NCBI GenBank assembly: GCA_902776305.1
Contig: CACYPS010000018.1
Span: 25,110-89,109 of the forward strand
Direction: 5' to 3'
Length of the DNA: 64,000 nt
Source: an uncultured Lachnospiraceae bacterium
GTDB taxonomy: Bacteria > Bacillota > Clostridia > Lachnospirales > Lachnospiraceae
This document shows, one piece after another, positions 1 through 64,000 of the stretch (position 1 is the first letter of the stretch; the number at the start of each line of letters is the position of its first letter). Position numbers and translations under genes: made by a program. The notes below the pieces were generated by a model. It was not told the origin of the DNA. It did no database searches and was given only the letters and a program-made list of their open reading frames with translations.

Positions 1-2
1 AC

Positions 3-620
3 GGAGACCTGCTTGTATTTGCAGCTGACAAGTTCAAAGTAGTCTGCGCATCTCTCGGTGCTGTTCGTCTGTACCTCGGCGATCAGCTGGGTCTGTATGA
101 TAAGAATGAACTCTGCTTCGTATGGATCACGGAGTTCCCGCTCCTTGAGTGGTCAGATGAGGAAAATCGTTTCATGGCAATGCATCACCCGTTCACGATG
201 CCTGTCCTATCAGACTTTGAGCATGTGGATGAGGATCCGGGCAGCGTTCGCGCCGAGGCTTACGATATTGTCCTGAATGGCTGTGAACTGGGAGGCGGCT
301 CTGTCAGAATTCATATGGATGATGTTCAGGAGAAAATGCTTGAGGTGCTCGGTTTCTCGAAAGAGCGGGCAAATGAACAGTTCGGCTTCCTGCTCCGTGC
401 TTTCAAGTACGGTGTTCCGCCTCACGCAGGACTTGCCTACGGTCTTGACCGTATGGCCATGCTGTTCACGGGTTCCGATTCGATCCGTGACGTCATAGCA
501 TTCCCGAAGGTGAAAGATGCCTCAGATCTCATGATCGACGCACCGGCAGCGGTCGAGGAAAAACAGCTGAAGGAGCTCTCGATAGCGGTTGCGATCGAGG
601 CAAAGGAAGATAAAGAATAA
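3..620 (+). CDS. aspS: Aspartyl-tRNA synthetase, C-terminal part
   Basis: This is the 3' portion of a class II aspartyl-tRNA synthetase, which charges tRNA-Asp in the cytoplasm. The open frame enters from the window edge (codons in phase with position 3), so the N-terminal anticodon-binding and first catalytic parts lie outside. Visible class II elements are the WITEFPLLEW stretch, the MHHPFT segment, the NGCELGGGSVRIH block and the motif 3 region GLAYGLDRMAMLFTG followed by SIRDVIAFPK, whose arginine contacts ATP. The order and spacing match the bacterial family. The protein ends in a short acidic/lysine tail. The next gene starts about 80 bases downstream behind its own promoter-like sequence. 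Confidence 0.95.
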   Translation, partial: GDLLVFAADKFKVVCASLGAVRLYLGDQLGLYDKNELCFVWITEFPLLEWSDEENRFMAMHHPFTMPVLSDFEHVDEDPGSVRAEAYDIVLNGCELGGGSVRIHMDDVQEKMLEVLGFSKERANEQFGFLLRAFKYGVPPHAGLAYGLDRMAMLFTGSDSIRDVIAFPKVKDASDLMIDAPAAVEEKQLKELSIAVAIEAKEDKE

Positions 621-630
621 AGGTTACTAC

Positions 631-659
631 TTTTCATCGATTTTGTTTTATGCTATACT
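631..659 (+). promoter_or_regulatory. Putative sigma-A promoter for the LCP-like gene
   Basis: TTTTCA (631-636) and TATACT (654-659) are separated by 17 bases in the gap after aspS. The start codon of the next gene is 40 bases further on. The -35 box matches the consensus at four of six positions, so the call is moderate. Confidence 0.5.
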
Positions 660-699
660 GAAACCGTCTATGTTAACCGTGATATGAGGGAGAGTGCAT

Positions 700-3522
700 A
701 TGGCAGACAATTTCCATATGAACACCGGCAAGGATGTATTCCCGAATGCTGCGGGGAGCGGTAGCTATTCAGGCTCAGATGGTAAGACGGCCGAAAGAGG
801 AGAAGAGAACGGAGAGCATTTCGATTTTCATGAGGCGATGCTTCAGGTCGAGATGATATTTCAGAGTTCCCTTCTCTCTTATGGATTCAAGGAGTATTCA
901 ATAGAGAACTTCGTCGACAAAAAGTATTTCTACAGCTGGAAAGGTAAGGAAGGCTGCAGTGATACGGACGCCATGCGGCAGGGACTCAATATTGACGGTA
1001 TCCTGGAGAAAGAGAATCCATCGGTCAATGAAGTCCTCACATATCTGCAGTATACATTGAATATTGCGGAATTGTGCAGAAGGAACTTTAACAGTGATGA
1101 GCTGACAGGTTATTACTTTGATCTGCGAAGTTATACGAACCTTCTTACGCGAATACGAGAATTACTGACAATCCTTAAGTATGATGTTAAGTATGTAGCA
1201 GAAAAAGAAGTTATTTATCTGGTAACGAAGGATGTTGCCGCTGATGCAGTAACGAGTACATCTTCGGATCCGATTACAGATGCGATTGTGGAATACAACA
1301 GTTATTCCGTCGCAGGTAATCTTGACCGTAAACGAAAGATCCTCAATGACATGGGGGATATGGTCGAGAGCTATACCGATAATCGGAGCCCCGGTAATGT
1401 AAAACTATTCAGCAATATAGAGTTCATGCTCTACAACTTCAATATTCGAAATAATAATTTCGAAGGAGACGACAGGGTTGAACATGTCGCAACCATGTCC
1501 AAGGAAGAACTGGAAGCATGGTATGATGAGACCTATCAGATGATGCTGCTTCGGATCCTCCAGCATGAGAATCTGGAGAGAATGAAGCGAGTGGACGCAG
1601 TCCAGCAGGCTTGTGAAGCCTCCTCGGTCGAGTCCATCTCGAAAAGCATGGATCTTGAAGGCGCGAACAGAGTTATGTCCAGGCGACGCGTCGAGGACAT
1701 TAATTTTGTGGCACAGAATGTAGCCGAAGCAGCAAGTGTTGCCAAGGGAAACAGAAATGCCGAGAAGATAAACAGCGGCAAGAACAAAAAGTCCGAAGAG
1801 AAGACCCGAAAAGCGGAGGAAAAAGCCCGTGACAGTATGCGGGCAGTACGCGAGAAGGAATTTTCCGGATACACAGGCGCAGATCTTGATAAGGATGTCA
1901 ATGCGATTCTTGCTGAAAAGAACGGTGAGAGCGCAGAACGCGAACCGGAAACGAGCAAGCCGGCGAAGAAGAAAGGATATACACCGAGTTTCAGGGATGT
2001 ATCGGACACTGCTTCAACGGCTGTGAGCCACGACACAGACAACTCTGCGTCCTTTGTCAAAAAAGACAAAGATTCGGAAGTTGATAAGTGGGACGAAGAG
2101 TATCAGGCACGAAAAAAAGCCTGGGCTGACTCCGGAACCGAGGATGAATGGAAAGTATCCGACGGATCCGGGGATCAGAAGGAGAAAAAGCCGAGGAGTC
2201 CTTTCAAAATACTTCTCTCGGCAGTGATCGTCCTTCTTGCGGCGCTTCTTGCTGCGGCGGTCTCGCTGGTACACTTTAATTACGCGCGGTCGGATTATGT
2301 TTCGGACAAGCAGATTCCTGTCAACACTGACGCTGCTATGATCGAAACTTATGCAACACCCGCCGGAATCGACAACGCAGTAGCCGAAGCTTTAAAGACA
2401 CAGGTAGTACATGAAACAGAAGCCGCAGCGACTGAAATCGACGGAAGCAAGATGTTCAACGTACTGATAGCCTGTGGCGGTGACACCGGATCGGAGTCGT
2501 ACGCACCCTGTGACGCTATCGCACTTATGTCTTTTAATAAAGTCACAAAGCGTCTTACGACTGTTTCGCTGATGGACAATCTGTATGCTGACATCGAGGG
2601 AACGGGGGCAGTAAGGCTCGGAGATGTTCCGCTTTACGCCGGCATGCCGGCACTTGCAGATGTCGTTGAGAGGATATACGGCATTCCGGTCAGCGGATAT
2701 GCATGGACTGACTACAAGGGCCTTATAAAAATCGTTGATCGACTTGACGGTATCGACGCGGAGATCACAGAAGATGAGATGAAAGAGGCCAACGAGTATA
2801 TCACTGAGATGGCCGCTGCATACGGCGAGGAGGAAGCCGCACATCAGCTCAGAATGACGGGCGATGTTCATCTCGACGGCTATCAGACAGTTGCTCTTGC
2901 GAGAATAAGCGAGGACGGGGAAGATGCCGATTATGCTAAGACTGCAAGGCAGAGAATGATACTGAGCAGTATTTCGGAAGCATATGAGTCAGCCGGGTTC
3001 GGTGAAAAGACATCGATCATGAGGGAGATTCTTCCTTACGTGAAGCATAATATTCCCGAGTCTCAGATATTCGGAAATCTTTTTGCATTTACAGGTTCTT
3101 CAAATTATGCAAAAGCAGGATTTTCGATTCCGCTCGATGGACATTATGAGAAGCAGGGAACACTTACAGTTCCGGATTTCGCGGAGACACTCCCTGTCGT
3201 AAAACAGATTCTCAGTGATTCGAATGCCGAACGTGCTCTCGGACTTCTTACAGAAAGCGGAGTCACGACAGGTGCGGAGAGCTCTTCGGTCGTCGTAATA
3301 TCCGGCCCGGATATCTCTGAAAGCACGCCGGCGGATACGGATAGTTCCGATACGACAGCTTCTTCGGAAGAGAGTACTGCAACGACAGAGTCAGCCGAAA
3401 GCACAGCGACGGAGAGTAAAGACACAAGCAGTGAAATTGCAACGACCTCAGGAACTGCTGCACAGAATCAGACGGCAGAGCCGAGAATCACTCCGGAAGC
3501 GCCATGGAGCTGGACAATTTAA
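700..3522 (+). CDS. Membrane protein with a divergent LytR-CpsA-Psr (LCP)-like domain and a long cytoplasmic region
   Basis: This is a 940-residue protein. Residues 1 to about 500 look cytoplasmic: an acidic, mostly helical region, then a Lys/Glu/Arg-rich, probably coiled-coil section. One membrane segment lies at about 503-525. The extracellular part from about 586 to 842 follows the LCP pattern of enzymes that attach polymers to peptidoglycan (FNVLIACGGD, DAIALMSFNKVTKRLTTVSL, VPLYAG, GYAWTDYKGLIKIVDRLDGIDAEI, HLDGYQTVALAR, ARQRMIL). The tail is Ser/Thr/Glu-rich and ends PWSW. Arginines normally present in the RSDT and PRDT motifs are absent (PCDA and LMDN here), so transferase activity is doubtful. 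The start is ATG at 700, behind GAGGGAG. It lies directly upstream of a surface-polymer operon. An alternative is a regulatory or structural LCP relative. Confidence 0.7.
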   Translation: MADNFHMNTGKDVFPNAAGSGSYSGSDGKTAERGEENGEHFDFHEAMLQVEMIFQSSLLSYGFKEYSIENFVDKKYFYSWKGKEGCSDTDAMRQGLNIDGILEKENPSVNEVLTYLQYTLNIAELCRRNFNSDELTGYYFDLRSYTNLLTRIRELLTILKYDVKYVAEKEVIYLVTKDVAADAVTSTSSDPITDAIVEYNSYSVAGNLDRKRKILNDMGDMVESYTDNRSPGNVKLFSNIEFMLYNFNIRNNNFEGDDRVEHVATMSKEELEAWYDETYQMMLLRILQHENLERMKRVDAVQQACEASSVESISKSMDLEGANRVMSRRRVEDINFVAQNVAEAASVAKGNRNAEKINSGKNKKSEEKTRKAEEKARDSMRAVREKEFSGYTGADLDKDVNAILAEKNGESAEREPETSKPAKKKGYTPSFRDVSDTASTAVSHDTDNSASFVKKDKDSEVDKWDEEYQARKKAWADSGTEDEWKVSDGSGDQKEKKPRSPFKILLSAVIVLLAALLAAAVSLVHFNYARSDYVSDKQIPVNTDAAMIETYATPAGIDNAVAEALKTQVVHETEAAATEIDGSKMFNVLIACGGDTGSESYAPCDAIALMSFNKVTKRLTTVSLMDNLYADIEGTGAVRLGDVPLYAGMPALADVVERIYGIPVSGYAWTDYKGLIKIVDRLDGIDAEITEDEMKEANEYITEMAAAYGEEEAAHQLRMTGDVHLDGYQTVALARISEDGEDADYAKTARQRMILSSISEAYESAGFGEKTSIMREILPYVKHNIPESQIFGNLFAFTGSSNYAKAGFSIPLDGHYEKQGTLTVPDFAETLPVVKQILSDSNAERALGLLTESGVTTGAESSSVVVISGPDISESTPADTDSSDTTASSEESTATTESAESTATESKDTSSEIATTSGTAAQNQTAEPRITPEAPWSWTI

Positions 3523-3567
3523 TAGCATCATAGTATGCAGGAACTTGATTGCATACTGAATATACGG

Positions 3568-3654
3568 GACTGCTGCATACAGGCAATTCATGCTGTGGGC
3601 CGGAACGGATTTCGTTCCGTGCAGATAAGGTTTGAATGCTGCGTTACAGCAGTC
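3568..3654 (+). promoter_or_regulatory. Structured leader upstream of the surface-polymer operon
   Basis: GACTGCTG (3568-3575) pairs perfectly with CAGCAGTC (3647-3654), enclosing a perfect 7-bp hairpin CGGAACG/CGTTCCG (3601-3619). The 3523-3743 gap holds no convincing gene and no clear ribosome binding site before the ATG at 3744. A transcribed folded leader is plausible, but no known riboswitch class is recognised. Confidence 0.35.
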
Positions 3655-3743
3655 TTCCTTTATGTTAATATGAATGTAGGACAGGATCGTGGGAGTGCGT
3701 AAGCACGGAACAATCCGTAATCGACTTTTGGCGACATTATCAT

Positions 3744-4862
3744 ATGAATAAAAGAAAAATGAGAGTCCTACTCGTCTCCGCAAAAGTGAGGGCGGGAGGA
3801 GAAGCCGCGCATGTTACCGCGCTGGCAAAAGAATTTATAAAAAAAGGCATAGATGTATCCCTTCTCTCCACAGATCCGACGGGGGGGATGATGGCAGGCA
3901 TTATTCCTGAGGATAAGCTTTTTTTCACGGAGTTCCGCAATCACAACCCGCTTCAGACAGCGATGAATACGGCCGCGATCCGGAAAGTCCTCTCGGAGCA
4001 CGCATTTGATATCATTCACTGTCACGGCAGAGACAATGCATTTGCTGTCAGAATGGCAGGTCCGAAACAGCCGTATGTCTATACGTGCCACTCCATGTCG
4101 GTGCAGACCGATTTTATGCATCGCATGTTGAACTCGACAGGAGACGCCGCGATTGCTGTTTCCGGGGATACAAAGGAGTTCATGATTCGCGAGCTGAAGA
4201 TACCGGAAGAAAAGATCACCGTGATAGAGAACGGCGTAGACCCGACGCAGCTTCGGAAGCTGACCGAAGGTGAAAAGCGCTGGTTGTATACAAATTATCT
4301 TATACCGGAAGGAAAGATCGTCGCTGCGATTCACGGGAGAATCGATCCGAGGAAAAACCATATTATGATCGGAAAAGCACTCGCAAATCTTCCGGAAGAT
4401 GAGAGGTCGAAATTCGTGATATTGTGCTCCGGTATCAGGGAGGTACCCGGATATGATCCGCTGGTTTCTCAGCTGAGAGAGCTTGGCGTGCTTCAGCAGT
4501 TCAGATTCACCGGGTGGACCGAGCCGAGAAATATTCTCGGCTGTGCGGATCTGCTTTTAGGTCCAAGTCAGACAGAAAGCTTCATGATGTCAGCCCTCGA
4601 AGGGTTTTTTATGGATATTCCGGTCATACGTTCCAAAACAGGAGGCTATTCCGAAATGAAGGATCTGTGCATCGGTATAGATGCCGATGATCTGAAAGGA
4701 TGGACGGAAATTCTTCACAGGGTAGCTGTCCGGGGGACAGATGATATGAAACCGATGGTCGACACGGCACATTCGGAGGCGCTCAGGCGGTTTACGTCTG
4801 AAGCGATGGCGGCTAAAGTATACCGGGTCTATCGGGAGGTCCTGAGAGGCCGGGGCAGGTAA
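3744..4862 (+). CDS. GT4-type glycosyltransferase
   Basis: This is a 372-residue, cytoplasmic or membrane-associated, GT-B fold glycosyltransferase that would add a sugar from a nucleotide donor to a growing surface polymer. The N-terminal Rossmann half starts VLLVSAKVRAGGEAAHV, followed by DIIHCHGRDNA and AIAVSGDTKEF. The C-terminal half has the family features VIENGVDP, HGRIDPRKNH, FTGWTEPRNILGCADLLLGPSQTESF and the donor-binding EGFFMDIPVIRS region, where the usual ExFG-type glutamate is E of ALEGF. The start codon lacks a clear Shine-Dalgarno sequence. It is the first gene of the plus-strand operon ending at 17879. Donor and acceptor sugars cannot be predicted. Confidence 0.85.
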   Translation: MNKRKMRVLLVSAKVRAGGEAAHVTALAKEFIKKGIDVSLLSTDPTGGMMAGIIPEDKLFFTEFRNHNPLQTAMNTAAIRKVLSEHAFDIIHCHGRDNAFAVRMAGPKQPYVYTCHSMSVQTDFMHRMLNSTGDAAIAVSGDTKEFMIRELKIPEEKITVIENGVDPTQLRKLTEGEKRWLYTNYLIPEGKIVAAIHGRIDPRKNHIMIGKALANLPEDERSKFVILCSGIREVPGYDPLVSQLRELGVLQQFRFTGWTEPRNILGCADLLLGPSQTESFMMSALEGFFMDIPVIRSKTGGYSEMKDLCIGIDADDLKGWTEILHRVAVRGTDDMKPMVDTAHSEALRRFTSEAMAAKVYRVYREVLRGRGR

Positions 4863-4919
4863 GAAGGTCAGGCAGATAAGGCAGTATCGCCCGACATAGG
4901 GAAAGGCGCAGACAGATTT

Positions 4920-6029
4920 ATGAAGTATATAGCCAGGGAGACGGCATTCAGAGAAAATGAGAAGCGAACAGCCGGAGCAAAAGCCAGAGTCGATATCGAC
5001 AGGATCTGCACAGAGCAGCTTGGCTATACTCCTGTTGACATTGTATTCGATACAGCCAGATTTGAGGACCGAAATATTCTCGGACAGCTGGGAGAACACA
5101 GTGAAGCTTTACATGAGTGGGAAAGGAAGACAGCCCATCTTAAAAAAGGCGATCTGTTGCTCATCCAGTTCCCGCCTGTGAATCACAGTCTGATGCTTAG
5201 TAGACAGCTCAGTCGGTTGAAAGCCGAAGGAGTCTATCTCGTCGCTATTCTGCACGATGTGGAAATTCTGCGCGGCGCCAAGAGGAAGAATAAAAGCATC
5301 AAGAACCGCATGAGAAAGCACTTTGAGGAACAGTTATGTCTGGGTCATTTTGACCGCATAGTGGTCCACAACAAGGCCATGAAGGAAGCAGTAGCCGACC
5401 TGTGTGGCATTCCTGCGGGAAAGATGCGGAGTCTCGGCCTGTTCGATTATCTCTGCGGGGAAACGCGGAGCAGAGAGTTCGGTCGGGGCGTCGCCGTTGC
5501 CGGAAATCTGAGACCGGACAAGTCGGGTTACGCGTATCAGCTTCCGGGAAATATGAGGTGGAATCTGTACGGAATCCAGTTTTCCGGAAAGGCATTCCTG
5601 CCCGGAGATGAGACGGATCCGAAAAGCCCCGGAGTATACTATCATGGATCGTTCCTGGCGGATGAGATTGCGGACAGGATCGACGGGAGTTTCGGGCTGG
5701 TCTGGGACGGAGCCTCCATCGACACCTGCGAAGGTGTTTTCGGGGAGTATTTACGGTATAATAATCCCCATAAAACTTCCCTGTATCTTGCTGCGGGAAT
5801 GCCGGTCATCGTCTGGAAAGAGGCAGCGATAGCGGGATATATTTTGAAGGAAAACTGCGGGATTGCAGTCGAATCGATTGCGATTATCCCAAAGATACTT
5901 GAAGAAATGTCTGACGAAGAGTACCATATACTTGCGCAAAACGCCGAAAAGGTCGGTAGAAGACTTCGGCGGGGAGATTACACACGAAAGGTTTTGAGCG
6001 GGATTGAGAGCGAAATCTTATCTGTATGA
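4920..6029 (+). CDS. Gtf3-like sugar transferase
   Basis: This is a 369-residue glycosyltransferase of the Gtf3/galactofuranosyltransferase-like group. Recognisable blocks are LLIQFPPVNHSLMLSR, LVAILHDVE, FDRIVVHNKAM, the central AVAGNLRPDKSGYAYQLPG, FGLVWDGASIDTCEG and the very typical YNNPHKTSLYLAAGMPVIVW followed by AAIAGYI. Members use UDP-sugars to extend surface glycans, and some work in tandem with a partner transferase. It begins 57 bases after the GT4 gene and its end abuts the next membrane protein. No start-specific ribosome binding site is obvious. The acceptor is unknown. Confidence 0.8.
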   Translation: MKYIARETAFRENEKRTAGAKARVDIDRICTEQLGYTPVDIVFDTARFEDRNILGQLGEHSEALHEWERKTAHLKKGDLLLIQFPPVNHSLMLSRQLSRLKAEGVYLVAILHDVEILRGAKRKNKSIKNRMRKHFEEQLCLGHFDRIVVHNKAMKEAVADLCGIPAGKMRSLGLFDYLCGETRSREFGRGVAVAGNLRPDKSGYAYQLPGNMRWNLYGIQFSGKAFLPGDETDPKSPGVYYHGSFLADEIADRIDGSFGLVWDGASIDTCEGVFGEYLRYNNPHKTSLYLAAGMPVIVWKEAAIAGYILKENCGIAVESIAIIPKILEEMSDEEYHILAQNAEKVGRRLRRGDYTRKVLSGIESEILSV

Positions 6030-6045
6030 TAATAGTAAATATTCG

Positions 6046-7314
6046 ATGATGATCACACCGTCGGAGTTCATATTCTATCTGGGAGTAGGGGCGTATTTTA
6101 CACTCATGTTCCTCAGCACGACGATGTTTGCGGATATCCTGCCTCTGTCGAATCATACTCTGAGAAATGCCGTCCGATTCACTTGCTACGGATTTATAAT
6201 AGTGAAGATGATGCTGGCCGAAAAATTCACGATCAAAAGAATTGCGGTCTATGTGGCTATTGCTTTGCCCATCCTTATGTGTTATAGGGCTACGGGCTAT
6301 CTTTATGAACTTGATATGTTCATGCTCATCGTCGGGGCTCGCGGATTCAAGGCGAATCGAATTGTCAGTATGTATTTCTTTATGAGTCTTTTGCTAATCG
6401 CTGTAACACTGATCGCACTGGCAGCGGGAGTGATCGAGAATCGTACCTTTACCAGAACGGACAGCGATGTCATCCGAAATTCAGTAGGCTTCATATACCC
6501 TACAGACTTCGGCGCCAGAATCTTTTATACGATCCTTGCGTTCTGTTTAATGGTCGGTAAACGCTACAATCTTGCAATGTTAGCTGTCTTTTGTGTGATT
6601 TCCGCCCTGTTGACAATTTTCAGCGACGCCCGTCTGGATGCTGCACTGATCGTCATAGTGGGAATATTGTTTTACATCAATGCGAAGACCAGGTTCTTCA
6701 GGCGAAAGTGGATCGAGAGAATACTGATTATATCCGTTCCGTTTTTCTTTTTCCTGTCATATTTCGTGACGATGTCTTACAAGAAAGGGCCTTTCTTCAC
6801 TTTCCTCGACAGGATCCTGAGCAAGCGTCTTATGTACGGATACTATAATGTATGGTATACCGGAATTCATCCGTTCGGACGCTACATCTACCAGCAGGGA
6901 CACGGCGCACTGAATTACAGTGCGTGGGCCGGATACAACTTTGTAGACTGCGGATATCTTCAGGCACTCCTGCAGTACGGCTATATTCTGATGTTCTTCG
7001 TGTTGCTCATGTTCGTGCTGATCACTTATACGGCTATTCGGCGAGGACAGCATCACCTCGCGATCATCATTTTCATGATAGGACTTACGACCTGCGTAGA
7101 TCATCATTTTCTTGAGTTCTGGTATGATCCGTTCCCTCTGCTCATATTTTCCGTTATCCCGTATGCTCCGGGTTACAGGAAAATGAGTGCCGAAAAAGTT
7201 GAAGAACCGTCTGCTGAAGCAGAACAGGTCTATAAAGAAAAGCCTGCCCCGAAGGGCCTTTCACACAGTCATGATGTATGGGGCCAGCTGAATATGATAC
7301 AAAAAAGATATTGA
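6046..7314 (+). CDS. Polytopic membrane protein, O-antigen polymerase/ligase-like
   Basis: This is a hydrophobic protein of about 422 residues with roughly ten membrane helices and a charged cytoplasmic C-terminus. A periplasm-type loop near the middle contains HPFGRYIYQQGHGALNYSAW and NFVDCGYLQALLQYG, in the position of the large loop of Wzy/WaaL-type polymerases. Late in the protein, TTCVDHHFLEFWYDPFPLL resembles EpsG/Wzy-type ends. In context it would polymerise or transfer the glycan made by the two upstream transferases. Start choice is uncertain: ATG at 6046 is used because it directly precedes the first helix, but an in-frame TTG at 6004 overlapping the upstream gene is possible. Confidence 0.65.
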   Translation: MMITPSEFIFYLGVGAYFTLMFLSTTMFADILPLSNHTLRNAVRFTCYGFIIVKMMLAEKFTIKRIAVYVAIALPILMCYRATGYLYELDMFMLIVGARGFKANRIVSMYFFMSLLLIAVTLIALAAGVIENRTFTRTDSDVIRNSVGFIYPTDFGARIFYTILAFCLMVGKRYNLAMLAVFCVISALLTIFSDARLDAALIVIVGILFYINAKTRFFRRKWIERILIISVPFFFFLSYFVTMSYKKGPFFTFLDRILSKRLMYGYYNVWYTGIHPFGRYIYQQGHGALNYSAWAGYNFVDCGYLQALLQYGYILMFFVLLMFVLITYTAIRRGQHHLAIIIFMIGLTTCVDHHFLEFWYDPFPLLIFSVIPYAPGYRKMSAEKVEEPSAEAEQVYKEKPAPKGLSHSHDVWGQLNMIQKRY

Positions 7315-7343
7315 TAGCGGATGCATGTTCCGCGGGAGGATTT

Positions 7344-8216
7344 ATGTATAACGATGAAGTACAGAAAACTCTGAGAAAGCTGCAGCTGGCTGAGCTCAAC
7401 ATCATAAAACTGTTCATGAAGATCTGTGAGAAGGAACATCTGCGATACTTTATGATCGGCGGAACCATGCTCGGCGCGATCAGGCACAAAGGTTTTATTC
7501 CATGGGACGATGATGTCGATATCGGAATGCCCAGAGAGGATTATGATAGGCTGTTCGAACTTCTGAAGGACGGAACATACCTGCCGGAGAACTTCGAATA
7601 TCTGAATTATAAGATCAAAGACGATTATAAGAGATATTTCAGCCGGATCGTCGATAACCGTGTTCTGGTTTACAACGCATCCGGAGGAGAGGAGATCGTC
7701 GAAGCTGCATGGATAGACATTTTCCCGCTTGACGGATCCCCGAATAATTACATATTGAGGAATCTGCGCTACACATGGGTCATGTGGAAACGTCTCAGAT
7801 ACCACCTCTCTCTGATGGATACCATGGTCAACCTGAACAGGCCCGGCCGCCCGCTCTATCAGAGACTGATCATCGGATTCGCGAAACGGGTTCCGATCGG
7901 GCGCGGACGAGACTGTAAACAGATTCTCGACAATATCGATAAGGAACTCAAAAAGTATCGCTGGGCAGGCAGCTCCACGGCTGCCAATGTATTCGGTGCC
8001 TACGCTCACCGGGAGATGGTCCCGAAGGATGTGTGGGGCAGCAAACTGGCGCTGTATCCTTTTGAGGATGTTGAACTGCCGGGACCCGAGAACTACGATG
8101 CTTTCCTCAGCCGGTTCTACGGAGAGTATATGACACCGCCGCCGGAGGGTAACAGGGATAAGCACAATATTCGAAAAATCGAGTTCCTGTCGCCGGAAAA
8201 TGGAGAGGATACATAA
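7344..8216 (+). CDS. LicD-family phosphotransferase
   Basis: This is a 290-residue LicD-type nucleotidyltransferase-fold enzyme. The diagnostic block is IGGTMLGAIRHKGFIPWDDDVDIGMPREDYDRLF, holding the metal-binding DDDVD. It is followed by the second conserved stretch AWIDIFPLDGSPNN. The family moves a phospho-alcohol from a CDP donor to a surface glycan: phosphocholine in LicD and ribitol-5-phosphate in the fukutin/FKRP relatives. The start is ATG 7344 behind GGGAGG, not an upstream ATG overlapping the previous gene. Genes at 21818-23519 look able to make a CDP-polyol, so polyol-phosphate transfer is a reasonable guess. The acceptor is unknown. Confidence 0.88.
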   Translation: MYNDEVQKTLRKLQLAELNIIKLFMKICEKEHLRYFMIGGTMLGAIRHKGFIPWDDDVDIGMPREDYDRLFELLKDGTYLPENFEYLNYKIKDDYKRYFSRIVDNRVLVYNASGGEEIVEAAWIDIFPLDGSPNNYILRNLRYTWVMWKRLRYHLSLMDTMVNLNRPGRPLYQRLIIGFAKRVPIGRGRDCKQILDNIDKELKKYRWAGSSTAANVFGAYAHREMVPKDVWGSKLALYPFEDVELPGPENYDAFLSRFYGEYMTPPPEGNRDKHNIRKIEFLSPENGEDT

Positions 8217-10007
8217 ATGGCAAATGGACTGAGGGAACTCCTCGGCGACCTCATGAAGAAGGACGGAAAACTGTTCATCACGACAATCATTCTGATGGTC
8301 ATTTCATCCTTTCTTCAGGGCGTTACAATTCTTATGCTTGTTCCGATCATGAATATTATGGAAGTGGGGGAGGCCGCGGATCTGCCGTTCGGCCTCTCCC
8401 GGTTCCTGTCCTTTCTTCTCAGTCTGCCGTTCGGTTTGAGACTCTTTGTTCTTCTTTTCTGCTTTTTCATTATCATGACGATGCAGGCCGTTTCCGTCAG
8501 GATGGTAAAAGTCAGGTCGATGCAGCTTGCTTCGGGATTTACTGCCGACATGAGAGAAGAGTACTATGATGAGCTCATGAGCAGCAGCTGGGAGAGATAT
8601 TCATCCGATAATCAGTCTGTTCATACGGATGCTCTGATCACACAGATTCCCCGATTAACGACGACAATCAATTATTTTATGTCGATGATGACAAATGTTG
8701 TGACCGCTCTCATCGACCTTATCATAGCGTTTTCCCTGTCTGCTTCTCTTTCGGGATTCGTCATTGTCGTCGGTGGCTTATTCTTCCTGTTTTTCAGGCG
8801 TTTCACAAAGAGATCGGAAACACTAGGTAACAGGCTGAGCAGACAGTATGAGGCTTTCACGGATGAGGTACAGACGCAGCTCTCCGGATTTAAGGAAATC
8901 AGGAGCTACGGCATTGCCGAAGAGGAGTCCCGAAGGTTCAGAGATATAACGGAAACATTCCGGGATCTGATGATTGAGGCTACGGGAAATGTATCGGCGC
9001 CGCGCATGATCTCCACGATAGGGGAGGCTGTTCTTATAGCCATTATCTTCTTCTGCGCTGAGTACTGGCTTCATATCGAGACGTCGAGCATGATTGTCGT
9101 ACTGTATGTCTTTTATCGGCTTTGGCCGCTTCTGCCCGCAACGCAGGAGTACTTGCAGGGCATCAAAGAGACGCTGCCCGCCTACAGAGTCATGCAGGAT
9201 GTGAGAAAAAAGGATTCAGAGGATAGCAGAACGGCTTGCATCCGGAAAATAAAACAGGATAATGCCTCCGATGAAAGTACAGGCGGGAAGGAAGATACCG
9301 GCGATCAGGCGGTGGCGTTTGATCACGTCAGTTTTCGATATAAGGATGCAGCTGCGGACGCTCTGCATGATGTAAGTTTTAAGATCAGGCGACATACGAT
9401 CACTGCCTTCACCGGCCCGTCCGGCGCCGGAAAAAGTACGGTCGTAGACCTTATTCTGGGATTTCTTACGCCATCCGGCGGGAATATTTACATACAGGCA
9501 GAAGACGGCGAGGTTGCCTATGTCCCGCAGAGTCCAATGATCCTGACAGCGTCCGTCCGCGAGAACATAGCGCGTTTCCACCCGGGTATTTCGGACGGGG
9601 AGATCGTGGAGGCTCTTGTAAGGACGGAAGCCATGGGCTTTCTTGAGAGAAAGTGTACCGAAGGACAGTCACCGCTCGACCTTCGCATGGGAGATGACGG
9701 AGTCATGTTCTCGGGAGGCGAGGTGCAGAGAATCGTGCTTGCCCGCGCAATTGCCGGTACGCCGGGGTTGCTGATCCTTGATGAAGCCACATCGGCGCTG
9801 GACTTCGGAAACGAGAAGTTGATCGCCGGGCTGCTTCAAAGGTTGAAGAGCGAGATGACGATTATTCTCGTTGCGCATCGTGTGTCGACAATTCAGTCGG
9901 CAGATGATATACTCGTCATTGAAAACGGACAGCTTACGGAACAGGGGAGTGCCGGAGAACTTTTGAAGAATCCGGAGAGTTACCTGACTAAAATGAAGGA
10001 CGGATAA
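8217..10007 (+). CDS. ABC exporter (TMD-NBD half transporter), lasso D-type context
   Basis: This is a 596-residue half transporter that would work as a homodimer. About six membrane helices occupy residues 15-330. After a charged linker comes the ATPase domain with Walker A GPSGAGKST (about 400-408), Q-loop in AYVPQSPMI, signature FSGGEVQRIVLARAI (about 497), Walker B LLILDEATSALD and switch His in LVAHR. The signature has F instead of the usual L. It starts immediately after the licD stop codon and is followed four bases later by the kinase gene. In lasso-peptide clusters the same gene type (D) exports the mature peptide and confers immunity. Glycolipid export remains an alternative here. 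Confidence 0.88.
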   Translation: MANGLRELLGDLMKKDGKLFITTIILMVISSFLQGVTILMLVPIMNIMEVGEAADLPFGLSRFLSFLLSLPFGLRLFVLLFCFFIIMTMQAVSVRMVKVRSMQLASGFTADMREEYYDELMSSSWERYSSDNQSVHTDALITQIPRLTTTINYFMSMMTNVVTALIDLIIAFSLSASLSGFVIVVGGLFFLFFRRFTKRSETLGNRLSRQYEAFTDEVQTQLSGFKEIRSYGIAEEESRRFRDITETFRDLMIEATGNVSAPRMISTIGEAVLIAIIFFCAEYWLHIETSSMIVVLYVFYRLWPLLPATQEYLQGIKETLPAYRVMQDVRKKDSEDSRTACIRKIKQDNASDESTGGKEDTGDQAVAFDHVSFRYKDAAADALHDVSFKIRRHTITAFTGPSGAGKSTVVDLILGFLTPSGGNIYIQAEDGEVAYVPQSPMILTASVRENIARFHPGISDGEIVEALVRTEAMGFLERKCTEGQSPLDLRMGDDGVMFSGGEVQRIVLARAIAGTPGLLILDEATSALDFGNEKLIAGLLQRLKSEMTIILVAHRVSTIQSADDILVIENGQLTEQGSAGELLKNPESYLTKMKDG

Positions 10008-10010
10008 TGT

Positions 10011-10928
10011 ATGTACCGATACAGAGCTTTTGGCTTCAACATTGAATCAGAGTTTGAAATTGCACAGATGCTGCCGGCGGAGTTTCCCGATGACCGGTGT
10101 GATGTACACATCCGATATGGGGAAGTCAGTGCGGATATGATTAAGGATCCGCTGCAGACCTATCTCGATGCAAGATTCGGGATAGACGAGATGTGGAGCA
10201 ATCTTGATATCGCTGAGATCTATGTGGGACACGGCAGAGATATCATTGTGAAGCTTGTTCCGGGAAGAGAGGAAGAGGAAGGGCTTCTGCAGGCATACAT
10301 TACCGGGCTGGCTTTCGGAGCGATCATGCATCAGAGGAAACAGATACCCATGCACGGGAGCTGTGTTCAGAAAGACGGCAGAGCAGTTCTCTTTACCGGA
10401 GTTTCAGGAGCGGGAAAGTCTTCCATCGCCGCGGAGGCAATCCGGCAGGGTTATCGGTTGGTCACGGATGATGTTACGCCGGTATCGATCCGGAACGGGT
10501 TGGTCGTCGCTGAGCCGTCCTTCCCGCAGCAGAAGCTTTGGGAGGATGCGGTCGAGCGAGGCGGCGTCGAGGATAAGACTGACCACAGGATATATGACGA
10601 GAATGACCGGACAAAGTTCGCCATGAATGTAGATGACGCTTTCCTGAACGAGGAGGCGGTCCTGTGCGGTATTATTCAACTGATCCCGAAAGAAGGAACG
10701 AGGAATGGCAGACCGCTGATTGAGGAAGTCACGGGCCTGGAAAGAGCTGTCCTCATGCAGCTCCATACATACAGAAAATATATGCTGGTCGACAACGAGA
10801 GCAGACAGAGGCATTTTCAGAGCTGCGCTGATATTGCAAAACAATTAAAGATAGCCCACATGTTCCGCTATGAAGACACATCCGAAGCGGAAATGCTTGC
10901 GGCAGCGGAGGAATTTATCAATGAGTGA
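10011..10928 (+). CDS. HPr kinase-like (lasso-peptide kinase type) protein
   Basis: This 305-residue protein has a C-terminal HprK-like kinase fold. The P-loop GVSGAGKSS lies at about residues 130-138, followed by GYRLVTDDVTPV, the double-aspartate motif of this fold. It lacks the usual context of true HprK and instead sits directly before a PqqD gene. That arrangement is known for the K genes of paeninodin-like lasso clusters, whose products phosphorylate a serine of the precursor. The ribosome binding site AAGGACGGA precedes the ATG. It overlaps the PqqD gene by 8 bases, suggesting coupled translation. The N-terminal 100 residues are similar to the non-catalytic region of these kinases. The target is unknown. 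Confidence 0.8.
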   Translation: MYRYRAFGFNIESEFEIAQMLPAEFPDDRCDVHIRYGEVSADMIKDPLQTYLDARFGIDEMWSNLDIAEIYVGHGRDIIVKLVPGREEEEGLLQAYITGLAFGAIMHQRKQIPMHGSCVQKDGRAVLFTGVSGAGKSSIAAEAIRQGYRLVTDDVTPVSIRNGLVVAEPSFPQQKLWEDAVERGGVEDKTDHRIYDENDRTKFAMNVDDAFLNEEAVLCGIIQLIPKEGTRNGRPLIEEVTGLERAVLMQLHTYRKYMLVDNESRQRHFQSCADIAKQLKIAHMFRYEDTSEAEMLAAAEEFINE

Positions 10929-11190
10929 AAAAAAGTATACGAGAAAAGCTGACATCATCACTGCGGACATGGACGGGGAGCTCGTCATGATGGATATTAC
11001 GTCCGGAAAATACTACAATCTCGGCAGGACAGGCGGTACGATCTGGAATCTACTGGAATCACCGAAGACACTGGACGAGCTGGTTGATGCGCTCACCGAT
11101 AAGTATGATGTCGACCGCGCGACCTGCAAGGCGCAGGCGGAAGAGTTTATGAAAACAGGACTTGAACACGGCCTGTTCTTTATGGAATAA
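10921..11190 (+). CDS. PqqD-family RiPP recognition element (lasso B1 type)
   Basis: This is an 89-residue PqqD-like protein. The central MDGELVMMDITSGKYYNLGRTGGTIWNLL motif followed by TLDELVDALTDKYDV is diagnostic. The fold is a winged-helix RiPP recognition element that grips the leader of a ribosomal precursor peptide and hands it to the processing enzyme. ATG 10921 is preceded by GGAGGAA and overlaps the kinase gene. As in split-B lasso clusters, the next gene encodes the transglutaminase-like B2 protein, four bases downstream. Its presence implies that a peptide substrate exists somewhere. Confidence 0.9.
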   Translation: MSEKKYTRKADIITADMDGELVMMDITSGKYYNLGRTGGTIWNLLESPKTLDELVDALTDKYDVDRATCKAQAEEFMKTGLEHGLFFME

Positions 11191-11193
11191 GAT

Positions 11194-11625
11194 ATGAAAA
11201 GTATGTTGAAGTTTATAAGCTACCCGCCCGCACTTAAAAAATTATGCGTGCGGGTTCTTCTGCTTGCAGTGTATTATAAGCTGCTCATTCGATTTCGGAA
11301 ATTCTCCGAGATAGCGGGCAGGCTGGGCAATGCGGGCAGGGTGACTTCCGAAGATCCGGTCCCGGACGGACAGAGGGAATACATTTTGCAGGTTCGCAGG
11401 GCGATCAGAGCGGTCGTTCCGAAACTGCATTTTTCAAATGAATGCCTTGTATGCGCATTCACCGCAAAAAAAATCCTTGGGGATATCCCGTCGACAGTCT
11501 ACATGGGCGTCGCGAAAAAGAAAGACGGCGGTATGAAGGCTCACGCATGGACGAGAGTCGGAGACATCATTGTTACAGGTGAGGAGGGGAGAGAGCGGTT
11601 CACGGTCACCGCTACATTTGCATGA
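11194..11625 (+). CDS. Transglutaminase-like lasso B2-type protease
   Basis: This is a 143-residue B2-type cysteine protease homologue. In lasso biosynthesis B2 cleaves the leader from the precursor together with B1. The catalytic cysteine is in ECLVCAFTAKKILG and the catalytic histidine in KAHAWTRVG, preceded by the typical IPSTVYMGVAKKKDG. A hydrophobic N-terminal segment (about residues 17-30) may associate with the membrane. Its stop codon overlaps the start of the nucleotidyltransferase gene (ATGA). All visible catalytic positions are intact, so the enzyme looks functional. Confidence 0.85.
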   Translation: MKSMLKFISYPPALKKLCVRVLLLAVYYKLLIRFRKFSEIAGRLGNAGRVTSEDPVPDGQREYILQVRRAIRAVVPKLHFSNECLVCAFTAKKILGDIPSTVYMGVAKKKDGGMKAHAWTRVGDIIVTGEEGRERFTVTATFA

Positions 11626-12767
11626 GTATGGATATTTCGAGAGAACAGAGATTTGTCTATTTATGTTCGATTTTTCCGATGCCGAAGAAGTATCTGAAGA
11701 AGGCGCAGGAAATTTTTAAATCCGGCCTTGATCTGGATGAGGCTGTCAGAATCGCCTATGTCCATCAGGTCTACAGCCTTTTTGCAAAAAATCTGAAGGA
11801 TCATTTTCCGGAGGCCGGCGAAAACGAAGCCGTAAAGACCATGTATGTGGCAGCGAACAGGAACCGCTTTGATTCTATGAAGCAGACGGGCGAGCTTGTC
11901 AGGCTTTATCGGGTCTTCACGGACAGAGGCGTCAGAACGGTGCCTCTGAAAGGCGTCCTTCTGTCGAAAATGCTTTACGATGATCCGACGTTCCGATATG
12001 CGACGGATATTGATCTGCTGATTCGCCGCGAAGATTTTGACAGGGCGAGGGAAATCCTCGCGGAGCAGGGTTATACGTCCAACAAGGAGTATGTTTCGAC
12101 CGCAAAACAAATGGAGGTCTACGAGAGCAAATTCCACGATTATGACTTTGAGTCGAAGGACGGCACTAAGCTCGAACTGCACTGGAGAGTGGCGGACATC
12201 AAAGCCGCAGAGATCCTGACATGTGATAATGCAGACTCGACGGTTTCATTCTTCGGCCAGGAACTGCCGACGTACACTCCGGAAGAGTGGCTCATCTACC
12301 TTGCTTATCACGGTGTTCACCATGGCTATATGTGGATGAAATGGCTGACGGATTTCGATACCCTGGCAAGGCACGCAAGTGTAGACAGGAAGGCAGCCAT
12401 GGAACTTGCCGCGGAGATGGGACTTGACTGGGCGCTTCGGGCGTCTTATGCGATGGCTTATCTGGTGTCTGGGGGGGACGAAAACGCAGTATCCGTGAGC
12501 CGTCTTACTGAGGAGATGGCCGGCGTCCTCACGAAATCGAACGGACAGAAAGACGATGTCTTCATCGCGTATCGCTCGTTCCTTGATACCGAGCTCGAGC
12601 GCAGAGGACTGCTCACCGACAAGGAGAAAACCCGAAGAATAGACCCCTCGGAGAAAGATTTTGAGACGTTCCATTTCAGCGATCGGTTTTTCTTCCTCTA
12701 TTATGTTGTGAGAGGTCCCTACAAATTGTACCGGGTTCTGAAAGGAAAGATTTTTCCGGACAAATAA
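11622..12767 (+). CDS. NTP_transf_5-type nucleotidyltransferase
   Basis: This is a 381-residue protein of the uncharacterised nucleotidyltransferase group common in lasso and other RiPP clusters. The polymerase-beta-like active site is recognisable in RTVPLKGVLLSKMLY followed by RYATDIDLLIRREDFDRA, with the metal-binding DID/D pair. A later conserved stretch is KLELHWRV, then EEWLIYLAYHGVHHGYMWMKWLTDFD. In characterised lasso clusters such genes accompany kinase genes and are thought to modify the peptide further. The substrate here is unknown. The start ATG overlaps the upstream stop; a second ATG six bases downstream is also possible. Confidence 0.8.
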   Translation: MSMDISREQRFVYLCSIFPMPKKYLKKAQEIFKSGLDLDEAVRIAYVHQVYSLFAKNLKDHFPEAGENEAVKTMYVAANRNRFDSMKQTGELVRLYRVFTDRGVRTVPLKGVLLSKMLYDDPTFRYATDIDLLIRREDFDRAREILAEQGYTSNKEYVSTAKQMEVYESKFHDYDFESKDGTKLELHWRVADIKAAEILTCDNADSTVSFFGQELPTYTPEEWLIYLAYHGVHHGYMWMKWLTDFDTLARHASVDRKAAMELAAEMGLDWALRASYAMAYLVSGGDENAVSVSRLTEEMAGVLTKSNGQKDDVFIAYRSFLDTELERRGLLTDKEKTRRIDPSEKDFETFHFSDRFFFLYYVVRGPYKLYRVLKGKIFPDK

Positions 12768-12798
12768 TTTTACCGGCCAAATGAAAGATTTGTAATAC

Positions 12799-13608
12799 AT
12801 GAAAGATTCACGTAAAGAGATAGGAATATGGCCTGCAAGGGTCCTCTTTGTTCTTTATCTGCTGTTTTTTGCAACATATACAATTTTTATGAGAACTGTC
12901 GGTCCCAGAAGATGGAATCTCATGCCTTTCTGGGAGCTCCGGTATTCTCTTGCCGGCGGACTGGCCACGTTTCAGTTCCTGATCATCAATATTTTGCTCT
13001 GTATCCCGATGGGGTATTTCGGTGCCGCCGCATTCAGGAATACAAAAAAGTGGAAGATCGTTCTGCTTATCGCGTGTTATTCAACAACGATCGAACTCAT
13101 TCAGCTCATTACAGCAAGAGGATTGTGCGAATTCGACGACGTCTTTAATAATACTCTGGGCGGTGCGATCGGCATACTCTGCTTCTACGGGCCGCTTGAG
13201 ATCTTTGACGCCATGGCAGTAACGATTGTGTACGGTGCGGTAATGATCATCTTGGAATTCAGGCAGTCCGGGAGTTTTTCCTTCGGACGGGTGCCCGGGG
13301 TTCTTACCAAGACCTATGTCCTCTACATACCTGCCCACGCTGTTATATCCTATTACATTTTCAGACTTTTTGACATGTATGGAGATCTGCGCGGTAACAG
13401 AGGTGTGAAGGCAGCGGCGGTCATCATGCTCGCAAATATGCTGAGCGTGCTTTCGAAGTTTCTGGTACAGTATTTCACTGCCTATCATTTTTCGGCCCCG
13501 ACGCTATACTATCTGATCGGATTTCTTCTGCAGTGTTTACTGACCATGTATGTGAGGAAAAATTACATCTGCAGGACTCCGGATAAGAGTCACGGAGGGA
13601 ATATATGA
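12799..13608 (+). CDS. VanZ-like membrane protein with extra C-terminal helices
   Basis: This is a 269-residue polytopic protein. The N-terminal half has the VanZ/phosphotransbutyrylase-like pattern: NLMPFWELRYSL, NILLCIPMGYFGAA, then TTIELIQLITARGLCEFDDVFNNTLGGAIG. The C-terminal half (about 145-255) adds further helices beyond the usual VanZ length, including a YFTAYHF loop. VanZ proteins occur in glycopeptide tolerance loci and surface-polymer operons, but their biochemistry is poorly known. The 3' end overlaps the cyclase gene by four bases. No clear Shine-Dalgarno sequence precedes the ATG. Confidence 0.75.
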   Translation: MKDSRKEIGIWPARVLFVLYLLFFATYTIFMRTVGPRRWNLMPFWELRYSLAGGLATFQFLIINILLCIPMGYFGAAAFRNTKKWKIVLLIACYSTTIELIQLITARGLCEFDDVFNNTLGGAIGILCFYGPLEIFDAMAVTIVYGAVMIILEFRQSGSFSFGRVPGVLTKTYVLYIPAHAVISYYIFRLFDMYGDLRGNRGVKAAAVIMLANMLSVLSKFLVQYFTAYHFSAPTLYYLIGFLLQCLLTMYVRKNYICRTPDKSHGGNI

Positions 13609-15509
13609 GTGCTATTTATGTGATGATCCATGACACACATTCGGATTTTCGAACAATCCGGCCCTACGGCAGGATCCTGCACGACGGCCTTACGTCGTAC
13701 GGTCTCGGAGGAGCTTCGGAACCGTGTGAAGGGGAGACGAGTTTTGAGAGCGGGGATTGCAGGATCATTATGGGAAGTATCCAGAATAACGCCCATGCGG
13801 GCGTTCCCGCAACGTCCTGTGTCGTTGAGACCGATCAGCACCTTGCTGTCTGCGATGCGATGATCTATAACAGAAAAAGCTTTCCGGGGCAGGATATGCT
13901 GAGCGACGGTGAGCTGCTTGTAAGAACATATGAGAGGGAGGGACTTTCAGGGCTTCGCAGTCTGAGCGGAGATTTTGCTGCCGTCCTGATCGATAAGGAA
14001 AACGGGCGGATCTTTCTCATCCGTGATCACATGGGTATAAGACCGCTCTATATCATGCAATCGAAGCATTATGTGACAATTTGCACGGATTACAGGCCTT
14101 TTTTCAGGCTGCCGGAAAATCAGATCACGATCAATGAGGAGCGCCTCTATGAGTATCTCACAATGGGAATCGTGGCGAGCAGAACAGAGACGCTCTTTGC
14201 AAATATTCTCAAATCCGAGGCCGGTGCAGTCACCCGTATGACCCCGAATGGGAAAATTATAGCATCCGATACATACTGGACCCCCGGCATGCGGAAAGTG
14301 CCTGAGGACAAATGGGATGTACAGTATGAGAAAATATACGCTAAACTGATTCGGGATGCAGTGAGGAACCGGGTGGACGCTGTAGGAGGAGAGGCAATCG
14401 GTGCTGAATTCTCCGGCGGTCTTGACTCGGGAATCATTGTCTCACTGCTCGATGAATATGCACAGGAAAACGGTCACGAACTTCCTTTGCTTGCCACCTG
14501 GTCGCCTTCCGAGGAGGAATATCCGATCCGTGAGCAGAGGAATGAAGTGATCCGCGACGAGCGTGAAGTTATAAAGAAGTTCTGCGGGGACAAGGGAAAT
14601 TCCTGCATCTACAGACCTCGCTGCGATGCAGAGGATCCGGAAGTATATCTGAAAAATACAGAGAGAAAAGATATCTGCGAGTTCGACGCCGATATTATCA
14701 TGTACACGATGAAAGCCCTGTCGGGGAGAGGCATAAGGACTGTATTTTCCGGCTGGGGCGGAGATGAGGCCGCGACGATGCGGTTCGGTCCCTCCGGTCT
14801 TCTGGAATCCGGTGAGTTAAGGGCATTTCTTCATGAAGCTTCTTATGCTGCAGGTAAGAATCCGAAGAAGTATCTCGGATTCATCAAGCGGGCTCTAACG
14901 GCAGTTCGTGACAGTCACGCTCCGTGGGACGGCCGTGCGGTGAACGGATGGCAGTTCAACATCGCAAAAGATGAATATGCACACAGGATCCTCGGCAAAA
15001 GAGAAAAGAAGTATAACTACTTTGGATGGAATCCTGTCGAAAATCTGCTTACGGGAGGTATGGAGTCCAGGACGGCAATTGCCGCAGCTTCGGGCGCCGA
15101 TATGGGGATGGTCTACATGTTTCCGATGCTTGACCCGCTCCTTATCGATTATGCTTTGAATGTCCCGCGTCGCCTATATATGAGGGACGGCAGAAGAAGG
15201 CTGCTCCCGCAGAAGGCGCTGGAGGATATCGTGCCCGGTTATCTTACGAAGTTCAGCGGGGAATCCAATGTCGAAAAACTCGACACCGGACGTATGGATT
15301 TCTATTATGAGGTCGCCGAGGAGACACAGAGCCGGACGGATGAGATTATCTTAGCAAGACTTGACAGAGAGCTGTTCGCTGAATATGTTGATTTCGATGC
15401 GATTGAGCGCAATCTGTTACGTGCGGATAATACTGTTGAGAGAAATGTCCTGCGATCCATTATGAGAACGCTCTATAAGATGCAGCTTCTTTTGAAAGAG
15501 TGCAGGTAA
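13605..15509 (+). CDS. Asparagine synthetase-like lasso cyclase (C-type)
   Basis: This is a 634-residue homologue of glutamine-hydrolysing asparagine synthetase. The N-terminal Ntn-like half is retained (SLSGDFAAVLIDKENGRIFLIRDHMGIRPLY), but the protein begins Met-Ser-Ala, so the nucleophilic Cys2 needed for glutaminase activity is missing. The AMP-forming half has the PP-loop FSGGLDSG (about residue 268) and FSGWGGDEA (about 381). Loss of Cys2 with an intact synthetase site is typical of lasso macrolactam synthetases (McjC type), which adenylate an Asp/Glu side chain for attack by the peptide N-terminus. ATG 13605 is preceded by GGAGGGA. Function in a non-peptide amide transfer onto glycan cannot be excluded. 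Confidence 0.85.
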   Translation: MSAIYVMIHDTHSDFRTIRPYGRILHDGLTSYGLGGASEPCEGETSFESGDCRIIMGSIQNNAHAGVPATSCVVETDQHLAVCDAMIYNRKSFPGQDMLSDGELLVRTYEREGLSGLRSLSGDFAAVLIDKENGRIFLIRDHMGIRPLYIMQSKHYVTICTDYRPFFRLPENQITINEERLYEYLTMGIVASRTETLFANILKSEAGAVTRMTPNGKIIASDTYWTPGMRKVPEDKWDVQYEKIYAKLIRDAVRNRVDAVGGEAIGAEFSGGLDSGIIVSLLDEYAQENGHELPLLATWSPSEEEYPIREQRNEVIRDEREVIKKFCGDKGNSCIYRPRCDAEDPEVYLKNTERKDICEFDADIIMYTMKALSGRGIRTVFSGWGGDEAATMRFGPSGLLESGELRAFLHEASYAAGKNPKKYLGFIKRALTAVRDSHAPWDGRAVNGWQFNIAKDEYAHRILGKREKKYNYFGWNPVENLLTGGMESRTAIAAASGADMGMVYMFPMLDPLLIDYALNVPRRLYMRDGRRRLLPQKALEDIVPGYLTKFSGESNVEKLDTGRMDFYYEVAEETQSRTDEIILARLDRELFAEYVDFDAIERNLLRADNTVERNVLRSIMRTLYKMQLLLKECR

Positions 15510-15545
15510 TACTTGATAAATGCTTTCCGCAAAGGAGCAGAGAGA

Positions 15546-17879
15546 TTGAAATCTAATAATAAGAAACTGTATTATGAACTGAATAATTATTATCTGATCG
15601 CATTTGTACTGAATTTTGTCGCCGGTTTCTTTTCATTTGCATGGACAATCATGACACAGGGCGGTCTGTTTTCGCTGGCAGGTGATTTTAATGCGCAGCA
15701 GATCACATTTGCAATGGCTGCCAACGACGCTATCAAATCCGGGAATATCATCTATGACTGGTCGCTCGATCTCGGATCGAACTTCATCGGCGGTATGATG
15801 TTTTATATCCTGGGCAACCCGTCGTTCTGGCTTTCCATGCTGTTCCCGTCCGGGATGTTCATGTATGTCGTCGGATGGATCTATATGCTGAAATATGCGG
15901 TCGCCGGACTTACATCATATGCGTATCTGGAGCGGTACACTCGTGACAAAAAGAATGCTCTGATCGGCTCGATGCTCTATGCGTTCTGCGGATATATGGC
16001 GGAGGATCTGTTGTTCTATCACTTCCATGACGTCGTCGCTCTTTTTCCGCTGCTCATGCTCACGTTCGACGGCCTTGTGCTCGAGAAGAAGAGAGGACCG
16101 TTCATTTTCGCGGTCGCGATTAACGCTCTTGTGAATTACTTTTTTCTGGTCGGCGAGATCATCTTCATGGCGGCATATTACATCCTGAGATATCTCATCC
16201 CGGGATTCAATTTCAAGACGCACATCAGGAGACTGCCTCAGATTCTGATCGAAGGTATTCTTGGAGGTATGCTCGGATGTTTCCTGCTCCTTCCGGCCTT
16301 TTTATTCACGATACAGAATCCGAGAGTCGAAGTAGATTATACGGGTTCGACATCACTCGTATACACGGCTGAGCGATATCTGTATATCCTGAAAGGACTT
16401 GTGTTTCCGGGCGAGGTGATGTCACACCAGAGTGCAGTCATTAAGAGTAACTTTTCATCCTGCAACGCCTATATTCCCGTCGTCGGACTGGTTCTCGTCA
16501 TCGCGTTTGTCAGAATGAGACCGCGCCACTGGCTGACGAGAATGCTGACATTTTGTCTGGTCTTCGCAGTCGTTCCGATTCTTAACGCTTCGTTCTCACT
16601 GTTCGCCGGGGTTTACTGCCGCTGGTATTATATGGCGGCTCTGATGATGGTACTCGCGTCCGTGATGATTCTGGAGAGATGGCAGGCGGAAAACACGTCG
16701 AGGAGGAAGGTGAATCCGTTCCGAAGCGTGAAAAGACAGATCACGGCAGGGACGATTATCTGGGGAGGGATAACTCTTGCATTCATCCTGTTCCTCGTAT
16801 TGGTCAGATGGAACGACACTGAGCCGAGCAAAATCTACCGGATGGATATATTTGTCATCTGGAGTATCGTCTCTCTTGCGGGAACCTTCATGACATGGTT
16901 CACGCTCTGCTATCTGAAGAAATACCAGAGAACCATCCTGCTTTTTACGATTTATATATGCGCGATTTTTACGACGACTCTGACGATTTATCTGTACCAG
17001 CAGGCGCACGGTCTGAACGCGGATCAGGTGCATGACAAGATCGTGACCAGCGCACGGCTCGATTATGAGGGCCCGGAATACCGATACAGCAGCAGAGATA
17101 ATATTGAAACACTGTGCCATAATCATAAGGCGAGCGCGAATTTCTGCAGCACAGTATCCGGATCTATCTTCAGGTTCTATGAATCGCTCGGACTTGAGCG
17201 CGATGTGAAGAGTCCGGAAGCTCCGAAAGGGCTCTACAACCTGATTTCGGCAAAATATGATATAACGACGGATCCGAGAGCCGATCAGGATCCGATTCAG
17301 ACGGAGAACGGTAAGTATCGCAGTTACTATGTCTATGAAAACAACAGTATTCCTCCGATCGGTTTTACATACGATACGTATATGACTGCGTCAGACTTCG
17401 AGACGACGTATTCGGATGACAGGGCTATTCTCATGCTGAAGACACTGATCATTCCCGATGACATGGAGGATGTGGTGTCACGAACCCTGAGATCTTACGA
17501 TTCATTCACTGATGGATATGCGACGGAGGAGTACCTGAACGCGATCAGCAGCGCGCACCTAAAAGAGTGTGCGAGGGATGTGTCCGAGACGACGTCCACT
17601 TACGAATGTACGATTGATGCAGACGCCGACAAGTACGCTTTCTTTTCCATCCCGAATGATTCCGGGTGGAGCGCAACGGTGAACGATGAGCCCGTTGACA
17701 TCATGGATATTAACGGCTTTATGGCGGTCCCGGTCAATGAGGGTGAGAACCGGATTCGATTCTTCTATAAGGTGCCGGGGCTTGCGGAGGGCTGTATGTT
17801 GACGGCGGGAGGGGCGATTGCGATATTGCTGTATATATTTGTGGTGCCGTTGGTTTGGGGGCGGAAGAAGAGAAGATGA
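15546..17879 (+). CDS. YfhO-family membrane glycosyltransferase
   Basis: This is a YfhO-family protein of about 777 residues: twelve or more membrane helices with GT-C-like loops, then a large extracytoplasmic domain (about residues 490-745) and a final helix ending KKRR. Family signatures include GDFNAQQITFAMAANDAIKSG, the loop DLGSNFIGGMMFY and the late SIPNDSGWSATVNDEPVDI / NGFMAVPVNEGENRIRF block. YfhO and its relatives glycosylate lipoteichoic acid or other wall polymers outside the membrane using lipid-linked sugars. The start is a TTG at 15546 spaced 8 bases after AAAGGAG; an earlier TTG at 15513 is less well supported. It closes the surface-polymer operon and is followed at once by repeat A1. 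Confidence 0.85.
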   Translation: MKSNNKKLYYELNNYYLIAFVLNFVAGFFSFAWTIMTQGGLFSLAGDFNAQQITFAMAANDAIKSGNIIYDWSLDLGSNFIGGMMFYILGNPSFWLSMLFPSGMFMYVVGWIYMLKYAVAGLTSYAYLERYTRDKKNALIGSMLYAFCGYMAEDLLFYHFHDVVALFPLLMLTFDGLVLEKKRGPFIFAVAINALVNYFFLVGEIIFMAAYYILRYLIPGFNFKTHIRRLPQILIEGILGGMLGCFLLLPAFLFTIQNPRVEVDYTGSTSLVYTAERYLYILKGLVFPGEVMSHQSAVIKSNFSSCNAYIPVVGLVLVIAFVRMRPRHWLTRMLTFCLVFAVVPILNASFSLFAGVYCRWYYMAALMMVLASVMILERWQAENTSRRKVNPFRSVKRQITAGTIIWGGITLAFILFLVLVRWNDTEPSKIYRMDIFVIWSIVSLAGTFMTWFTLCYLKKYQRTILLFTIYICAIFTTTLTIYLYQQAHGLNADQVHDKIVTSARLDYEGPEYRYSSRDNIETLCHNHKASANFCSTVSGSIFRFYESLGLERDVKSPEAPKGLYNLISAKYDITTDPRADQDPIQTENGKYRSYYVYENNSIPPIGFTYDTYMTASDFETTYSDDRAILMLKTLIIPDDMEDVVSRTLRSYDSFTDGYATEEYLNAISSAHLKECARDVSETTSTYECTIDADADKYAFFSIPNDSGWSATVNDEPVDIMDINGFMAVPVNEGENRIRFFYKVPGLAEGCMLTAGGAIAILLYIFVVPLVWGRKKRR

Positions 17880-17896
17880 ATGAGTAAATGGAAACT

Positions 17897-18097
17897 AAAC
17901 TTCCCACGTGTGGTTTTTTCTCAGTCTCATCATAAAAAAATGCATCGTCGGGACGCTCTCGCTCGGTCTCGCTGGCAGCGGTACTAATAAATTTTCAGCG
18001 CTTACGCTTGAAAATTTAAAGTACCGGCCGCTCGACGACGCCCTCCGATTGCATTTTTAATGATTCGACTGTGCTTTAGAAACGAAGTGGGAAGTTG
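17897..18097 (+). repeat. Dispersed palindromic repeat A, copy 1
   Basis: This element of about 200 bp is bounded by AACTTCCCAC and its inverse GTGGGAAGTT. Inside are nested inverted repeats: AAAAATGCA/TGCATTTTT, GGTACT/AGTACC, and AAATTTTCAGCG against CGCTTGAAAATTT around a small loop. The same sequence recurs at 25502 and 49286. It starts 18 bases after the yfhO stop codon. Confidence 0.9.
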
Positions 18098-18118
18098 AGT
18101 TTAAATACGAAAGAATAA

Positions 18119-18152
18119 GGAGCTGCTCGCACGGTGGTGCGAAGCAACTCCT
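18119..18152. terminator. Hairpin between converging genes
   Basis: AGGAG.TGCT.GCAC pairs with GTGC..AGCA.CTCCT around a short loop. It sits between the 3' ends of the yfhO operon (plus) and the acidic-protein gene (minus), but no strong U-tract follows, so termination is uncertain. Confidence 0.45.
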
Positions 18153-18254
18153 ATTGCGTTCTTGATTTACTTTTACTTATAGTAAAAATATACCGACTCT
18201 AACAGAGTATAGGAAAGTGATTTTTAATCTTTCATAAATAGGTTCAATACCGTC

Positions 18255-18611
18255 TCAGTCTTCTTCCGAGCCACCATCCATCACGAACGTGCCGGATGTC
18301 GACGGCTCGTAGCGGTTGCTCACATATCCGTCGCCGAAGGATCTGGTAAGCCCGTCCTCAGAATACTCGCCGGATTCATTCTCGTCGGTGTACTCTTCGC
18401 AGAACTCCCCGTCATTGTCGGCAGCACTTCGATCGACATACTCATTGCTCTCGTCGATGTGCTCATGGTAAAGCTCCCCCTCACCGCCAAAGTGTTCTTC
18501 GAGGAACCGTTTATATTCTTCAGTCATCCTTGTATCGGCGCGGGCGTTCAGCTCCTCCGCTTCCCGAAGCTCTTCGCTGCTGAAAGAAAAAACCTTTTTT
18601 TCATCATCCAT
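18255..18611 (-). CDS. Small acidic protein of unknown function
   Basis: This 118-residue, strongly acidic protein (many Glu/Asp, Ser, Tyr) has no membrane segment and no recognised domain. It begins MDDEKKVFSF, contains a helical, charged stretch (EELREAEELNARADTRMTEEYKRFLEEHF), then low-complexity acidic sequence ending DGGSEED. ATG at 18611 is preceded by AGGAGG with a 7-base spacer, which supports real translation; a longer reading starting at 18689 is not supported. It is separated by 266 bp from the VanZ gene and may be its own transcription unit. Function unknown. Confidence 0.65.
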   Translation of the reverse strand: MDDEKKVFSFSSEELREAEELNARADTRMTEEYKRFLEEHFGGEGELYHEHIDESNEYVDRSAADNDGEFCEEYTDENESGEYSEDGLTRSFGDGYVSNRYEPSTSGTFVMDGGSEED

Positions 18612-18877
18612 TTTGAAACCTCCTCTCAGGCCATTCAGGGGCAGAGTGTTGTTCGACCAAAATACAGATATCTTCATTTTTCCACACAAAACGCCGACAG
18701 TCTCATCACTTAAGTATGGAGTGGAAGTACTATAAGTTCATTATAAGAATTCGCATCAAATACTTCAAGAAGAATAGGCAAGGATTCTCGGTAATTCAAT
18801 TGTCGAGAGGAATTGCCCCATTTTATCCATAAATTAGAACAAATGTCTCATAGAAAAATGCCGTGTAACTTGAGCCC

Positions 18878-19360
18878 TCACTCCCTGTTACGCTTCGCCC
18901 TGTGCAGCTGCCATGCAGAATACACAAAGAGCGATAAGGTGACAGCCGCCATCACGCCCGTCATATCTATACACACATCTATAAAATCACCCGACCTCAG
19001 TGACACGAATGTCTGGTGGAATTCGTCCGTACATGCATACACAAAAGAGACGAGGATACTGTAGAACATGGCTCTCGTCACGATCGTTGATGCGCAAAAG
19101 GACAGGAGCAGAAGAGTATAGAGTATGGCATATTCATTCATATGGGCGGCCTTGCGGACATAGGGATGAAGCATGTTCGTGAGGTGTTCGGCATCTTCCT
19201 CATCGCCGTCCCGCACGATTTCGATGACATTAACGATCTTCTGTGTGACCCGGAGGGAGAATCCCTGAGACGTAGATGCGACCTGTCCGGACATATTGAA
19301 GATCATTATCATCCAGATGATTGTCGGCACGTACCAGAAATATGATCTAAGAATTTTCAT
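18878..19360 (-). CDS. VanZ-family membrane protein
   Basis: This is a 160-residue VanZ-like protein with four membrane helices. Diagnostic pieces are PTIIWMIMIFNMSGQVAS, RKAAHMNEYAILYTLLL and YACTDEFHQTFVSLRSGDFIDVCIDMTGV, matching the KxxHxxEYA and DExxQ motifs of the family. The start MKILRSYFWY (ATG at 19360) is preceded by GAGGTT and overlaps the upstream gene by 14 bases, so the two are probably co-translated. The role is unknown; the family is linked to envelope-antibiotic tolerance. Confidence 0.85.
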   Translation of the reverse strand: MKILRSYFWYVPTIIWMIMIFNMSGQVASTSQGFSLRVTQKIVNVIEIVRDGDEEDAEHLTNMLHPYVRKAAHMNEYAILYTLLLLSFCASTIVTRAMFYSILVSFVYACTDEFHQTFVSLRSGDFIDVCIDMTGVMAAVTLSLFVYSAWQLHRAKRNRE

Positions 19361-20876
19361 AATAACCTCTATTATCCTTGTGTGATATACGTGTGGAGTT
19401 TCCGGAACCGGTCCGCAGAGAACGGACGAGCTCAAGCAGGAGCGCGCATATCGGTATCATGAGCAGTTCTCTGCTGAAAAATGAGCTGCGGCTGATTGAC
19501 ACCGCAACAGTGGGCGTGAAGCCCATAACGACCTGTTCCGCGACTGCTCCGCAGTAGAAAAGTGCATTCTTGAAATCAAGTTCATCCCCGATGCCGATGA
19601 AGATCAGAAAAGCGGTCACGATGATCGCAAACATACCTAGGAAGGTAGCGAACCAGTTTGCTGACGTGTAAAATCCATACACATCGTTATATACAAATGC
19701 ATACGCAGGGCTATCCTTAGCGAACAGATAGAGTCCATAATATAACATCGGGAATGCAGCCGTCAACGTCAGAAGGATTCCGCGCCTGTGTGCGACCATG
19801 AGCAGGAAAACTATCACTGACAGAACGAGCACGGGAAGATAAATCTCGTGCAGGCAGGCTCCGAGCGTGTAAGCGGTACCGAGCAGGAGCTTATCGGTAA
19901 ATCCGAGAAGACCGTAGTTCGGAAACCAGAACAGGGCTTCCTCCCTGAACCGCACCATATTTCCCGGAGCGGAGAGGAAGAAGAAAAATGCGGCAGTAGT
20001 GAGGAACCATAAAAGATACGCATAGCGCGGTATGGAACGTAAACTTCCTGTCAGAAATGCGAGTGCGATGAGTATTCCGCCGAAAACGAAATAAAAGCTT
20101 CCGCTCGGCTCGAATCCCGCACAGTAGATAGAGGACAGGGCCAAAAGGACCATCACTGCCCAGGAAGGTATATCGTACTTTCCGCGTTTACTGACGGATC
20201 TGTCGGAGCTTTCTGCAGAGACCTTCATCCCTGTCAAAGGTGGCTGCTGCGTCATTGCGTGTCTTTTGACGGATTTTTCGGAGCTTGCTGCAGAGACCTT
20301 CATCCCTTTCAAAGGTGGCTGCTGCGTCTCTCCGTGTCTTTTGACGGACTTGTCGGAGCTTACTGCAGAGATCTCATTCTCTGCATTTGAGAGGATCGGC
20401 GTAAAGGGCAGAAGCGCGTATAACATAGCACAAAATGCCCACACATAGAGGACCGAAGCGGTTTTCCAGAATATCGTCACATCGAGTATATCTGTCGGCG
20501 TCAGTATATATAAACAGACTGCAAGGAACACAAGAATCAGGCTCTCCGCACGTGTGTCATCTTCTTTGCCGGAGAAGACCCAGATGCAGGTCAGTACAAG
20601 GGAAAATGCAGTCAGTATGCCGTTCATGATATCTACAAGTCCGACAGAGAAAGAGAGCAGAAGAAGGAAAATGCCGTGCGGCACGACCCTTCCGCTCCAT
20701 GTGATCCAGTATTCCTGTGCCCACGCCCACAGGTCATGTCCGTGGAAAGTGAATGTGCGCAGAAATGTGGCGTCATCCATACGCAGCGGCTGTGCCAGAT
20801 TGGCAGTCAGCGATATCGCCAGCACGATGGCAAATGCAAGAAGATTTTTCCGGATAAACTTCAGTGGACTTCTCAT
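19347..20876 (-). CDS. DUF6056-like polytopic membrane protein with an internal repeat insertion
   Basis: This is a 509-residue membrane protein with about ten helices and an N-terminal extracytoplasmic loop containing RMDDATFLRTFTFHGHDLWAW and YWITWSGRVVPHGIFLLL, as in the uncharacterised DUF6056 group with a GT-C-like topology. A hydrophilic loop near residues 165-228 is built from 25-residue tandem repeats (see 20193-20380). The ATG overlaps the stop of the upstream gene by four bases, indicating an operon. A role in envelope glycan modification is only an inference from the fold-like topology and neighbours. Confidence 0.65.
   Translation of the reverse strand: MRSPLKFIRKNLLAFAIVLAISLTANLAQPLRMDDATFLRTFTFHGHDLWAWAQEYWITWSGRVVPHGIFLLLLSFSVGLVDIMNGILTAFSLVLTCIWVFSGKEDDTRAESLILVFLAVCLYILTPTDILDVTIFWKTASVLYVWAFCAMLYALLPFTPILSNAENEISAVSSDKSVKRHGETQQPPLKGMKVSAASSEKSVKRHAMTQQPPLTGMKVSAESSDRSVSKRGKYDIPSWAVMVLLALSSIYCAGFEPSGSFYFVFGGILIALAFLTGSLRSIPRYAYLLWFLTTAAFFFFLSAPGNMVRFREEALFWFPNYGLLGFTDKLLLGTAYTLGACLHEIYLPVLVLSVIVFLLMVAHRRGILLTLTAAFPMLYYGLYLFAKDSPAYAFVYNDVYGFYTSANWFATFLGMFAIIVTAFLIFIGIGDELDFKNALFYCGAVAEQVVMGFTPTVAVSISRSSFFSRELLMIPICALLLELVRSLRTGSGNSTRISHKDNRGYYENS
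20193..20380 (-). repeat. 75-bp in-frame tandem repeat
   Basis: Unit starts at 20193, 20268 and 20343 are exactly 75 bp apart, giving two full units and a partial third. Each encodes 25 residues resembling SxKSVKRHxxTQQPPLxGMK followed by VSA.SS. The repeat keeps the reading frame of the membrane protein and forms a basic, proline-containing loop. Confidence 0.9.
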
Positions 20877-21418
20877 AGCGCAGGCACCTTCTCCCCTGTG
20901 TCGAAAAGAACCCGCATTCCGTCTTCCCGCTCTGAAACTACCGCGATATGCATGTCTTTCTGATATGTGAGACCTTCACTTCCGAGCTTCATGAAACTGA
21001 GGATACCGTATCGCCTTGCAGCTCCTTCGGGCACCTCCACATCAGGGTGGGCAAGGGACATATCGTCCCGCCCCCTTCCTACAGTGGGGAGCAGATAGAC
21101 GAACGTACCATCCGTCAGTGCGAAGGAGGTGTTATTGGCCACAGTCACGATGGACCGGCCGGTCCCGTAATTGTAGCCTGTGTACAGAGTGCCGTCATAA
21201 GCCCAGCCCGCTATGATAAGATACTTTCCGTCGTCCGAGAGTGTCACGGCGTCGACATATGCGCCCATTTTTTCGTCGCCGGGCAGAAAATCTTCCACCT
21301 GATAAACGTACGCAGCATAATAGGCATGCCTGAACAGGAAAAGCGCCGCGAGCGACAGAAGCGCTCCGGCGACGATCGGTATGAAATTCCGATAGGGCGT
21401 CTTCACTTTGAAGGTCAC
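20873..21418 (-). CDS. Bitopic membrane protein, unknown function
   Basis: This is a protein of about 181 residues with a short cytoplasmic N-terminus, one membrane helix (IPIVAGALLSLAALFLF) and an extracytoplasmic domain with a beta-rich look (DAVTLSDDGKYLIIAGWAYDGT, GRSIVTVANNTSFALTDGTFVYLLPT). The WAYDG/SLDDGKYLIIAGWA pattern resembles short beta-sandwich domains found beside DUF6056-type proteins. GTG at 21418 is chosen because AAGGAGAAGAA lies just upstream; the frame is open further upstream but without a ribosome binding site and would run over the divergent promoter. The stop overlaps the next gene's ATG. Confidence 0.6.
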   Translation of the reverse strand: MTFKVKTPYRNFIPIVAGALLSLAALFLFRHAYYAAYVYQVEDFLPGDEKMGAYVDAVTLSDDGKYLIIAGWAYDGTLYTGYNYGTGRSIVTVANNTSFALTDGTFVYLLPTVGRGRDDMSLAHPDVEVPEGAARRYGILSFMKLGSEGLTYQKDMHIAVVSEREDGMRVLFDTGEKVPAL

Positions 21419-21429
21419 GGTTCTTCTCC

Positions 21430-21458
21430 TTGTGTCCGGGCAAAATTTAGAGTATACT
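21430..21458 (+). promoter_or_regulatory. Putative promoter of the miniprotein gene
   Basis: TTGTGT (21430-21435), a 17-base spacer and TATACT (21453-21458) lie 43 bases before the miniprotein start codon. The -35 box overlaps the ribosome binding site region of the divergent gene. Confidence 0.5.
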
Positions 21459-21500
21459 TGATAGCAACAAGAGACTTGAGAATGATAAGGAGGCACTTGT

Positions 21501-21614
21501 ATGTTCAAACGCAATAATACGCAGAGAATGCTGGATACGGCGCTCGCAATCTCGGCGCTTGTATTTATACTCGTCCTTGCAATCATGAGTAGGATGGTAA
21601 ACGGCAGGAAGTAA
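21501..21614 (+). CDS. 37-residue single-helix membrane miniprotein
   Basis: A short reading frame encodes 37 residues: a basic N-terminus (MFKRNNTQRML), one hydrophobic helix (ALAISALVFILVLAIM) and a basic tail ending NGRK. AAGGAGG lies 7 bases before the ATG. A promoter-like sequence sits upstream and a hairpin with seven T residues follows directly, so it looks like a complete stand-alone gene. Function unknown. Such proteins often regulate membrane enzymes or act as toxins, but nothing here decides. Confidence 0.65.
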   Translation: MFKRNNTQRMLDTALAISALVFILVLAIMSRMVNGRK

Positions 21615-21629
21615 TCCCGCCGTTTTTTT
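21600..21629 (+). terminator. Terminator of the miniprotein gene
   Basis: ACGGCAGG and CCGCCGT form an imperfect stem around the stop codon region and are followed by TTTTTTTA. It overlaps the end of the coding sequence. Confidence 0.7.
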
Positions 21630-21630
21630 A

Positions 21631-21820
21631 TTCTTCATCGCGCAATACTCGTGACTTCAGTCGTGAGATACGCGCGCAAAGTGAAATCTGGCTTCATCGT
21701 GAGTACAATCTCGCGATGAAGTACGCATGCTTAGGCACGGCGGATCGCAGACATGCGCAGTGGAAGGCGCTTGCGCGCCGCGCATGTCGCGGCAAGAACG
21801 CCGAGGCGTTCTTGAATTCA
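21631..21820 (+). repeat. Dispersed palindromic repeat B, copy 1
   Basis: This element of about 190 bp begins TTCTTCATCGCGCAATACTC and ends GAGGCGTTCTTGAATTCA. It contains the inverted pair CTTCATCG/CGATGAAG (21690-21720) and several GC-rich palindromes. Inverted or partial copies occur at 42191, 29649, 41431 and 61789. Its right end coincides with the stop codon of the minus-strand dehydrogenase gene. Confidence 0.85.
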
Positions 21821-22849
21821 GATGTCGAACATGATTTTTGTATAGAAACGGTCGCTCATCAGAAGCTCAAATGCCTTTGAATAATCCTCCAGCTTAAAGC
21901 TGTGTGTCACGATCTCGTCTGCAGGAATCTCACCCTCCTGCATATATCTGATCACATCGTTCCAGTCGTTGTTTCCGGGTGCATAACCGGAATTCCATGT
22001 TCCGTGGATAGAGAGCTCGTTGCGGAGAATTTTCCAGAAAATCTTCTTATCGAAAGAGACAGTCTCCTCCGGATTTCCGGTGAACACGATATTGCTTCCT
22101 TTTCCTGCCGCCGCCAGGGCGTAGTTGCATGCCAGTGAATTCCCCGCCATCTCAAGGACGACGTCAGACATATCGCCCTCCGTCAGCTGTGCGACCGCTT
22201 CCTCGACATCCCAGCCGGTTGCGTTTATGACATGGTTGGCGACCTGGGAGGCATTCATGACCTTTTCCTTTGAGTGGCCTACGATAATGATCTTGGAGGC
22301 TCCGCGGATCCTTGCAATGCAGGCGGCGAGAAGAGCAATCGTGCCGGTCCCGATGATTGTTACAACATCGCCCTGCTTCATCTTAGCCCGCTTTAAGGCA
22401 TGGCTTGCGACCGTTGCCGGTTCGCACAGCGCCGCCGTATGATAATCCATATCGTCCGGAAGAATGTTTATGTTGAAGACCGGAACGGCGAGATACTCGG
22501 CAAATCCGCCGTCTCGTCTCGATCCGAAATAGTCATAATGCTCACACTGGGCGTATCTGCCCTGACGGCAGGGCTCGCACTGACGGCAGGGCAGCAGCGG
22601 GAAGACCGCCACCTTCTTGCCGAGAAGCTCATCTCTTGATCCGGGACCGAGCCCTACGATTTCGCCGGCAATCTCATGACCGGGGATCGTCGGAAAATGA
22701 TAGGTCCCGTTTTTGAAAATTCTTGCCTTGTCGCTGCTGCAGATGCCGCAGGCGTGAATCCGGACGAGGACCTCTCCGCGTCCCGGAGTCGGTGTATCTA
22801 CTTCTTTTAATGAAATCTTTCCGATATCTTCAAGTACTAATGCTTTCAA
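21818..22849 (-). CDS. Zinc-dependent polyol-phosphate dehydrogenase (GatD/TarJ-like)
   Basis: This is a 343-residue medium-chain dehydrogenase/reductase. The catalytic zinc site is CGICSSDK plus PGHEIAGEIVG; the structural zinc site is CRQCEPCRQGRYAQC; the nucleotide fold has GTGTIALLAA. It resembles galactitol-1-phosphate and related sugar-phosphate dehydrogenases. The gene overlaps the TarI/IspD-like cytidylyltransferase upstream by 20 bases. That pairing is typical of TarJ (ribulose-5-phosphate reductase) with TarI, which together make CDP-ribitol for surface polymers. The exact substrate is inferred from this pairing, not from residues. Confidence 0.8.
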   Translation of the reverse strand: MKALVLEDIGKISLKEVDTPTPGRGEVLVRIHACGICSSDKARIFKNGTYHFPTIPGHEIAGEIVGLGPGSRDELLGKKVAVFPLLPCRQCEPCRQGRYAQCEHYDYFGSRRDGGFAEYLAVPVFNINILPDDMDYHTAALCEPATVASHALKRAKMKQGDVVTIIGTGTIALLAACIARIRGASKIIIVGHSKEKVMNASQVANHVINATGWDVEEAVAQLTEGDMSDVVLEMAGNSLACNYALAAAGKGSNIVFTGNPEETVSFDKKIFWKILRNELSIHGTWNSGYAPGNNDWNDVIRYMQEGEIPADEIVTHSFKLEDYSKAFELLMSDRFYTKIMFDI

Positions 22850-23519
22850 AGAGTTCTAAATCCTCCTTTGTGGTAATTTTGAGATTGCCGCGGCTTCCCG
22901 GGACAAGATGAATTTTCATACCGTTTGCCACAGCAATCTGTGTGCTCCCGCGGAGATCCCGCACTCCTTCGGGGCCTGCTTTGATGTGAGCGTCGTAATA
23001 TTTGCCGAAAAGAAATGATTCCGGCGTCTGGCCTGCGACGAGCGCATCGCGCGGGACCTGCTCATCGATCGTCTGTCCGTCGTAACTGAGGTAGCAGGTG
23101 TCGGTGACCGGAAGGTAGGGCATTACGCCGTCCCACTCCGGAAATCCGGTAAGTGTGTCCGTGATGATCCGGTCGGACACACAGGGCCGCACCGCGTCGT
23201 GGATACTCACGACATCGTTTTGTGCAGCGTCTGTCTCCAATGCAATGAGACCGTTCAGAATCGAGAGCTGCCGCGTGTCGCCTGCGGGTGCGAATCCGCG
23301 GAACTTTGAAATATTCTCGCGCCTGATCAGCTCTTTCAGATAGTCATACCATTTGGGGTCTGCAACGATGGTGATCGTGTCGGCCAGCGGATGTTTTTCG
23401 AATTTTTCCAGACAATAGGCAATAATGGGTCTGCCGCCGACCTCGATATACTGTTTCGGGAGAGTTCCGAGCTGCATACGGCTTCCGATGCCGCCGGAAA
23501 CAATTAGTATGTGATTCAT
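22830..23519 (-). CDS. TarI/IspD-like cytidylyltransferase
   Basis: This 229-residue CTP-dependent cytidylyltransferase couples CTP to a polyol phosphate. The nucleotide loop GGIGSRMQLGTLPKQYIEVG has the GG-IG-RM form seen in ribitol-5-phosphate enzymes rather than the AAG form common in isoprenoid IspD. Other family blocks are VSIHDAVRPCVSDRII, VAGQTPESF and NLKITTKEDLELFE. ATG at 23519 is preceded by GGAGGAG. It is the first gene of a two-gene operon with the dehydrogenase, which favours a TarI-like role over IspD. If a separate ispD exists elsewhere in the genome, the case becomes firm. Confidence 0.78.
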   Translation of the reverse strand: MNHILIVSGGIGSRMQLGTLPKQYIEVGGRPIIAYCLEKFEKHPLADTITIVADPKWYDYLKELIRRENISKFRGFAPAGDTRQLSILNGLIALETDAAQNDVVSIHDAVRPCVSDRIITDTLTGFPEWDGVMPYLPVTDTCYLSYDGQTIDEQVPRDALVAGQTPESFLFGKYYDAHIKAGPEGVRDLRGSTQIAVANGMKIHLVPGSRGNLKITTKEDLELFESIST

Positions 23520-23843
23520 CGCTCCTCCATTCTTATGTAATATGGGCATTATAACAAAAGTCGGCGCGAAAGTCACCCTAGCTGTTCATAATGGCGGAGT
23601 AAGCACTGATATCCGGATTGGAAGAGTATAGATTTCGTAGAGAATCGGGCTATACATTTTCGGAGCAATAGGGTATGATACATTGATAAGGTCGTCGAAA
23701 GTTGATTACGGACTATGCTTTCGGCACTGTAATCATACAACTTGCAAAGTAAAAATACTTTCAGGATTGTGACTGTACTTTCGGTATAAAGCGGGAGTAC
23801 TGAGTGAAGCCCAAATAAATTCCTACGGAGCAGAGGAGAAGAT
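23520..23843. other. Divergent intergenic region
   Basis: This gap of about 320 bp lies between the cytidylyltransferase (minus) and the ABC-F gene (plus). It holds three short related stretches of the type CTTTC(G/A)G (near 23718, 23757 and 23788) but no convincing gene, hairpin terminator or consensus promoter pair. Confidence 0.4.
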
Positions 23844-25484
23844 ATGATAGCTGCAAATAATGTAACCTACCGCGTCGGAAAAAAGGCGCTTTTTGAGGAT
23901 GTCAATATCAAGTTCACGGAGGGGAACTGCTACGGACTCATCGGTGCGAACGGCGCCGGAAAATCCACTTTCCTGAAGATCCTTGACGGTCAGCTGGAGA
24001 CTACATCAGGTAACATCTCCATTACACCGGGAAACAGAATTTCCTTCCTCGAACAGGATCACTTTAAATATGATGAGTATGAAGTCCTGGATACGGTCAT
24101 CATGGGAAACCGCCGTCTCTATGACATCATGAAAGAGAAGGACGCCCTCTACATGAAAGAGGATTTTTCCGATGAGGACGGCATTCATGCCGCCGAGCTC
24201 GAAGCTGAATTCGCGGACATGAACGGCTGGGAGGCAGAGTCGGATGCGGAGGCTCTTCTGAACGGACTCGGCATTGAGACTGAACTGCATCATGAGATCA
24301 TGGGGAATCTCGATGGTCCGCTCAAGGTCAAGGTCCTCCTCGCACAGGCTCTGTTCGGAAATCCGGATATCCTGCTCCTCGATGAGCCGACCAACCACTT
24401 GGACATGAGCGCGATCGAGTGGCTCGAAGAATTCCTGATCGGTTTTGAAAATACTGTCATCGTCGTATCTCATGACCGCTATTTCCTGAATAAGGTGTGT
24501 ACACAGACGGCCGACATTGACTTCGGAAAGATCCGCCTGTATGCAGGTAACTATGATTTCTGGTTCGAATCTTCCCAGCTTCTTCAGAAACAGATGAAGG
24601 AAGAGAACAGAAAGAAGGAAGAGAAAATCAAGGAACTGCAGGAGTTCATTTCCAGATTCTCGGCAAATGCCTCCAAGTCCAAGCAGGCCACATCCCGTAA
24701 GAGAGCCCTGGAGAAGATCCAGCTTGATGCGATGGTGCCGACCAGCAGAAAATATCCGTATATCGACTTCCGTCCTAACCGTGAGATCGGAAACGATGTT
24801 CTGCTTGTAGAGCATCTTTCGAAGACAATTGACGGTGAGGTCATCTTTAAAGATCTGAACTTCATTATCAACCGTACGGATAAAGTGGCGTTCGTCGGCG
24901 GCAACGAGAGGGCAAAGACGGTTCTATTTGAAATCCTCATGGGCAATATGGAACCGGATGAGGGATACTACAAGTGGGGCATCACGACCAGCCGCGCTTA
25001 CTTCCCGCACGACTACAACGCCGAGTTCGACAATGACCTTACGATAGCCGACTGGCTGACGCAGTATTCCGAGAATAAGGATACGACATATGTCCGCGGT
25101 TTCCTCGGACGCATGCTCTTTGCGGGTGAGGACGGAATCAAGCGCGTGCGCGTTCTCTCCGGAGGTGAGAAGGTCAGATGCCTGCTCTCCAAGATGATGA
25201 TCTCGGGTGCAAATGTGCTCATATTCGATGAACCGACCAACCATCTGGATATGGAGGCAATCACAGCCCTCAACAACGGTATGATCAAGTTCCCGGGTGT
25301 GATCCTGTTCACATCCCACGACCATCAGATCGTGGAGACGACGGCGAACCGCATCATGGAATTCCTTCCGGACGGAACCCTCATCGACAAGATGGGTACA
25401 TACGACGAGTATCTGGCTTCTGATGTCATGGCTAAGAAGAGACAGATTTATGTTGCAAGCGAGGATCAGGAAGCTGATGACTGA
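23844..25484 (+). CDS. ABC-F ATPase (YkpA/YbiT-like)
   Basis: This is a 546-residue soluble protein with two ABC ATPase domains and no membrane segments, joined by a charged linker (about residues 240-300, KQMKEENRKKEEKIKELQ). ABC-F proteins bind the ribosomal E site and relieve stalling or antibiotic effects. Domain 1 has Walker A GANGAGKST, an altered signature MGNLDGPLKVKVLLAQ and Walker B ILLLDEPTNHLD. Domain 2 has Walker A-like GGNERAKT, where the glycine before lysine is alanine, then a normal LSGGEKVRCLL and VLIFDEPTNHLD. It looks like a housekeeping translation factor rather than a resistance determinant. The start has GAGGAGA upstream. Repeat A2 follows directly. Confidence 0.88.
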   Translation: MIAANNVTYRVGKKALFEDVNIKFTEGNCYGLIGANGAGKSTFLKILDGQLETTSGNISITPGNRISFLEQDHFKYDEYEVLDTVIMGNRRLYDIMKEKDALYMKEDFSDEDGIHAAELEAEFADMNGWEAESDAEALLNGLGIETELHHEIMGNLDGPLKVKVLLAQALFGNPDILLLDEPTNHLDMSAIEWLEEFLIGFENTVIVVSHDRYFLNKVCTQTADIDFGKIRLYAGNYDFWFESSQLLQKQMKEENRKKEEKIKELQEFISRFSANASKSKQATSRKRALEKIQLDAMVPTSRKYPYIDFRPNREIGNDVLLVEHLSKTIDGEVIFKDLNFIINRTDKVAFVGGNERAKTVLFEILMGNMEPDEGYYKWGITTSRAYFPHDYNAEFDNDLTIADWLTQYSENKDTTYVRGFLGRMLFAGEDGIKRVRVLSGGEKVRCLLSKMMISGANVLIFDEPTNHLDMEAITALNNGMIKFPGVILFTSHDHQIVETTANRIMEFLPDGTLIDKMGTYDEYLASDVMAKKRQIYVASEDQEADD

Positions 25485-25501
25485 TGTAATGACTAATAAA
25501 T

Positions 25502-25647
25502 ACTTCCCACTTGTGGTTTATGAACAGTCTCATCATAAAAAAATGCATCGTCGGGACGCTTCCGCTCGGTCTCGCTGGCAGCGGTACTAAGAATTTTTCT
25601 GCGTCTTTGACTTGAAAAATTCAAGTACCGGCCGCTGAGTGGGAAGT
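25502..25647 (+). repeat. Dispersed palindromic repeat A, copy 2 (shortened)
   Basis: It shares the first about 130 bp with copies 1 and 3 (from ACTTCCCAC through GTACCGGCCGCT) but lacks the following CGACGACGCC...TGCATTTTT arm. It joins directly to GTGGGAAGT at 25639-25647, so it is an internally deleted copy. It starts 18 bases after the ABC-F stop codon. Confidence 0.88.
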
Positions 25648-25790
25648 ATGAGTTGTCAGGAGGGCGAAGTGCTGTGCGGAGTATTGGATGAAGATTCAGG
25701 TACGAAGCGGGAAGTATGAGTTGTCAGGTGGGCGAAGTGTCGTGCGGAGTATTGGATGATGATTCAGGTACGAAGCGGGAAGTATGAGTC
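25639..25790 (+). repeat. 68-bp tandem repeat, 2.2 copies
   Basis: Units start at 25639, 25707 and 25775, exactly 68 bp apart. Each begins G(T/C)GGGAAGTATGAGT, and this start is also the right terminal motif of repeat A. The two full units differ at only a few positions. Confidence 0.9.
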
Positions 25791-25828
25791 GGTCTGACTT
25801 TTTTACAATTTTATATAGTTTATGTTAA

Positions 25829-25866
25829 AACCCGGGTTGTATATTCTGTATACCTGGGTTTTTTTA
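25829..25866 (+). terminator. Rho-independent terminator downstream of the ABC-F region
   Basis: AACCCGGGTTGTATA pairs with TATACCTGGGTT and is followed by a run of T. It lies upstream of the nifJ promoter and insulates that gene. Confidence 0.8.
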
Positions 25867-25957
25867 TTTTCTTTTAAAACGCTATATATTGGGTTAGTGG
25901 TGGCAAATTTGCACCGCTTTTAGTACAAATCTTTGTGCACAATTCACAGAAGATTAA

Positions 25958-25986
25958 TAGACAATCATGGGTCTCGGTGTTATAAT
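25958..25986 (+). promoter_or_regulatory. nifJ promoter
   Basis: TAGACA (25958-25963), a 17-base spacer and a perfect TATAAT (25981-25986) lie about 120 bases before the start codon, leaving a 5' untranslated leader of about 110 bases that ends in AAGGAGG (26089-26095). Confidence 0.75.
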
Positions 25987-26105
25987 TTCATTATGCTGGA
26001 TTAGTATGATTGTGCGCAGTTTCGTGACGAACGTGCACGGACTTGCGGAACAGCACTATGTAACATTTATGTTTTTATCAATTTCTCCAAGGAGGAAACA
26101 CAGGT

Positions 26106-29100
26106 ATGGATAACAGAAAATGGTTAACCATGGATGGTAACGAAGCAGCCGCTCATGCTTCCTATGCTTTTACGGAAGTCGCTACTATCTTCCCAATCAC
26201 ACCGTCATCCGTTATGCCGGAGCACGTTGATGAGTGGGCAACAGCCGGAAGAAAGAACATCTTCGGCACAGAAGTAAAGGTCACTGAGATGCAGTCCGAA
26301 GCCGGTGCTTCAGGCGCATTCCACGGCTCTCTTGCAGCTGGTGCAATGACAACAACATTCACAGCTTCTCAGGGTCTTCTTCTTATGATCCCGAACATTT
26401 ACAAAGTAGCCGGCGAGCAGCTCCCGGGCGTATTTGACGTTTCCGCACGTGCTCTTGCTTCCCACGCACTTTCAATCTTTGGCGATCACTCTGACGTATA
26501 TGCTTGCCGCCAGGCAGGTGCATGTATGCTCTGTGAGTCTTCCGTACAGGAAGTAATGGACCTTACACCGGTCGCTCATATGGCAGCTCTTGAAGGCAGC
26601 CTTCCTTTCATCAATTTCTTTGATGGTTTCCGCACTTCTCACGAAATTCAGAAGATCCGCACATGGGATTATGCAGATCTTGACGAGATGGTAAATCATG
26701 ACGCGATCAAGAAGTTCCGTGATCACGCTCTGAATCCGAATCATCCGTGCGAGAGAGGCTCTGCACAGAACCCGGATATTTTCTTCCAGGCTCGTGAAGC
26801 TTCCAACCCGTACTATGACAAGATGCCGGAAATCGTTCAGATGTACATGGACAAAGTTAACGCCAAGATCGGAACAGACTATAAGCTGTTCAACTACTAT
26901 GGCGCAGAGGATGCCGAGTCCGTCATCATCGCTATGGGTTCCGTTAACGAGACAATCGAAGAGACGATCGATTACCTCAACGAGAGAGGCGCAAAGGTCG
27001 GTCTTATCAAAGTCAGACTGTATCGTCCGTTCAGCAACGAAGCACTCATCGCAGCTATCCCGAAGACTGTCAAGGTCATCAACGTTCTTGACAGAACAAA
27101 AGAGCCGGGCGCTAACGGCGAGCCGCTTTACCTCGACGTTGTTGCAGCTCTGTTCGATTCCGAATTCAAGAATGTCAAGGTCAACTCCGGACGTTACGGA
27201 CTTGGTTCCAAGGACACAGATCCGGCACAGATCAAGGCTGTATTCGAGAACTTCGACAAGAAGCGCTTCACAATCGGTATCGTAGATGATGTTACAGGTC
27301 TTTCCCTTGAGACAGGCGAGCGTTTTGTCGCTACACCGGAAGGCACTGTCAACTGCAAGTTCTGGGGTCTCGGCGCAGACGGTACTGTCGGTGCTAACAA
27401 GAACTCCATTAAGATCATCGGCGACAACACAGACATGTATGCTCAGGCTTACTTCGATTATGACTCCAAGAAGTCCGGCGGTGTTACAATGTCTCACCTT
27501 CGTTTCGGCAAGAAGCCGATCAAGTCAACATACCTTATCCGCAAGGCTGACTTCGTAGCATGCCACAACCCGGCATACGTACGCAAGTTCAACATGGCTC
27601 AGGAAATCGTTGACGGCGGTACATTCCTTCTTAACTGTCCGTGGAAGGATGAGGAGATCGCAGATCACCTTCCGGGACAGATGAAGAAATTCATGGCTGA
27701 GCACAATATCCAGTTCTACGCGATCGACGGCGTAAGCATCGGTATCGCTGTAGGCATGGGCCCGACACGTATCAATACAATCCTTCAGTCCGCATTCTTC
27801 AAGCTTGCCAACATTATTCCGGAAGAGCAGGCTATCGAACTTATGAAGGCTGCTGCTGCCAAGACATACGGCCGCAAGGGACAGGATATCGTAGAGAAGA
27901 ACTGGGCTGCTATCGAAGAAGGCGCTAAGCAGGTCCGCAAGATCGAAGTTCCGGCTGACTGGGCTAACTGCGAGGATGAAGGACTTGATTACAAGGTCGT
28001 CACAGAAGGAAGAGAAGACGTTGTCAAGTTCGTCAATACCGTACAGACAGCTGTCTCCTCACAGGAAGGCAACAACCTGCCGGTATCCGCATTTGTAGAT
28101 TATGTCGATGGTTCCACACCGTCCGGCTCCGCTGCATATGAGAAGCGCGGCATCGCTGTTAATATTCCGAAGTGGGATCCGACGAACTGCATCCAGTGCG
28201 GACGCTGTTCATTTGTATGCCCGCACGCTGTTATCCGTACATTTGCAGTTACAGATGACGAAGTAGCAGCTGCTCCGGAAGGTCTTGAGACACTTCCGAT
28301 GCTCGGCATGAAGGACTACAAGTTCACAATCGGTATTTCCGCATATGACTGCACAGGCTGCGGTTCCTGCGCAAATGTCTGCCCGGGCAAGAAGACAGGC
28401 AAGGCTCTGACGATGGTCAAGATGGCAGATGCAGCAGACGCTGCACAGCCGGTATTCGATTATCTGGTAAAGACACCGGCCAAGCAGGAAGTTATCGACA
28501 AGTTCAAAGAGAACACAGTCAAGGGAAGCCAGTACAAGCAGCCGCTTCTTGAGTTCTCCGGCGCATGCGCAGGCTGCGGTGAGACACCGTATGCTAAGCT
28601 CATCACACAGCTGTTCGGTGACAGAATGCTCATTGCAAACGCAACAGGATGCTCCTCTATCTGGGGTAACAGCTCACCGTCTACACCGTATACAGTAACA
28701 CCGGAAGGCAAGGGCCCGGCATGGGATAACTCCCTGTTCGAGGACAACGCTGAGTTCGGTTACGGTATGTTCCTTGCCAACAAGGCAGTTCGTGAAGGCC
28801 TGAAGGCTCACGTTGAGAACATCGTTGCTGAAGGCGGCCAGGGCGCAGCTGAAGGCCAGGCATGGCTCGATACATACAAGCTCGGCAAAGAGAACTCTGT
28901 TGCTACAGATAAGCTCGTTGCAGCTCTTGCAGATGTTGATTCCGCAGATGCTAAGGAAATCGTAGAGAAGAAAGACTTCCTGTCCAAGAAGAGCCAGTGG
29001 ATCTTCGGTGGTGACGGATGGGCTTACGATATCGGTTACGGCGGCGTTGACCACGTACTCGCTTCCGGCGATGACGTCAACATCATGGTATTCGATACAG

Positions 29101-29648
29101 AAGTTTACTCCAACACAGGCGGACAGGCTTCCAAGGCTACCCGTACAGGTGCTGTAGCTCAGTTCGCAGCAGCCGGTAAGGAGACCAAGAAGAAAGACCT
29201 CGCCGGTATGGCTATGACTTATGGCTATGTATACGTAGCTCATATCGCAATCGGCGCTGATTACAACCAGGCTGTTAAGGCTATCGCTGAGGCTGAAGCT
29301 TATGACGGACCGTCACTCATCATTGCGTACGCACCGTGCATCAACCATGGTATCCGCAAGGGTATGGGCAAGTCCATCACAGAGGAAGAACTGGCAGTCA
29401 AGGCTGGTTACTGGTTCAACTTCCGCTTCAATCCGGATCTTGTTAAGGAAGGCAAGAATGCATTCATCCTTGATTCCAAGACTCCGACAGAGTCCTATCA
29501 GGACTTCTTGGCAGGCGAAGTTCGTTACACATCTCTTATGCGTTCGAATCCGGAGCGCGCGAAGGAGCTCTTCGCAAGATCCGAGCAGGAGTGCAAGGAG
29601 AGATTCGAGTACCTTAACAAGCTCGTTGAGGTTTATAAGGCAAAATAA
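26106..29648 (+). CDS. nifJ: Pyruvate:ferredoxin (flavodoxin) oxidoreductase
   Basis: This 1180-residue single-chain enzyme oxidises pyruvate to acetyl-CoA and CO2 and reduces ferredoxin. The order is normal: N-terminal pyrimidine-binding domain (ASYAFTEVATIFPITPSSVMPEH), transketolase-C-like domain, gamma domain (DGTVGANKNSIKIIG), two 4Fe-4S motifs (CIQCGRCSFVCPH at about 695; CTGCGSCANVCPG at about 749) and the C-terminal thiamine-diphosphate domain with CAGCGETPYAK, GDGWAYDIGYGG and NTGGQASKAT. Length equals the family norm. Codon use is very restricted (ACA for Thr, few rare codons), as expected for a highly expressed gene. It has its own promoter and terminator. Confidence 0.98.
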   Translation: MDNRKWLTMDGNEAAAHASYAFTEVATIFPITPSSVMPEHVDEWATAGRKNIFGTEVKVTEMQSEAGASGAFHGSLAAGAMTTTFTASQGLLLMIPNIYKVAGEQLPGVFDVSARALASHALSIFGDHSDVYACRQAGACMLCESSVQEVMDLTPVAHMAALEGSLPFINFFDGFRTSHEIQKIRTWDYADLDEMVNHDAIKKFRDHALNPNHPCERGSAQNPDIFFQAREASNPYYDKMPEIVQMYMDKVNAKIGTDYKLFNYYGAEDAESVIIAMGSVNETIEETIDYLNERGAKVGLIKVRLYRPFSNEALIAAIPKTVKVINVLDRTKEPGANGEPLYLDVVAALFDSEFKNVKVNSGRYGLGSKDTDPAQIKAVFENFDKKRFTIGIVDDVTGLSLETGERFVATPEGTVNCKFWGLGADGTVGANKNSIKIIGDNTDMYAQAYFDYDSKKSGGVTMSHLRFGKKPIKSTYLIRKADFVACHNPAYVRKFNMAQEIVDGGTFLLNCPWKDEEIADHLPGQMKKFMAEHNIQFYAIDGVSIGIAVGMGPTRINTILQSAFFKLANIIPEEQAIELMKAAAAKTYGRKGQDIVEKNWAAIEEGAKQVRKIEVPADWANCEDEGLDYKVVTEGREDVVKFVNTVQTAVSSQEGNNLPVSAFVDYVDGSTPSGSAAYEKRGIAVNIPKWDPTNCIQCGRCSFVCPHAVIRTFAVTDDEVAAAPEGLETLPMLGMKDYKFTIGISAYDCTGCGSCANVCPGKKTGKALTMVKMADAADAAQPVFDYLVKTPAKQEVIDKFKENTVKGSQYKQPLLEFSGACAGCGETPYAKLITQLFGDRMLIANATGCSSIWGNSSPSTPYTVTPEGKGPAWDNSLFEDNAEFGYGMFLANKAVREGLKAHVENIVAEGGQGAAEGQAWLDTYKLGKENSVATDKLVAALADVDSADAKEIVEKKDFLSKKSQWIFGGDGWAYDIGYGGVDHVLASGDDVNIMVFDTEVYSNTGGQASKATRTGAVAQFAAAGKETKKKDLAGMAMTYGYVYVAHIAIGADYNQAVKAIAEAEAYDGPSLIIAYAPCINHGIRKGMGKSITEEELAVKAGYWFNFRFNPDLVKEGKNAFILDSKTPTESYQDFLAGEVRYTSLMRSNPERAKELFARSEQECKERFEYLNKLVEVYKAK

Positions 29649-29740
29649 ATTCAAGAACGTCTCCGCGTTCTTGCCGCGGCGTGCGTTGCGCGTAAGCGCT
29701 TTCCACTGCGCATGTCTGCGATCCGCCTAAACTGCGCTTG
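29649..29740 (-). repeat. Dispersed repeat B, partial copy (inverted)
   Basis: Directly after the nifJ stop codon, ATTCAAGAACG...GCGTTCTTGCCGCGGC and TTTCCACTGCGCATGTCTGC match the reverse complement of the right half of the copy at 21631. Confidence 0.75.
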
Positions 29741-29750
29741 ATAGACTTAA

Positions 29751-29780
29751 GGCGCCGGGATCAAACCCGGCGCCTTTCTT
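29751..29780 (+). terminator. nifJ terminator
   Basis: GGCGCCGGG (29751-29759) pairs perfectly with CCCGGCGCC (29766-29774) and is followed by TTTCTTT. Confidence 0.88.
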
Positions 29781-29791
29781 TGCGGCTCTGC

Positions 29792-29847
29792 CTGATGCGA
29801 AAACTTTAATCTCTGACATGGGATACAAATCCGCATCAGAGATTAAA
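29792..29847 (+). other. Overlapping alternative hairpins in a gene-free stretch
   Basis: TTTAATCTCTGA (29805-29816) pairs perfectly with TCAGAGATTAAA (29836-29847). CTGATGCG (29792-29799) pairs with CGCATCAG (29832-29839), which overlaps the first arm, so the two stems exclude each other. From 29781 to about 30094 no convincing gene is seen. A terminator-like hairpin ends the stretch. Confidence 0.45.
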
Positions 29848-30094
29848 AGACGCAGAATTCTCGTGACAAGGTCTATGATGATTGCGATAAAGAAACTTCT
29901 GAACGTTGCCGGCAAAATGCACAGATGGATATGTCAGAAATTACGAATTTTCAGGCAGCCACAAAATGGGCAATATATGGCATGCATTTTTAAACTTTGC
30001 AAGATTTGGCTATAAGAAACACGATTCTGACGCGCATAAGGTAACAGATAATAGTATTATTCATATCGTCAGGAGACAAAACTCCTGCTTGAGA

Positions 30095-30131
30095 GACCGC
30101 TGACGAGCTTCGCGCCGCCGGCGGTTTTTTT
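30095..30131 (+). terminator. Terminator-like hairpin
   Basis: A GC-rich imperfect stem (ACCGC.G.CG against CGCCGGCGGT) is followed by seven T residues. No gene ends just upstream, so it may end a non-coding transcript from the 29.8-30.1 kb gap. A small AGGAG/CTCCT hairpin precedes it. Confidence 0.6.
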
Positions 30132-30277
30132 ATTCTTCTGCCATATTAACTTTGTTCCGCAAAATATGGAACGCTTCGCGGGCATTCATACAAAATCAAG
30201 GTTCAGCACATGATATTTTTTCTATATTTTCCAAATTTCCGATTACTACCAATGGTTTTCAAGGTATAATACCTCTT

Positions 30278-31012
30278 ATGAAGATCAATATATCAAAACG
30301 CATCACAAATGATAGAATGCTGAAGACGCTCCGTCTCCTCAGACTTGCAGGCGAACGCATTCCTTCTGTGCTCAGCAACCGGATCGTCAGGGAGCATTTC
30401 GACTCTAACGTCCAATCGTTTCTGAACCATCGCGAGAAGGTAACTGCTGACGGCGGTTTCATAGAAAATCAGAATGAGTTCACGGATATGTATTACGGCT
30501 CCGCAAGCGTCCGATTTTCCGGCTGCGAAGTCATTGCCGTATATAATGTCATGCGTGCTCTGACAGGCAAAGAGCCGAGTCTTCCGAAACTCATTGCCGC
30601 ATTTGAAAAAAATGGTATGATATTTTATGGAAGTCTGGGCACCGATCCCGGGGAAATGAAGTATTTTCTGAAGAAACAGGGATTTCATGTGGAAGAATAT
30701 ACGAACGACGCCGATTTTCCCCGGCTGTTTCAGGAGAACAAGGGTGATGGAGAGCGAGGATTTGGGACCGTTCAGAGGTTGATCCCTGAAAATGAAGCTT
30801 TCGTCCTGACATTTTACAACGATCGGAAGGACATTCTGCAGGGGCTGCATACTGCCGCCGTGACCTCGAACGGGCGCGGGCTTTACCTTCACAATGACGG
30901 AGGAACAAAAGCAAGGGGTCCCTATGCCGGGCTTTATTGGGTCCTGAATGAATACGAGCACAGAGGTGCGGGGATGATCTCGATTATACACGTGAAATCA
31001 GAGAGAAAATAA
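30278..31012 (+). CDS. Papain-like (C39_2/BtrH-like) cysteine hydrolase homologue
   Basis: This is a protein of about 244 residues, mostly soluble. The middle contains MYYGSASVRFSGCEVIAVYNVM, where the cysteine followed by a helix with Asn fits the active-site helix of C39-like peptidases. Later come GLHTAAV and GLYLHNDGG, candidate histidine and asparagine/aspartate partners. The final part ends in beta strands. There is no signal peptide, so it acts inside the cell if active. ATG 30278 has no Shine-Dalgarno sequence; TATAAT lies only 7 bases upstream, which would suit a leaderless message. Peptidase, amidase or acyltransferase activity cannot be distinguished by eye. Confidence 0.6.
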   Translation: MKINISKRITNDRMLKTLRLLRLAGERIPSVLSNRIVREHFDSNVQSFLNHREKVTADGGFIENQNEFTDMYYGSASVRFSGCEVIAVYNVMRALTGKEPSLPKLIAAFEKNGMIFYGSLGTDPGEMKYFLKKQGFHVEEYTNDADFPRLFQENKGDGERGFGTVQRLIPENEAFVLTFYNDRKDILQGLHTAAVTSNGRGLYLHNDGGTKARGPYAGLYWVLNEYEHRGAGMISIIHVKSERK

Positions 31013-31148
31013 CGCGAAACATTCCCCTTTCTTTACATACTGTCAGGAATTTCAAAAACATGGTCCGTTTCATTCCTGCATTATCGACGGGACAATCCCC
31101 GAGACTATGACGTAAGTATGACGTAAACATATCCTAAAGGTGGTATAT

Positions 31149-34100
31149 ATGGCCGTTTCCAGAGACACAGACCTTCAGAAAACCGAATATAGCGAGAGAA
31201 ATGACTCTGGTTCTCCGTCATCCTACGGAGATATGCTCCGCGATCCGTATGACGATACGATCTATTACCGGGATATAGAACAGATCGCAGATCTGGACGT
31301 CTATCATTTCGGCAGTGTCGAGAGAAAAAAGGGTGAGGATGATTTCAGTGATCTCGACAGCCCTGCTTTCGATCCGGAAGACCTGGACGATCTCGAACAG
31401 AGGATCATCTCAGCCGGATTCGAGGCGATCGGTGATGATATGCCGGATCATGTCTACCTCGACTCGATGCAAACGGATGATTTTGGCAGCGGAACAAATG
31501 ATCATGGTGCGATAGAAGAATCCGATACTGTTCCGGACGAGGGTACACAGATTGCCGGCGCAGAGCATGAAGAAAAAGCTTCTCCCGAAGGCATGGCAGA
31601 TATCTCAAAGCTCATCATAGATGTGAGCATGTGTGAGGAGATGAACTTTGTCATGCAGCTCGGCGGGGTACTTCTTGTCCGTGATATCATGCTCAAAAAT
31701 GAGGCAGACAGTGAGATCCGTGACATCAAGGTCACCATTTCATCGGATGATGAAATTATTTTCCCCTGCACGGAGTCAGCACCGACCCTGTACGAGGGTG
31801 AAGAATGGCATATCGTTCAGCCGGATGTGCGCGTGAATACGTCTTACCTTGCTTTCCTGAGCGAGCGGACCGAGTGCACTATTGATTTTGAACTCACGGG
31901 TAAGGACCGGTACTCCAATCTTGTGAGCAAAAGTGTGCGCAAAACAGTTGTCGTCATGGCCTATGACCAGTGGAAAGGGAACGATTTTCACACGGATCTG
32001 ATTCCCGCTTTCATCATGCCGAATCAGCCGTTCATCTCGGAACTGGTCACAGACGCAGCGGGTATTCTCGGCAAGGAGACAGGGACATCGATCCTGGATG
32101 CTTATCTGTCCGATGACAAAAACAGAATAAGGCAGATGGCGCAGGCCGCCTATGAAGCTGTCACACGCCGTCGAATTTCAGAGATTCCGTATGCATCCAA
32201 TGAGGAAGATATTCTAAGAAGAATACGTCTCGCTGAAAAAATAAGAAAACATAACCGTGCATCAGCCTATGATATAACGCTGATCTATTTGTCATGCCTC
32301 GAGGCGATGGGGCTGAATCCTGTCATGTATCTGCGCCGTGAGGACGCCTATGCGGGAGTCTGGCTGATGGACCGCACATTTGAAAAATCCGTTATGAGCG
32401 ATGAGATCGAGGCCGTGCAGAGGGTGGATTCCGGGGAGATACTGCTCATCGACTGCAGGACCATGCTGCTCGGCATGGAGTGCCCGTTTGATGAATCTGT
32501 CCATCGGGCGGTCAATTCCGTCTTCATTCCGGAAGGGTTTGTCGCAATGCTCGATATATCCAGAGCACGCAGAGAAGGGGTGAAGTCTCTTCCGCTCAGG
32601 ATTCATGCGGACAGCGTATCTTCTCCCGACGCAAGAAAACGCAGAAAGGATAAAAAACGGAAGAAGGCACAAAGCGGCTCATCAAAAATGAAAGAGAACC
32701 GTATCCCCGACGGGAATGCCGCGGACGAAAACAGGCCGGAGAGCCGCGCTTTAGCCAATGCATTCAGAAATTCCGAGACGTGGAAGCGCAGGTTGTATGA
32801 CCCGGACAGCCCGAATCAGCTTACGGACATGAAACTTGACGGAATGATTATTCCGCTCCTGTCGGCGTTCGTGAACGATTACGTTGACATGCTGTCCGAT
32901 GTCATGTATTTCGGACTGGTATCGCGCCCGGAGGAATACATCAAACCGGAGGAACTCACTCCGGAGAACTATAATCAGGTGGAAGAGATCCGGGATATCC
33001 TTCGCACCGATTTCAGGCGCAAGAAGGTCCACACGGTCTTCAATCGCGAGGAAACAGCGCAGCGCGTCAGAGAGATTATCTTTGAGGCAAACAAAGGACT
33101 TGAAAACCACGGGAATATGATATTATATCTGGCTGCCGGAATACTGCGGTGGACAGAGATTTCCAGCGGGGCAGTCAGGTACGCTCCGCTTGTTCTGCTG
33201 CCTGTAGAAGTAAAACAGGGGAATAACGGCGGCCGCCCGTTCCGTCTCAGCGAGACGCAGCCGCAGTTCAACTATGCGCTACTGGAGAAAATGGAGAATG
33301 AATATTTTCTTCATGTCGAAGGTCTGTTTCCGCTGCCGAGGGATTATCACGGCGTTGATGTAAAAAAGGTCTGCGAGCTTTTCCGGAACGCGATAGAAGG
33401 CCGCGAAGGCTGGGCCGTAATGGAAGAGGCGTTCCTTGGAATATTTGATCTTCCCGGTTATTTTCAGAGCAGAACGCTCGGATCTTCGGAGGTGCTGAAG
33501 GAGCACCACATTCTGAGGGGACTGACCGAGGGCATGCGCAGAACCGATATCGATAAAGCAGCCGTTCGCGCCGAACAAGTTTATCTTCCGTTCAGGGCTG
33601 ACAGCTACCAGGAGTATGCGGTGAAGGCTGCCATGCAGGACACAAGCTTCGTACTCTCCGGAGCACCGGGAAGCGGGAAAACACAGACGATTGCCAATAT
33701 TATTGCAAATGCCATATCCCGCGGAAAATCCGTTCTCTTCGCCTGTGAAAAGACACAGGCTTACAGGGATGTCCTGCAGAGGATAGAGAGCGCCGGGCTT
33801 TCTCCCTTCTGCCTGTATGAACAGCAGGGCAGTATCAGAACACGCGATCTTCTCGCGCATCTGAAGAGGGCGATGCAGGCTGCAAATCTCTACAGCGGAA
33901 TAGCCTACGAAGAAAAAGAATATGAAGTGACGGAGATCGGGAAGGCGCTCGACGGCTATTCCGAAACGATGAACAGCAGGCACGTCTGCGGATACAGTTT
34001 AAGAGAGCTGCTCGATATCTATGAAGAATACAGAGAATTTCCTGAATTCCCCATGTACGGGATCGATGCGGACAGCGTTACTTCCGTCATTTTGAAACAG

Positions 34101-36656
34101 AGAAGGGAACTTGTTGGAAGGCTCGTCGACTCCGGAAAGAGTATCGGTCATCCGAAGGAAAGCCCGCTCTCATGCGTCAAGAGGACCTTCTATACGGAAG
34201 AGCTGCGAGGCGAGGCAGAGCGCGTGGCTGCCGAGGGGTATGAGACACTCGGAAAGTTCAGGGATGTACTCGAGAGCTTTGTGAACCTTCTTGAACTGAA
34301 CCTTCCGGTCACGCAGAGCGATATCGAGCAGATGATCACCATAGCGGAGTTCGTCTCCGAACTCAGGGACGTCCCGTCGTTCCTGCTTCTGAAAAATGAC
34401 GCCGGACCGACCCTGACACAGCTCAGAGAGTATATCAGCGGGGCGGACGCATTTGCGGGAAAAGATATTGCCATGGGCGGCAAATGGGATCAGGAATTCC
34501 TCCACGCCGACATGGATGAGTATCTGACAGGTTATAATACTGCCAAATCGAAATTATTCTTCAGAGACCGAGCTGTGAAGGAATTCAAGGAGGAAATGGC
34601 AAAGCACGCCGGCTTTGATTTTGACGAGAAAGAGATTCCTGAGCTTTTGAACGAAGTGAAACTATATCAGGAGGAGTCGCGTCTTCAGGCACAGCGCTGG
34701 GAAGATCTGTCGGAGGAGAGCAGAAGTCTCCTGAAAGAATACTCTTCCTACGATGCAGCCGATGAACTGACACGCAGGGTCGAAGCTTACAGACAGCTCT
34801 GCGATCAGCTTCCGACGCTCATGCGTTATGCTTATAATGTCGACATTCGAAAGAGCGCAACCGAGTCTGCGGACGCCCTTCCCGAACTTTATGAGAAGGT
34901 GAAGAAATACTGGAACAATCTGGTAAGACTGCTCGACATTGAGGAGGAGGGTTATACACAGGACCCGTCAGGGACGATGGACGGGGTATGCAAGGCGCTT
35001 CTTGACAATAAGGACATGCTTCAGAATCAGATCCAATACAATGATCTCGCGCTTCGGACGAGATCTAACGGGTTGGGATTCCTCGTTGACCGCTATCTCG
35101 AAGGGGCGTCGCATGAGGAGATCATGGGCATTTTCAGCCGTGGTATTTACTCGTCCCTGATCCGGTCGATCCTTGACCGGAACCCCGCAGCGGGGCAGTT
35201 CGAAGCGCAGGCCTTTAACGACCTGATTGCCCATTTCAGACAGATCGACAACGAACTCACGCGCCTTGCTGTCCTGAAAGTTCAGGAGAAGCTCGCGACC
35301 AGCAGGCCCAGACCGCAGGAATCTCCTAAAATTGCGGTGGAACTGATGGGACTTCGCAGAGCGATATCGACATTCGGACGCGGTACGACAGCAAGAAATA
35401 TATTTGATCAGATGCCCGACGTCCTCGTGAGGTTGTGCCCGTGCGTGATGATGAGCCCGGCAGCATGTGCCGAGTACATGACGGACAAATGGCCCATGTT
35501 CGACCTTGTCATTATCGACGAGGCATCCGAAGTTGCAACGGAGCGTGCCGCAGGCGTGATCGCAAGGGGCAGAGAGGTGATTCTCTCGGGCGATATCTGC
35601 CAGAATCCTGTTTCGGACAGTATCCTGGATATGTGCCTCGCAGCGGGACTTCCGGAAATCCGGCTCGGTATCCACTACCGCAGCAGGGATGAGAGACTTT
35701 TCAGCTTCAGCAACAGGCAGTTCTACAATGACGCTTATCTGACATTCCCGTCACCTGTGGAGGAGGTCGAATGTATTGAGTATGTGGATGTCCCGGACGG
35801 TGAATATGACAGCGGGACAAATGTGAACGAGGCGGAGGCAAGGGCCGTTGTCCGGGAGATTCTCAGATTGTACTCCGAGAATAAGGATAAAAAATGCTCC
35901 GTCGGAGTGGTCGCCTTCGGTTATCACCAGAGCCTGCGAATAGAAGAACTGCTCGAGGAGGAATATGCGAGGGACAGCCTGTTTGCCGAGTGGGTCAAAT
36001 CTTCGGAGGAAAAACTCATCGTCACGGATGTAGCCAACGCACAGGGATATGAGAGGGAGAACGTCTTCCTGTCCGTTACGATGACCGGAGATGCGGGCAG
36101 TCATGAGCTTGCGCATATACTGGGAGAGAACGGGTGGCGCTATTTGAATACTGCCGTCACAAGAGCCCGGGAACACATAACGGTCGTGAGCTCGATCACA
36201 GCGGAGGAGATCCGCGAAAAGACGCTCCGCAGCAGGGGAGCTGCAACGCTGGCGGACTATCTCGATTATGCCTCCGGAAACCGGAGTGAGATCGCAGATC
36301 CTGTTTCGATCCGGAGACAGAAAAAGGCCGGCGTTCTGAACGCTATCAGAAAGACGCTGGACGAGGCCGGCTATATGACACATGCCATGCTCGGAGAATC
36401 TGACTTCAGAGTGGATATAGCGGTGTCTATGGTCGAGAACAGGGATCGATACATTCTCGGCATATTGCTCGACAGTGAGAATTATTCCGGAATCGAATCG
36501 CCGAGAGATCGTGATATACTGATGAGCTCGGAGCTTCTTAAGAGAGGCTGGCCTGTTATAAACGTCTGGTGCATGGAGTGGTGGACGAACCGGGAGGCTG
36601 TTAAGAAGAGGCTGCTTGATGCGGCGGATTATATTAAGAGCAGGATAAACGGTTGA
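31149..36656 (+). CDS. Giant DUF4011-type SF1 helicase with Vsr-like C-terminal nuclease domain
   Basis: This is a 1835-residue protein. Residues 1-160 are acidic. About 160-290 look like an Ig-like beta domain (LLVRDIMLKNEADSEIRDIKVTISS). About 345-405 look transglutaminase-like (RIRLAEKIRKHNRASAYDITLIYLSCLEAMGLNPVMYLR). A Lys/Arg stretch is near 500. NSETWKRRLYDPDSPNQLTD at about 537 is a degenerate DUF4011 motif. Then follows an SF1 helicase: P-loop GAPGSGKTQT (about 838), Walker B DLVIIDEASEVA (about 1451), NAQGYERENVF and motif VI NTAVTRAREH (about 1666). The C-terminus (about 1745-1825) matches the Vsr-like MTES_1575 nuclease (FRVDIAVS, YILGILLDSENY, RGWPVINVW), but the usual catalytic Glu before the Asp is Leu. 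Relatives act in anti-phage defence. AAAGGTGG precedes the ATG. Confidence 0.75.
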   Translation: MAVSRDTDLQKTEYSERNDSGSPSSYGDMLRDPYDDTIYYRDIEQIADLDVYHFGSVERKKGEDDFSDLDSPAFDPEDLDDLEQRIISAGFEAIGDDMPDHVYLDSMQTDDFGSGTNDHGAIEESDTVPDEGTQIAGAEHEEKASPEGMADISKLIIDVSMCEEMNFVMQLGGVLLVRDIMLKNEADSEIRDIKVTISSDDEIIFPCTESAPTLYEGEEWHIVQPDVRVNTSYLAFLSERTECTIDFELTGKDRYSNLVSKSVRKTVVVMAYDQWKGNDFHTDLIPAFIMPNQPFISELVTDAAGILGKETGTSILDAYLSDDKNRIRQMAQAAYEAVTRRRISEIPYASNEEDILRRIRLAEKIRKHNRASAYDITLIYLSCLEAMGLNPVMYLRREDAYAGVWLMDRTFEKSVMSDEIEAVQRVDSGEILLIDCRTMLLGMECPFDESVHRAVNSVFIPEGFVAMLDISRARREGVKSLPLRIHADSVSSPDARKRRKDKKRKKAQSGSSKMKENRIPDGNAADENRPESRALANAFRNSETWKRRLYDPDSPNQLTDMKLDGMIIPLLSAFVNDYVDMLSDVMYFGLVSRPEEYIKPEELTPENYNQVEEIRDILRTDFRRKKVHTVFNREETAQRVREIIFEANKGLENHGNMILYLAAGILRWTEISSGAVRYAPLVLLPVEVKQGNNGGRPFRLSETQPQFNYALLEKMENEYFLHVEGLFPLPRDYHGVDVKKVCELFRNAIEGREGWAVMEEAFLGIFDLPGYFQSRTLGSSEVLKEHHILRGLTEGMRRTDIDKAAVRAEQVYLPFRADSYQEYAVKAAMQDTSFVLSGAPGSGKTQTIANIIANAISRGKSVLFACEKTQAYRDVLQRIESAGLSPFCLYEQQGSIRTRDLLAHLKRAMQAANLYSGIAYEEKEYEVTEIGKALDGYSETMNSRHVCGYSLRELLDIYEEYREFPEFPMYGIDADSVTSVILKQRRELVGRLVDSGKSIGHPKESPLSCVKRTFYTEELRGEAERVAAEGYETLGKFRDVLESFVNLLELNLPVTQSDIEQMITIAEFVSELRDVPSFLLLKNDAGPTLTQLREYISGADAFAGKDIAMGGKWDQEFLHADMDEYLTGYNTAKSKLFFRDRAVKEFKEEMAKHAGFDFDEKEIPELLNEVKLYQEESRLQAQRWEDLSEESRSLLKEYSSYDAADELTRRVEAYRQLCDQLPTLMRYAYNVDIRKSATESADALPELYEKVKKYWNNLVRLLDIEEEGYTQDPSGTMDGVCKALLDNKDMLQNQIQYNDLALRTRSNGLGFLVDRYLEGASHEEIMGIFSRGIYSSLIRSILDRNPAAGQFEAQAFNDLIAHFRQIDNELTRLAVLKVQEKLATSRPRPQESPKIAVELMGLRRAISTFGRGTTARNIFDQMPDVLVRLCPCVMMSPAACAEYMTDKWPMFDLVIIDEASEVATERAAGVIARGREVILSGDICQNPVSDSILDMCLAAGLPEIRLGIHYRSRDERLFSFSNRQFYNDAYLTFPSPVEEVECIEYVDVPDGEYDSGTNVNEAEARAVVREILRLYSENKDKKCSVGVVAFGYHQSLRIEELLEEEYARDSLFAEWVKSSEEKLIVTDVANAQGYERENVFLSVTMTGDAGSHELAHILGENGWRYLNTAVTRAREHITVVSSITAEEIREKTLRSRGAATLADYLDYASGNRSEIADPVSIRRQKKAGVLNAIRKTLDEAGYMTHAMLGESDFRVDIAVSMVENRDRYILGILLDSENYSGIESPRDRDILMSSELLKRGWPVINVWCMEWWTNREAVKKRLLDAADYIKSRING

Positions 36657-36689
36657 CCCCGCAGGAGTAAACTTTGATTGGCGGGTCAG

Positions 36690-36707
36690 ATGACCATGCG
36701 AGCATGG
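36690..36707 (+). other. Perfect hairpin after the helicase gene
   Basis: GACCATGC/GCATGGTC pairs perfectly around GA and is embedded in a wider GTCAG/CTGAC stem. No T-run follows, so it is a weak terminator candidate or a processing site. Confidence 0.4.
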
Positions 36708-36757
36708 TCGCCTGACTTTGAAGGGCAAATTATGAAAAACTGTTATTGGGAGGTTTC

Positions 36758-39715
36758 ATGAACATACAAGATATCGAAAAACTGGGAACTTATGAAGTAG
36801 TCCTGCATGAGGATCTGCCGGACATTCACGCTGAGGGATGGATCCTCAGGCACAAAAAGACCGGTGCGAGAGTCATGCTGATTCCGGCGGACGATGACAA
36901 TAAGGTGTTCAACATCGCGTTCCGCACCCCGCCTGAAGACTCGACCGGCGTGGCCCACATCAATGAACATTCCGTGCTGTGCGGCTCCAAAAAATTCCCG
37001 CTGAAGGATCCGTTCGTCGAGCTCGTCAAGGGTTCGCTCAACACATTCCTGAATGCGATTACATATCCGGACAAGACCATGTATCCGGTCGCGAGCACCA
37101 ATGACACGGATTTTCGCAACCTGATGGACGTCTATCTGGATGCGGTATTCCATCCGCATATCTACGACGAGCCGAATATTTTCCGTCAGGAAGGATGGCA
37201 TTATCACATTGAAAATAAAGACGATCCGATCACATACAACGGCGTTGTCTACAATGAGATGAAGGGCGCTTTCTCGTCGGCGGACGAATATCTTGAGAGG
37301 GTCATTTTCAATGCTCTTTTCCCGGATACCGCCTACAGCGTGGAATCCGGCGGAGATCCCGAATGTATCCCCGACCTGACATATGAGCAGTTCCTCGCTT
37401 TCCATGCGAGGTATTATCATCCGTCCAACAGCTATATTTACCTTTACGGTGATATGGATATGGCGGAGACGCTCGACTTTATCGATCAGAATTATCTGTC
37501 GGAGTATGACGCGATCACAGTGAATTCCGAGATCATGCATCAGACGCCGTTTGAAGAAATGATCACTCTGAGGGATGAATATCCGATTTCCGATGAGGAC
37601 GAGGAGACGGAAAATACATACCTTGCATGGAATGTCGTGACAGGCGATCCGGGCAATATCAAGGAAATGATTGCGTTTGACGTCATAGATTATGCGCTGT
37701 TCTCCATGCCGGGAGCTCCGGTAAAGCAGGCTCTGCTCGATCACGGCATCGGCAAGGATATCAACAGCCTTTACAGCGACGGAATCCTTCAGCCATACTT
37801 CTCTGTCAGCAGCAGGAATGCCGAGGAGAGTCAGGCGGAAGAATTTGTACGCATCATCCGCGAGACGCTTAAGAAGCAGATCAGCGAAGGCATAGACCGG
37901 AAATCTCTTCTCGCCCGCATCAACTACATGGAATTCCAGTTCAGGGAAGCGGATTACGCCACATATCCGAAGGGACTCATGTACGGCATCGATGTATTTG
38001 ACACGTGGCTTTACGATGAGAGCAAGCCGTTCGTATCGCTGAGGCAGCTCGACGCATACGAGTCGCTCCGCAGGGAGCTTGACGGCGATTACTTCGAAAA
38101 ACTCATAAAGGAGAAGATCCTTGACAATCCGCATGCAGCCCTTATCATCCTTACACCGAAGAAAGGCCTGCAGCAGGAACGCGATCAGAAAACTGCTGAG
38201 AAGCTTGCTGCCTACAAGGCGTCCCTCAGCGAAGATGAGATTGATGAGCTGGTCGAGGCCACGAAAGCGCTCAAGGCATATCAGGAAAAAGCGGATACAC
38301 CCGAGGATATTGAGTGTTTGCCGATGCTGACGCGTGAAGACATCGGAAAGAAGGCAAGACAGCTTTCCAATATCAAGTGCAGGCTTTACGAGGAAGCACA
38401 TGAGGGGATCAACCCGGAAATCATTTTCCACCGCGCGGCGTCCAACGGAATCGGATATATGGATATTTTCTGGGATATCCACAATGTCCCGATGGAGGAG
38501 ATTCCGTATATTGGGCTTCTGAAAGCCGTGCTTGCAAATGTCAACACAGCCTCTCACACATACATGGATCTCAATAACGAGATCAACATGAACACGGGCG
38601 GAATAGCTTTCGGTGCATCCGTTTTTGAAGACCTCAAATCGGTGAACGCCTCCGAGTATAAAGTCTTCTTCAGTGTCCGGGGCAAGGCTCTCTACGGCAT
38701 GATCGGAACGGCGATCGATTATATACGAGAAGTGATCACCACTTCCGACTTCTCCGATGAGAAGAGATTATATGAGATCATAGCCAGGATCAAAGCCACC
38801 ATGCAGATGTCCATGCAGAGCGCGGGACATGCCACTGCCGTCGGCAGAGTAGCGGCCTACTATTCTCCGGCTGCAGCGTTCACGGATAAGCTGAGCGGTA
38901 TCGGATATTATCGCTTCATTAAAGATCTTGAAGAAAACTACGACGAGAGGAAAGCGCAGCTTCGCACACGTCTCGAGTCTCTGGTCACGAAAATATTCGA
39001 CCCGAAGAATATGATGGCCGGATTTACAGCCGAGGATGAAGGTCTGGGCGTATTTCGTGAAAACCTTCCGAAGCTGATCGACGACATGAACAGCACATCC
39101 CCGTGGACCGAGAAGGTCAACGCTGTGCCGCTCGGCAAATTGAATGAAGCGTTCTGCACAGCAGGACAGGTGCAATATGTAGCCCAGGGCGGTCCGTTCA
39201 TCGATAAAGGATATGCGTTTAACGGCGCTATGAATATTCTCCGGCAGATCATGGGGTATGAATATCTCTGGCAGAATGTCCGCGTGCAGGGCGGTGCTTA
39301 CGGCTGCAGTTCCATCTTCAAACGAGCCGGGGATGCCTATTTTGCATCCTACAGAGATCCGCATCTCGGGAGGACGCTCGATGTATATGCGGGCATACCG
39401 GAATACCTTAAGAACTTTACGGCGGATGAGAAAGAGATGACCAGATTCATCATAGGCACGATCAGCGGACTCGACACGCCGCTCACGCCATCCCTCTTCG
39501 GCATGGTCAGCATGCGTGCATATATGAACGGATTGAAACAGGAAGACAGCCAGAAGATGAGGGATGAGATCCTGGGAGCGACCTGTGAGGATATCAGGGC
39601 TCTTGCCTGCGCTGCGGAAGCCCTGCTTGCGGATAACTATATCTGTGTTGTTGGAAGCGAGGGGAAAATAGCGGAGCACAGGGAGCTGTTCGGAAGTGTG
39701 GAGACACTGAACTGA
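36758..39715 (+). CDS. M16C-family zinc metallopeptidase (presequence-protease type)
   Basis: This 985-residue insulinase-superfamily peptidase, of the clam-shell type, degrades short peptides. The inverted zinc motif HINEH lies at about residues 67-71, with a downstream glutamate region VVYNEMKGAFSS at about 165 supplying the third ligand. The duplicated inactive half and the C-terminal RYAPHLGRTLDVY-like substrate-binding segment (here SYRDPHLGRTLDVYAGIPEYL) are present. Length matches the M16C/Cym1 group. No signal peptide, so it is cytoplasmic. ATG 36758 follows GGGAGG. The stop is followed 13 bases later by era. Confidence 0.92.
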   Translation: MNIQDIEKLGTYEVVLHEDLPDIHAEGWILRHKKTGARVMLIPADDDNKVFNIAFRTPPEDSTGVAHINEHSVLCGSKKFPLKDPFVELVKGSLNTFLNAITYPDKTMYPVASTNDTDFRNLMDVYLDAVFHPHIYDEPNIFRQEGWHYHIENKDDPITYNGVVYNEMKGAFSSADEYLERVIFNALFPDTAYSVESGGDPECIPDLTYEQFLAFHARYYHPSNSYIYLYGDMDMAETLDFIDQNYLSEYDAITVNSEIMHQTPFEEMITLRDEYPISDEDEETENTYLAWNVVTGDPGNIKEMIAFDVIDYALFSMPGAPVKQALLDHGIGKDINSLYSDGILQPYFSVSSRNAEESQAEEFVRIIRETLKKQISEGIDRKSLLARINYMEFQFREADYATYPKGLMYGIDVFDTWLYDESKPFVSLRQLDAYESLRRELDGDYFEKLIKEKILDNPHAALIILTPKKGLQQERDQKTAEKLAAYKASLSEDEIDELVEATKALKAYQEKADTPEDIECLPMLTREDIGKKARQLSNIKCRLYEEAHEGINPEIIFHRAASNGIGYMDIFWDIHNVPMEEIPYIGLLKAVLANVNTASHTYMDLNNEINMNTGGIAFGASVFEDLKSVNASEYKVFFSVRGKALYGMIGTAIDYIREVITTSDFSDEKRLYEIIARIKATMQMSMQSAGHATAVGRVAAYYSPAAAFTDKLSGIGYYRFIKDLEENYDERKAQLRTRLESLVTKIFDPKNMMAGFTAEDEGLGVFRENLPKLIDDMNSTSPWTEKVNAVPLGKLNEAFCTAGQVQYVAQGGPFIDKGYAFNGAMNILRQIMGYEYLWQNVRVQGGAYGCSSIFKRAGDAYFASYRDPHLGRTLDVYAGIPEYLKNFTADEKEMTRFIIGTISGLDTPLTPSLFGMVSMRAYMNGLKQEDSQKMRDEILGATCEDIRALACAAEALLADNYICVVGSEGKIAEHRELFGSVETLN

Positions 39716-39728
39716 GGTGACGAATACT

Positions 39729-40625
39729 ATGTATAAATCGGGATATGCGGTCATAATCGGACGGCCGAACGTGGGAAAATCCACACTTATGAATCATCTG
39801 ATCGGTCAGAAGATCGCGATTACCAGTAACAGGCCGCAGACGACCAGGAACAGAATAGAGACAGTTCTTACGACTGAGGAAGGCCAGATCATCTTTCTCG
39901 ATACGCCCGGCATGATCCGAAAGGCGGACAATAAGCTCGGTGAGTATCTCATCGATGTGTCCGACAAGACGATCGGCGATGCGGACGTCATTCTCTGGCT
40001 GGTCGAGCCTTCTTCCTATATCGGACACGGAGACCGGGATATTGCGGAGAAGCTTAAAAAGCAGAAGAAGCCGGTGATCCTCATCATCAACAAGATCGAT
40101 ACGATCGACAAAAAGAAAGCTCCGGAGATCTTGGAAGCGTGGGAGAAGGTGCTCGCATTTGACGACATCATCGTTGTATCCGCGCTGCGGGGACTCAATG
40201 TCGAGGAAGTCATCAGGGCAATCCTGAAGAGACTTCCCGAGGGGCCGCAGTATTATGATGAGGAGGTCGTCACCGATCAGAATATGCGGCAGCTGGCCGC
40301 TGAGATCATCCGCGAGAAAGCGCTTCGGGCGCTGAACGAGGAGGTGCCGCACGGAATCGCGGTACAGATCGATTCCTATAAAGAGCGGTCGGAGGACCTC
40401 ACGGCGATCGAAGCAAGCATCATCTGCGAGCGGGACAGCCACAAGGGAATCATTATCGGAAAAGGCGGCAGTATGCTGAAGAAAATCGGCACGGCCGCCA
40501 GACGGGATATTGAGGAGATGACCGGAACGAAGGTTTTTCTGAAACTGTTCGTAAAAGTGAGGAAGAACTGGAGAGATAACGAGAAGGATGTGAGATCCTT
40601 CGGATATGACCGGAAATCTCTGTAG
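39729..40625 (+). CDS. era: GTPase Era
   Basis: This is a 298-residue essential GTPase for 16S rRNA maturation and 30S assembly. G1 is GRPNVGKST, the effector loop has QTTRNRI, G3 DTPG, G4 NKID and G5 SAL. The C-terminal KH RNA-binding domain has ASIICERDSHKGIIIGKGGSMLKKIG. ATG 39729 is selected over a GTG at 39717 because GAGGTGA sits 8 bases upstream. It is followed after 119 bp by recO, the usual order in Firmicutes. Confidence 0.97.
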   Translation: MYKSGYAVIIGRPNVGKSTLMNHLIGQKIAITSNRPQTTRNRIETVLTTEEGQIIFLDTPGMIRKADNKLGEYLIDVSDKTIGDADVILWLVEPSSYIGHGDRDIAEKLKKQKKPVILIINKIDTIDKKKAPEILEAWEKVLAFDDIIVVSALRGLNVEEVIRAILKRLPEGPQYYDEEVVTDQNMRQLAAEIIREKALRALNEEVPHGIAVQIDSYKERSEDLTAIEASIICERDSHKGIIIGKGGSMLKKIGTAARRDIEEMTGTKVFLKLFVKVRKNWRDNEKDVRSFGYDRKSL

Positions 40626-40631
40626 GAAAGC

Positions 40632-40735
40632 GCAACCTGAGAAAGCGCAATTCAGGAAAATTTAAAGAAAACGCAATCTGAGAAATCGCATTTAGGAAAA
40701 ACGTAAAGGATAGACGCAATCGGAACTGTGAGAGT
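40632..40735 (+). repeat. Short imperfect direct repeats between era and recO
   Basis: Units beginning GCAA(C/T)CTGAGAAA start at 40632 and 40673, with a remnant (GCAATCGGAACTG) at 40716, so the period is about 41-43 bp. Each has an internal (A)GCGCAATTCAGGAAAA-like half, giving a further sub-repeat. Confidence 0.6.
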
Positions 40736-40744
40736 GAGTATGTT

Positions 40745-41395
40745 ATGGAGTCTGTAGAACTTACCGGGGTCGTGCTTCTTGCACAGCCCATTGGAGAATA
40801 TGATAAAAGACTGGTCATTCTCACAAGGGAGAGGGGAAAGATCACGGCGTTTGCCCATGGAGCCAGAAGACCGGGAAGCGCAGTCATGGCAGCAAGTAAT
40901 CCGTTCGTCTTCGGGACATTTTCTCTGATACCGGGAAGGAACGCCTACACGCTGCGGAGCGCGAAGGTCGCGAACTATTTTACAGAGCTCGCAGCCTCGC
41001 AGCCCGGAGTGTATTACGGATTCTATTTTCTGGAACTTGCCTCCTTTTTTTCGGCGGAGGAGATGGATGCCCATGAAATGGTGAACCTGATATACGTTTC
41101 ACTGAAAGCCATCCTGAAAGGGAACCTTCCCCTCGAGTTCCTGCGGAAGGTCTATGAGTGCAGGATCATGGCGGAAAACGGAGTGTTCGCCCCGCCCGAT
41201 CAACCGGGAAGTATGGAGCAGAGTGCATGGTACGCACTGCAGTACACAGCGGCCTGCAAGGTCACGGAATTGTATTCGTTCAGGCTATCCGAGAGGGCGG
41301 AAACTGATTATTCTGCCTACATAAAGAAGATGCTGAAGAGGACGGTAGACCGTCCGATGAAATCGCTGGCTCTGCTGGAGGTCATGACGGAGTGA
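40745..41395 (+). CDS. recO: DNA repair protein RecO, short form
   Basis: This 216-residue RecO homologue helps RecR load RecA onto SSB-coated DNA. The N-terminal OB fold is clear (VELTGVVLLAQPIGEYDKRLVILTRERGKITAFAHGARR, then PFVFGTFSLIPGRNAYTLRSAKV). The helical C-terminal part follows, but the zinc-binding Cys cluster usual in this region (CxxC...CxxC) is absent and the protein is shorter than the typical 240-260 residues. Position after era supports the call. No strong Shine-Dalgarno sequence is visible. Confidence 0.85.
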   Translation: MESVELTGVVLLAQPIGEYDKRLVILTRERGKITAFAHGARRPGSAVMAASNPFVFGTFSLIPGRNAYTLRSAKVANYFTELAASQPGVYYGFYFLELASFFSAEEMDAHEMVNLIYVSLKAILKGNLPLEFLRKVYECRIMAENGVFAPPDQPGSMEQSAWYALQYTAACKVTELYSFRLSERAETDYSAYIKKMLKRTVDRPMKSLALLEVMTE

Positions 41396-41430
41396 GACGG
41401 CTGCCTGGCGAAATCCCGTTTATTACATTT

Positions 41431-41468
41431 CCGAGGCGTTCTTGAATTCATATCCGAGGTGTTCTTGT
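41431..41468 (+). repeat. Repeat B fragment
   Basis: CCGAGGCGTTCTTGAATTCA is identical to the right end of the copy at 21631 and is followed by a degenerate duplicate CCGAGGTGTTCTTG. Confidence 0.75.
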
Positions 41469-41492
41469 TTTCGAAGTTTGAATAAGTTACAG

Positions 41493-41522
41493 TTTACAGA
41501 ACAGACAGAAGTTTAGTATAAT
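41493..41522 (+). promoter_or_regulatory. Promoter of the lipoprotein gene
   Basis: TTTACA (41493-41498), an 18-base spacer and a perfect TATAAT (41517-41522) precede the lipoprotein start codon by about 40 bases. Confidence 0.7.
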
Positions 41523-41563
41523 GCAATGTGATGCCTAAAAATGATACACAGAGGTCAGTTGTC

Positions 41564-42184
41564 ATGCGTAAAATGATACTGTTCATGCTATGGGTCCTCT
41601 GCATTTCCATGTTCATCGGATGCGGTTCCGTCACGACAAAAAAACAGAACGCGATGGTGATCTCCGATAAGGGAAATGTTGAAGCCTCGTCGTACGGTTC
41701 CTTCGATAAGGAATACTATGACGCAGCTGAACTAAAGCAGCAGATACAGGATGCGATCGATGAGTACAATGATACAAACGGTGCCGATCGCATAAAACTA
41801 AAAAAGTGCAGTAAGGATAAAGACGGTGTCCATCTCATTATCACCTATGAATCGGGTGACGATTACACCGCATTCAACGGAGTGCAGTGTTATGTCGGAA
41901 AACTGGGAACTGCCGTCAGTGAAGGCGCAGCAGATTCGTCCGTGCGCATTACCAGCAGCGATGGGAGTCTCAAGACAACGATCGGTGAGCTGAATAATAA
42001 GAGCGGAACGGAGCTCAGTATACTGATCATTGAAGAGCCACTGGTCGTATCCGTACCTCAGGCAATCCAGTATATCAGCGGCAATGTTCAGATCGATAAG
42101 GACGGAAACTGCATCGTCGGCGAGGATAGCAAGGGTGAGACGGTACTTGACTCTCCCTGCTACATAGTATTCGGAAAGCAGTAA
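41564..42184 (+). CDS. Predicted lipoprotein, unknown function
   Basis: This 206-residue protein has a lipoprotein signal (MRKMILFMLWVLCISMFIGCGS), with Cys as the likely lipidated residue. The mature part has a Lys/Asp-rich helical start (ELKQQIQDAIDEYNDTNGADRIKLKKC), then a beta-rich region (YTAFNGVQCYVGKL) and a final strand PCYIVFGK. ATG 41564 is preferred because AGAGGTC precedes it and it begins the signal sequence; an upstream in-frame GTG is less likely. Similar small lipoproteins are common in Lachnospiraceae without known roles. Confidence 0.7.
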   Translation: MRKMILFMLWVLCISMFIGCGSVTTKKQNAMVISDKGNVEASSYGSFDKEYYDAAELKQQIQDAIDEYNDTNGADRIKLKKCSKDKDGVHLIITYESGDDYTAFNGVQCYVGKLGTAVSEGAADSSVRITSSDGSLKTTIGELNNKSGTELSILIIEEPLVVSVPQAIQYISGNVQIDKDGNCIVGEDSKGETVLDSPCYIVFGKQ

Positions 42185-42190
42185 CAAGGC

Positions 42191-42405
42191 TACGGCGTTC
42201 TTGCCGCGACATGCGCGGCGCGTTGGCGATTTAAAAGAGCATGTCCGGGATCTGCCGTGCCTAAGCATGCGTAACAATGCTCCGATGGAGCGTTGTACAG
42301 CGGAGGATTTCATTCTTCATCGCGAGATTGTACTCACGATGAAGACGAGTATCACATAGCGCGCGTATCTTATACTCACGTCACGAGTATTGCGCGATGA
42401 AGAAT
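42191..42405 (-). repeat. Dispersed palindromic repeat B, copy 2 (inverted)
   Basis: The segment from ACGGCGTTCTTGCCGCGACA to GTCACGAGTATTGCGCGATG is the reverse complement of the copy at 21631, with internal differences. It fills the gap between the lipoprotein stop codon and the glyS leader. Confidence 0.85.
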
Positions 42406-42437
42406 ATAATAACCAAGATAGGAAGGAAACGTACAAC

Positions 42438-43874
42438 ATGGAAAAGACAATGGATAAAATTGTAGCACTGGCAAAATCCAGAGGATTTATCTTCCCGGGC
42501 TCCGAAATTTACGGCGGTCTGGCGAATACCTGGGACTACGGCAATCTGGGCGTTGAGCTTAAGAACAATGTCAAGAAAGCCTGGTGGCAGAAATTTATCC
42601 AGGAGAATCCGTATAATGTAGGTCTTGACAGCGCGATTCTTATGAACCCGCAGACATGGATCGCTTCCGGACATCTCGGTTCCTTCTCCGATCCGCTCAT
42701 GGACTGCAAAGAGTGCCATGAGAGATTCCGTGCAGACAAGCTGATCGAGGATTACTGCCACGAGAACAAGATCGCCATCACCGAGGCTGACAAAGCGGCC
42801 TACGGCACAGATGACGAGCCGCTCGGCTCTGTTGACGGCTGGTCCAACGAGCAGATGGAGAACTTCATCTTTGAGAGAAAGATCCCGTGCCCGACATGCG
42901 GAAAGCACAACTTCACAAATATCCGTCAGTTCAACCTCATGTTCAAGACTTTCCAGGGCGTTACGGAAGATGCCAAGAACACAGTGTATCTTCGTCCCGA
43001 GACAGCTCAGGGTATCTTTGTAAACTTTAAGAATGTACAGCGTACATCCAGAAAGAAGCTGCCGTTCGGTATCGGTCAGATCGGAAAGTCTTTCCGTAAC
43101 GAGATTACGCCGGGCAACTTCACATTCCGCACAAGAGAGTTCGAACAGATGGAGCTCGAGTTCTTCTGCAAGCCGAACACGGATCTTGAGTGGTTCGAGT
43201 ACTGGAAGGCATTTGCGAAGAAATGGCTGTTCTCCCTCGGACTCAAGGAAGATGAGCTTCGCTTCCGCGATCATGACCAGGCTGAGCTTTCCTTCTACAG
43301 CAAGGGCACGACCGACGTCGAGTTCCTGTTCCCGTTCGGATGGGGCGAGCTCTGGGGCATCGCTGACCGTACAGACTATGACCTCGGACGGCATCAGGAA
43401 GTTTCCGGCGAAGACATGTCTTACTTTGATGATGAGACAAAAGAGCGCTACATTCCGTATGTTATCGAGCCGTCGCTCGGCGTTGACCGTATGACGCTCG
43501 CATTCCTGTGCGCCGCTTATGATGAGGAAGTTCTCGACGCAGCAAAGAACGACGTGCGTACGGTTCTTCACTTCCATCCGGCTCTCGCACCGGTCAAAGT
43601 CGCAGTTCTTCCGCTCTCCAAGAAGCTTGCGGAGCCTGCTACCGAGATCTATACAGAACTTTGCAAGAAATACAATTGTGAGTACGATGACCGTGGAAAC
43701 ATCGGAAAGCGCTACAGAAGACAGGATGAGATCGGAACTCCGTTCTGCGTAACATATGACTTCGAATCCGCTGAGGATCAGTCCGTAACAGTCCGTGACC
43801 GTGACAGCATGGAGCAGGTACGCGTGAAGATCGCTGACCTTGACGCATACTTCGCAGACAAGTTCACATTCTGA
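42438..43874 (+). CDS. glyS: Glycyl-tRNA synthetase (dimeric type)
   Basis: This 478-residue class IIa enzyme of the alpha2 type charges tRNA-Gly. Evidence: [26 protein letters not shown], the GlyRS-specific insert with [12 protein letters not shown] and [10 protein letters not shown] zinc-like cysteines, motif 2 region [19 protein letters not shown] with [14 protein letters not shown], motif 3 [13 protein letters not shown], and the C-terminal anticodon-binding domain ([18 protein letters not shown]). ATG 42438 is chosen behind AGGAAGGAAA. No T-box element was found upstream; the gap is occupied by repeat B. Confidence 0.97.
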
Positions 43875-43886
43875 TAAAAATGCATG

Positions 43887-43932
43887 AAAAGCCGCAATTT
43901 TTACAAACATTGTAAGGATTGCGGCTTTTTTA
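43887..43932 (+). terminator. glyS terminator
   Basis: AAAAGCCGCAAT pairs with ATTGCGGCTTTT, with an inner TTTTACA/TGTAAGG continuation, and a T-run follows. Confidence 0.88.
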
Positions 43933-43960
43933 TGGTATAATACTCATAATCTGGGAGCTC

Positions 43961-44042
43961 GGATCTGAACTTCAAATCTCGCTCACGAGATCTGATGCGG
44001 GATTTAGGGTCTGAAATTCAAATCTCGACCGCGAGACCTGGC
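43961..44042 (+). repeat. 46-bp direct repeat in the leader of the zinc-ribbon gene
   Basis: TCTGAACTTCAAATCTCG.TC.CGAGA at 43964 and TCTGAAATTCAAATCTCG.CCGCGAGA at 44010 are 46 bp apart. Each unit contains its own small palindrome TCTCG...CGAGA. Confidence 0.65.
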
Positions 44043-44161
44043 GCTGAATTGAGGTCAGTGTCAGCTGACATTCTCGGAATTGCTCCCGGAAGGATGGCCA
44101 TCTTTTGAGAGGCTTTGTGCATTTTCAAATGTGCGTGTATTGAAACAAGGAGGAACTGCCT

Positions 44162-45250
44162 ATGGCCAAATATAACTGCAAGACCTGTGGAGCCGAGCTC
44201 TACTTTGATCCTGTCAGCGGCAAGCTTTTGTGCGAATATTGCGGATCGGCGTTCGAACCGTCCGAGTATGCATATGAGCCGGAAGCGGAAGCGCATGACG
44301 AGACGATTCCGCAGCCGGAAACGGATGAGGGCACTGCTGCAGTTGACGAGCAGTCAACGGACGATTCCACCGGCGAGCTGGTCATTTACAAATGCCCGCA
44401 CTGCGGTGCGGAAGTCATCACCTCGAAGGAAACCGCTGCGACCACGTGTGTATACTGCAACCGCGCGATCACACTGGAAGGCAATCTTGCCGGCGATTTC
44501 AGGCCCGATTATGTGCTGCCGTTCACAAAGACTCTGGATGATGTCAAGAAAGAGTATCTCAAACTTGCGAAAAAATCCGTCCTGACGCCGAGACTATTCA
44601 CAAAGAAGTCAACGGTCGAGAAAATAAAGGGCATGTACGTTCCGTTCTGGCTCTATACATTTGAAGGGGACGCCTCGATCCGTGTAATCGGAACCAACAC
44701 AAGAGTGTGGATGACGAAAGATATGGAATACACGGAAATATCCAAGTATGAGATCGATGAATCTGGACACGGGGCTTTCCGGAACATTCCCGCGGATGCC
44801 CTCAAGGAACTGGACAATAATATGATGGATTCCATCGAGCCGTTCGATTTTTCCAAGATGAAGCGTTTTAACCCGGCCTTCCTGGCGGGATTCTACACAC
44901 AGAGATGGAACGAAGACGCCGCCATGAACGAGAAGCGCGCCAAGCTGCGTGCAAAGGAATCCATGACAAGGGAAGTCATGAAACATGTGGGAACCTTTAA
45001 CGCCGGAACGGTCATCAAAAATGAGAATTACACGTGGTCGAAGGACCAGGTCCATTATGCGATGCTCCCGGTCTGGATGATGTACACGGAGTACAAGGGC
45101 AAGAAATATATATTCGGAATGAACGGACAGACCGGAAAAATGATGGGAGAGATTCCGTCCGATCCGATGCGGATCGTCGAAATAGGCGGAGGAGTATTTA
45201 TCGTCTCACAGATAATTATGCTGATTTTCCGTTTACTGGGGGTGTTATGA
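44162..45250 (+). CDS. Zinc-ribbon membrane protein (YdjG-like)
   Basis: This 362-residue protein has two N-terminal zinc ribbons, CKTCGAELYF...CEYCGSAF (residues 6-32) and CPHCGAEV...CVYCNRAI (about 78-98), separated by an acidic linker. A folded central domain follows (DYVLPFTKTLDDVKKEYLKLAKKS, MYVPFWLYTFEGDASI, HYAMLPVWMMYTEYKGKKYIFGMNGQTGKM), then one C-terminal membrane helix (VFIVSQIIMLIFRLLG). The order zinc ribbon, TPM protein, SPFH protein matches Bacillus ydjG-ydjH-ydjI, which there sit behind pspA in the envelope-stress regulon. Here pspA is missing. AAGGAGG precedes the ATG. Confidence 0.8.
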   Translation: MAKYNCKTCGAELYFDPVSGKLLCEYCGSAFEPSEYAYEPEAEAHDETIPQPETDEGTAAVDEQSTDDSTGELVIYKCPHCGAEVITSKETAATTCVYCNRAITLEGNLAGDFRPDYVLPFTKTLDDVKKEYLKLAKKSVLTPRLFTKKSTVEKIKGMYVPFWLYTFEGDASIRVIGTNTRVWMTKDMEYTEISKYEIDESGHGAFRNIPADALKELDNNMMDSIEPFDFSKMKRFNPAFLAGFYTQRWNEDAAMNEKRAKLRAKESMTREVMKHVGTFNAGTVIKNENYTWSKDQVHYAMLPVWMMYTEYKGKKYIFGMNGQTGKMMGEIPSDPMRIVEIGGGVFIVSQIIMLIFRLLGVL

Positions 45251-45251
45251 T

Positions 45252-46118
45252 ATGAGAAAATGCTTGATCAGAATACCTCTCATCCTGACAGTCATCATTA
45301 TGACGCTTCTTGGCGGATGCCTTCCGTTATATGCAAGCCAGGGTTCAGGTCCGTATACTTCCAATGACGGGACCGTCTTCTACATGCCGGTCGCAGACAA
45401 GACAAGAATTCTGTACGACTACGCCGACCTCTTCACGGATGCGCAGGAGAAGGAGCTCACCCAGAAGCTTTCTCTGGAATCCGATGAGAAAAACTGCGAG
45501 ATCATGGTCCTGACTTCCTATGATATTCCGAGGGATATCAACTACGGGACTGAGACGACGCAGAAGTATGCCGAGGAGTTCATGCATGAAAATGCCATCT
45601 CCGATGACCGCACGATTCTCATCATGGACATGAACAACCGTCTGGTCGTGGTATACGGACAGGGCAGATTTTACGGCGATGACAAATTCGTCAAAATGGC
45701 GGAAGATTTCTATAACGAAATTTACGATGACATGGCAAATGCCAACTATGTTTACGTCGTTGAGCGGTACATTTCCTATATGCATCGTTTCAGGAATATT
45801 ATGTTCGCTCTGATCCCGACGCCGGGCTCTCTCGCAATAAGCGCCGTTCTCAGCGCAATAGTTCTCATTAGCCTGATAGCGCGTCATAAATCCACACAGC
45901 CCTCCAAGGCTACCCAGATACCGATCAAGACACTCAATTATGCGCGTACACATCATAATTCGAGATTCCTCGGCAAGACTGTCACGCACAGGGTGATACC
46001 GAAATCGGAGCCGGGCAGAGGTGGCGGAGGCGGAGGCTTCTCGGGAGGTCATTCGTCCGGAGGCGGAGGCTTCTCCGGCCATGCGGGAGGATCGTCCGGC
46101 GGTGGCGGTCACTTCTAA
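45252..46118 (+). CDS. TPM-domain membrane protein (YdjH-like)
   Basis: This 288-residue protein has a signal sequence that carries a possible lipobox (LLGGC at about 19-23). A TPM domain follows (ILYDYADLFTDAQEKELTQKL, CEIMVLTSYDIP, TILIMDMNNRLVVVYGQGRFYGDDKF). Next is a membrane helix (ISAVLSAIVLISLIAR) and a C-terminal tail that is basic and then very Gly/Ser-rich, ending GGSSGGGGHF. The start codon follows the upstream gene by one base, so expression is coupled. TPM proteins are membrane-assembly factors in several stress systems; enzymatic function is unclear. Confidence 0.82.
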   Translation: MRKCLIRIPLILTVIIMTLLGGCLPLYASQGSGPYTSNDGTVFYMPVADKTRILYDYADLFTDAQEKELTQKLSLESDEKNCEIMVLTSYDIPRDINYGTETTQKYAEEFMHENAISDDRTILIMDMNNRLVVVYGQGRFYGDDKFVKMAEDFYNEIYDDMANANYVYVVERYISYMHRFRNIMFALIPTPGSLAISAVLSAIVLISLIARHKSTQPSKATQIPIKTLNYARTHHNSRFLGKTVTHRVIPKSEPGRGGGGGGFSGGHSSGGGGFSGHAGGSSGGGGHF

Positions 46119-46139
46119 GACACAATTAGCGGGTATACT

Positions 46140-46425
46140 ACCCATGAAGATGCGCAGGGATAATGAGTATTAACCGTAAATCACCATCTTAGGAGCATTA
46201 CCTGTGAGGATGTGCAGGGATAGTGAGTACAGAACAATAAACCGCCATCTTCGGAATACTGACTACGAGGATGAGCAGAGAGTGCAGATACTAAATACAG
46301 ATTACATTCTTCGGAATACGAACCGCGAGGATACGCAGGGATTGTAGATACTAATACCATAAACCGTCAACTTCGTAATACAGTCGACGAGGATGGACAT
46401 GGATTGAAGTAACATAAACAGAACA
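46140..46425 (+). repeat. Five imperfect tandem repeats of about 60-62 bp
   Basis: Units start near 46140, 46200, 46262, 46322 and 46382. Each carries GAGGAT(G/A).GCAGGGAT..TG.AGTA at its front, followed by AATA.A.C..CATCTTCGGAATAC. The array fills the whole gap between the TPM and SPFH genes. No open frame or CRISPR-like spacer pattern is present. Confidence 0.85.
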
Positions 46426-46457
46426 AAGGCGTCACGGCGCATATGAAAGGAGATATT

Positions 46458-47720
46458 ATGGGACTTATCAGATTAGCAGCAGGTGCTATCGGAGCAGCAA
46501 GCGGAGCATTCAACACCACAGCAGGTGCAGCCTGGACCGATTATTTTGAAAGCGGCGACATGTCAGGCGGCATCATCATGAAGAGAGGCGTTAAGATCAC
46601 AGGTCCGAATTCCCGCAACAAAGGGGATCAGAACATCATCTCATCCGGATCCGGTATCGACGTACAGGCTAACCAGTGCATGATCCTTGTCGAAAACGGC
46701 GCGATCGTTGACTTCTGCGCAGAGCCCGGAAGATATAAATACGATGCATCCACAGCACCGTCCATGTTCTCCGGCGATAACAAGGGCCTTGCGGCGCTGG
46801 CATCCGCATTTGCAAGTTCATTTGCAGCAGGTGGCGGACGTACGAACACACAGCGCGTATTTTACATCAATATGGGCGAGATCCAGGGATTTAAATGGGG
46901 ATCCGGCAATATTACATTTGACCACTGGGAGACAGACTGGAACACAGGAAAGCCCTGCTGGCACATTGCAACGACCCTGATGGGCAACGGAACATATTCC
47001 ATTCAGGTAACAGATCCGGCCAAGTTCTTCGAAGTACTCGGTGCCGCAAAAGCCGGCGGTGACGGAAACGGACTTATTACACGTCAGGACATCGAGCCGC
47101 AGATCAAGACAGAGGCGATCGCTGCGATCCGTCAGGGAGTAGCAGGTCTCGGCCAGCTTCGCATCGGCTACACAGACATTGCAGCTCATGAATTCGATCT
47201 CACACAGAATGTTGACAAGGTCCTTGACGAGGCATGGGCATCCCGCGGAATCAGCGTCTTCAAGATCGCCATCGCTATGATCGATGCTGACGAGAAGAGC
47301 AAGAAGCAGATCACAAATTATCAGGAGACCAAAGGCTATACAGACCCGTCCATGCTCGGCGCATACATGGGAATGGGCAATACACAGGCTATGCAGGCGG
47401 CAGCAGCCAACAGCGCAGGAGCTGTTACAGGATTTGCAGCTATGGGTATGATGGGCGGCAATAATATGGGCAGCAACATCGCGCAGCTCATGCAGCAGGG
47501 ACAGCAGGCACAGCCGGTTAACACATATGCACAGCAGGCACAGGCTCAGGGAAGCTGGACATGCTCCTGCGGAAGCGTAAATTCCGGAAAGTTCTGCCCG
47601 AACTGCGGAAGCCCGAAGCCGGAACAGCCGCAGGGTGCGTTCTGCCCGAACTGCGGACAGAAGTTTGAGCCGGGTGCAGCTCCGAGATTCTGCCCGAACT
47701 GCGGAACGAAGCTTGGATAA
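46458..47720 (+). CDS. SPFH-domain protein with C-terminal zinc ribbons (YdjI-like)
   Basis: This 420-residue protein of the virion-core/YdjI type of the SPFH (stomatin-prohibitin-flotillin) superfamily would form membrane-associated oligomers. The SPFH part includes VDFCAEPGRYKYDASTAPSMF, VFYINMGEIQGFKWG and ITRQDIEPQIKTEAIAAIRQG. A Gly/Ala/Met/Gln-rich linker follows, then two double-Cys ribbons, CSCGSVNSGKFCPNCG and CPNCGQKF...RFCPNCGTKLG. ATG 46458 is preceded by AAAGGAG; an upstream in-frame ATG would cover the ribosome binding site. Strong codon bias suggests high expression. It ends the ydjG-H-I-like set. Confidence 0.85.
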   Translation: MGLIRLAAGAIGAASGAFNTTAGAAWTDYFESGDMSGGIIMKRGVKITGPNSRNKGDQNIISSGSGIDVQANQCMILVENGAIVDFCAEPGRYKYDASTAPSMFSGDNKGLAALASAFASSFAAGGGRTNTQRVFYINMGEIQGFKWGSGNITFDHWETDWNTGKPCWHIATTLMGNGTYSIQVTDPAKFFEVLGAAKAGGDGNGLITRQDIEPQIKTEAIAAIRQGVAGLGQLRIGYTDIAAHEFDLTQNVDKVLDEAWASRGISVFKIAIAMIDADEKSKKQITNYQETKGYTDPSMLGAYMGMGNTQAMQAAAANSAGAVTGFAAMGMMGGNNMGSNIAQLMQQGQQAQPVNTYAQQAQAQGSWTCSCGSVNSGKFCPNCGSPKPEQPQGAFCPNCGQKFEPGAAPRFCPNCGTKLG

Positions 47721-47750
47721 TCAGATATGAGATAATACGACTATTTTCAA

Positions 47751-47803
47751 AAAAGGTGGTTACTCAGTGCACTGAATACGTGGCTGAGTAATCACCTTTT
47801 TTC
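47751..47803 (+). terminator. Terminator of the SPFH operon
   Basis: AAAAGGTGGTTACTCAG (47751-47767) pairs with CTGAGTAATCACCTTTT (47784-47800) with one mismatch, followed by T residues. Confidence 0.9.
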
Positions 47804-47985
47804 GATTACAGAGTATTAATGAACACTACCCGGCATTACAGAGTAATTGCCTTTTTTTTCGATTACACTTGATTATTCCCATTGAATAGACTAAAATCAA
47901 AACGTCTGTGCAGGTTCATCGATTTTATTTACCTGCAGAAATACTTGTAAATGGCGCGTTAGCGTTATCATTTTGAGGAGGATTT

Positions 47986-49269
47986 ATGAAGACTGAGAAG
48001 AGAAACATCATTGTTGGCCAGTCCGGCGGCCCGACAGCTGCAATCAATTCTTCGCTGGCAGGCGTTTATCGTTCAGCTAAGGAGCGCGGCTATAAGAAAG
48101 TTTACGGCATGATCCACGGCGTACAGGGTCTCATGAAGGGCCATTACATTGATCTTTCCGAGCATATCCAGAGCGGACTCGATGAGGAGCTTCTGAAGAG
48201 AACACCGGCAGCTTACCTCGGTTCCTGCCGTTTCCAGCTTCCGGAAATTCACGAAGACAAAGAAGTATTCGACAAGATCTTCGGCATCCTTGATGATCTT
48301 GAAATCGACTGCTTCATCTACATCGGCGGAAATGACTCCATGGATACAATCAAGAAGCTGTCCGACTACGGCATGCTCACAGGATCCAAGGTTCGTTTCG
48401 TAGGCTGCCCGAAGACAATCGACAATGATCTTGCTCTTACAGATCATACACCGGGATACGGCTCAGCCGCTAAGTACATCGGCACATCCGTTAAGGAAAT
48501 CATCCGCGACGGTATGTCCATCCTTACAGCACACGGCACAGTAACAATCGTTGAGATCATGGGACGTAACGCCGGCTGGCTGACAGGCGCTGCCTGCCTC
48601 GCTGAAGGCGAAGATTGCCAGGGACCGGATGCTATTTACCTTCCGGAGATCGCATTTGACGTTGACAAGTTCGTGGCAAAATGCCAGGAGCTCCTCTCCA
48701 AGAAGAACTCTGTTGTTGTCTGCGTATCTGAAGGTATCAAGACAGCAGACGGCAAGTTCGTCATGGAGCTTGGCGACGGCGTAGATTACGTTGACGCATT
48801 CGGCCACAAGCAGCTCTCCGGTACTGCACGTGTTCTGGCAAATATCCTTTCCGCTCGTCTTGGCTGCAAGACCCGCGCAATCGAGCTTTCCACACTGCAG
48901 AGAGCAGCTTCCCACAGTGCTTCCCGTATCGATATCCTTGAGGCTTCCGAAGTCGGCGGTGCAGCTCTTGCAGCAGCTGATGAAGGCGACACAGGCAAGA
49001 TGGTCGTATTCGTACGTACATCCGATGATCCGTATCAGGCTAACACAGAGGTCAAGGACGTTCATAAGATCGCTAACGAAGAGCGTCTTGTTCCGAGAGA
49101 ATGGGTCAATGAGGAAGGCACATATGTGACTGACGAGTTCATCCGTTACGTCCGCCCGCTTATCCGCGGCGATGTTCCGCCTATCATGGTCGATGGTATT
49201 CCGCGTCACCTTTACAGAGAGGGTTACGAAGACATTATCTCCGGAAGATATTTCGAGGATAAGGAATAA
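47986..49269 (+). CDS. pfp: Pyrophosphate-dependent 6-phosphofructokinase
   Basis: This 427-residue phosphofructokinase makes fructose-1,6-bisphosphate. GQSGGPTAAINSSLAG begins the nucleotide/phosphate fold. In the active site GGNDSMDT, Asp117 replaces the glycine that ATP-dependent enzymes need, and PKTIDND gives Lys143 where ATP enzymes have Gly. These two residues are the accepted mark of PPi donors and are 26 residues apart, as in known PPi enzymes. Further blocks are IMGRNAGWL and PEI.FDVDKF. GAGGAGG precedes the ATG. The adjacent ppdK also uses PPi, so the pair forms a PPi-linked glycolysis module. Confidence 0.92.
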   Translation: MKTEKRNIIVGQSGGPTAAINSSLAGVYRSAKERGYKKVYGMIHGVQGLMKGHYIDLSEHIQSGLDEELLKRTPAAYLGSCRFQLPEIHEDKEVFDKIFGILDDLEIDCFIYIGGNDSMDTIKKLSDYGMLTGSKVRFVGCPKTIDNDLALTDHTPGYGSAAKYIGTSVKEIIRDGMSILTAHGTVTIVEIMGRNAGWLTGAACLAEGEDCQGPDAIYLPEIAFDVDKFVAKCQELLSKKNSVVVCVSEGIKTADGKFVMELGDGVDYVDAFGHKQLSGTARVLANILSARLGCKTRAIELSTLQRAASHSASRIDILEASEVGGAALAAADEGDTGKMVVFVRTSDDPYQANTEVKDVHKIANEERLVPREWVNEEGTYVTDEFIRYVRPLIRGDVPPIMVDGIPRHLYREGYEDIISGRYFEDKE

Positions 49270-49285
49270 TAAAAAATACTAACTA

Positions 49286-49488
49286 AAACTTCCCACATGC
49301 CGTTCCTTATCAGTCTCATCATAAAAAAATGCATCGTCGGGACGCTTTCGCTCGGTCTCGCTGGCAGCGGTACTAATAAGTTTTCAGCGCTTACGCTTGA
49401 AAATTTAAAGTACCGGCCGCTCGACGACGCCGCTCCGATTGCATTTTTAATGATATCGACTGTGTTGTAGATAGGAAGTGGGAAGTTT
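49286..49488 (+). repeat. Dispersed palindromic repeat A, copy 3
   Basis: This full-length copy of about 203 bp runs from AAAACTTCCCAC to GTGGGAAGTTT, nearly identical to the copy at 17897 throughout its core. It starts 16 bases after the pfp stop codon. ATACTAA occurs on both outer sides (49276 and 49491), a possible target duplication. Confidence 0.9.
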
Positions 49489-49520
49489 GAGATACTAAGT
49501 ATTATAACGGGAATAACAGC

Positions 49521-49553
49521 AAAGCCGTGCATGAGAGTGCGCGGCTTTTTCTT
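49521..49553 (+). terminator. pfp terminator
   Basis: AAGCCGTGCA and TGCGCGGCTT form a stem with one mismatch and a T-rich tail. Confidence 0.8.
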
Positions 49554-49619
49554 TCGCAAGTATGCATTTCACACCTTGAAAGAAACGTGTTAAAACATTA
49601 TGAAAAGTGAGAGATTTTC

Positions 49620-49648
49620 TTTAAAAGGTTTTGGTAATATGTTACAAT
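49620..49648 (+). promoter_or_regulatory. Putative ppdK promoter
   Basis: TTTAAA, a 17-base spacer and TACAAT (49643-49648) lie about 50 bases before the ppdK start codon. The -35 match is weak. Confidence 0.45.
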
Positions 49649-49699
49649 ACCTCTAATTAGGTAAATACTAATTCTACATCATTCAGGAGGAAATGCTTT

Positions 49700-52333
49700 A
49701 TGGCAAAGAAGTACGTTTATTTGTTCAGCGAAGGCGACGCTACTATGCGTAATCTCCTTGGCGGCAAAGGCGCAAACCTTGCAGAGATGACCAAACTTGG
49801 TCTTCCGGTACCGCAGGGATTCACAATTTCAACAGAAGCTTGTACGGCTTATTATGATGACGGAAAGCGCATCAATTCCGAGATCACACAGCAGATCCAG
49901 GAAGCTATCGTAAAGCTTGAAGAGATTACAGGCAAGAAGTTCGGCGACAAGGAGAATCCGCTTCTCGTTTCCGTACGTTCCGGTGCAAGAGCTTCCATGC
50001 CGGGTATGATGGACACGATCCTCAACCTTGGTCTGAACGAGGAAGTTGTTGAGACGATGGCTGCACAGTCCGGCAATCCGCGCTGGGCATGGGACTGCTA
50101 TAGAAGATTCATCCAGATGTTCTCAGACGTCGTTATGGAAGTCGGAAAGAAGTATTTCGAAGTCCTGATCGACAGAATGAAAGAAGAGAAGGGTGTTAAG
50201 ATGGACGTCGAGCTGACTGCAGAAGACCTTAAGGATCTTGCAGGCCAGTTCAAGGCTGAGTACAAGGCTAAGATCGGCGAAGACTTCCCGACAGACCCGA
50301 AGGTACAGCTCATTGAGGCAGTTAAGGCTGTATTCCGTTCATGGGACAACCCGCGTGCCAACGTTTATCGCCGTGACAACGATATCCCGTACAGCTGGGG
50401 TACTGCAGTTAACGTACAGATGATGGCATTCGGTAACATGGGCGATGACTCCGGTTCAGGTGTTGCCTTCACACGTAACCCGGCTACCGGCGAGAACAAG
50501 TTCTTCGCAGAAGTTCTTATGAACGCACAGGGCGAAGACGTCGTAGCAGGTGTCCGCACACCTATGGAAATCGATGAGATCAAGAAGACTCTTCCGGAGA
50601 TCTATGATCAGCTCATCGGCATTGCTAACAAGCTTGAAGATCACTATCGCGACATGCAGGATATGGAGTTCACCATCGAGCATGGCAAGCTTTATATGCT
50701 TCAGACACGTAACGGCAAGAGAACAGCACGCGCTGCTCTTAAGATCGCAAATGACCTTGTTAAGGAAGGCAAGATCGACAAGAAGGCTGCTATCCTCGCT
50801 ATCGATCCGCGTAACCTTGACACACTGCTTCATGGCTCATTCGACAAGAATGCTGTTAAGAACGCAGAATTGATCGGCAAGGGTCTCCCGGCTGCTCCGG
50901 GCGCTGCTTCCGGCAAGATCGTTTTCACAGCTGACGAAGCTAAGGAATGGGCAGAGAGAGGCGAGAAGGTCGTTCTCGTACGTCTTGAGACCTCTCCGGA
51001 AGACATTGAAGGTATGAAGGCTGCTCAGGGTATCCTTACAGCCCGCGGCGGTATGACATCTCATGCAGCTGTTGTTGCCCGTGGTATGGGAAGCTGCTGC
51101 GTATCCGGATGCCAGGAACTCATCGTTGATGAGGAAAACAAGACAATCAAGCTCGGCGGACATGAGTACAAAGAAGGCGACATCATTTCCTTCGACGGTT
51201 CCACAGGTAACATCTATGATGGCGAGCTTCCGGTAATCGCAGGCTCCATCGATGACGACGATTTCAAGAACATTATGGATTGGGCAGATGAGATCCGTAC
51301 ACTCCAGGTACGCACCAACGCTGATACTCCGGCTGACGCTAAGAAGGCTGTTGAGCTCGGCGCTGAGGGCATCGGTCTCTGCCGTACAGAGCATATGTTC
51401 TTCGAAGGCGACAGAATTGACGCTTTCCGTGATATGATTTGCTCCGATACAGTAGAAGAGAGAGAAGAAGCTCTTTCCAAGATCCTCCCGCTTCAGCAGG
51501 GCGATTTCGAGCAGCTCTATGAGGCTCTTGAAGGCAAGCCGGTTACCATCCGTTTCCTGGATCCGCCTCTCCATGAGTTCGTTCCGACAACAGAGGAAGA
51601 CATCGCAGCACTTGCGGCACGCAAGGGCAAGAGCGTACAGGATATCAAGGATATCATCGCTGGTCTTCATGAGTTCAACCCGATGATGGGTCTCCGCGGA
51701 TGCCGTCTGGCAGTCCTTTATCCGGAAATCGCTGTTATGCAGACCAAGGCTGTCATCCGTGCAGCTATCAAGGTTCGCTCCGAGCATCCGGATTGGAAGC
51801 TCATTCCGGAAATCATGATCCCGCTCATCGGTGCTAAGCGCGAGCTTCGCTATGTCCGCAAGATCGTCAAGGAGACAGCTGACGAAGAAATCAGACGTGC
51901 AAATATCAAGCTTCAGTACACAATCGGTACAATGATCGAGATCCCGAGAGCAGCTCTCATGGCTGACAACATCGCTAAGGAAGCTGACTTCTTCTGCTTC
52001 GGTACAAACGACCTGACACAGATGATGTTCGGTTATTCACGTGATGACTCCGGCAAGTTCCTGAGCGCTTACATGGATGCCAAGATCCTCGACAACGATC
52101 CGTTTGCTAAGCTGGATCAGGCAGGCGTCGGCAAGATCATGAAGATCGCCGTTGAAGGCGGACGCAAGACCAACCCGTATCTCCACTGCGGTATCTGCGG
52201 TGAGCACGGCGGCGACCCGGCTTCCATCGAGTTCTGCAACAGCATCGGCCTCGACTATGTATCCTGCTCACCGTTCCGTGTACCGATCGCGAGATTGGCG
52301 GCGGCGCAAGCAGCGATCAAACAAAGCAAGTAA
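49700..52333 (+). CDS. ppdK: Pyruvate, phosphate dikinase
   Basis: This 877-residue enzyme interconverts PEP + AMP + PPi and pyruvate + ATP + Pi. The N-terminal ATP-grasp domain has LLGGKGANLAEMTKLGLPVPQGF and SVRSGARASMPGMMDT. The swivelling phosphohistidine domain has ILTARGGMTSHAAVVARGMG with the catalytic His at about 455, followed by the CCVSG loop. The C-terminal TIM-barrel has GLCRTEHMFF, ELRYVRKIV, FCFGTNDLTQM and HCGICGEHGGDP. Length is normal for the family. CAGGAGGAAA precedes the ATG. Codon bias indicates high expression. Confidence 0.97.
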   Translation: MAKKYVYLFSEGDATMRNLLGGKGANLAEMTKLGLPVPQGFTISTEACTAYYDDGKRINSEITQQIQEAIVKLEEITGKKFGDKENPLLVSVRSGARASMPGMMDTILNLGLNEEVVETMAAQSGNPRWAWDCYRRFIQMFSDVVMEVGKKYFEVLIDRMKEEKGVKMDVELTAEDLKDLAGQFKAEYKAKIGEDFPTDPKVQLIEAVKAVFRSWDNPRANVYRRDNDIPYSWGTAVNVQMMAFGNMGDDSGSGVAFTRNPATGENKFFAEVLMNAQGEDVVAGVRTPMEIDEIKKTLPEIYDQLIGIANKLEDHYRDMQDMEFTIEHGKLYMLQTRNGKRTARAALKIANDLVKEGKIDKKAAILAIDPRNLDTLLHGSFDKNAVKNAELIGKGLPAAPGAASGKIVFTADEAKEWAERGEKVVLVRLETSPEDIEGMKAAQGILTARGGMTSHAAVVARGMGSCCVSGCQELIVDEENKTIKLGGHEYKEGDIISFDGSTGNIYDGELPVIAGSIDDDDFKNIMDWADEIRTLQVRTNADTPADAKKAVELGAEGIGLCRTEHMFFEGDRIDAFRDMICSDTVEEREEALSKILPLQQGDFEQLYEALEGKPVTIRFLDPPLHEFVPTTEEDIAALAARKGKSVQDIKDIIAGLHEFNPMMGLRGCRLAVLYPEIAVMQTKAVIRAAIKVRSEHPDWKLIPEIMIPLIGAKRELRYVRKIVKETADEEIRRANIKLQYTIGTMIEIPRAALMADNIAKEADFFCFGTNDLTQMMFGYSRDDSGKFLSAYMDAKILDNDPFAKLDQAGVGKIMKIAVEGGRKTNPYLHCGICGEHGGDPASIEFCNSIGLDYVSCSPFRVPIARLAAAQAAIKQSK

Positions 52334-52480
52334 TGGGATTTTAGAAGATTTCAGAGAGGATTTCATCTGAGAGGTCACTTAAAGATTACCTATATAATAA
52401 GGAAATAACAGGGTTGACACAAGGATGAGAGAGCTTTGACAATTCTCAAAATGTTCATAACAGAAAGGCTATCACACAGA

Positions 52481-52512
52481 AAGGCTATCACTTACGGGTG
52501 ATAGCCTTTCTT
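52481..52512 (+). terminator. ppdK terminator with duplicated arm
   Basis: AAGGCTATCA (52481-52490) pairs with TGATAGCCTT (52499-52508), and TTCTT follows. The 16-base block CAGAAAGGCTATCACA is directly duplicated just upstream, so a second competing arm exists. Confidence 0.78.
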
Positions 52513-52549
52513 GCGTCATGGGGAACCTTGTTTCCTATGAGTCTTTACA

Positions 52550-52588
52550 TAGCCCTCAGAATACTATTTTCTGAGGGCTAAATTTTTG
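52550..52588 (+). terminator. Perfect hairpin directly upstream of the mobile element's first gene
   Basis: TAGCCCTCAGAA (52550-52561) and TTCTGAGGGCTA (52569-52580) pair perfectly around a 7-base loop, followed by AATTTTTG. It sits 16 bases before the AAGGAGG of the next gene, so it may terminate read-through or control entry into the element's genes. Confidence 0.6.
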
Positions 52589-52610
52589 TCTTTCTATAAG
52601 GAGGTATTCT

Positions 52611-53645
52611 ATGAACTATGAGAACTTTGCCCATGACATGATGGGCGACATCACCGAAAAGCTCTCTCAGCTCTACGGACCGGTCGAAAGCACGATGACC
52701 AGCATCAGCAAGCTCCAGGGTGCATCTTATGATGGCGCTTCTTTCAAGCCGGAAGGAAAGGCGATCGGTGCAACGGTCAACCTGAGGGAGGCATTTCGCG
52801 AGGTAGAGGCAGGCGTGCAGTATTCCGTTGTCTGTGACAGGATTTGTGAAAGTCTTGTGGAGGCACTGAACAATACTCCGCAGATCGATGTCGACGAACT
52901 GCTGAATTATGATTCTGTGAAATCCCACCTGACCATGCAGATCGTTTCTACAGAGTACAATGCCGATAAGCTCGCAGACGTGCCGCATAAGGAGATTCAG
53001 GACATGTCCATCGTGTACCGTATCGACCTCGGTGAAACGACAAGAGGCGGTGAGATCAGCACGCTCGTGACAAATTCCCTGATGAAGGCATTCAACGTTA
53101 CGACAGACCAGTTGCATCAGGATGCTCTCGAAAATGCACCGAAACTTCATCCCATGGAGATCACGCCCCTGCGTTCCTATCTGTCCCAGAACTATGGGTT
53201 TGACGATATGATGCCGGTGCCCCCCGATGTCCCGGAACTGCTGATTGCATCGAACGAGGAGAAAGTCAACGGCGCAAGCGTCATTGCCTATCCTAACTTC
53301 TTCGAGGAAGCGGCAAAAGTGGCAGGAGGGGATTTTTTTATCCTCCCGTCATCAATCCATGAGCTGCTGCTCATCCGCGATGCCGGACAGTTCACGCCGC
53401 AGGAACTGGAGGCAATGGTGACGGAGATCAATGCGGATGTGGTCGACCCTACCGAACAGCTGACAAATAACGTTTACCGCTATGATACGAATCTTCATGT
53501 GCTTGAGACCGGCAGGCAGTTCCTTCACAGGATGGCTGAACAGGAAAGACCATCCATTCTTGCCGAGCTGCAGGCTAAAGCACAGGAAGTTAAGCCGCCC
53601 GTACCCGGACGGAATGCACCGGAAAAGACAGATGTGACGTTATGA
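52611..53645 (+). CDS. DUF5688-family protein of integrative elements
   Basis: This 344-residue soluble protein has the DUF5688 layout: MNYENFAHDMMGDITEKL at the start, a long helical middle, then ASVIAYPNFFEEAAKVAGGDFFILPSSIHELLLIRDAG and ELEAMVTEINADVVDPTEQLTNNVYRYD. The family is frequent at the left end of Clostridia conjugative elements; its function is not established. AAGGAGG lies 9 bases before the ATG. It begins the element's gene block, 277 bp after ppdK, and is followed 22 bp later by repA. Confidence 0.82.
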   Translation: MNYENFAHDMMGDITEKLSQLYGPVESTMTSISKLQGASYDGASFKPEGKAIGATVNLREAFREVEAGVQYSVVCDRICESLVEALNNTPQIDVDELLNYDSVKSHLTMQIVSTEYNADKLADVPHKEIQDMSIVYRIDLGETTRGGEISTLVTNSLMKAFNVTTDQLHQDALENAPKLHPMEITPLRSYLSQNYGFDDMMPVPPDVPELLIASNEEKVNGASVIAYPNFFEEAAKVAGGDFFILPSSIHELLLIRDAGQFTPQELEAMVTEINADVVDPTEQLTNNVYRYDTNLHVLETGRQFLHRMAEQERPSILAELQAKAQEVKPPVPGRNAPEKTDVTL

Positions 53646-53667
53646 TAAAAGCAATGGTGGTGATGAG

Positions 53668-54600
53668 ATGGGTTTTGAGTATATTTCCACCGGTGAACTT
53701 GATTCCCAGCTCTTTTTCACAATGCCTAAGGAGCTCCTCAGAGGGGAACAGTACCGGGACATTTCAGCGGAGGCAAAGCTGCTGTATGTCGTGATGAGCG
53801 ACAGGCAGAAGCTCTCCGCAAAGAACGGGTGGGCGGATGAGGAGAATCATGTGTTCATCTACTACACGCTCGATGAGATCTGCCGTGACATGAATGTCAG
53901 CCGGAAGACTGCGGCAAAACTGCTGAACGAGCTTGAGAACAAGGCATTTCTTATCCTGCGCCACCGTCAGGGATTCGGTAAGCCGAACCGAATCTATGTG
54001 GGATCCGTACGCAGCCCTGAGAGGTTACCTGATGGAAACTTCATGAAGTGTAAAAAGGAAACTACTGAAAGTGTAGAGAGTACACTTCAAGAAGTGCATA
54101 ACGGAAACCCTAATAATAATGATAAGAATAAGAATGACATGAATAAGAATGAGTCTATCAAATCCATCTGCATGGATGACGCCGATCCGATGGATGTGAT
54201 AGAGCCGGTCCCTTGTCAGATAGAAGAGCGGGAAGCCCTGCGCGGGTATTTCGAGGAACAGTGCGGATTCAGCATCCTCCGAGAAGAAGAGCCTGCAAAT
54301 GCAGGGCAGATTACTGAAATCGAGGAGCTCCTCATCGAGACATGCAGCTCGAAGTCAAAAATGATCCGGATCGGCGGTGAGGAAAAGAACAGGGATATCG
54401 TAAAGGGCCAGCTCATGAAGCTGGACTCAGAGCATATCCGGTATGTGCTCGCATGCCTTGCAGAGAATACGACAGAGGTACGGAATATCCGGCAGTATCT
54501 CCTGACATCCCTCTACAACGCGCCGCATACCATATCGAATTATTACAGGGCAAAGGTCAATCATGACTTATATGGCTCCGGAAGGGGGTGGTCTCCATGA
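53668..54600 (+). CDS. repA: Replication initiator RepA (ICE type)
   Basis: This 310-residue RepA N-type initiator has a winged-helix DNA-binding region in the first 120 residues: GELDSQLFFTMPKELLRGEQYRDISAEAKLLYVVMSDR, KNGWADEENHVFIYYTLDEICRDMNVSRKTAAKLLNEL and GFGKPNRIYVGS. A low-complexity Asn/Lys linker (about 150-170) joins it to a helical C-terminal domain. Such initiators let integrated elements replicate transiently after excision. The stop codon overlaps the parA start. The Asn-rich linker varies widely in the family. Confidence 0.85.
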   Translation: MGFEYISTGELDSQLFFTMPKELLRGEQYRDISAEAKLLYVVMSDRQKLSAKNGWADEENHVFIYYTLDEICRDMNVSRKTAAKLLNELENKAFLILRHRQGFGKPNRIYVGSVRSPERLPDGNFMKCKKETTESVESTLQEVHNGNPNNNDKNKNDMNKNESIKSICMDDADPMDVIEPVPCQIEEREALRGYFEEQCGFSILREEEPANAGQITEIEELLIETCSSKSKMIRIGGEEKNRDIVKGQLMKLDSEHIRYVLACLAENTTEVRNIRQYLLTSLYNAPHTISNYYRAKVNHDLYGSGRGWSP

Positions 54601-55424
54601 GCCATAAAGCGGCTGTCATAGCCGTATGTAACCAGAAAGGCGGGGTCGGAAAGAGTATCACGGTGGAGAACCTCGGTATCGGAATCGCAAGAGAGGGACG
54701 AAAAGTACTCCTCATTGACGCAGATCCGCAGGGATCCCTCAGTATTTCACTCGGATACAGGAATCCGGACGCCCTGTACCCGACTCTGGCCGACAATATG
54801 AGCAGGGTGGCGCAGGACATTCCTTTTGACTGTCATGAGGGGATCCTGCATCATGCCGAAGGCGTCGACCTCATGCCTGCAAATATCTCCCTTGCGGGCA
54901 TGGAAGTCTCCCTGGTCAATACGATGAGCAGGGAAACGGTACTCCGTCAGTATCTTGCCCCGCTCACGAAAGAGTACGATTTCATACTGATCGACGGCCT
55001 TCCCTCGCTCGGACTGCTTACGATCAACACACTGGCCGCCGCCGATTCGGTCCTCGTGCCGGTCCAGTCCCAGTACCTTTCGGCAAGAGGCATGGAGCAG
55101 CTATTCCAGACGATCAGCCGTGTGAAGAGACAGATCAACCCGAAGCTCAGGATAGAAGGCGTCCTCCTGACCATGGTCGATACCCGTACGAATTTTGCAA
55201 AAGAGATCGAGGGATTAATACGGGAGACCTACGGGAAAAAGATACGGATCTATGATACTGTCATCCCGAGATCTGTCCGCGCTGCGGAGATCAGTGCGGA
55301 AGGGAAGAGCATTTATCTGCATGACCCCGGCGGCAAAGTAGCAGCCGCATACGGAGAACTTACAAAAAATGTCCTTACGGACGACACAAAGCGAAGAAGG
55401 AAAGCCCTGGAGAACACACTTTGA
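54597..55424 (+). CDS. parA: ParA-type partition ATPase
   Basis: This 275-residue ParA/Soj ATPase drives segregation of the excised element. The deviant Walker A motif KGGVGKS lies in VCNQKGGVGKSITVENL, followed by VLLIDADPQGSL, IDGLPSLGLLTINTL (Walker B region) and VPVQSQYLSARGMEQL. ATG 54597 overlaps the repA stop (ATGA); GGGGGTGG is upstream. Its partner parB lies 6.7 kb downstream, separated by the adhesin gene. The terminator-like hairpin at 55401-55441 overlaps the end of this gene. Confidence 0.94.
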   Translation: MSHKAAVIAVCNQKGGVGKSITVENLGIGIAREGRKVLLIDADPQGSLSISLGYRNPDALYPTLADNMSRVAQDIPFDCHEGILHHAEGVDLMPANISLAGMEVSLVNTMSRETVLRQYLAPLTKEYDFILIDGLPSLGLLTINTLAAADSVLVPVQSQYLSARGMEQLFQTISRVKRQINPKLRIEGVLLTMVDTRTNFAKEIEGLIRETYGKKIRIYDTVIPRSVRAAEISAEGKSIYLHDPGGKVAAAYGELTKNVLTDDTKRRRKALENTL

Positions 55425-55441
55425 ACCTCCGGGGCTTTTCG
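55401..55441 (+). terminator. Terminator/attenuator at the parA 3' end
   Basis: AAAGCCCTGGAG (55401-55412) pairs with CTCCGGGGCTTT (55427-55438) with one mismatch and is followed by TTCG. It straddles the parA stop codon, so it may reduce read-through into the next genes. Confidence 0.6.
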
Positions 55442-55460
55442 TATGTAAGGAGAAGCACAA

Positions 55461-56015
55461 ATGAAAAAGAAAAATACTGCCATGTATGAACTTCTGGAGA
55501 ACACCGGAAAGGAAATCGCCGGTATCAGAAGATCCATTGAAAACCTTGAACAGATGCTCATTGCGATCGGTATGGGAACCTGCTCCGAACAGGAGGAAGA
55601 CAGTCCGGAAATTCCGGATTCATTCTGCGGTGAAGACGAGATGGATTTCGTTAACGCAGAAGATCAGGAGGACGGGATCCTCCTCGTGAATCCGGGAATG
55701 CCTTATGTACTGATCAGCTGTGACAAGGCGATGCAGTTCATGGACAACCTCAGGGAGCCCTGTCAGATTATCCTCGAAAAAGGAGGGTATATCATAGTCT
55801 CGGACAAAAAGAATATCTATCAGACTGACGGCATGCTCTATATCCGCGGGAAATTTCTGGTCATGGCCCGGGAGGAAGATGACATCGTTGCGATCGACAC
55901 CGGTATGTTCTGTGACCTGGTCAACTATTTCAGCCGTAACCTTGAAGCAGGATTCATGAATGGGCATCTGGCGTTCAGGATCCGCTTCGAAGATAACGAT
56001 GCCGGAAATAAATGA
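55461..56015 (+). CDS. Hypothetical protein of the element
   Basis: This 184-residue acidic protein has an N-terminal helix likely to form a coiled coil (MYELLENTGKEIAGIRRSIENLEQMLIAI). An acidic linker follows, then a globular beta-rich part (PYVLISCDKAMQFMDNLREPCQIILEKGGYIIVSDKKNIY). No membrane segment or known domain was recognised. AAGGAGA precedes the ATG. It lies between parA and the adhesin and its stop overlaps the region upstream of the adhesin start, so the two may be co-expressed. Function unknown. Confidence 0.7.
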   Translation: MKKKNTAMYELLENTGKEIAGIRRSIENLEQMLIAIGMGTCSEQEEDSPEIPDSFCGEDEMDFVNAEDQEDGILLVNPGMPYVLISCDKAMQFMDNLREPCQIILEKGGYIIVSDKKNIYQTDGMLYIRGKFLVMAREEDDIVAIDTGMFCDLVNYFSRNLEAGFMNGHLAFRIRFEDNDAGNK

Positions 56016-56038
56016 CCGGCAGGAAAGGAGGCAATCGT

Positions 56039-59000
56039 TTGAAGAAGAAGAGAACAGCAATACTTTCGGGACTGCTTGCGGCAGTCTGTGTCATTTCATC
56101 TGTCTTACAGCCGGCTTCTGCATCGGCTTCGTCAGCCGTTTCGCCTGTGTATCCCGGACTCTCAGAGGTCCGGGCGCAGCTCGATGATGATGAAATCATA
56201 ACCGCTGAAGACATTACTGTTGTAATCGGAAGCGATTTTGATATTGTAAATGACCGCACCGGGTTCGTCATTCCGGATGATACGAAGGTGTCCATCCTTT
56301 TTGACGGGGCAGTGGATGAGAAGGGAACAGCCTTCTCGATTGAAAAGGCATCTGATTATTCCGCAAGATACCATGTGGATATGAAGTCAGGGCACCCTTC
56401 CTATCAGATCATCCGGACAATTACAGTGACGGAAAAGGCTGATGTTTCTGAATCCCTGACAGGATCGGGAGAGCGTACTGACGCTCCGGCAGGTACGGAA
56501 AATGCACCGGATACTGCTCCGAATGAGTCATCCGCCGGCACCGCGGAAAACAATAAAACCTCTGTTGAAGACTCCGATACAGAGAACTTTGAACCATCAG
56601 CGGATGATTCTAAGTCCGATGTGGGGAGCAGCATGGATGATGCAGATGATTCCGTGAAAAACGGGGAAAGTCAGATTCCTGTAAACGAGAAGGATAAGGA
56701 GAATACGAAAGATGCATCCGGCACATCCCATGATAGTTCGATTTCCACCGGAACAGAAGACAGCAGTGCTTCTGTAGGAAACAGCAGTGCTTCTGCAGGA
56801 AACGGCAGTGCTCTTGCAGGAGATAGCAGTGCTTCTGCAGGAAACAGCAGTACACAAGCAGGAGATGCAGCTGATCCGGAAATAGATAAAGCATGGGCCG
56901 GAGCTGAGGAAGCACTGGCAGCCCTTACTGCATCCGCAACTGCAAATATGCGCTTCCGCCTGTTTGCAGCTGCACCGAAAGCAGCTGCGGATACAGAACA
57001 GGTCGTGATCAACTGCACTCCCGGCCGTGTCACCTACAGTACGCAGGGCTACCCCGAGACGCCGAAGGATCTTTTCGGGACGTCCTTTTATAACGCGAAC
57101 GGTGTCGAGTACAGCATGTACTGCATAACGCCGGACAGGCCGAGTACGCCGGGAATGGGTACCACAGTCACGGCAGCCAGGATGAATGATCCGACTATGA
57201 GAAAGCTTCTCTACTACGGATATCTTGCACCCGGTTATAATGCGAGCCAGAAAGTGCGCGACCTGTATGAGTCGCTCGACTATACGGATTTCAGCGAGAG
57301 ATCTCATTATGCTTATGCACATCTTGCCATGGGTCTTGCCTATCACGGCATAGCCGGAAGAGGAAACTGGGCTGCCGGTCTTACCGCAAGGACCATTGAG
57401 AATGTGCAGAGGCTTTATAACGGGCTGGCAGCTATGCCCAATCCGCCGGATGCATTTGAGACATGGATGATTCCCCACATGCATGATCTTATTCAGGATA
57501 TGGCATACTGGAAGCCGCTCAGTGCCGGGGAAGGCCGTCTCCTGAAGAAATCTTCAAGCAGCGGCACATCCGGGAACAGCAGTTATTCACTGGAAGGTGC
57601 CGTGTACGGCGTCTACAGCGATGAGGCATGCACTTCAAAGGTCGAAACGCTGACCACAGGATCGGACGGTAGATCTAATACGGTCACATTAAATGACGGG
57701 ACCTATTATGTAAAGGAGACTACTGCTCCGAAAGGCTTCAGAAAAGATGCTACGGTATACAGCATGGTGATCCGAGCAGGTGAAACAACAGAGCTTTCCG
57801 TAAAAGATGAACCTGAAAAAGGGCAGGTAGCCCTGCTGAAAACATCCTCGGACGGCGGCACGATGCCTGTCACCGGTACGATATACACTGTTTACAGCGA
57901 TCCTGACTGTAAGGATTCCGTCGGGACTCTCAAGGTAAAGGAGGATGGTACGACGAGTACGCTCAGCCTTCTCTTCGGCACCTATTATGTGAAGGAGACA
58001 AAAGCGGCAGACGGCTATCAGCTCGATACCGCCGTGCATAAAGTGACGCTCAAGAGCACGGACACCTATACCCTGAAGCTCAGCGATAAAGTGATCCGTG
58101 CAGGCGTGCATCTTGAAAAAAGGGATGAAGATGCAAATGCCGCCCGTGCACAAGGCGACGCTTCCCTGAAAGGCACGACCCTCACAATCACCAATGAAAA
58201 TGATTACGGTGTCTATGTCGGAGAAAAGACCTACGAAAAAGGAGAAGTCGTACTGACGCTGACATCAGATGAGAACGGCGTGATGACGTCTTCAAAAGAT
58301 GCTCTTCCCTGCGGCAGTTACTCCTTTAAAGAGACGGCAGCTCCGGAAGGTTACCGTATCGGCAAATCAGCTTCGGGGACCTTCAAGATCGAGGCGGCAG
58401 ATGCCGGTACACTTAAGGACCTTACAGGCAAGGGACCGAAAGACCCTGTCATCCGCGGAGGCGTGAAGATCTGCAAGCAGGATGATCATTATCATGATGA
58501 CAGACCGCAGGGCGATGCTTCCCTTGCAGGAGCGGAATATGCCGTCGTCAATATGAGCAAGGGTTCCGTATTTGTCGACGGAAAAGAATACGGCAACGGG
58601 GACGTTGTCATGGTCCTTACGACTGACAAAAAGGGATTTGCACAGGCTGATGGCGATACCCTTCCCTACGGTTCCTATAAGATCACGGAGCAGAAAGCAC
58701 CGGCCGGTTATCTTCTGAACAAGGAGTGGTCCAGATCATTTACGGTCCGTGAAGACGGAGAAATCGTTGATCTGACGTCTGAACCCTGTGAGGACAAGGT
58801 AATCCGCGGCGGAGTAGCTGTAGAAAAGCATGATAAAGAGCTCGACCTCTCTGAAGCGCTCGGCGGTGCATCTCTCAAAGGCATTGAATTCACGATCCGA
58901 AATGCTTCAGAGGAACGTGTTCATGTCATGGGAGCGGATTACGGAAAAGGTGAAGCGGCAGCCAGACTCGTGACAGACGAGGAAGGCAGGGCTTCCCTTG

Positions 59001-61762
59001 CCGCAGATGTCCTCCCGTACGGCACGTATACGATTCAGGAGACCGGGACGAACGGGTCATACCTTCTTACAGACGGTAAGGCGCGTACCTTCAGGATCCG
59101 GAAAAACGGAGAGACCGTTACAGTAGGCACGGATGAAAAAGCCCTTACCTTCCGGGATCAGGTCGTGCGGAACGATATCCGTTTCAATAAGATCGCGGAT
59201 GGTTCAAATGCCCGCATGCAGGGCATTGCCTTTAAAGTGACGAACCTGACAACCGGTGAAGCCCATGTCATTGTGACGGATAAGAACGGTTCTTACAGGT
59301 CCGCGGCATCCTCGAATCCCCATACAGAATCGACAAATGCCAATGACCGTGTCCTTGATGCATATAAAGACGGGGACATGATTAGGACGGAAGACCTTGA
59401 TGCACATGCCGGTACCTGGTTCGGTCTCGGTCGGAAAGGGAGCATGGCAGAGGCGGACGATTCCCTCGGTGCTTTCCCGTATGGTGAATATTCCATGGAA
59501 GAACTGCGCTGTGAGAATAATGAAGGGCATGACCTGATTTCCATCCGCTTCTTTATCGATGAAGATTCCACGGAGGAAGCTTCAGTTGAACTCGGCACCC
59601 TTACGGACGATGAAATGATACCGGAGATCGCCACAGTGGCTCTTGACTCAAAAACAAAAGAGCATCTCGCATCTGCGGGGGAGACACAGATCATTGATAC
59701 CGTTCACTGCATCAATCTTGTTCCGGGCAAATCATATATCCTCAAAGCATCTGCAGCGGATGAGAACGGGGCAGTGCTGAAGTCCGGCAGTAAGAAAGTA
59801 TCCGGTGAGACAGCCTTCACTGCGGAAACATCCGTGATGGATGTCAAAGTGAAACTCGGAAGTTTCGATCCCGGACTTTATAAAGGACAGACAGTGACTG
59901 TATTTGAAAAACTGTATGAAAAGAAGCTGATCGGTACCGGGAGACTGCTGGCTTCTCATGAAGAGCTTGATGACGCAGATCAGCAGATCAGGATCCCGAG
60001 GATCCGTACCAATGCTGAAGATGTCCTGACGAAAAGCCATACAGGCAGTATCGGGAAGGCTGTCCGGATCAGGGATACGGTGACATTCGAGGACCTTATT
60101 CCGGGCAAAGAATACACGGTAAAAGGCACGCTTCATGTCAAGGAGACCACTGAGGTCCTGAAAGATGCACAAGGAAAGGATATAACTGCCGAGCTTACCT
60201 TTACGCCTGCTGAAGCAGCGGGGAGCGTGGAACTCATTTTCACTGTGGATTCGAGCCTGCTTCAGGGACAGACGGTCGTGGCATTTGAAGAACTCGGGTA
60301 TAAAGGTATCGAAGTAGCAGTCCATGCGGACATCAATGACGATGACCAATCGGTATCGTTCCCGAGGATCCGCACGACTCTGACCGGTAAAACGACGGAT
60401 GCGCATGAAGTCCAGGCAGATACGAAGGTCATCCTTACGGACGTTGTAGATTATGAGAACCTTCCTGCTGACGGAAAAACTTCATATATAATGTGCGGCA
60501 GTCTGATGCTGAAGCCGGATACGGAAAATGGAGAAGCAGAAGTCCTTACGGCAGACGGAGAACCGGTAGTATCATCCACATCGTTCACTCCGGAATCACC
60601 CGATGGCAAGGTCATTATGGAATTCGAAGTAGATGCATCATCACTGGCGGGACGTGAAGTCGTTGCCTTCGAAGAATGCATTAGTGCCGAGACCGGGGTC
60701 GCGGTCGCTTCCCACCGGGATATTGATGACATGAACCAGACGGTAAAGGTCATTGATATCGGAACGAAGGCAGAGGCGAAGGATACCGGAAGGCAGGAGA
60801 CCCAGGCAGGTGAAAAGACGGAACTCGTCGACCATGTAATGTATAAAGGCCTGACTGTCGGGAAAGAATATACAGTCAGGGGAAAACTGATGCTTCAGGA
60901 CACCGGTAATGTTCTGAAAGTAAACGGGAAAGAGGTCACAGCTGAGAAGAAGTTCAGGCCTGAAAAGGCAGACGGTATTGTGGATCTGATCTTCACGTTC
61001 GATTCGACGGCTATTGCAGGCCGGAAGGTGGTGGCATTTGAATATCTTTACAATGAAAATGCAAAAATAGCATCTCATGCAGACATCACCGATGAAGATC
61101 AGACTGTCGGCATTGTCCAAATCGGAACGAAGGCCGAGGCAAAAGACACCGGAAAGCAGGAGACAACTGCATCCGGACAGACAACGGTCATTGACCATGT
61201 TTCTTATAAAGGGCTGGTCCCCGGCAGGGAATATGTTCTGAGAGGGGAGCTTGTGCTTTCTGATACAGGTAAGACTCTTACCATCGGAGAGAGGCCGGTC
61301 ACGGGTGAAGTCACATTCAAGCCTGAACGTGCTGACGGAACGGTAGACATGACATTCACGTTTGATTCAAGTGCACTGGCAGGAAAGAAGGTGGTCGCAT
61401 TCGAAGAGCTCTATCAGGATAATGTCAGAATTGCAGCACACTGCGATATAAATGACAGAGAGCAGTCGGTCGATATAAAAAACAAGCCGACTCCGACACC
61501 TACACCGTCTTCACCGACACCTACCCCTAAGACTCCGACTCCTACGCCTAAGACTACAACTCCTACGCCGAGGATCATTACTCCGACGCAACTCAGAAAT
61601 ACGCCTGCGTCAACACCGGCGACATCGGGAAGAACTACGGCAACAACGATTTCGTCACCGGTCAAAACAGGGGATGTGTCACAGCCGATCATCTGGCTGC
61701 TCCTTGCAGGAGGTGCCGCAGTCATACTGGCAGCCCTGCTGCAGAAAAGAAAAGGGAAATGA
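56039..61762 (+). CDS. Giant VaFE-repeat/Cna-B surface adhesin
   Basis: This is a 1907-residue wall-anchored surface protein. The signal peptide is at 1-32. A Ser/Thr/Glu-rich region (about 130-290) includes five 7-residue repeats (SSASAGN type). A thioester-like domain lies at about 320-507 (YSMYCITPDRPSTPG, HYAYAHLAMGLAY). About six SpaA/Cna-B domains follow (514-1194), typical in GTYYVKET and PYGSYKITE. Then come five VaFE repeats (about 1194-1813, VVAFEELY type), which usually form internal isopeptide bonds. A Pro/Thr stalk (TPTPTPSSPTPTPKTPTP) precedes the sorting signal PVKTGD, a membrane helix and KRKGK. The start is TTG 56039, since AAAGGAGG lies 7 bases upstream; an ATG at 56012 has no such site. 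It is probably a sortase substrate helping cell contact. Confidence 0.88.
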   Translation: MKKKRTAILSGLLAAVCVISSVLQPASASASSAVSPVYPGLSEVRAQLDDDEIITAEDITVVIGSDFDIVNDRTGFVIPDDTKVSILFDGAVDEKGTAFSIEKASDYSARYHVDMKSGHPSYQIIRTITVTEKADVSESLTGSGERTDAPAGTENAPDTAPNESSAGTAENNKTSVEDSDTENFEPSADDSKSDVGSSMDDADDSVKNGESQIPVNEKDKENTKDASGTSHDSSISTGTEDSSASVGNSSASAGNGSALAGDSSASAGNSSTQAGDAADPEIDKAWAGAEEALAALTASATANMRFRLFAAAPKAAADTEQVVINCTPGRVTYSTQGYPETPKDLFGTSFYNANGVEYSMYCITPDRPSTPGMGTTVTAARMNDPTMRKLLYYGYLAPGYNASQKVRDLYESLDYTDFSERSHYAYAHLAMGLAYHGIAGRGNWAAGLTARTIENVQRLYNGLAAMPNPPDAFETWMIPHMHDLIQDMAYWKPLSAGEGRLLKKSSSSGTSGNSSYSLEGAVYGVYSDEACTSKVETLTTGSDGRSNTVTLNDGTYYVKETTAPKGFRKDATVYSMVIRAGETTELSVKDEPEKGQVALLKTSSDGGTMPVTGTIYTVYSDPDCKDSVGTLKVKEDGTTSTLSLLFGTYYVKETKAADGYQLDTAVHKVTLKSTDTYTLKLSDKVIRAGVHLEKRDEDANAARAQGDASLKGTTLTITNENDYGVYVGEKTYEKGEVVLTLTSDENGVMTSSKDALPCGSYSFKETAAPEGYRIGKSASGTFKIEAADAGTLKDLTGKGPKDPVIRGGVKICKQDDHYHDDRPQGDASLAGAEYAVVNMSKGSVFVDGKEYGNGDVVMVLTTDKKGFAQADGDTLPYGSYKITEQKAPAGYLLNKEWSRSFTVREDGEIVDLTSEPCEDKVIRGGVAVEKHDKELDLSEALGGASLKGIEFTIRNASEERVHVMGADYGKGEAAARLVTDEEGRASLAADVLPYGTYTIQETGTNGSYLLTDGKARTFRIRKNGETVTVGTDEKALTFRDQVVRNDIRFNKIADGSNARMQGIAFKVTNLTTGEAHVIVTDKNGSYRSAASSNPHTESTNANDRVLDAYKDGDMIRTEDLDAHAGTWFGLGRKGSMAEADDSLGAFPYGEYSMEELRCENNEGHDLISIRFFIDEDSTEEASVELGTLTDDEMIPEIATVALDSKTKEHLASAGETQIIDTVHCINLVPGKSYILKASAADENGAVLKSGSKKVSGETAFTAETSVMDVKVKLGSFDPGLYKGQTVTVFEKLYEKKLIGTGRLLASHEELDDADQQIRIPRIRTNAEDVLTKSHTGSIGKAVRIRDTVTFEDLIPGKEYTVKGTLHVKETTEVLKDAQGKDITAELTFTPAEAAGSVELIFTVDSSLLQGQTVVAFEELGYKGIEVAVHADINDDDQSVSFPRIRTTLTGKTTDAHEVQADTKVILTDVVDYENLPADGKTSYIMCGSLMLKPDTENGEAEVLTADGEPVVSSTSFTPESPDGKVIMEFEVDASSLAGREVVAFEECISAETGVAVASHRDIDDMNQTVKVIDIGTKAEAKDTGRQETQAGEKTELVDHVMYKGLTVGKEYTVRGKLMLQDTGNVLKVNGKEVTAEKKFRPEKADGIVDLIFTFDSTAIAGRKVVAFEYLYNENAKIASHADITDEDQTVGIVQIGTKAEAKDTGKQETTASGQTTVIDHVSYKGLVPGREYVLRGELVLSDTGKTLTIGERPVTGEVTFKPERADGTVDMTFTFDSSALAGKKVVAFEELYQDNVRIAAHCDINDREQSVDIKNKPTPTPTPSSPTPTPKTPTPTPKTTTPTPRIITPTQLRNTPASTPATSGRTTATTISSPVKTGDVSQPIIWLLLAGGAAVILAALLQKRKGK
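56762..56866 (+). repeat. 21-bp tandem repeat in the adhesin gene
   Basis: Five units of 21 bp ((A/G)GCAGTGCTTCTGYAGGAAAC and variants) encode the 7-residue motif SSASAGN, forming a flexible Ser/Ala/Gly spacer. Variation in copy number is likely between strains. Confidence 0.85.
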
Positions 61763-61788
61763 TCAGGATGTGACCTGAGATAGTTCTA

Positions 61789-61840
61789 TTTTTCATCGCG
61801 CATTACTTGCGGCTTCAGGCGTGAGATATGTGTGAGATGT
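61789..61840 (+). repeat. Repeat B fragment inside the mobile element
   Basis: TTTTCATCGCGCATTACTTGCGGCTTCAGGCGTGAGATA-like sequence matches the left end of the copy at 21631 with several changes. It lies 27 bp after the adhesin stop codon. Confidence 0.65.
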
Positions 61841-61854
61841 GAGCTGTGTATGGA

Positions 61855-61880
61855 TCCTGCAAAGAAACTGCAGGACCTTT
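61855..61880 (+). terminator. Weak terminator candidate
   Basis: TCCTGCA/TGCAGGA pairs perfectly around AAGAAAC, followed by CCTTTAC. It lies after the adhesin gene and before the parB operon. Confidence 0.45.
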
Positions 61881-61972
61881 ACACAGCTCTTTCAGTTTAA
61901 AGAACTCAGTTTGGAAGCCTATCAGGGAAAAATCCGGGTGTCTTCTAAATGAGAATGTTGAAGGAGGTTAAC

Positions 61973-62134
61973 ATGACAGAGAATACTGTCGCAAATAAAG
62001 ACAAATCGAGTGAAAAAATGAAGCTCAGATACAGATCTTACTGCAGGGGACTGCTGGCGCTCACAGGAAAGCACACATCAAAGGAGAAACTCCATGGCAG
62101 AAAAGCGAAGAAACCTCGCACTCGCCGGGTATGA
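61973..62134 (+). CDS. Small basic protein upstream of parB
   Basis: This 53-residue, strongly basic protein (MTENTVANKDKSSEKMKLRY..., ending RKAKKPRTRRV) has AAGGAGG 5 bases before its ATG and no membrane helix. Its last 41 bases overlap the start of parB, so it may be a leader that couples parB translation, or a short DNA-binding peptide. No family was recognised. Confidence 0.5.
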   Translation: MTENTVANKDKSSEKMKLRYRSYCRGLLALTGKHTSKEKLHGRKAKKPRTRRV

Positions 62135-63029
62135 TGAGATATTTGGTGGGGATGACAGTCAGGGGAACGGCGGGACTGAGAAGGTACAGATGATTTCCGT
62201 AAAGGAGCTGTTCCCCTTCAAAGATCATCCGTTCAGGGTAGTGGATGATGAAGCGATGCTGAGAACCGTGGAAAGTGTATCGCAGTTTGGAGTTATTGTA
62301 CCTGCCATTGTCAGGCCGCGTGAAGAAGGGGGTTACGAGATTGTATCCGGACATCGCAGGAAACATGCTGCCGAACTTGCGGGGCTTACTGAAATCCCGG
62401 TCATTGTGCGTGATCTGGATGATGATGCCGCAACAATTCTGATGGTCGATTCTAATCTTCAGAGGGAGACGCTGCTTCCGAGTGAGAGGGCGTGGGCGTA
62501 TCGGATGAAAGCTGAGGCATTAAATCATCAGGGAAACAGAGCAGATTTAACTTGTGGCCAAATTGGCCACAAGTTGCCGGGAGTCAAAACACGAGAAGTA
62601 ATTGCAAAAGAGGCTGGAGACAGCGCAAGAAATGTGCAACGTTTTATAAGATTAACCTACCTCTTACCCGACCTCATTGACATGGTCGATGCCGGGAAAC
62701 TCGGTTTCAATGCAGCCGTAGAGCTCTCTTATCTTGACGACCAGCAGCAGTTCGATTTCCTTGATGCAATGGAATATTCTCAGAACGTGCCGTCCCTATC
62801 TCAGGCACAGAAAATCAAAAAGATGTGCCAGAGCGGAGAATGTGATGAGAAAGTCATGCAGACGATGCTTTCAGAGGACAAGAAGCAGCCGGAAGACAAA
62901 GTGACGTTTAAAGGCGATTTCCTTCGGAAGTATTTTCCTAAGAACTACACACCCCAGCAGATGGAAGATGTCATCGTGAAGCTGCTGAAACAATGGCAGA
63001 AAAAAAGACAGCGTGAACAGGAATTGTGA
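62094..63029 (+). CDS. parB: ParB-family partition/DNA-binding protein
   Basis: This 311-residue ParB/Noc-like protein has the N-terminal ParB CTPase/nuclease-like domain with VKELFPFKDHPFRV, YEIVSGHRRKHAAELAGL (GxRR motif), IPVIVRDL and SNLQRETLLPSERAWAYRMK. A helix-turn-helix follows (KLPGVKTREVIAKEAGDSARNVQRFIRLT), then a helical C-terminus. AAAGGAG precedes the ATG. It pairs with ParA upstream to position the element. A 27-nt palindrome lies within its coding sequence (62549-62575), just before the helix-turn-helix. It is followed by pcfB after 12 bases. Confidence 0.92.
   Translation: MAEKRRNLALAGYDEIFGGDDSQGNGGTEKVQMISVKELFPFKDHPFRVVDDEAMLRTVESVSQFGVIVPAIVRPREEGGYEIVSGHRRKHAAELAGLTEIPVIVRDLDDDAATILMVDSNLQRETLLPSERAWAYRMKAEALNHQGNRADLTCGQIGHKLPGVKTREVIAKEAGDSARNVQRFIRLTYLLPDLIDMVDAGKLGFNAAVELSYLDDQQQFDFLDAMEYSQNVPSLSQAQKIKKMCQSGECDEKVMQTMLSEDKKQPEDKVTFKGDFLRKYFPKNYTPQQMEDVIVKLLKQWQKKRQREQEL
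62549..62575 (+). other. 27-nt perfect palindrome inside parB
   Basis: AACTTGTGGCCAA, a single central A, then TTGGCCACAAGTT: 13-bp arms with no mismatch. It encodes LTCGQIGHKL in the parB frame. Possible site for ParB or another regulator, or a cruciform. Confidence 0.6.
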
Positions 63030-63041
63030 GGGGGCGATTAA

Positions 63042-63608
63042 ATGCAGGAAGAAGTTGAGAACAGATCAGTAAATTTAGTAGTCTCTACCGGAAAGCTCTC
63101 TATCCGTATCCTCCTGACTGCCCTTCGAAAATATCTGGATAGCAGAAGCAATAAGCGGAAAATCAGGGCACAGACCATCCGCAGCGAAAAGCGGCAGGTC
63201 AAAATGGCAGGACGACTGGAGCGGGAGCGAGACCGGGTAAGAAAAGAGCTTGAAGGGCCAAGGGGTAAGCAGACAGTAAAACAGCTTATGCAATCCGGAA
63301 AAGATGTCCATCAGATCCCGGTGAATCAGGAGCACTTTCGAGAGTTCCGTAAGGTCCTTAACAAATACGGAGTTGATTTCGCAGTCACTAAAGGAGTCTT
63401 TAATGGCAAGCCAAGATACCTGGTTTTCTTTAAAGCAAAAGATGAGCAGCTTCTGAACCTGGTACTGCAGGAATGCACCCAGAAGCAGCTTGGCATGAAA
63501 AAGCCGGTCCGGAAACAGAGTGTGCTGCAGACATTAGCCAAGATGAAAGCCATCGCGCACAGTACGCCGAAGAAAACACACCAGAAGCAGAGGAGCCATA
63601 CCAGATGA
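63042..63608 (+). CDS. pcfB: PcfB family (DUF3801) conjugation protein
   Basis: This is a 188-residue basic protein of the PcfB/DUF3801 family. It starts MQEEVENRSVNLVVSTGKLSIRILLTALRKYL and continues with a charged helical section and GKQTVKQLMQSGKDVHQIPV, FREFRKVLNKYGVDFAVTK and KPRYLVFFKAKDEQLLNLVLQE. PcfB is an accessory of the relaxosome-coupling protein complex in Gram-positive conjugation. Its stop overlaps the start of virD4 (ATGA), the standard order in Tn1549-like elements. A modest GAGGGGG sequence precedes the start. Confidence 0.9.
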   Translation: MQEEVENRSVNLVVSTGKLSIRILLTALRKYLDSRSNKRKIRAQTIRSEKRQVKMAGRLERERDRVRKELEGPRGKQTVKQLMQSGKDVHQIPVNQEHFREFRKVLNKYGVDFAVTKGVFNGKPRYLVFFKAKDEQLLNLVLQECTQKQLGMKKPVRKQSVLQTLAKMKAIAHSTPKKTHQKQRSHTR

Positions 63609-63913
63609 AATCAGAGGAAATGCGAAAACGGATCATCATGGCTCTCCCGTATGTACTGATCGCGCTTATTGCTACACATTTTGGGCAGGCATGGAGAATG
63701 TCGGAATCATCAGAGCCGGATATGCGGGTCATGGGTTTTCTGGAGATACTTCCTTCAGCATTTTCGGATATACTGCCTTCTTTTCATCCATTTGACCTTC
63801 TTATAGGAGTCACTCTGGCAGCCATTATGCTGTTCATAGTTTACAGCAAACGCAAAAATGCGAAAAAGTACAGGGAAGGGATCGAGTACGGATCTGCCCG
63901 ATGGAGTGCATAA
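63605..63913 (+). pseudogene. virD4: VirD4/TraG coupling protein, 5' fragment interrupted
   Basis: The first 102 residues match the N-terminus of Tn1549-type VirD4 coupling proteins: a helix (IIMALPYVLIALIATHFGQAW), the loop FSDILPSFHPFDLLIGV, a second helix and KKYREGIEYGSARW. The family continues GSARWG... into the ATPase domain with a P-loop, but here two foreign codons and a TAA follow. Sequence after 63904 does not encode VirD4 in any frame. A recombinase gene begins at 63961, so the gene has been split by insertion; the rest should lie beyond the nested element. ATG 63605 overlaps the pcfB stop. Confidence 0.85.
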
Positions 63914-63960
63914 TTTTAAGTGTAAAGGAAGCCTATATGGACGCACAGGAGGTTATGCAC

Positions 63961-64000
63961 ATGACTGATTATAGTAAAATTACAGCCCTTTACTCCCGCC
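63961..64000 (+). CDS. Large serine recombinase, N-terminal start (truncated by window end)
   Basis: Only 13 codons are visible: MTDYSKITALYSR. The ITALY.R stretch is the characteristic start of the catalytic domain of TndX/TnpX-type large serine recombinases, where the following residues would be LS...D and a catalytic serine. AGGAGG (63947-63952) is 8 bases before this ATG; two upstream in-frame ATGs (63937, 63955) are possible. It is the integrase of an element inserted in virD4. The short visible length limits certainty. Confidence 0.7.
   Translation, partial: MTDYSKITALYSR

Follow-up and report, generated by a model that had tools for sequence, protein, structure and literature searches.

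The window analyzed here is a 64,000-nucleotide stretch of an uncultured gut Lachnospiraceae bacterium (GenBank assembly GCA_902776305.1, contig CACYPS010000018.1, positions 25,110 to 89,109, forward strand). It carries an operon in which a lasso-peptide-type maturation set is co-directional and close-packed (widest gap within the set, 31 bases), flanked upstream by LCP, two glycosyltransferase, polymerase, and LicD genes and downstream by YfhO. Its features are as follows.

694..3522, +: LytR-CpsA-Psr (LCP) family protein, 942 aa (PF03816, E 1.6e-15, residues 607-762), with a syntenic homologue in relatives; candidate wall-glycopolymer ligase at the operon head
3744..4862, +: GT1, GT4-type glycosyltransferase (PF13439, E 9.7e-25), syntenic at 51-90% identity
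4920..6029, +: GT2, divergent glycosyltransferase (weak, sub-cut-off PF13439 match), with orthologues and paralogues in the genus
6004..7314, +: putative Wzy-like membrane protein (no family match, Pfam included, in domain searches)
7278..8216, +: LicD-family phosphotransferase (PF04991, E 6.6e-42)
8217..10007, +: ABC exporter, MsbA/HepA-like (PF00005, PF00664; top NCBIfam matches HepA and MsbA below cut-off); probable lasso exporter
10011..10928, +: HprK-like kinase (K), PadeK/PsmK-like by alignment (PF07475, E 1e-9)
10870..11190, +: PqqD-family RRE (B1), predicted leader-binding protein (NF033536 lasso_PqqD_Bac, 96.2 bits, passing the cut-off of 80)
11194..11625, +: B2 leader peptidase with conserved Cys84 and His117 (NF033537 lasso_biosyn_B2, 67.9 bits, passing the cut-off of 33)
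11622..12767, +: NTP_transf_5 protein (N), PsmN-like (PF14907, E 2.2e-48; KG and DxD residues conserved in the alignment)
12799..13608, +: VanZ-like membrane protein (PF04892, E 3.9e-20)
13605..15509, +: AsnB-like macrolactam cyclase (C) with an SGGLDS PP-loop and without Cys2 (PF00733)
15513..17879, +: YfhO family membrane protein (PF09586, E 2.1e-64), syntenic in all four operons reaching that far

Family matches confirmed the gene set of the original prediction in place (ABC, HprK-like, PqqD/RRE, B2, NTP_transf_5, and AsnB-like), together with its glycosyltransferases and LicD upstream (PF13439, PF04991) and yfhO after the set (PF09586). The listed genes stood, but the list was incomplete, as the VanZ-like gene had been overlooked; this gene had no match in the operon of one relative (G001). 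Judging from the sequence, the true start of B1 is possibly 10921 rather than 10870.

The B2 protease was thought to have its Cys and His intact, and both residues are invariant in 6/6 B2 proteins of the genus and kept in 5/5 Bacilli relatives. The kinase, 29-33% identical to the kinases of five Bacilli loci, has His115, Lys136, Asp153, and Asp154 invariant in the alignment. The top NCBIfam match of the cyclase was the lasso cyclase family NF033535, at 126 bits, far below its cut-off of 525, and its solved relatives (n = 5) were four asparagine synthetases and one hydroxyamidotransferase. As described originally, it lacks Cys2, with an N terminus of the M-S-A-I type, and keeps the PP-loop, which is conserved in the alignment. 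Absence of Cys2 is not odd, because the same N terminus was present in 5/5 Bacilli cyclases checked (the longest frame starts further upstream in 2/5). The best solved match of B1 was 9x90, named as a lasso PqqD chaperone (E 1.9e-15); it also matched the lasso RRE TbiB1 (5v1u, E 9.4e-12); the match to 9x8z, which we guess to be a protein of the linear polyphosphorylated peptide (LPP) type, was far weaker than that to 9x90 (E 0.0022).

Genome comparison, proposed earlier as a check on co-occurrence with the glycan genes, found the linkage to be real and conserved in fixed order across relatives. The gene order is shared by four further species of the genus and, split across two contigs, by a fifth, with operon protein identities down to 35-74%. 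Of 42 genomes, the 7 with the operon were the only ones to have a relative of the Wzy-like protein (at least 39% identity, near full length), and six other glycan loci with GT2 paralogues (L117-L120, L122, L123) had no match to K, B1, B2, N, or C. All five named relatives are represented by MAGs, and the genome itself is a 128-contig draft; the G001 assembly is 89% complete and that of G003 64%. For G094, comparison of the B2 locus (L022) used tblastn and motif only.

Lasso pathways usually, though not by definition, have their precursor inside the gene cluster. No precursor had been expected to fit in the operon, and by motif scans and short-frame listings none does. Scanning for the leader motif turned up nothing precursor-like in the operon: the motif occurred in three frames at other places in the window and in a stretch of the Wzy-like protein in two relatives. 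The same scan placed a precursor directly upstream of the kinase in 5/5 Bacilli clusters, so the failure to find one beside the set does not reflect an inability of the motif to detect it. A precursor in the operon gaps was rejected, as the short frames in the LCP-GT1 and GT1-GT2 gaps (listed in five genomes) and in the N-VanZ and post-YfhO gaps (listed in two) were all without a leader. The scanned operon loci of relatives likewise had no precursor (a short contig of G003, L017, was covered by one of two motif scans). Among loci of other genera, a leader-motif frame lay within the fetched stretch in 6/8.

A two-gene precursor unit on a separate contig (C3), at least about 125 kb from the operon, was detected with a profile built from published precursors of rumen lasso peptides. 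The leader reads MERWxxPxIxExNVxETA, and the core has Gly1, Glu9, and a C-terminal Ser. The pair fits the precursor rule, with a [Y/W]xxPx[LVIAFY] leader (PMC13381572), Thr at −2 (PMC4289311; the cut site was assigned by this rule), Gly/Ala at core position 1, and Asp/Glu at core positions 7-9. Precursors were found by the profile in 4/6 kinase-bearing genomes (best E value per genome, 4.9e-5 to 8.8e-4). W4, P7, V14, T17, and A18 of the leader, G19, and Glu at core position 9 (Glu27) are invariant in 12/12 precursors, and the C-terminal Ser is present in 11/12 overall and in 8/8 paired ones. Ribosome sites precede both starts, and TTGACT and TATACT boxes are aligned across the four species; consensus scans at the pair were little above shuffles (promoters, 4 versus 1.9; terminators, 1 versus 0.7). 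Selection over both genes together is purifying (dS 0.228, dN 0.017, G000/G022). The earlier option that the precursor is encoded elsewhere is thus supported by a conserved pair on another contig that is syntenic in four species.

In G001 and G003, the precursor was not found though the operon is present; neither assembly yielded the neighboring EamA gene. EamA surroundings in 4/35 genomes without the operon (5-8 kb stretches) had no leader-motif frame in any; an FKBP-lipoprotein and EamA matched in G027, TcdA and EamA in G011, and EamA alone in the other two. A further genome, G019, has precursors and two cyclases, with no lasso K, B1, or B2 found, and one of its precursors follows a cyclase at a distance of less than 100 bases. 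This arrangement agrees in part with the scenario of an adjacent precursor in relatives that was lost only here, but in four species the pair is unlinked.

Precursors occurred in 5/7 genomes with the operon (one of the seven assigned by the author) versus 0/35 without it; by a strict count, in 4/6 operon genomes versus 1/36 others. In the genome itself, a single lasso-type cyclase was found, and B1 and B2 each have a single match over cut-off. The contig that carries the pair also has a weak, sub-cut-off PqqD match, about 106 kb away from it. A second B2-like match, on contig C59, was set aside (29.3 bits versus the lasso B2 cut-off of 33, without other lasso genes in view). The C59 match does exceed the Pfam cut-off.

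We read the operon as the maturation half of a split paeninodin/pseudomycoidin-type lasso pathway, with the precursors supplied from a separate two-gene unit (probability, about 0.8). Support comes from gene content, conserved active-site residues, the synteny and selection of the precursor pair, and co-occurrence. Two precursors would be made from the unit on the other contig, and B1 would bind their WxxPxI leader. K would phosphorylate the C-terminal Ser of the core, by analogy with PadeK and PsmK, and N may add a sugar to that Ser phosphate, as PsmN does. B2 would cleave after the Thr-Ala of the leader, C would close the ring between Gly1 and Glu9, and the ABC protein would export the product. 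Because the maturation set shares an operon with wall-glycopolymer genes, a cell-surface role of the lasso product is suggested.

Paeninodin-type clusters consist of PadeA, K, C, B1, B2, and D (in part from PMC9266682). Common to these and to the present system are K, B1, B2, C, an exporter, and a W-leader precursor with a C-terminal Ser as kinase target; here, in contrast, the precursor is unlinked, the gene order is different, and the embedding in a wall-glycan operon is fixed. The pseudomycoidin precursor, unlike the pair described here, is adjacent to its cluster, and we know of no glycan operon for pseudomycoidin. The pseudomycoidin system shares the combination of K with an NTP_transf_5-type N, which in that case is linked to hexoses carried by the phosphorylated C-terminal Ser (PMC9266682). 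Capsular polysaccharide loci hold paeninodin-like clusters in Bacilli, and these capsule-embedded paeninodin-like and LPP clusters have an RRE, a kinase, an NTP transferase, and an MsbA-like exporter in common with the operon; as described in that source, the Bacilli clusters have an in-cluster precursor, unlike here, and LPPs lack a cyclase and rely on a leader peptidase of the signal-peptidase-like kind (PMC13381572). Rumen lasso clusters share the leader (MKxWxxPxxxELxIxxTA) and nearby HprK-like, PqqD, and nucleotidyltransferase genes, whereas the complete ones have an in-cluster precursor (PMC7533575). The ring acceptor is Glu9 here and mostly Asp in the rumen cores of the papers cited (including PMC13289728). 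Lasso clusters for which no precursor was found are not new, since 23 incomplete rumen clusters are counted in PMC7533575.

An extension compatible with the split-pathway reading, which we consider rather unlikely, is that a Ser-phosphate-sugar link at the C terminus, built by K and N, couples the lasso peptide covalently to the glycopolymer, with LCP fixing it to the wall. In pseudomycoidin, the terminal Ser is first phosphorylated and then hexosylated by PsmK and PsmN (PMC9266682). K and N stand in fixed order with GT1, GT2, the Wzy-like protein, LicD, YfhO, and LCP, the Wzy-like orthologue co-occurs with the lasso genes, and the precursor cores are under purifying selection, all of which would suit such attachment; a dedicated exporter, however, argues for a free product, and the glycan genes could merely share regulation. 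To our knowledge, no enzyme of the operon joins peptide to polymer, which counts against it. Also rather unlikely is that the lasso pair serves as a structural component of the cell surface, with the set locked in the glycopolymer operon, the last Ser phosphorylated and glycosylated, the product joined to polymer via sugar-phosphate, and the precursor locus separately switchable.

It is improbable that other enzymes act on the C3 pair and that pair and operon are unrelated: the two are physically unlinked in the draft, and the weak PqqD match lies on the pair's contig, but the genome yielded neither a further lasso-type cyclase nor a further B1 or B2 over cut-off, and operon and precursors co-occur. 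The alternative originally offered, of a set without a lasso precursor re-purposed to attach an amine or peptide to the surface polymer, is now unnecessary and very unlikely; it would accord with the scanned operon loci, where no precursor is adjacent, and with G001 and G003, where none was found anywhere, but not with a pair having a matching leader, ring acceptor, and kinase-target Ser in 4/6 kinase-bearing genomes and in 0/35 genomes without the operon (strict count, 1/36). An LPP product is just as unlikely, since LPP clusters, though sharing the RRE, HprK-like kinase, NTP transferase, MsbA-like exporter, and capsule setting, use at their core a SipW-like peptidase without a cyclase (PMC13381572), whereas the operon has B2 and a cyclase and no signal peptidase among its scanned genes, B1 matches 9x90 far better than 9x8z (LPP by our guess), and the leaders read WxxP...ETAG rather than YxxPxVLxHQxIxFET.

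The proposed split lasso pathway is of a known kind in an unusual layout, and the embedding of such clusters in capsule loci has already been published for Bacilli. No report of unlinked lasso precursors was found in open-licence PMC text, although absence there is weak evidence. Precursor searches restricted to the B/C gene neighborhood would class systems split in this way as precursor-less. In the present case, a profile search recovered the missing half, which synteny, selection, and co-occurrence support, giving two named precursors. The function of paeninodin-type lasso peptides is stated as unknown in PMC13381572. With the fixed union of a wall-glycan operon, a Ser kinase, and a sugar-linked NTP transferase, that function becomes a testable question about a surface polymer.

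The window (G000:C18:25110-89109) comes from a 4.08-Mb genome in 128 contigs, here G000; G001, G003, G018, G019, G022 and G025 denote other genomes of the genus, and L-numbers denote fetched loci. Its operon, a set of lasso-type maturation genes within wall-glycan genes, reads as follows.

Genes of the operon (window coordinates, strand, product)
694-3522, +, LCP
3744-4862, +, GT1
4920-6029, +, GT2
6004-7314, +, Wzy-like
7278-8216, +, LicD
8217-10007, +, ABC
10011-10928, +, HprK-like kinase K
10870-11190, +, B1 (PqqD/RRE)
11194-11625, +, B2 (leader peptidase)
11622-12767, +, NTP_transf_5 N
12799-13608, +, VanZ-like
13605-15509, +, AsnB-like cyclase C
15513-17879, +, YfhO

The genes that the original prediction assigned to the set were present as described, with the VanZ-like gene left off its list; the cyclase does lack Cys2, as it had said, but this is not peculiar, being shared by 5/5 Bacilli cyclases checked. 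The intergenic stretch after YfhO (17890-18250) has an inverted-repeat look, with similar letters 3' of YfhO in G022 (L019), and short GATCGGTAAGACACA-like repeats lie between the two glycosyltransferase genes (GT1-GT2 gap) in L020.

A leader-motif scan of the operon and its flanks found no precursor-like frame; what it did pick up was three frames in other parts of the window and, in G018 and G025, a segment internal to the Wzy-like protein. The same scan placed a precursor immediately upstream of the kinase in 5/5 Bacilli loci. B2 is present in 9 of 299 family genomes (own included), and at other-genus B2 loci a slightly looser motif gave a leader-motif frame in six of eight fetched stretches and none in L140 and L142 (6 kb). 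Relatives of GT1, GT2, LicD and the Wzy-like protein were found in none of these eight stretches. L140 (G198) holds two B2 genes inside 10 kb.

A profile of 16 rumen precursors selected from table 3 of PMC7533575 was run on the six genomes that carry the kinase, with four Bacilli genomes as controls. The known precursor was recovered in all four controls, at E values from 2.4e-10 to as weak as 0.34, and the best-scoring one resembles a profile row, so sensitivity is modest. In G000, the profile matched a tandem pair on contig C3.

Precursor matches in G000
G000:C3:100826-100894, profile E 8.8e-4
G000:C3:100535-100603, profile E 0.016

The same pair was found in G022, G018 and G025 (weaker member, E 0.003-0.02); G001 gave a sole match (E 0.23) within a 4597-residue frame, and G003 gave none. 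The G000 proteins are MERWTAPEIHELNVQETA-GGQSTMPIECECGCHCRGGAS and MERWEIPAIQEMNVEETA-GGHYEDVIENECAHVPFAS (hyphen, inferred cut). Glu occupies core position 9 in 12/12 precursors and Ser the C terminus in 11/12, and the first precursor keeps a CxCxCxC tail in four species. Each start is preceded by a Shine-Dalgarno-like sequence (TTG in 2 of the eight starts). TTGACT and TATACT boxes lie upstream in 4/4 species, and in G000 a T-tailed hairpin lies downstream, the promoter and terminator scans as such being little above shuffles. The neighbours EamA, TcdA and AlaDH are common to all four species. Between G000 and G022, the pair shows nine synonymous versus three nonsynonymous changes (dS 0.228, dN 0.017); against G018, dS is 1.29 and dN 0.198. 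Summed distances to contig ends place pair and operon at least about 125 kb apart.

Two more weak PqqD-type matches in G000 (L041, G000:C3:206508-206765; L046, G000:C65) may belong to other RiPP systems; one of them, on the contig that carries the precursors, falls within a frame of 415 residues. A transglutaminase-like gene (L002, G000:C59:4358-7579) is over the cut-off for PF13471 and under that of the lasso B2 model, with no other lasso genes in view around it.

The pair's own profile (E up to 0.1) matched 5 of 42 genomes, namely G019 and the four from which it was built (G000, G018, G022 and G025). Counted strictly by lasso kinase, precursors occur in 4/6 versus 1/36 genomes (Fisher p 6.4e-4), and with G019 assigned post hoc to the operon-bearing genomes in 5/7 versus 0/35 (p 2.5e-5), kinship being ignored in both counts. 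In G001 and G003, the pair was not found even at E up to 10, nor was EamA at E 1e-20.

B2 was over the cut-off in 7 of 99 genomes (own included), six of them within the genus, and the lasso-type kinase reached E < 1e-180 in 6 of 42 genus genomes, with matches elsewhere at 1e-11 or weaker. The whole LCP-to-YfhO order is present in four other species, whose operon proteins share 83-96% (G022), 55-80% (G001, no VanZ match) and 35-74% (G025 and G018) identity with G000; in G003 the operon is divided between two short contigs. Five named relatives are MAGs of the Lachnospiraceae; by their titles, three come from the ileum of goats or sheep. Wzy-like relatives (≥39% identity over nearly full length) occur in exactly 7 of 42 genomes, the six kinase-bearing ones and G019, other matches being ≤30% identical; GT2, unlike the Wzy-like protein, is also represented by paralogues in six further glycan loci, which lack lasso genes. 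Two short kinase patterns scanned over contigs yielded 10 loci, five in Lachnospiraceae MAGs and five in Bacilli; the fixed lasso-glycan union is thus seen in this clade alone, within the limited sensitivity of a two-pattern scan. Glycan embedding is not new, since PMC13381572, in its passages on paeninodin-like clusters, places these within capsular loci of Bacilli and states their role to be unknown. Nor is it new to count lasso clusters for which no precursor was found: a rumen survey (PMC7533575) gives 23 incomplete clusters in its abstract. No report of lasso precursors that are unlinked yet syntenically conserved turned up in a literature search of open PMC text.

B1 resembles solved lasso RREs, N keeps its KG and DxD residues, and K has invariant His115, Lys136, Asp153 and Asp154, which would correspond to the His-Lys-Asp-Asp motif described in PMC9266682. 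According to that review, PadeK and PsmK add phosphate to the terminal Ser, and hexoses on phosphoserine require PsmN, whether PsmN itself transfers sugar being left open. From these likenesses and precedents we propose a lasso maturation route, every chemical step of which we infer by homology; the N step is the least certain, because the related LppN is described as inactive in a heterologous host (PMC13381572).

In G019, LCP to ABC lie on one contig, with split matches, and there are two cyclases. The searches recovered no lasso-type K, B1 or B2 from this genome, possibly because its operon contig breaks off in repeated sequence immediately 3' of the ABC gene (L121 1-190). Its four lasso-type precursors (L082, L087, L088 and L089) have similar leaders and different cores. 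Two share a contig with one of the cyclases, and one of these two follows that cyclase by <100 bases; another adjoins an FKBP lipoprotein gene related to that in G000. One of the four has a core of only about 11 residues and may be decayed. Since all four are dispersed, precursor dispersal may be a habit of the genus.
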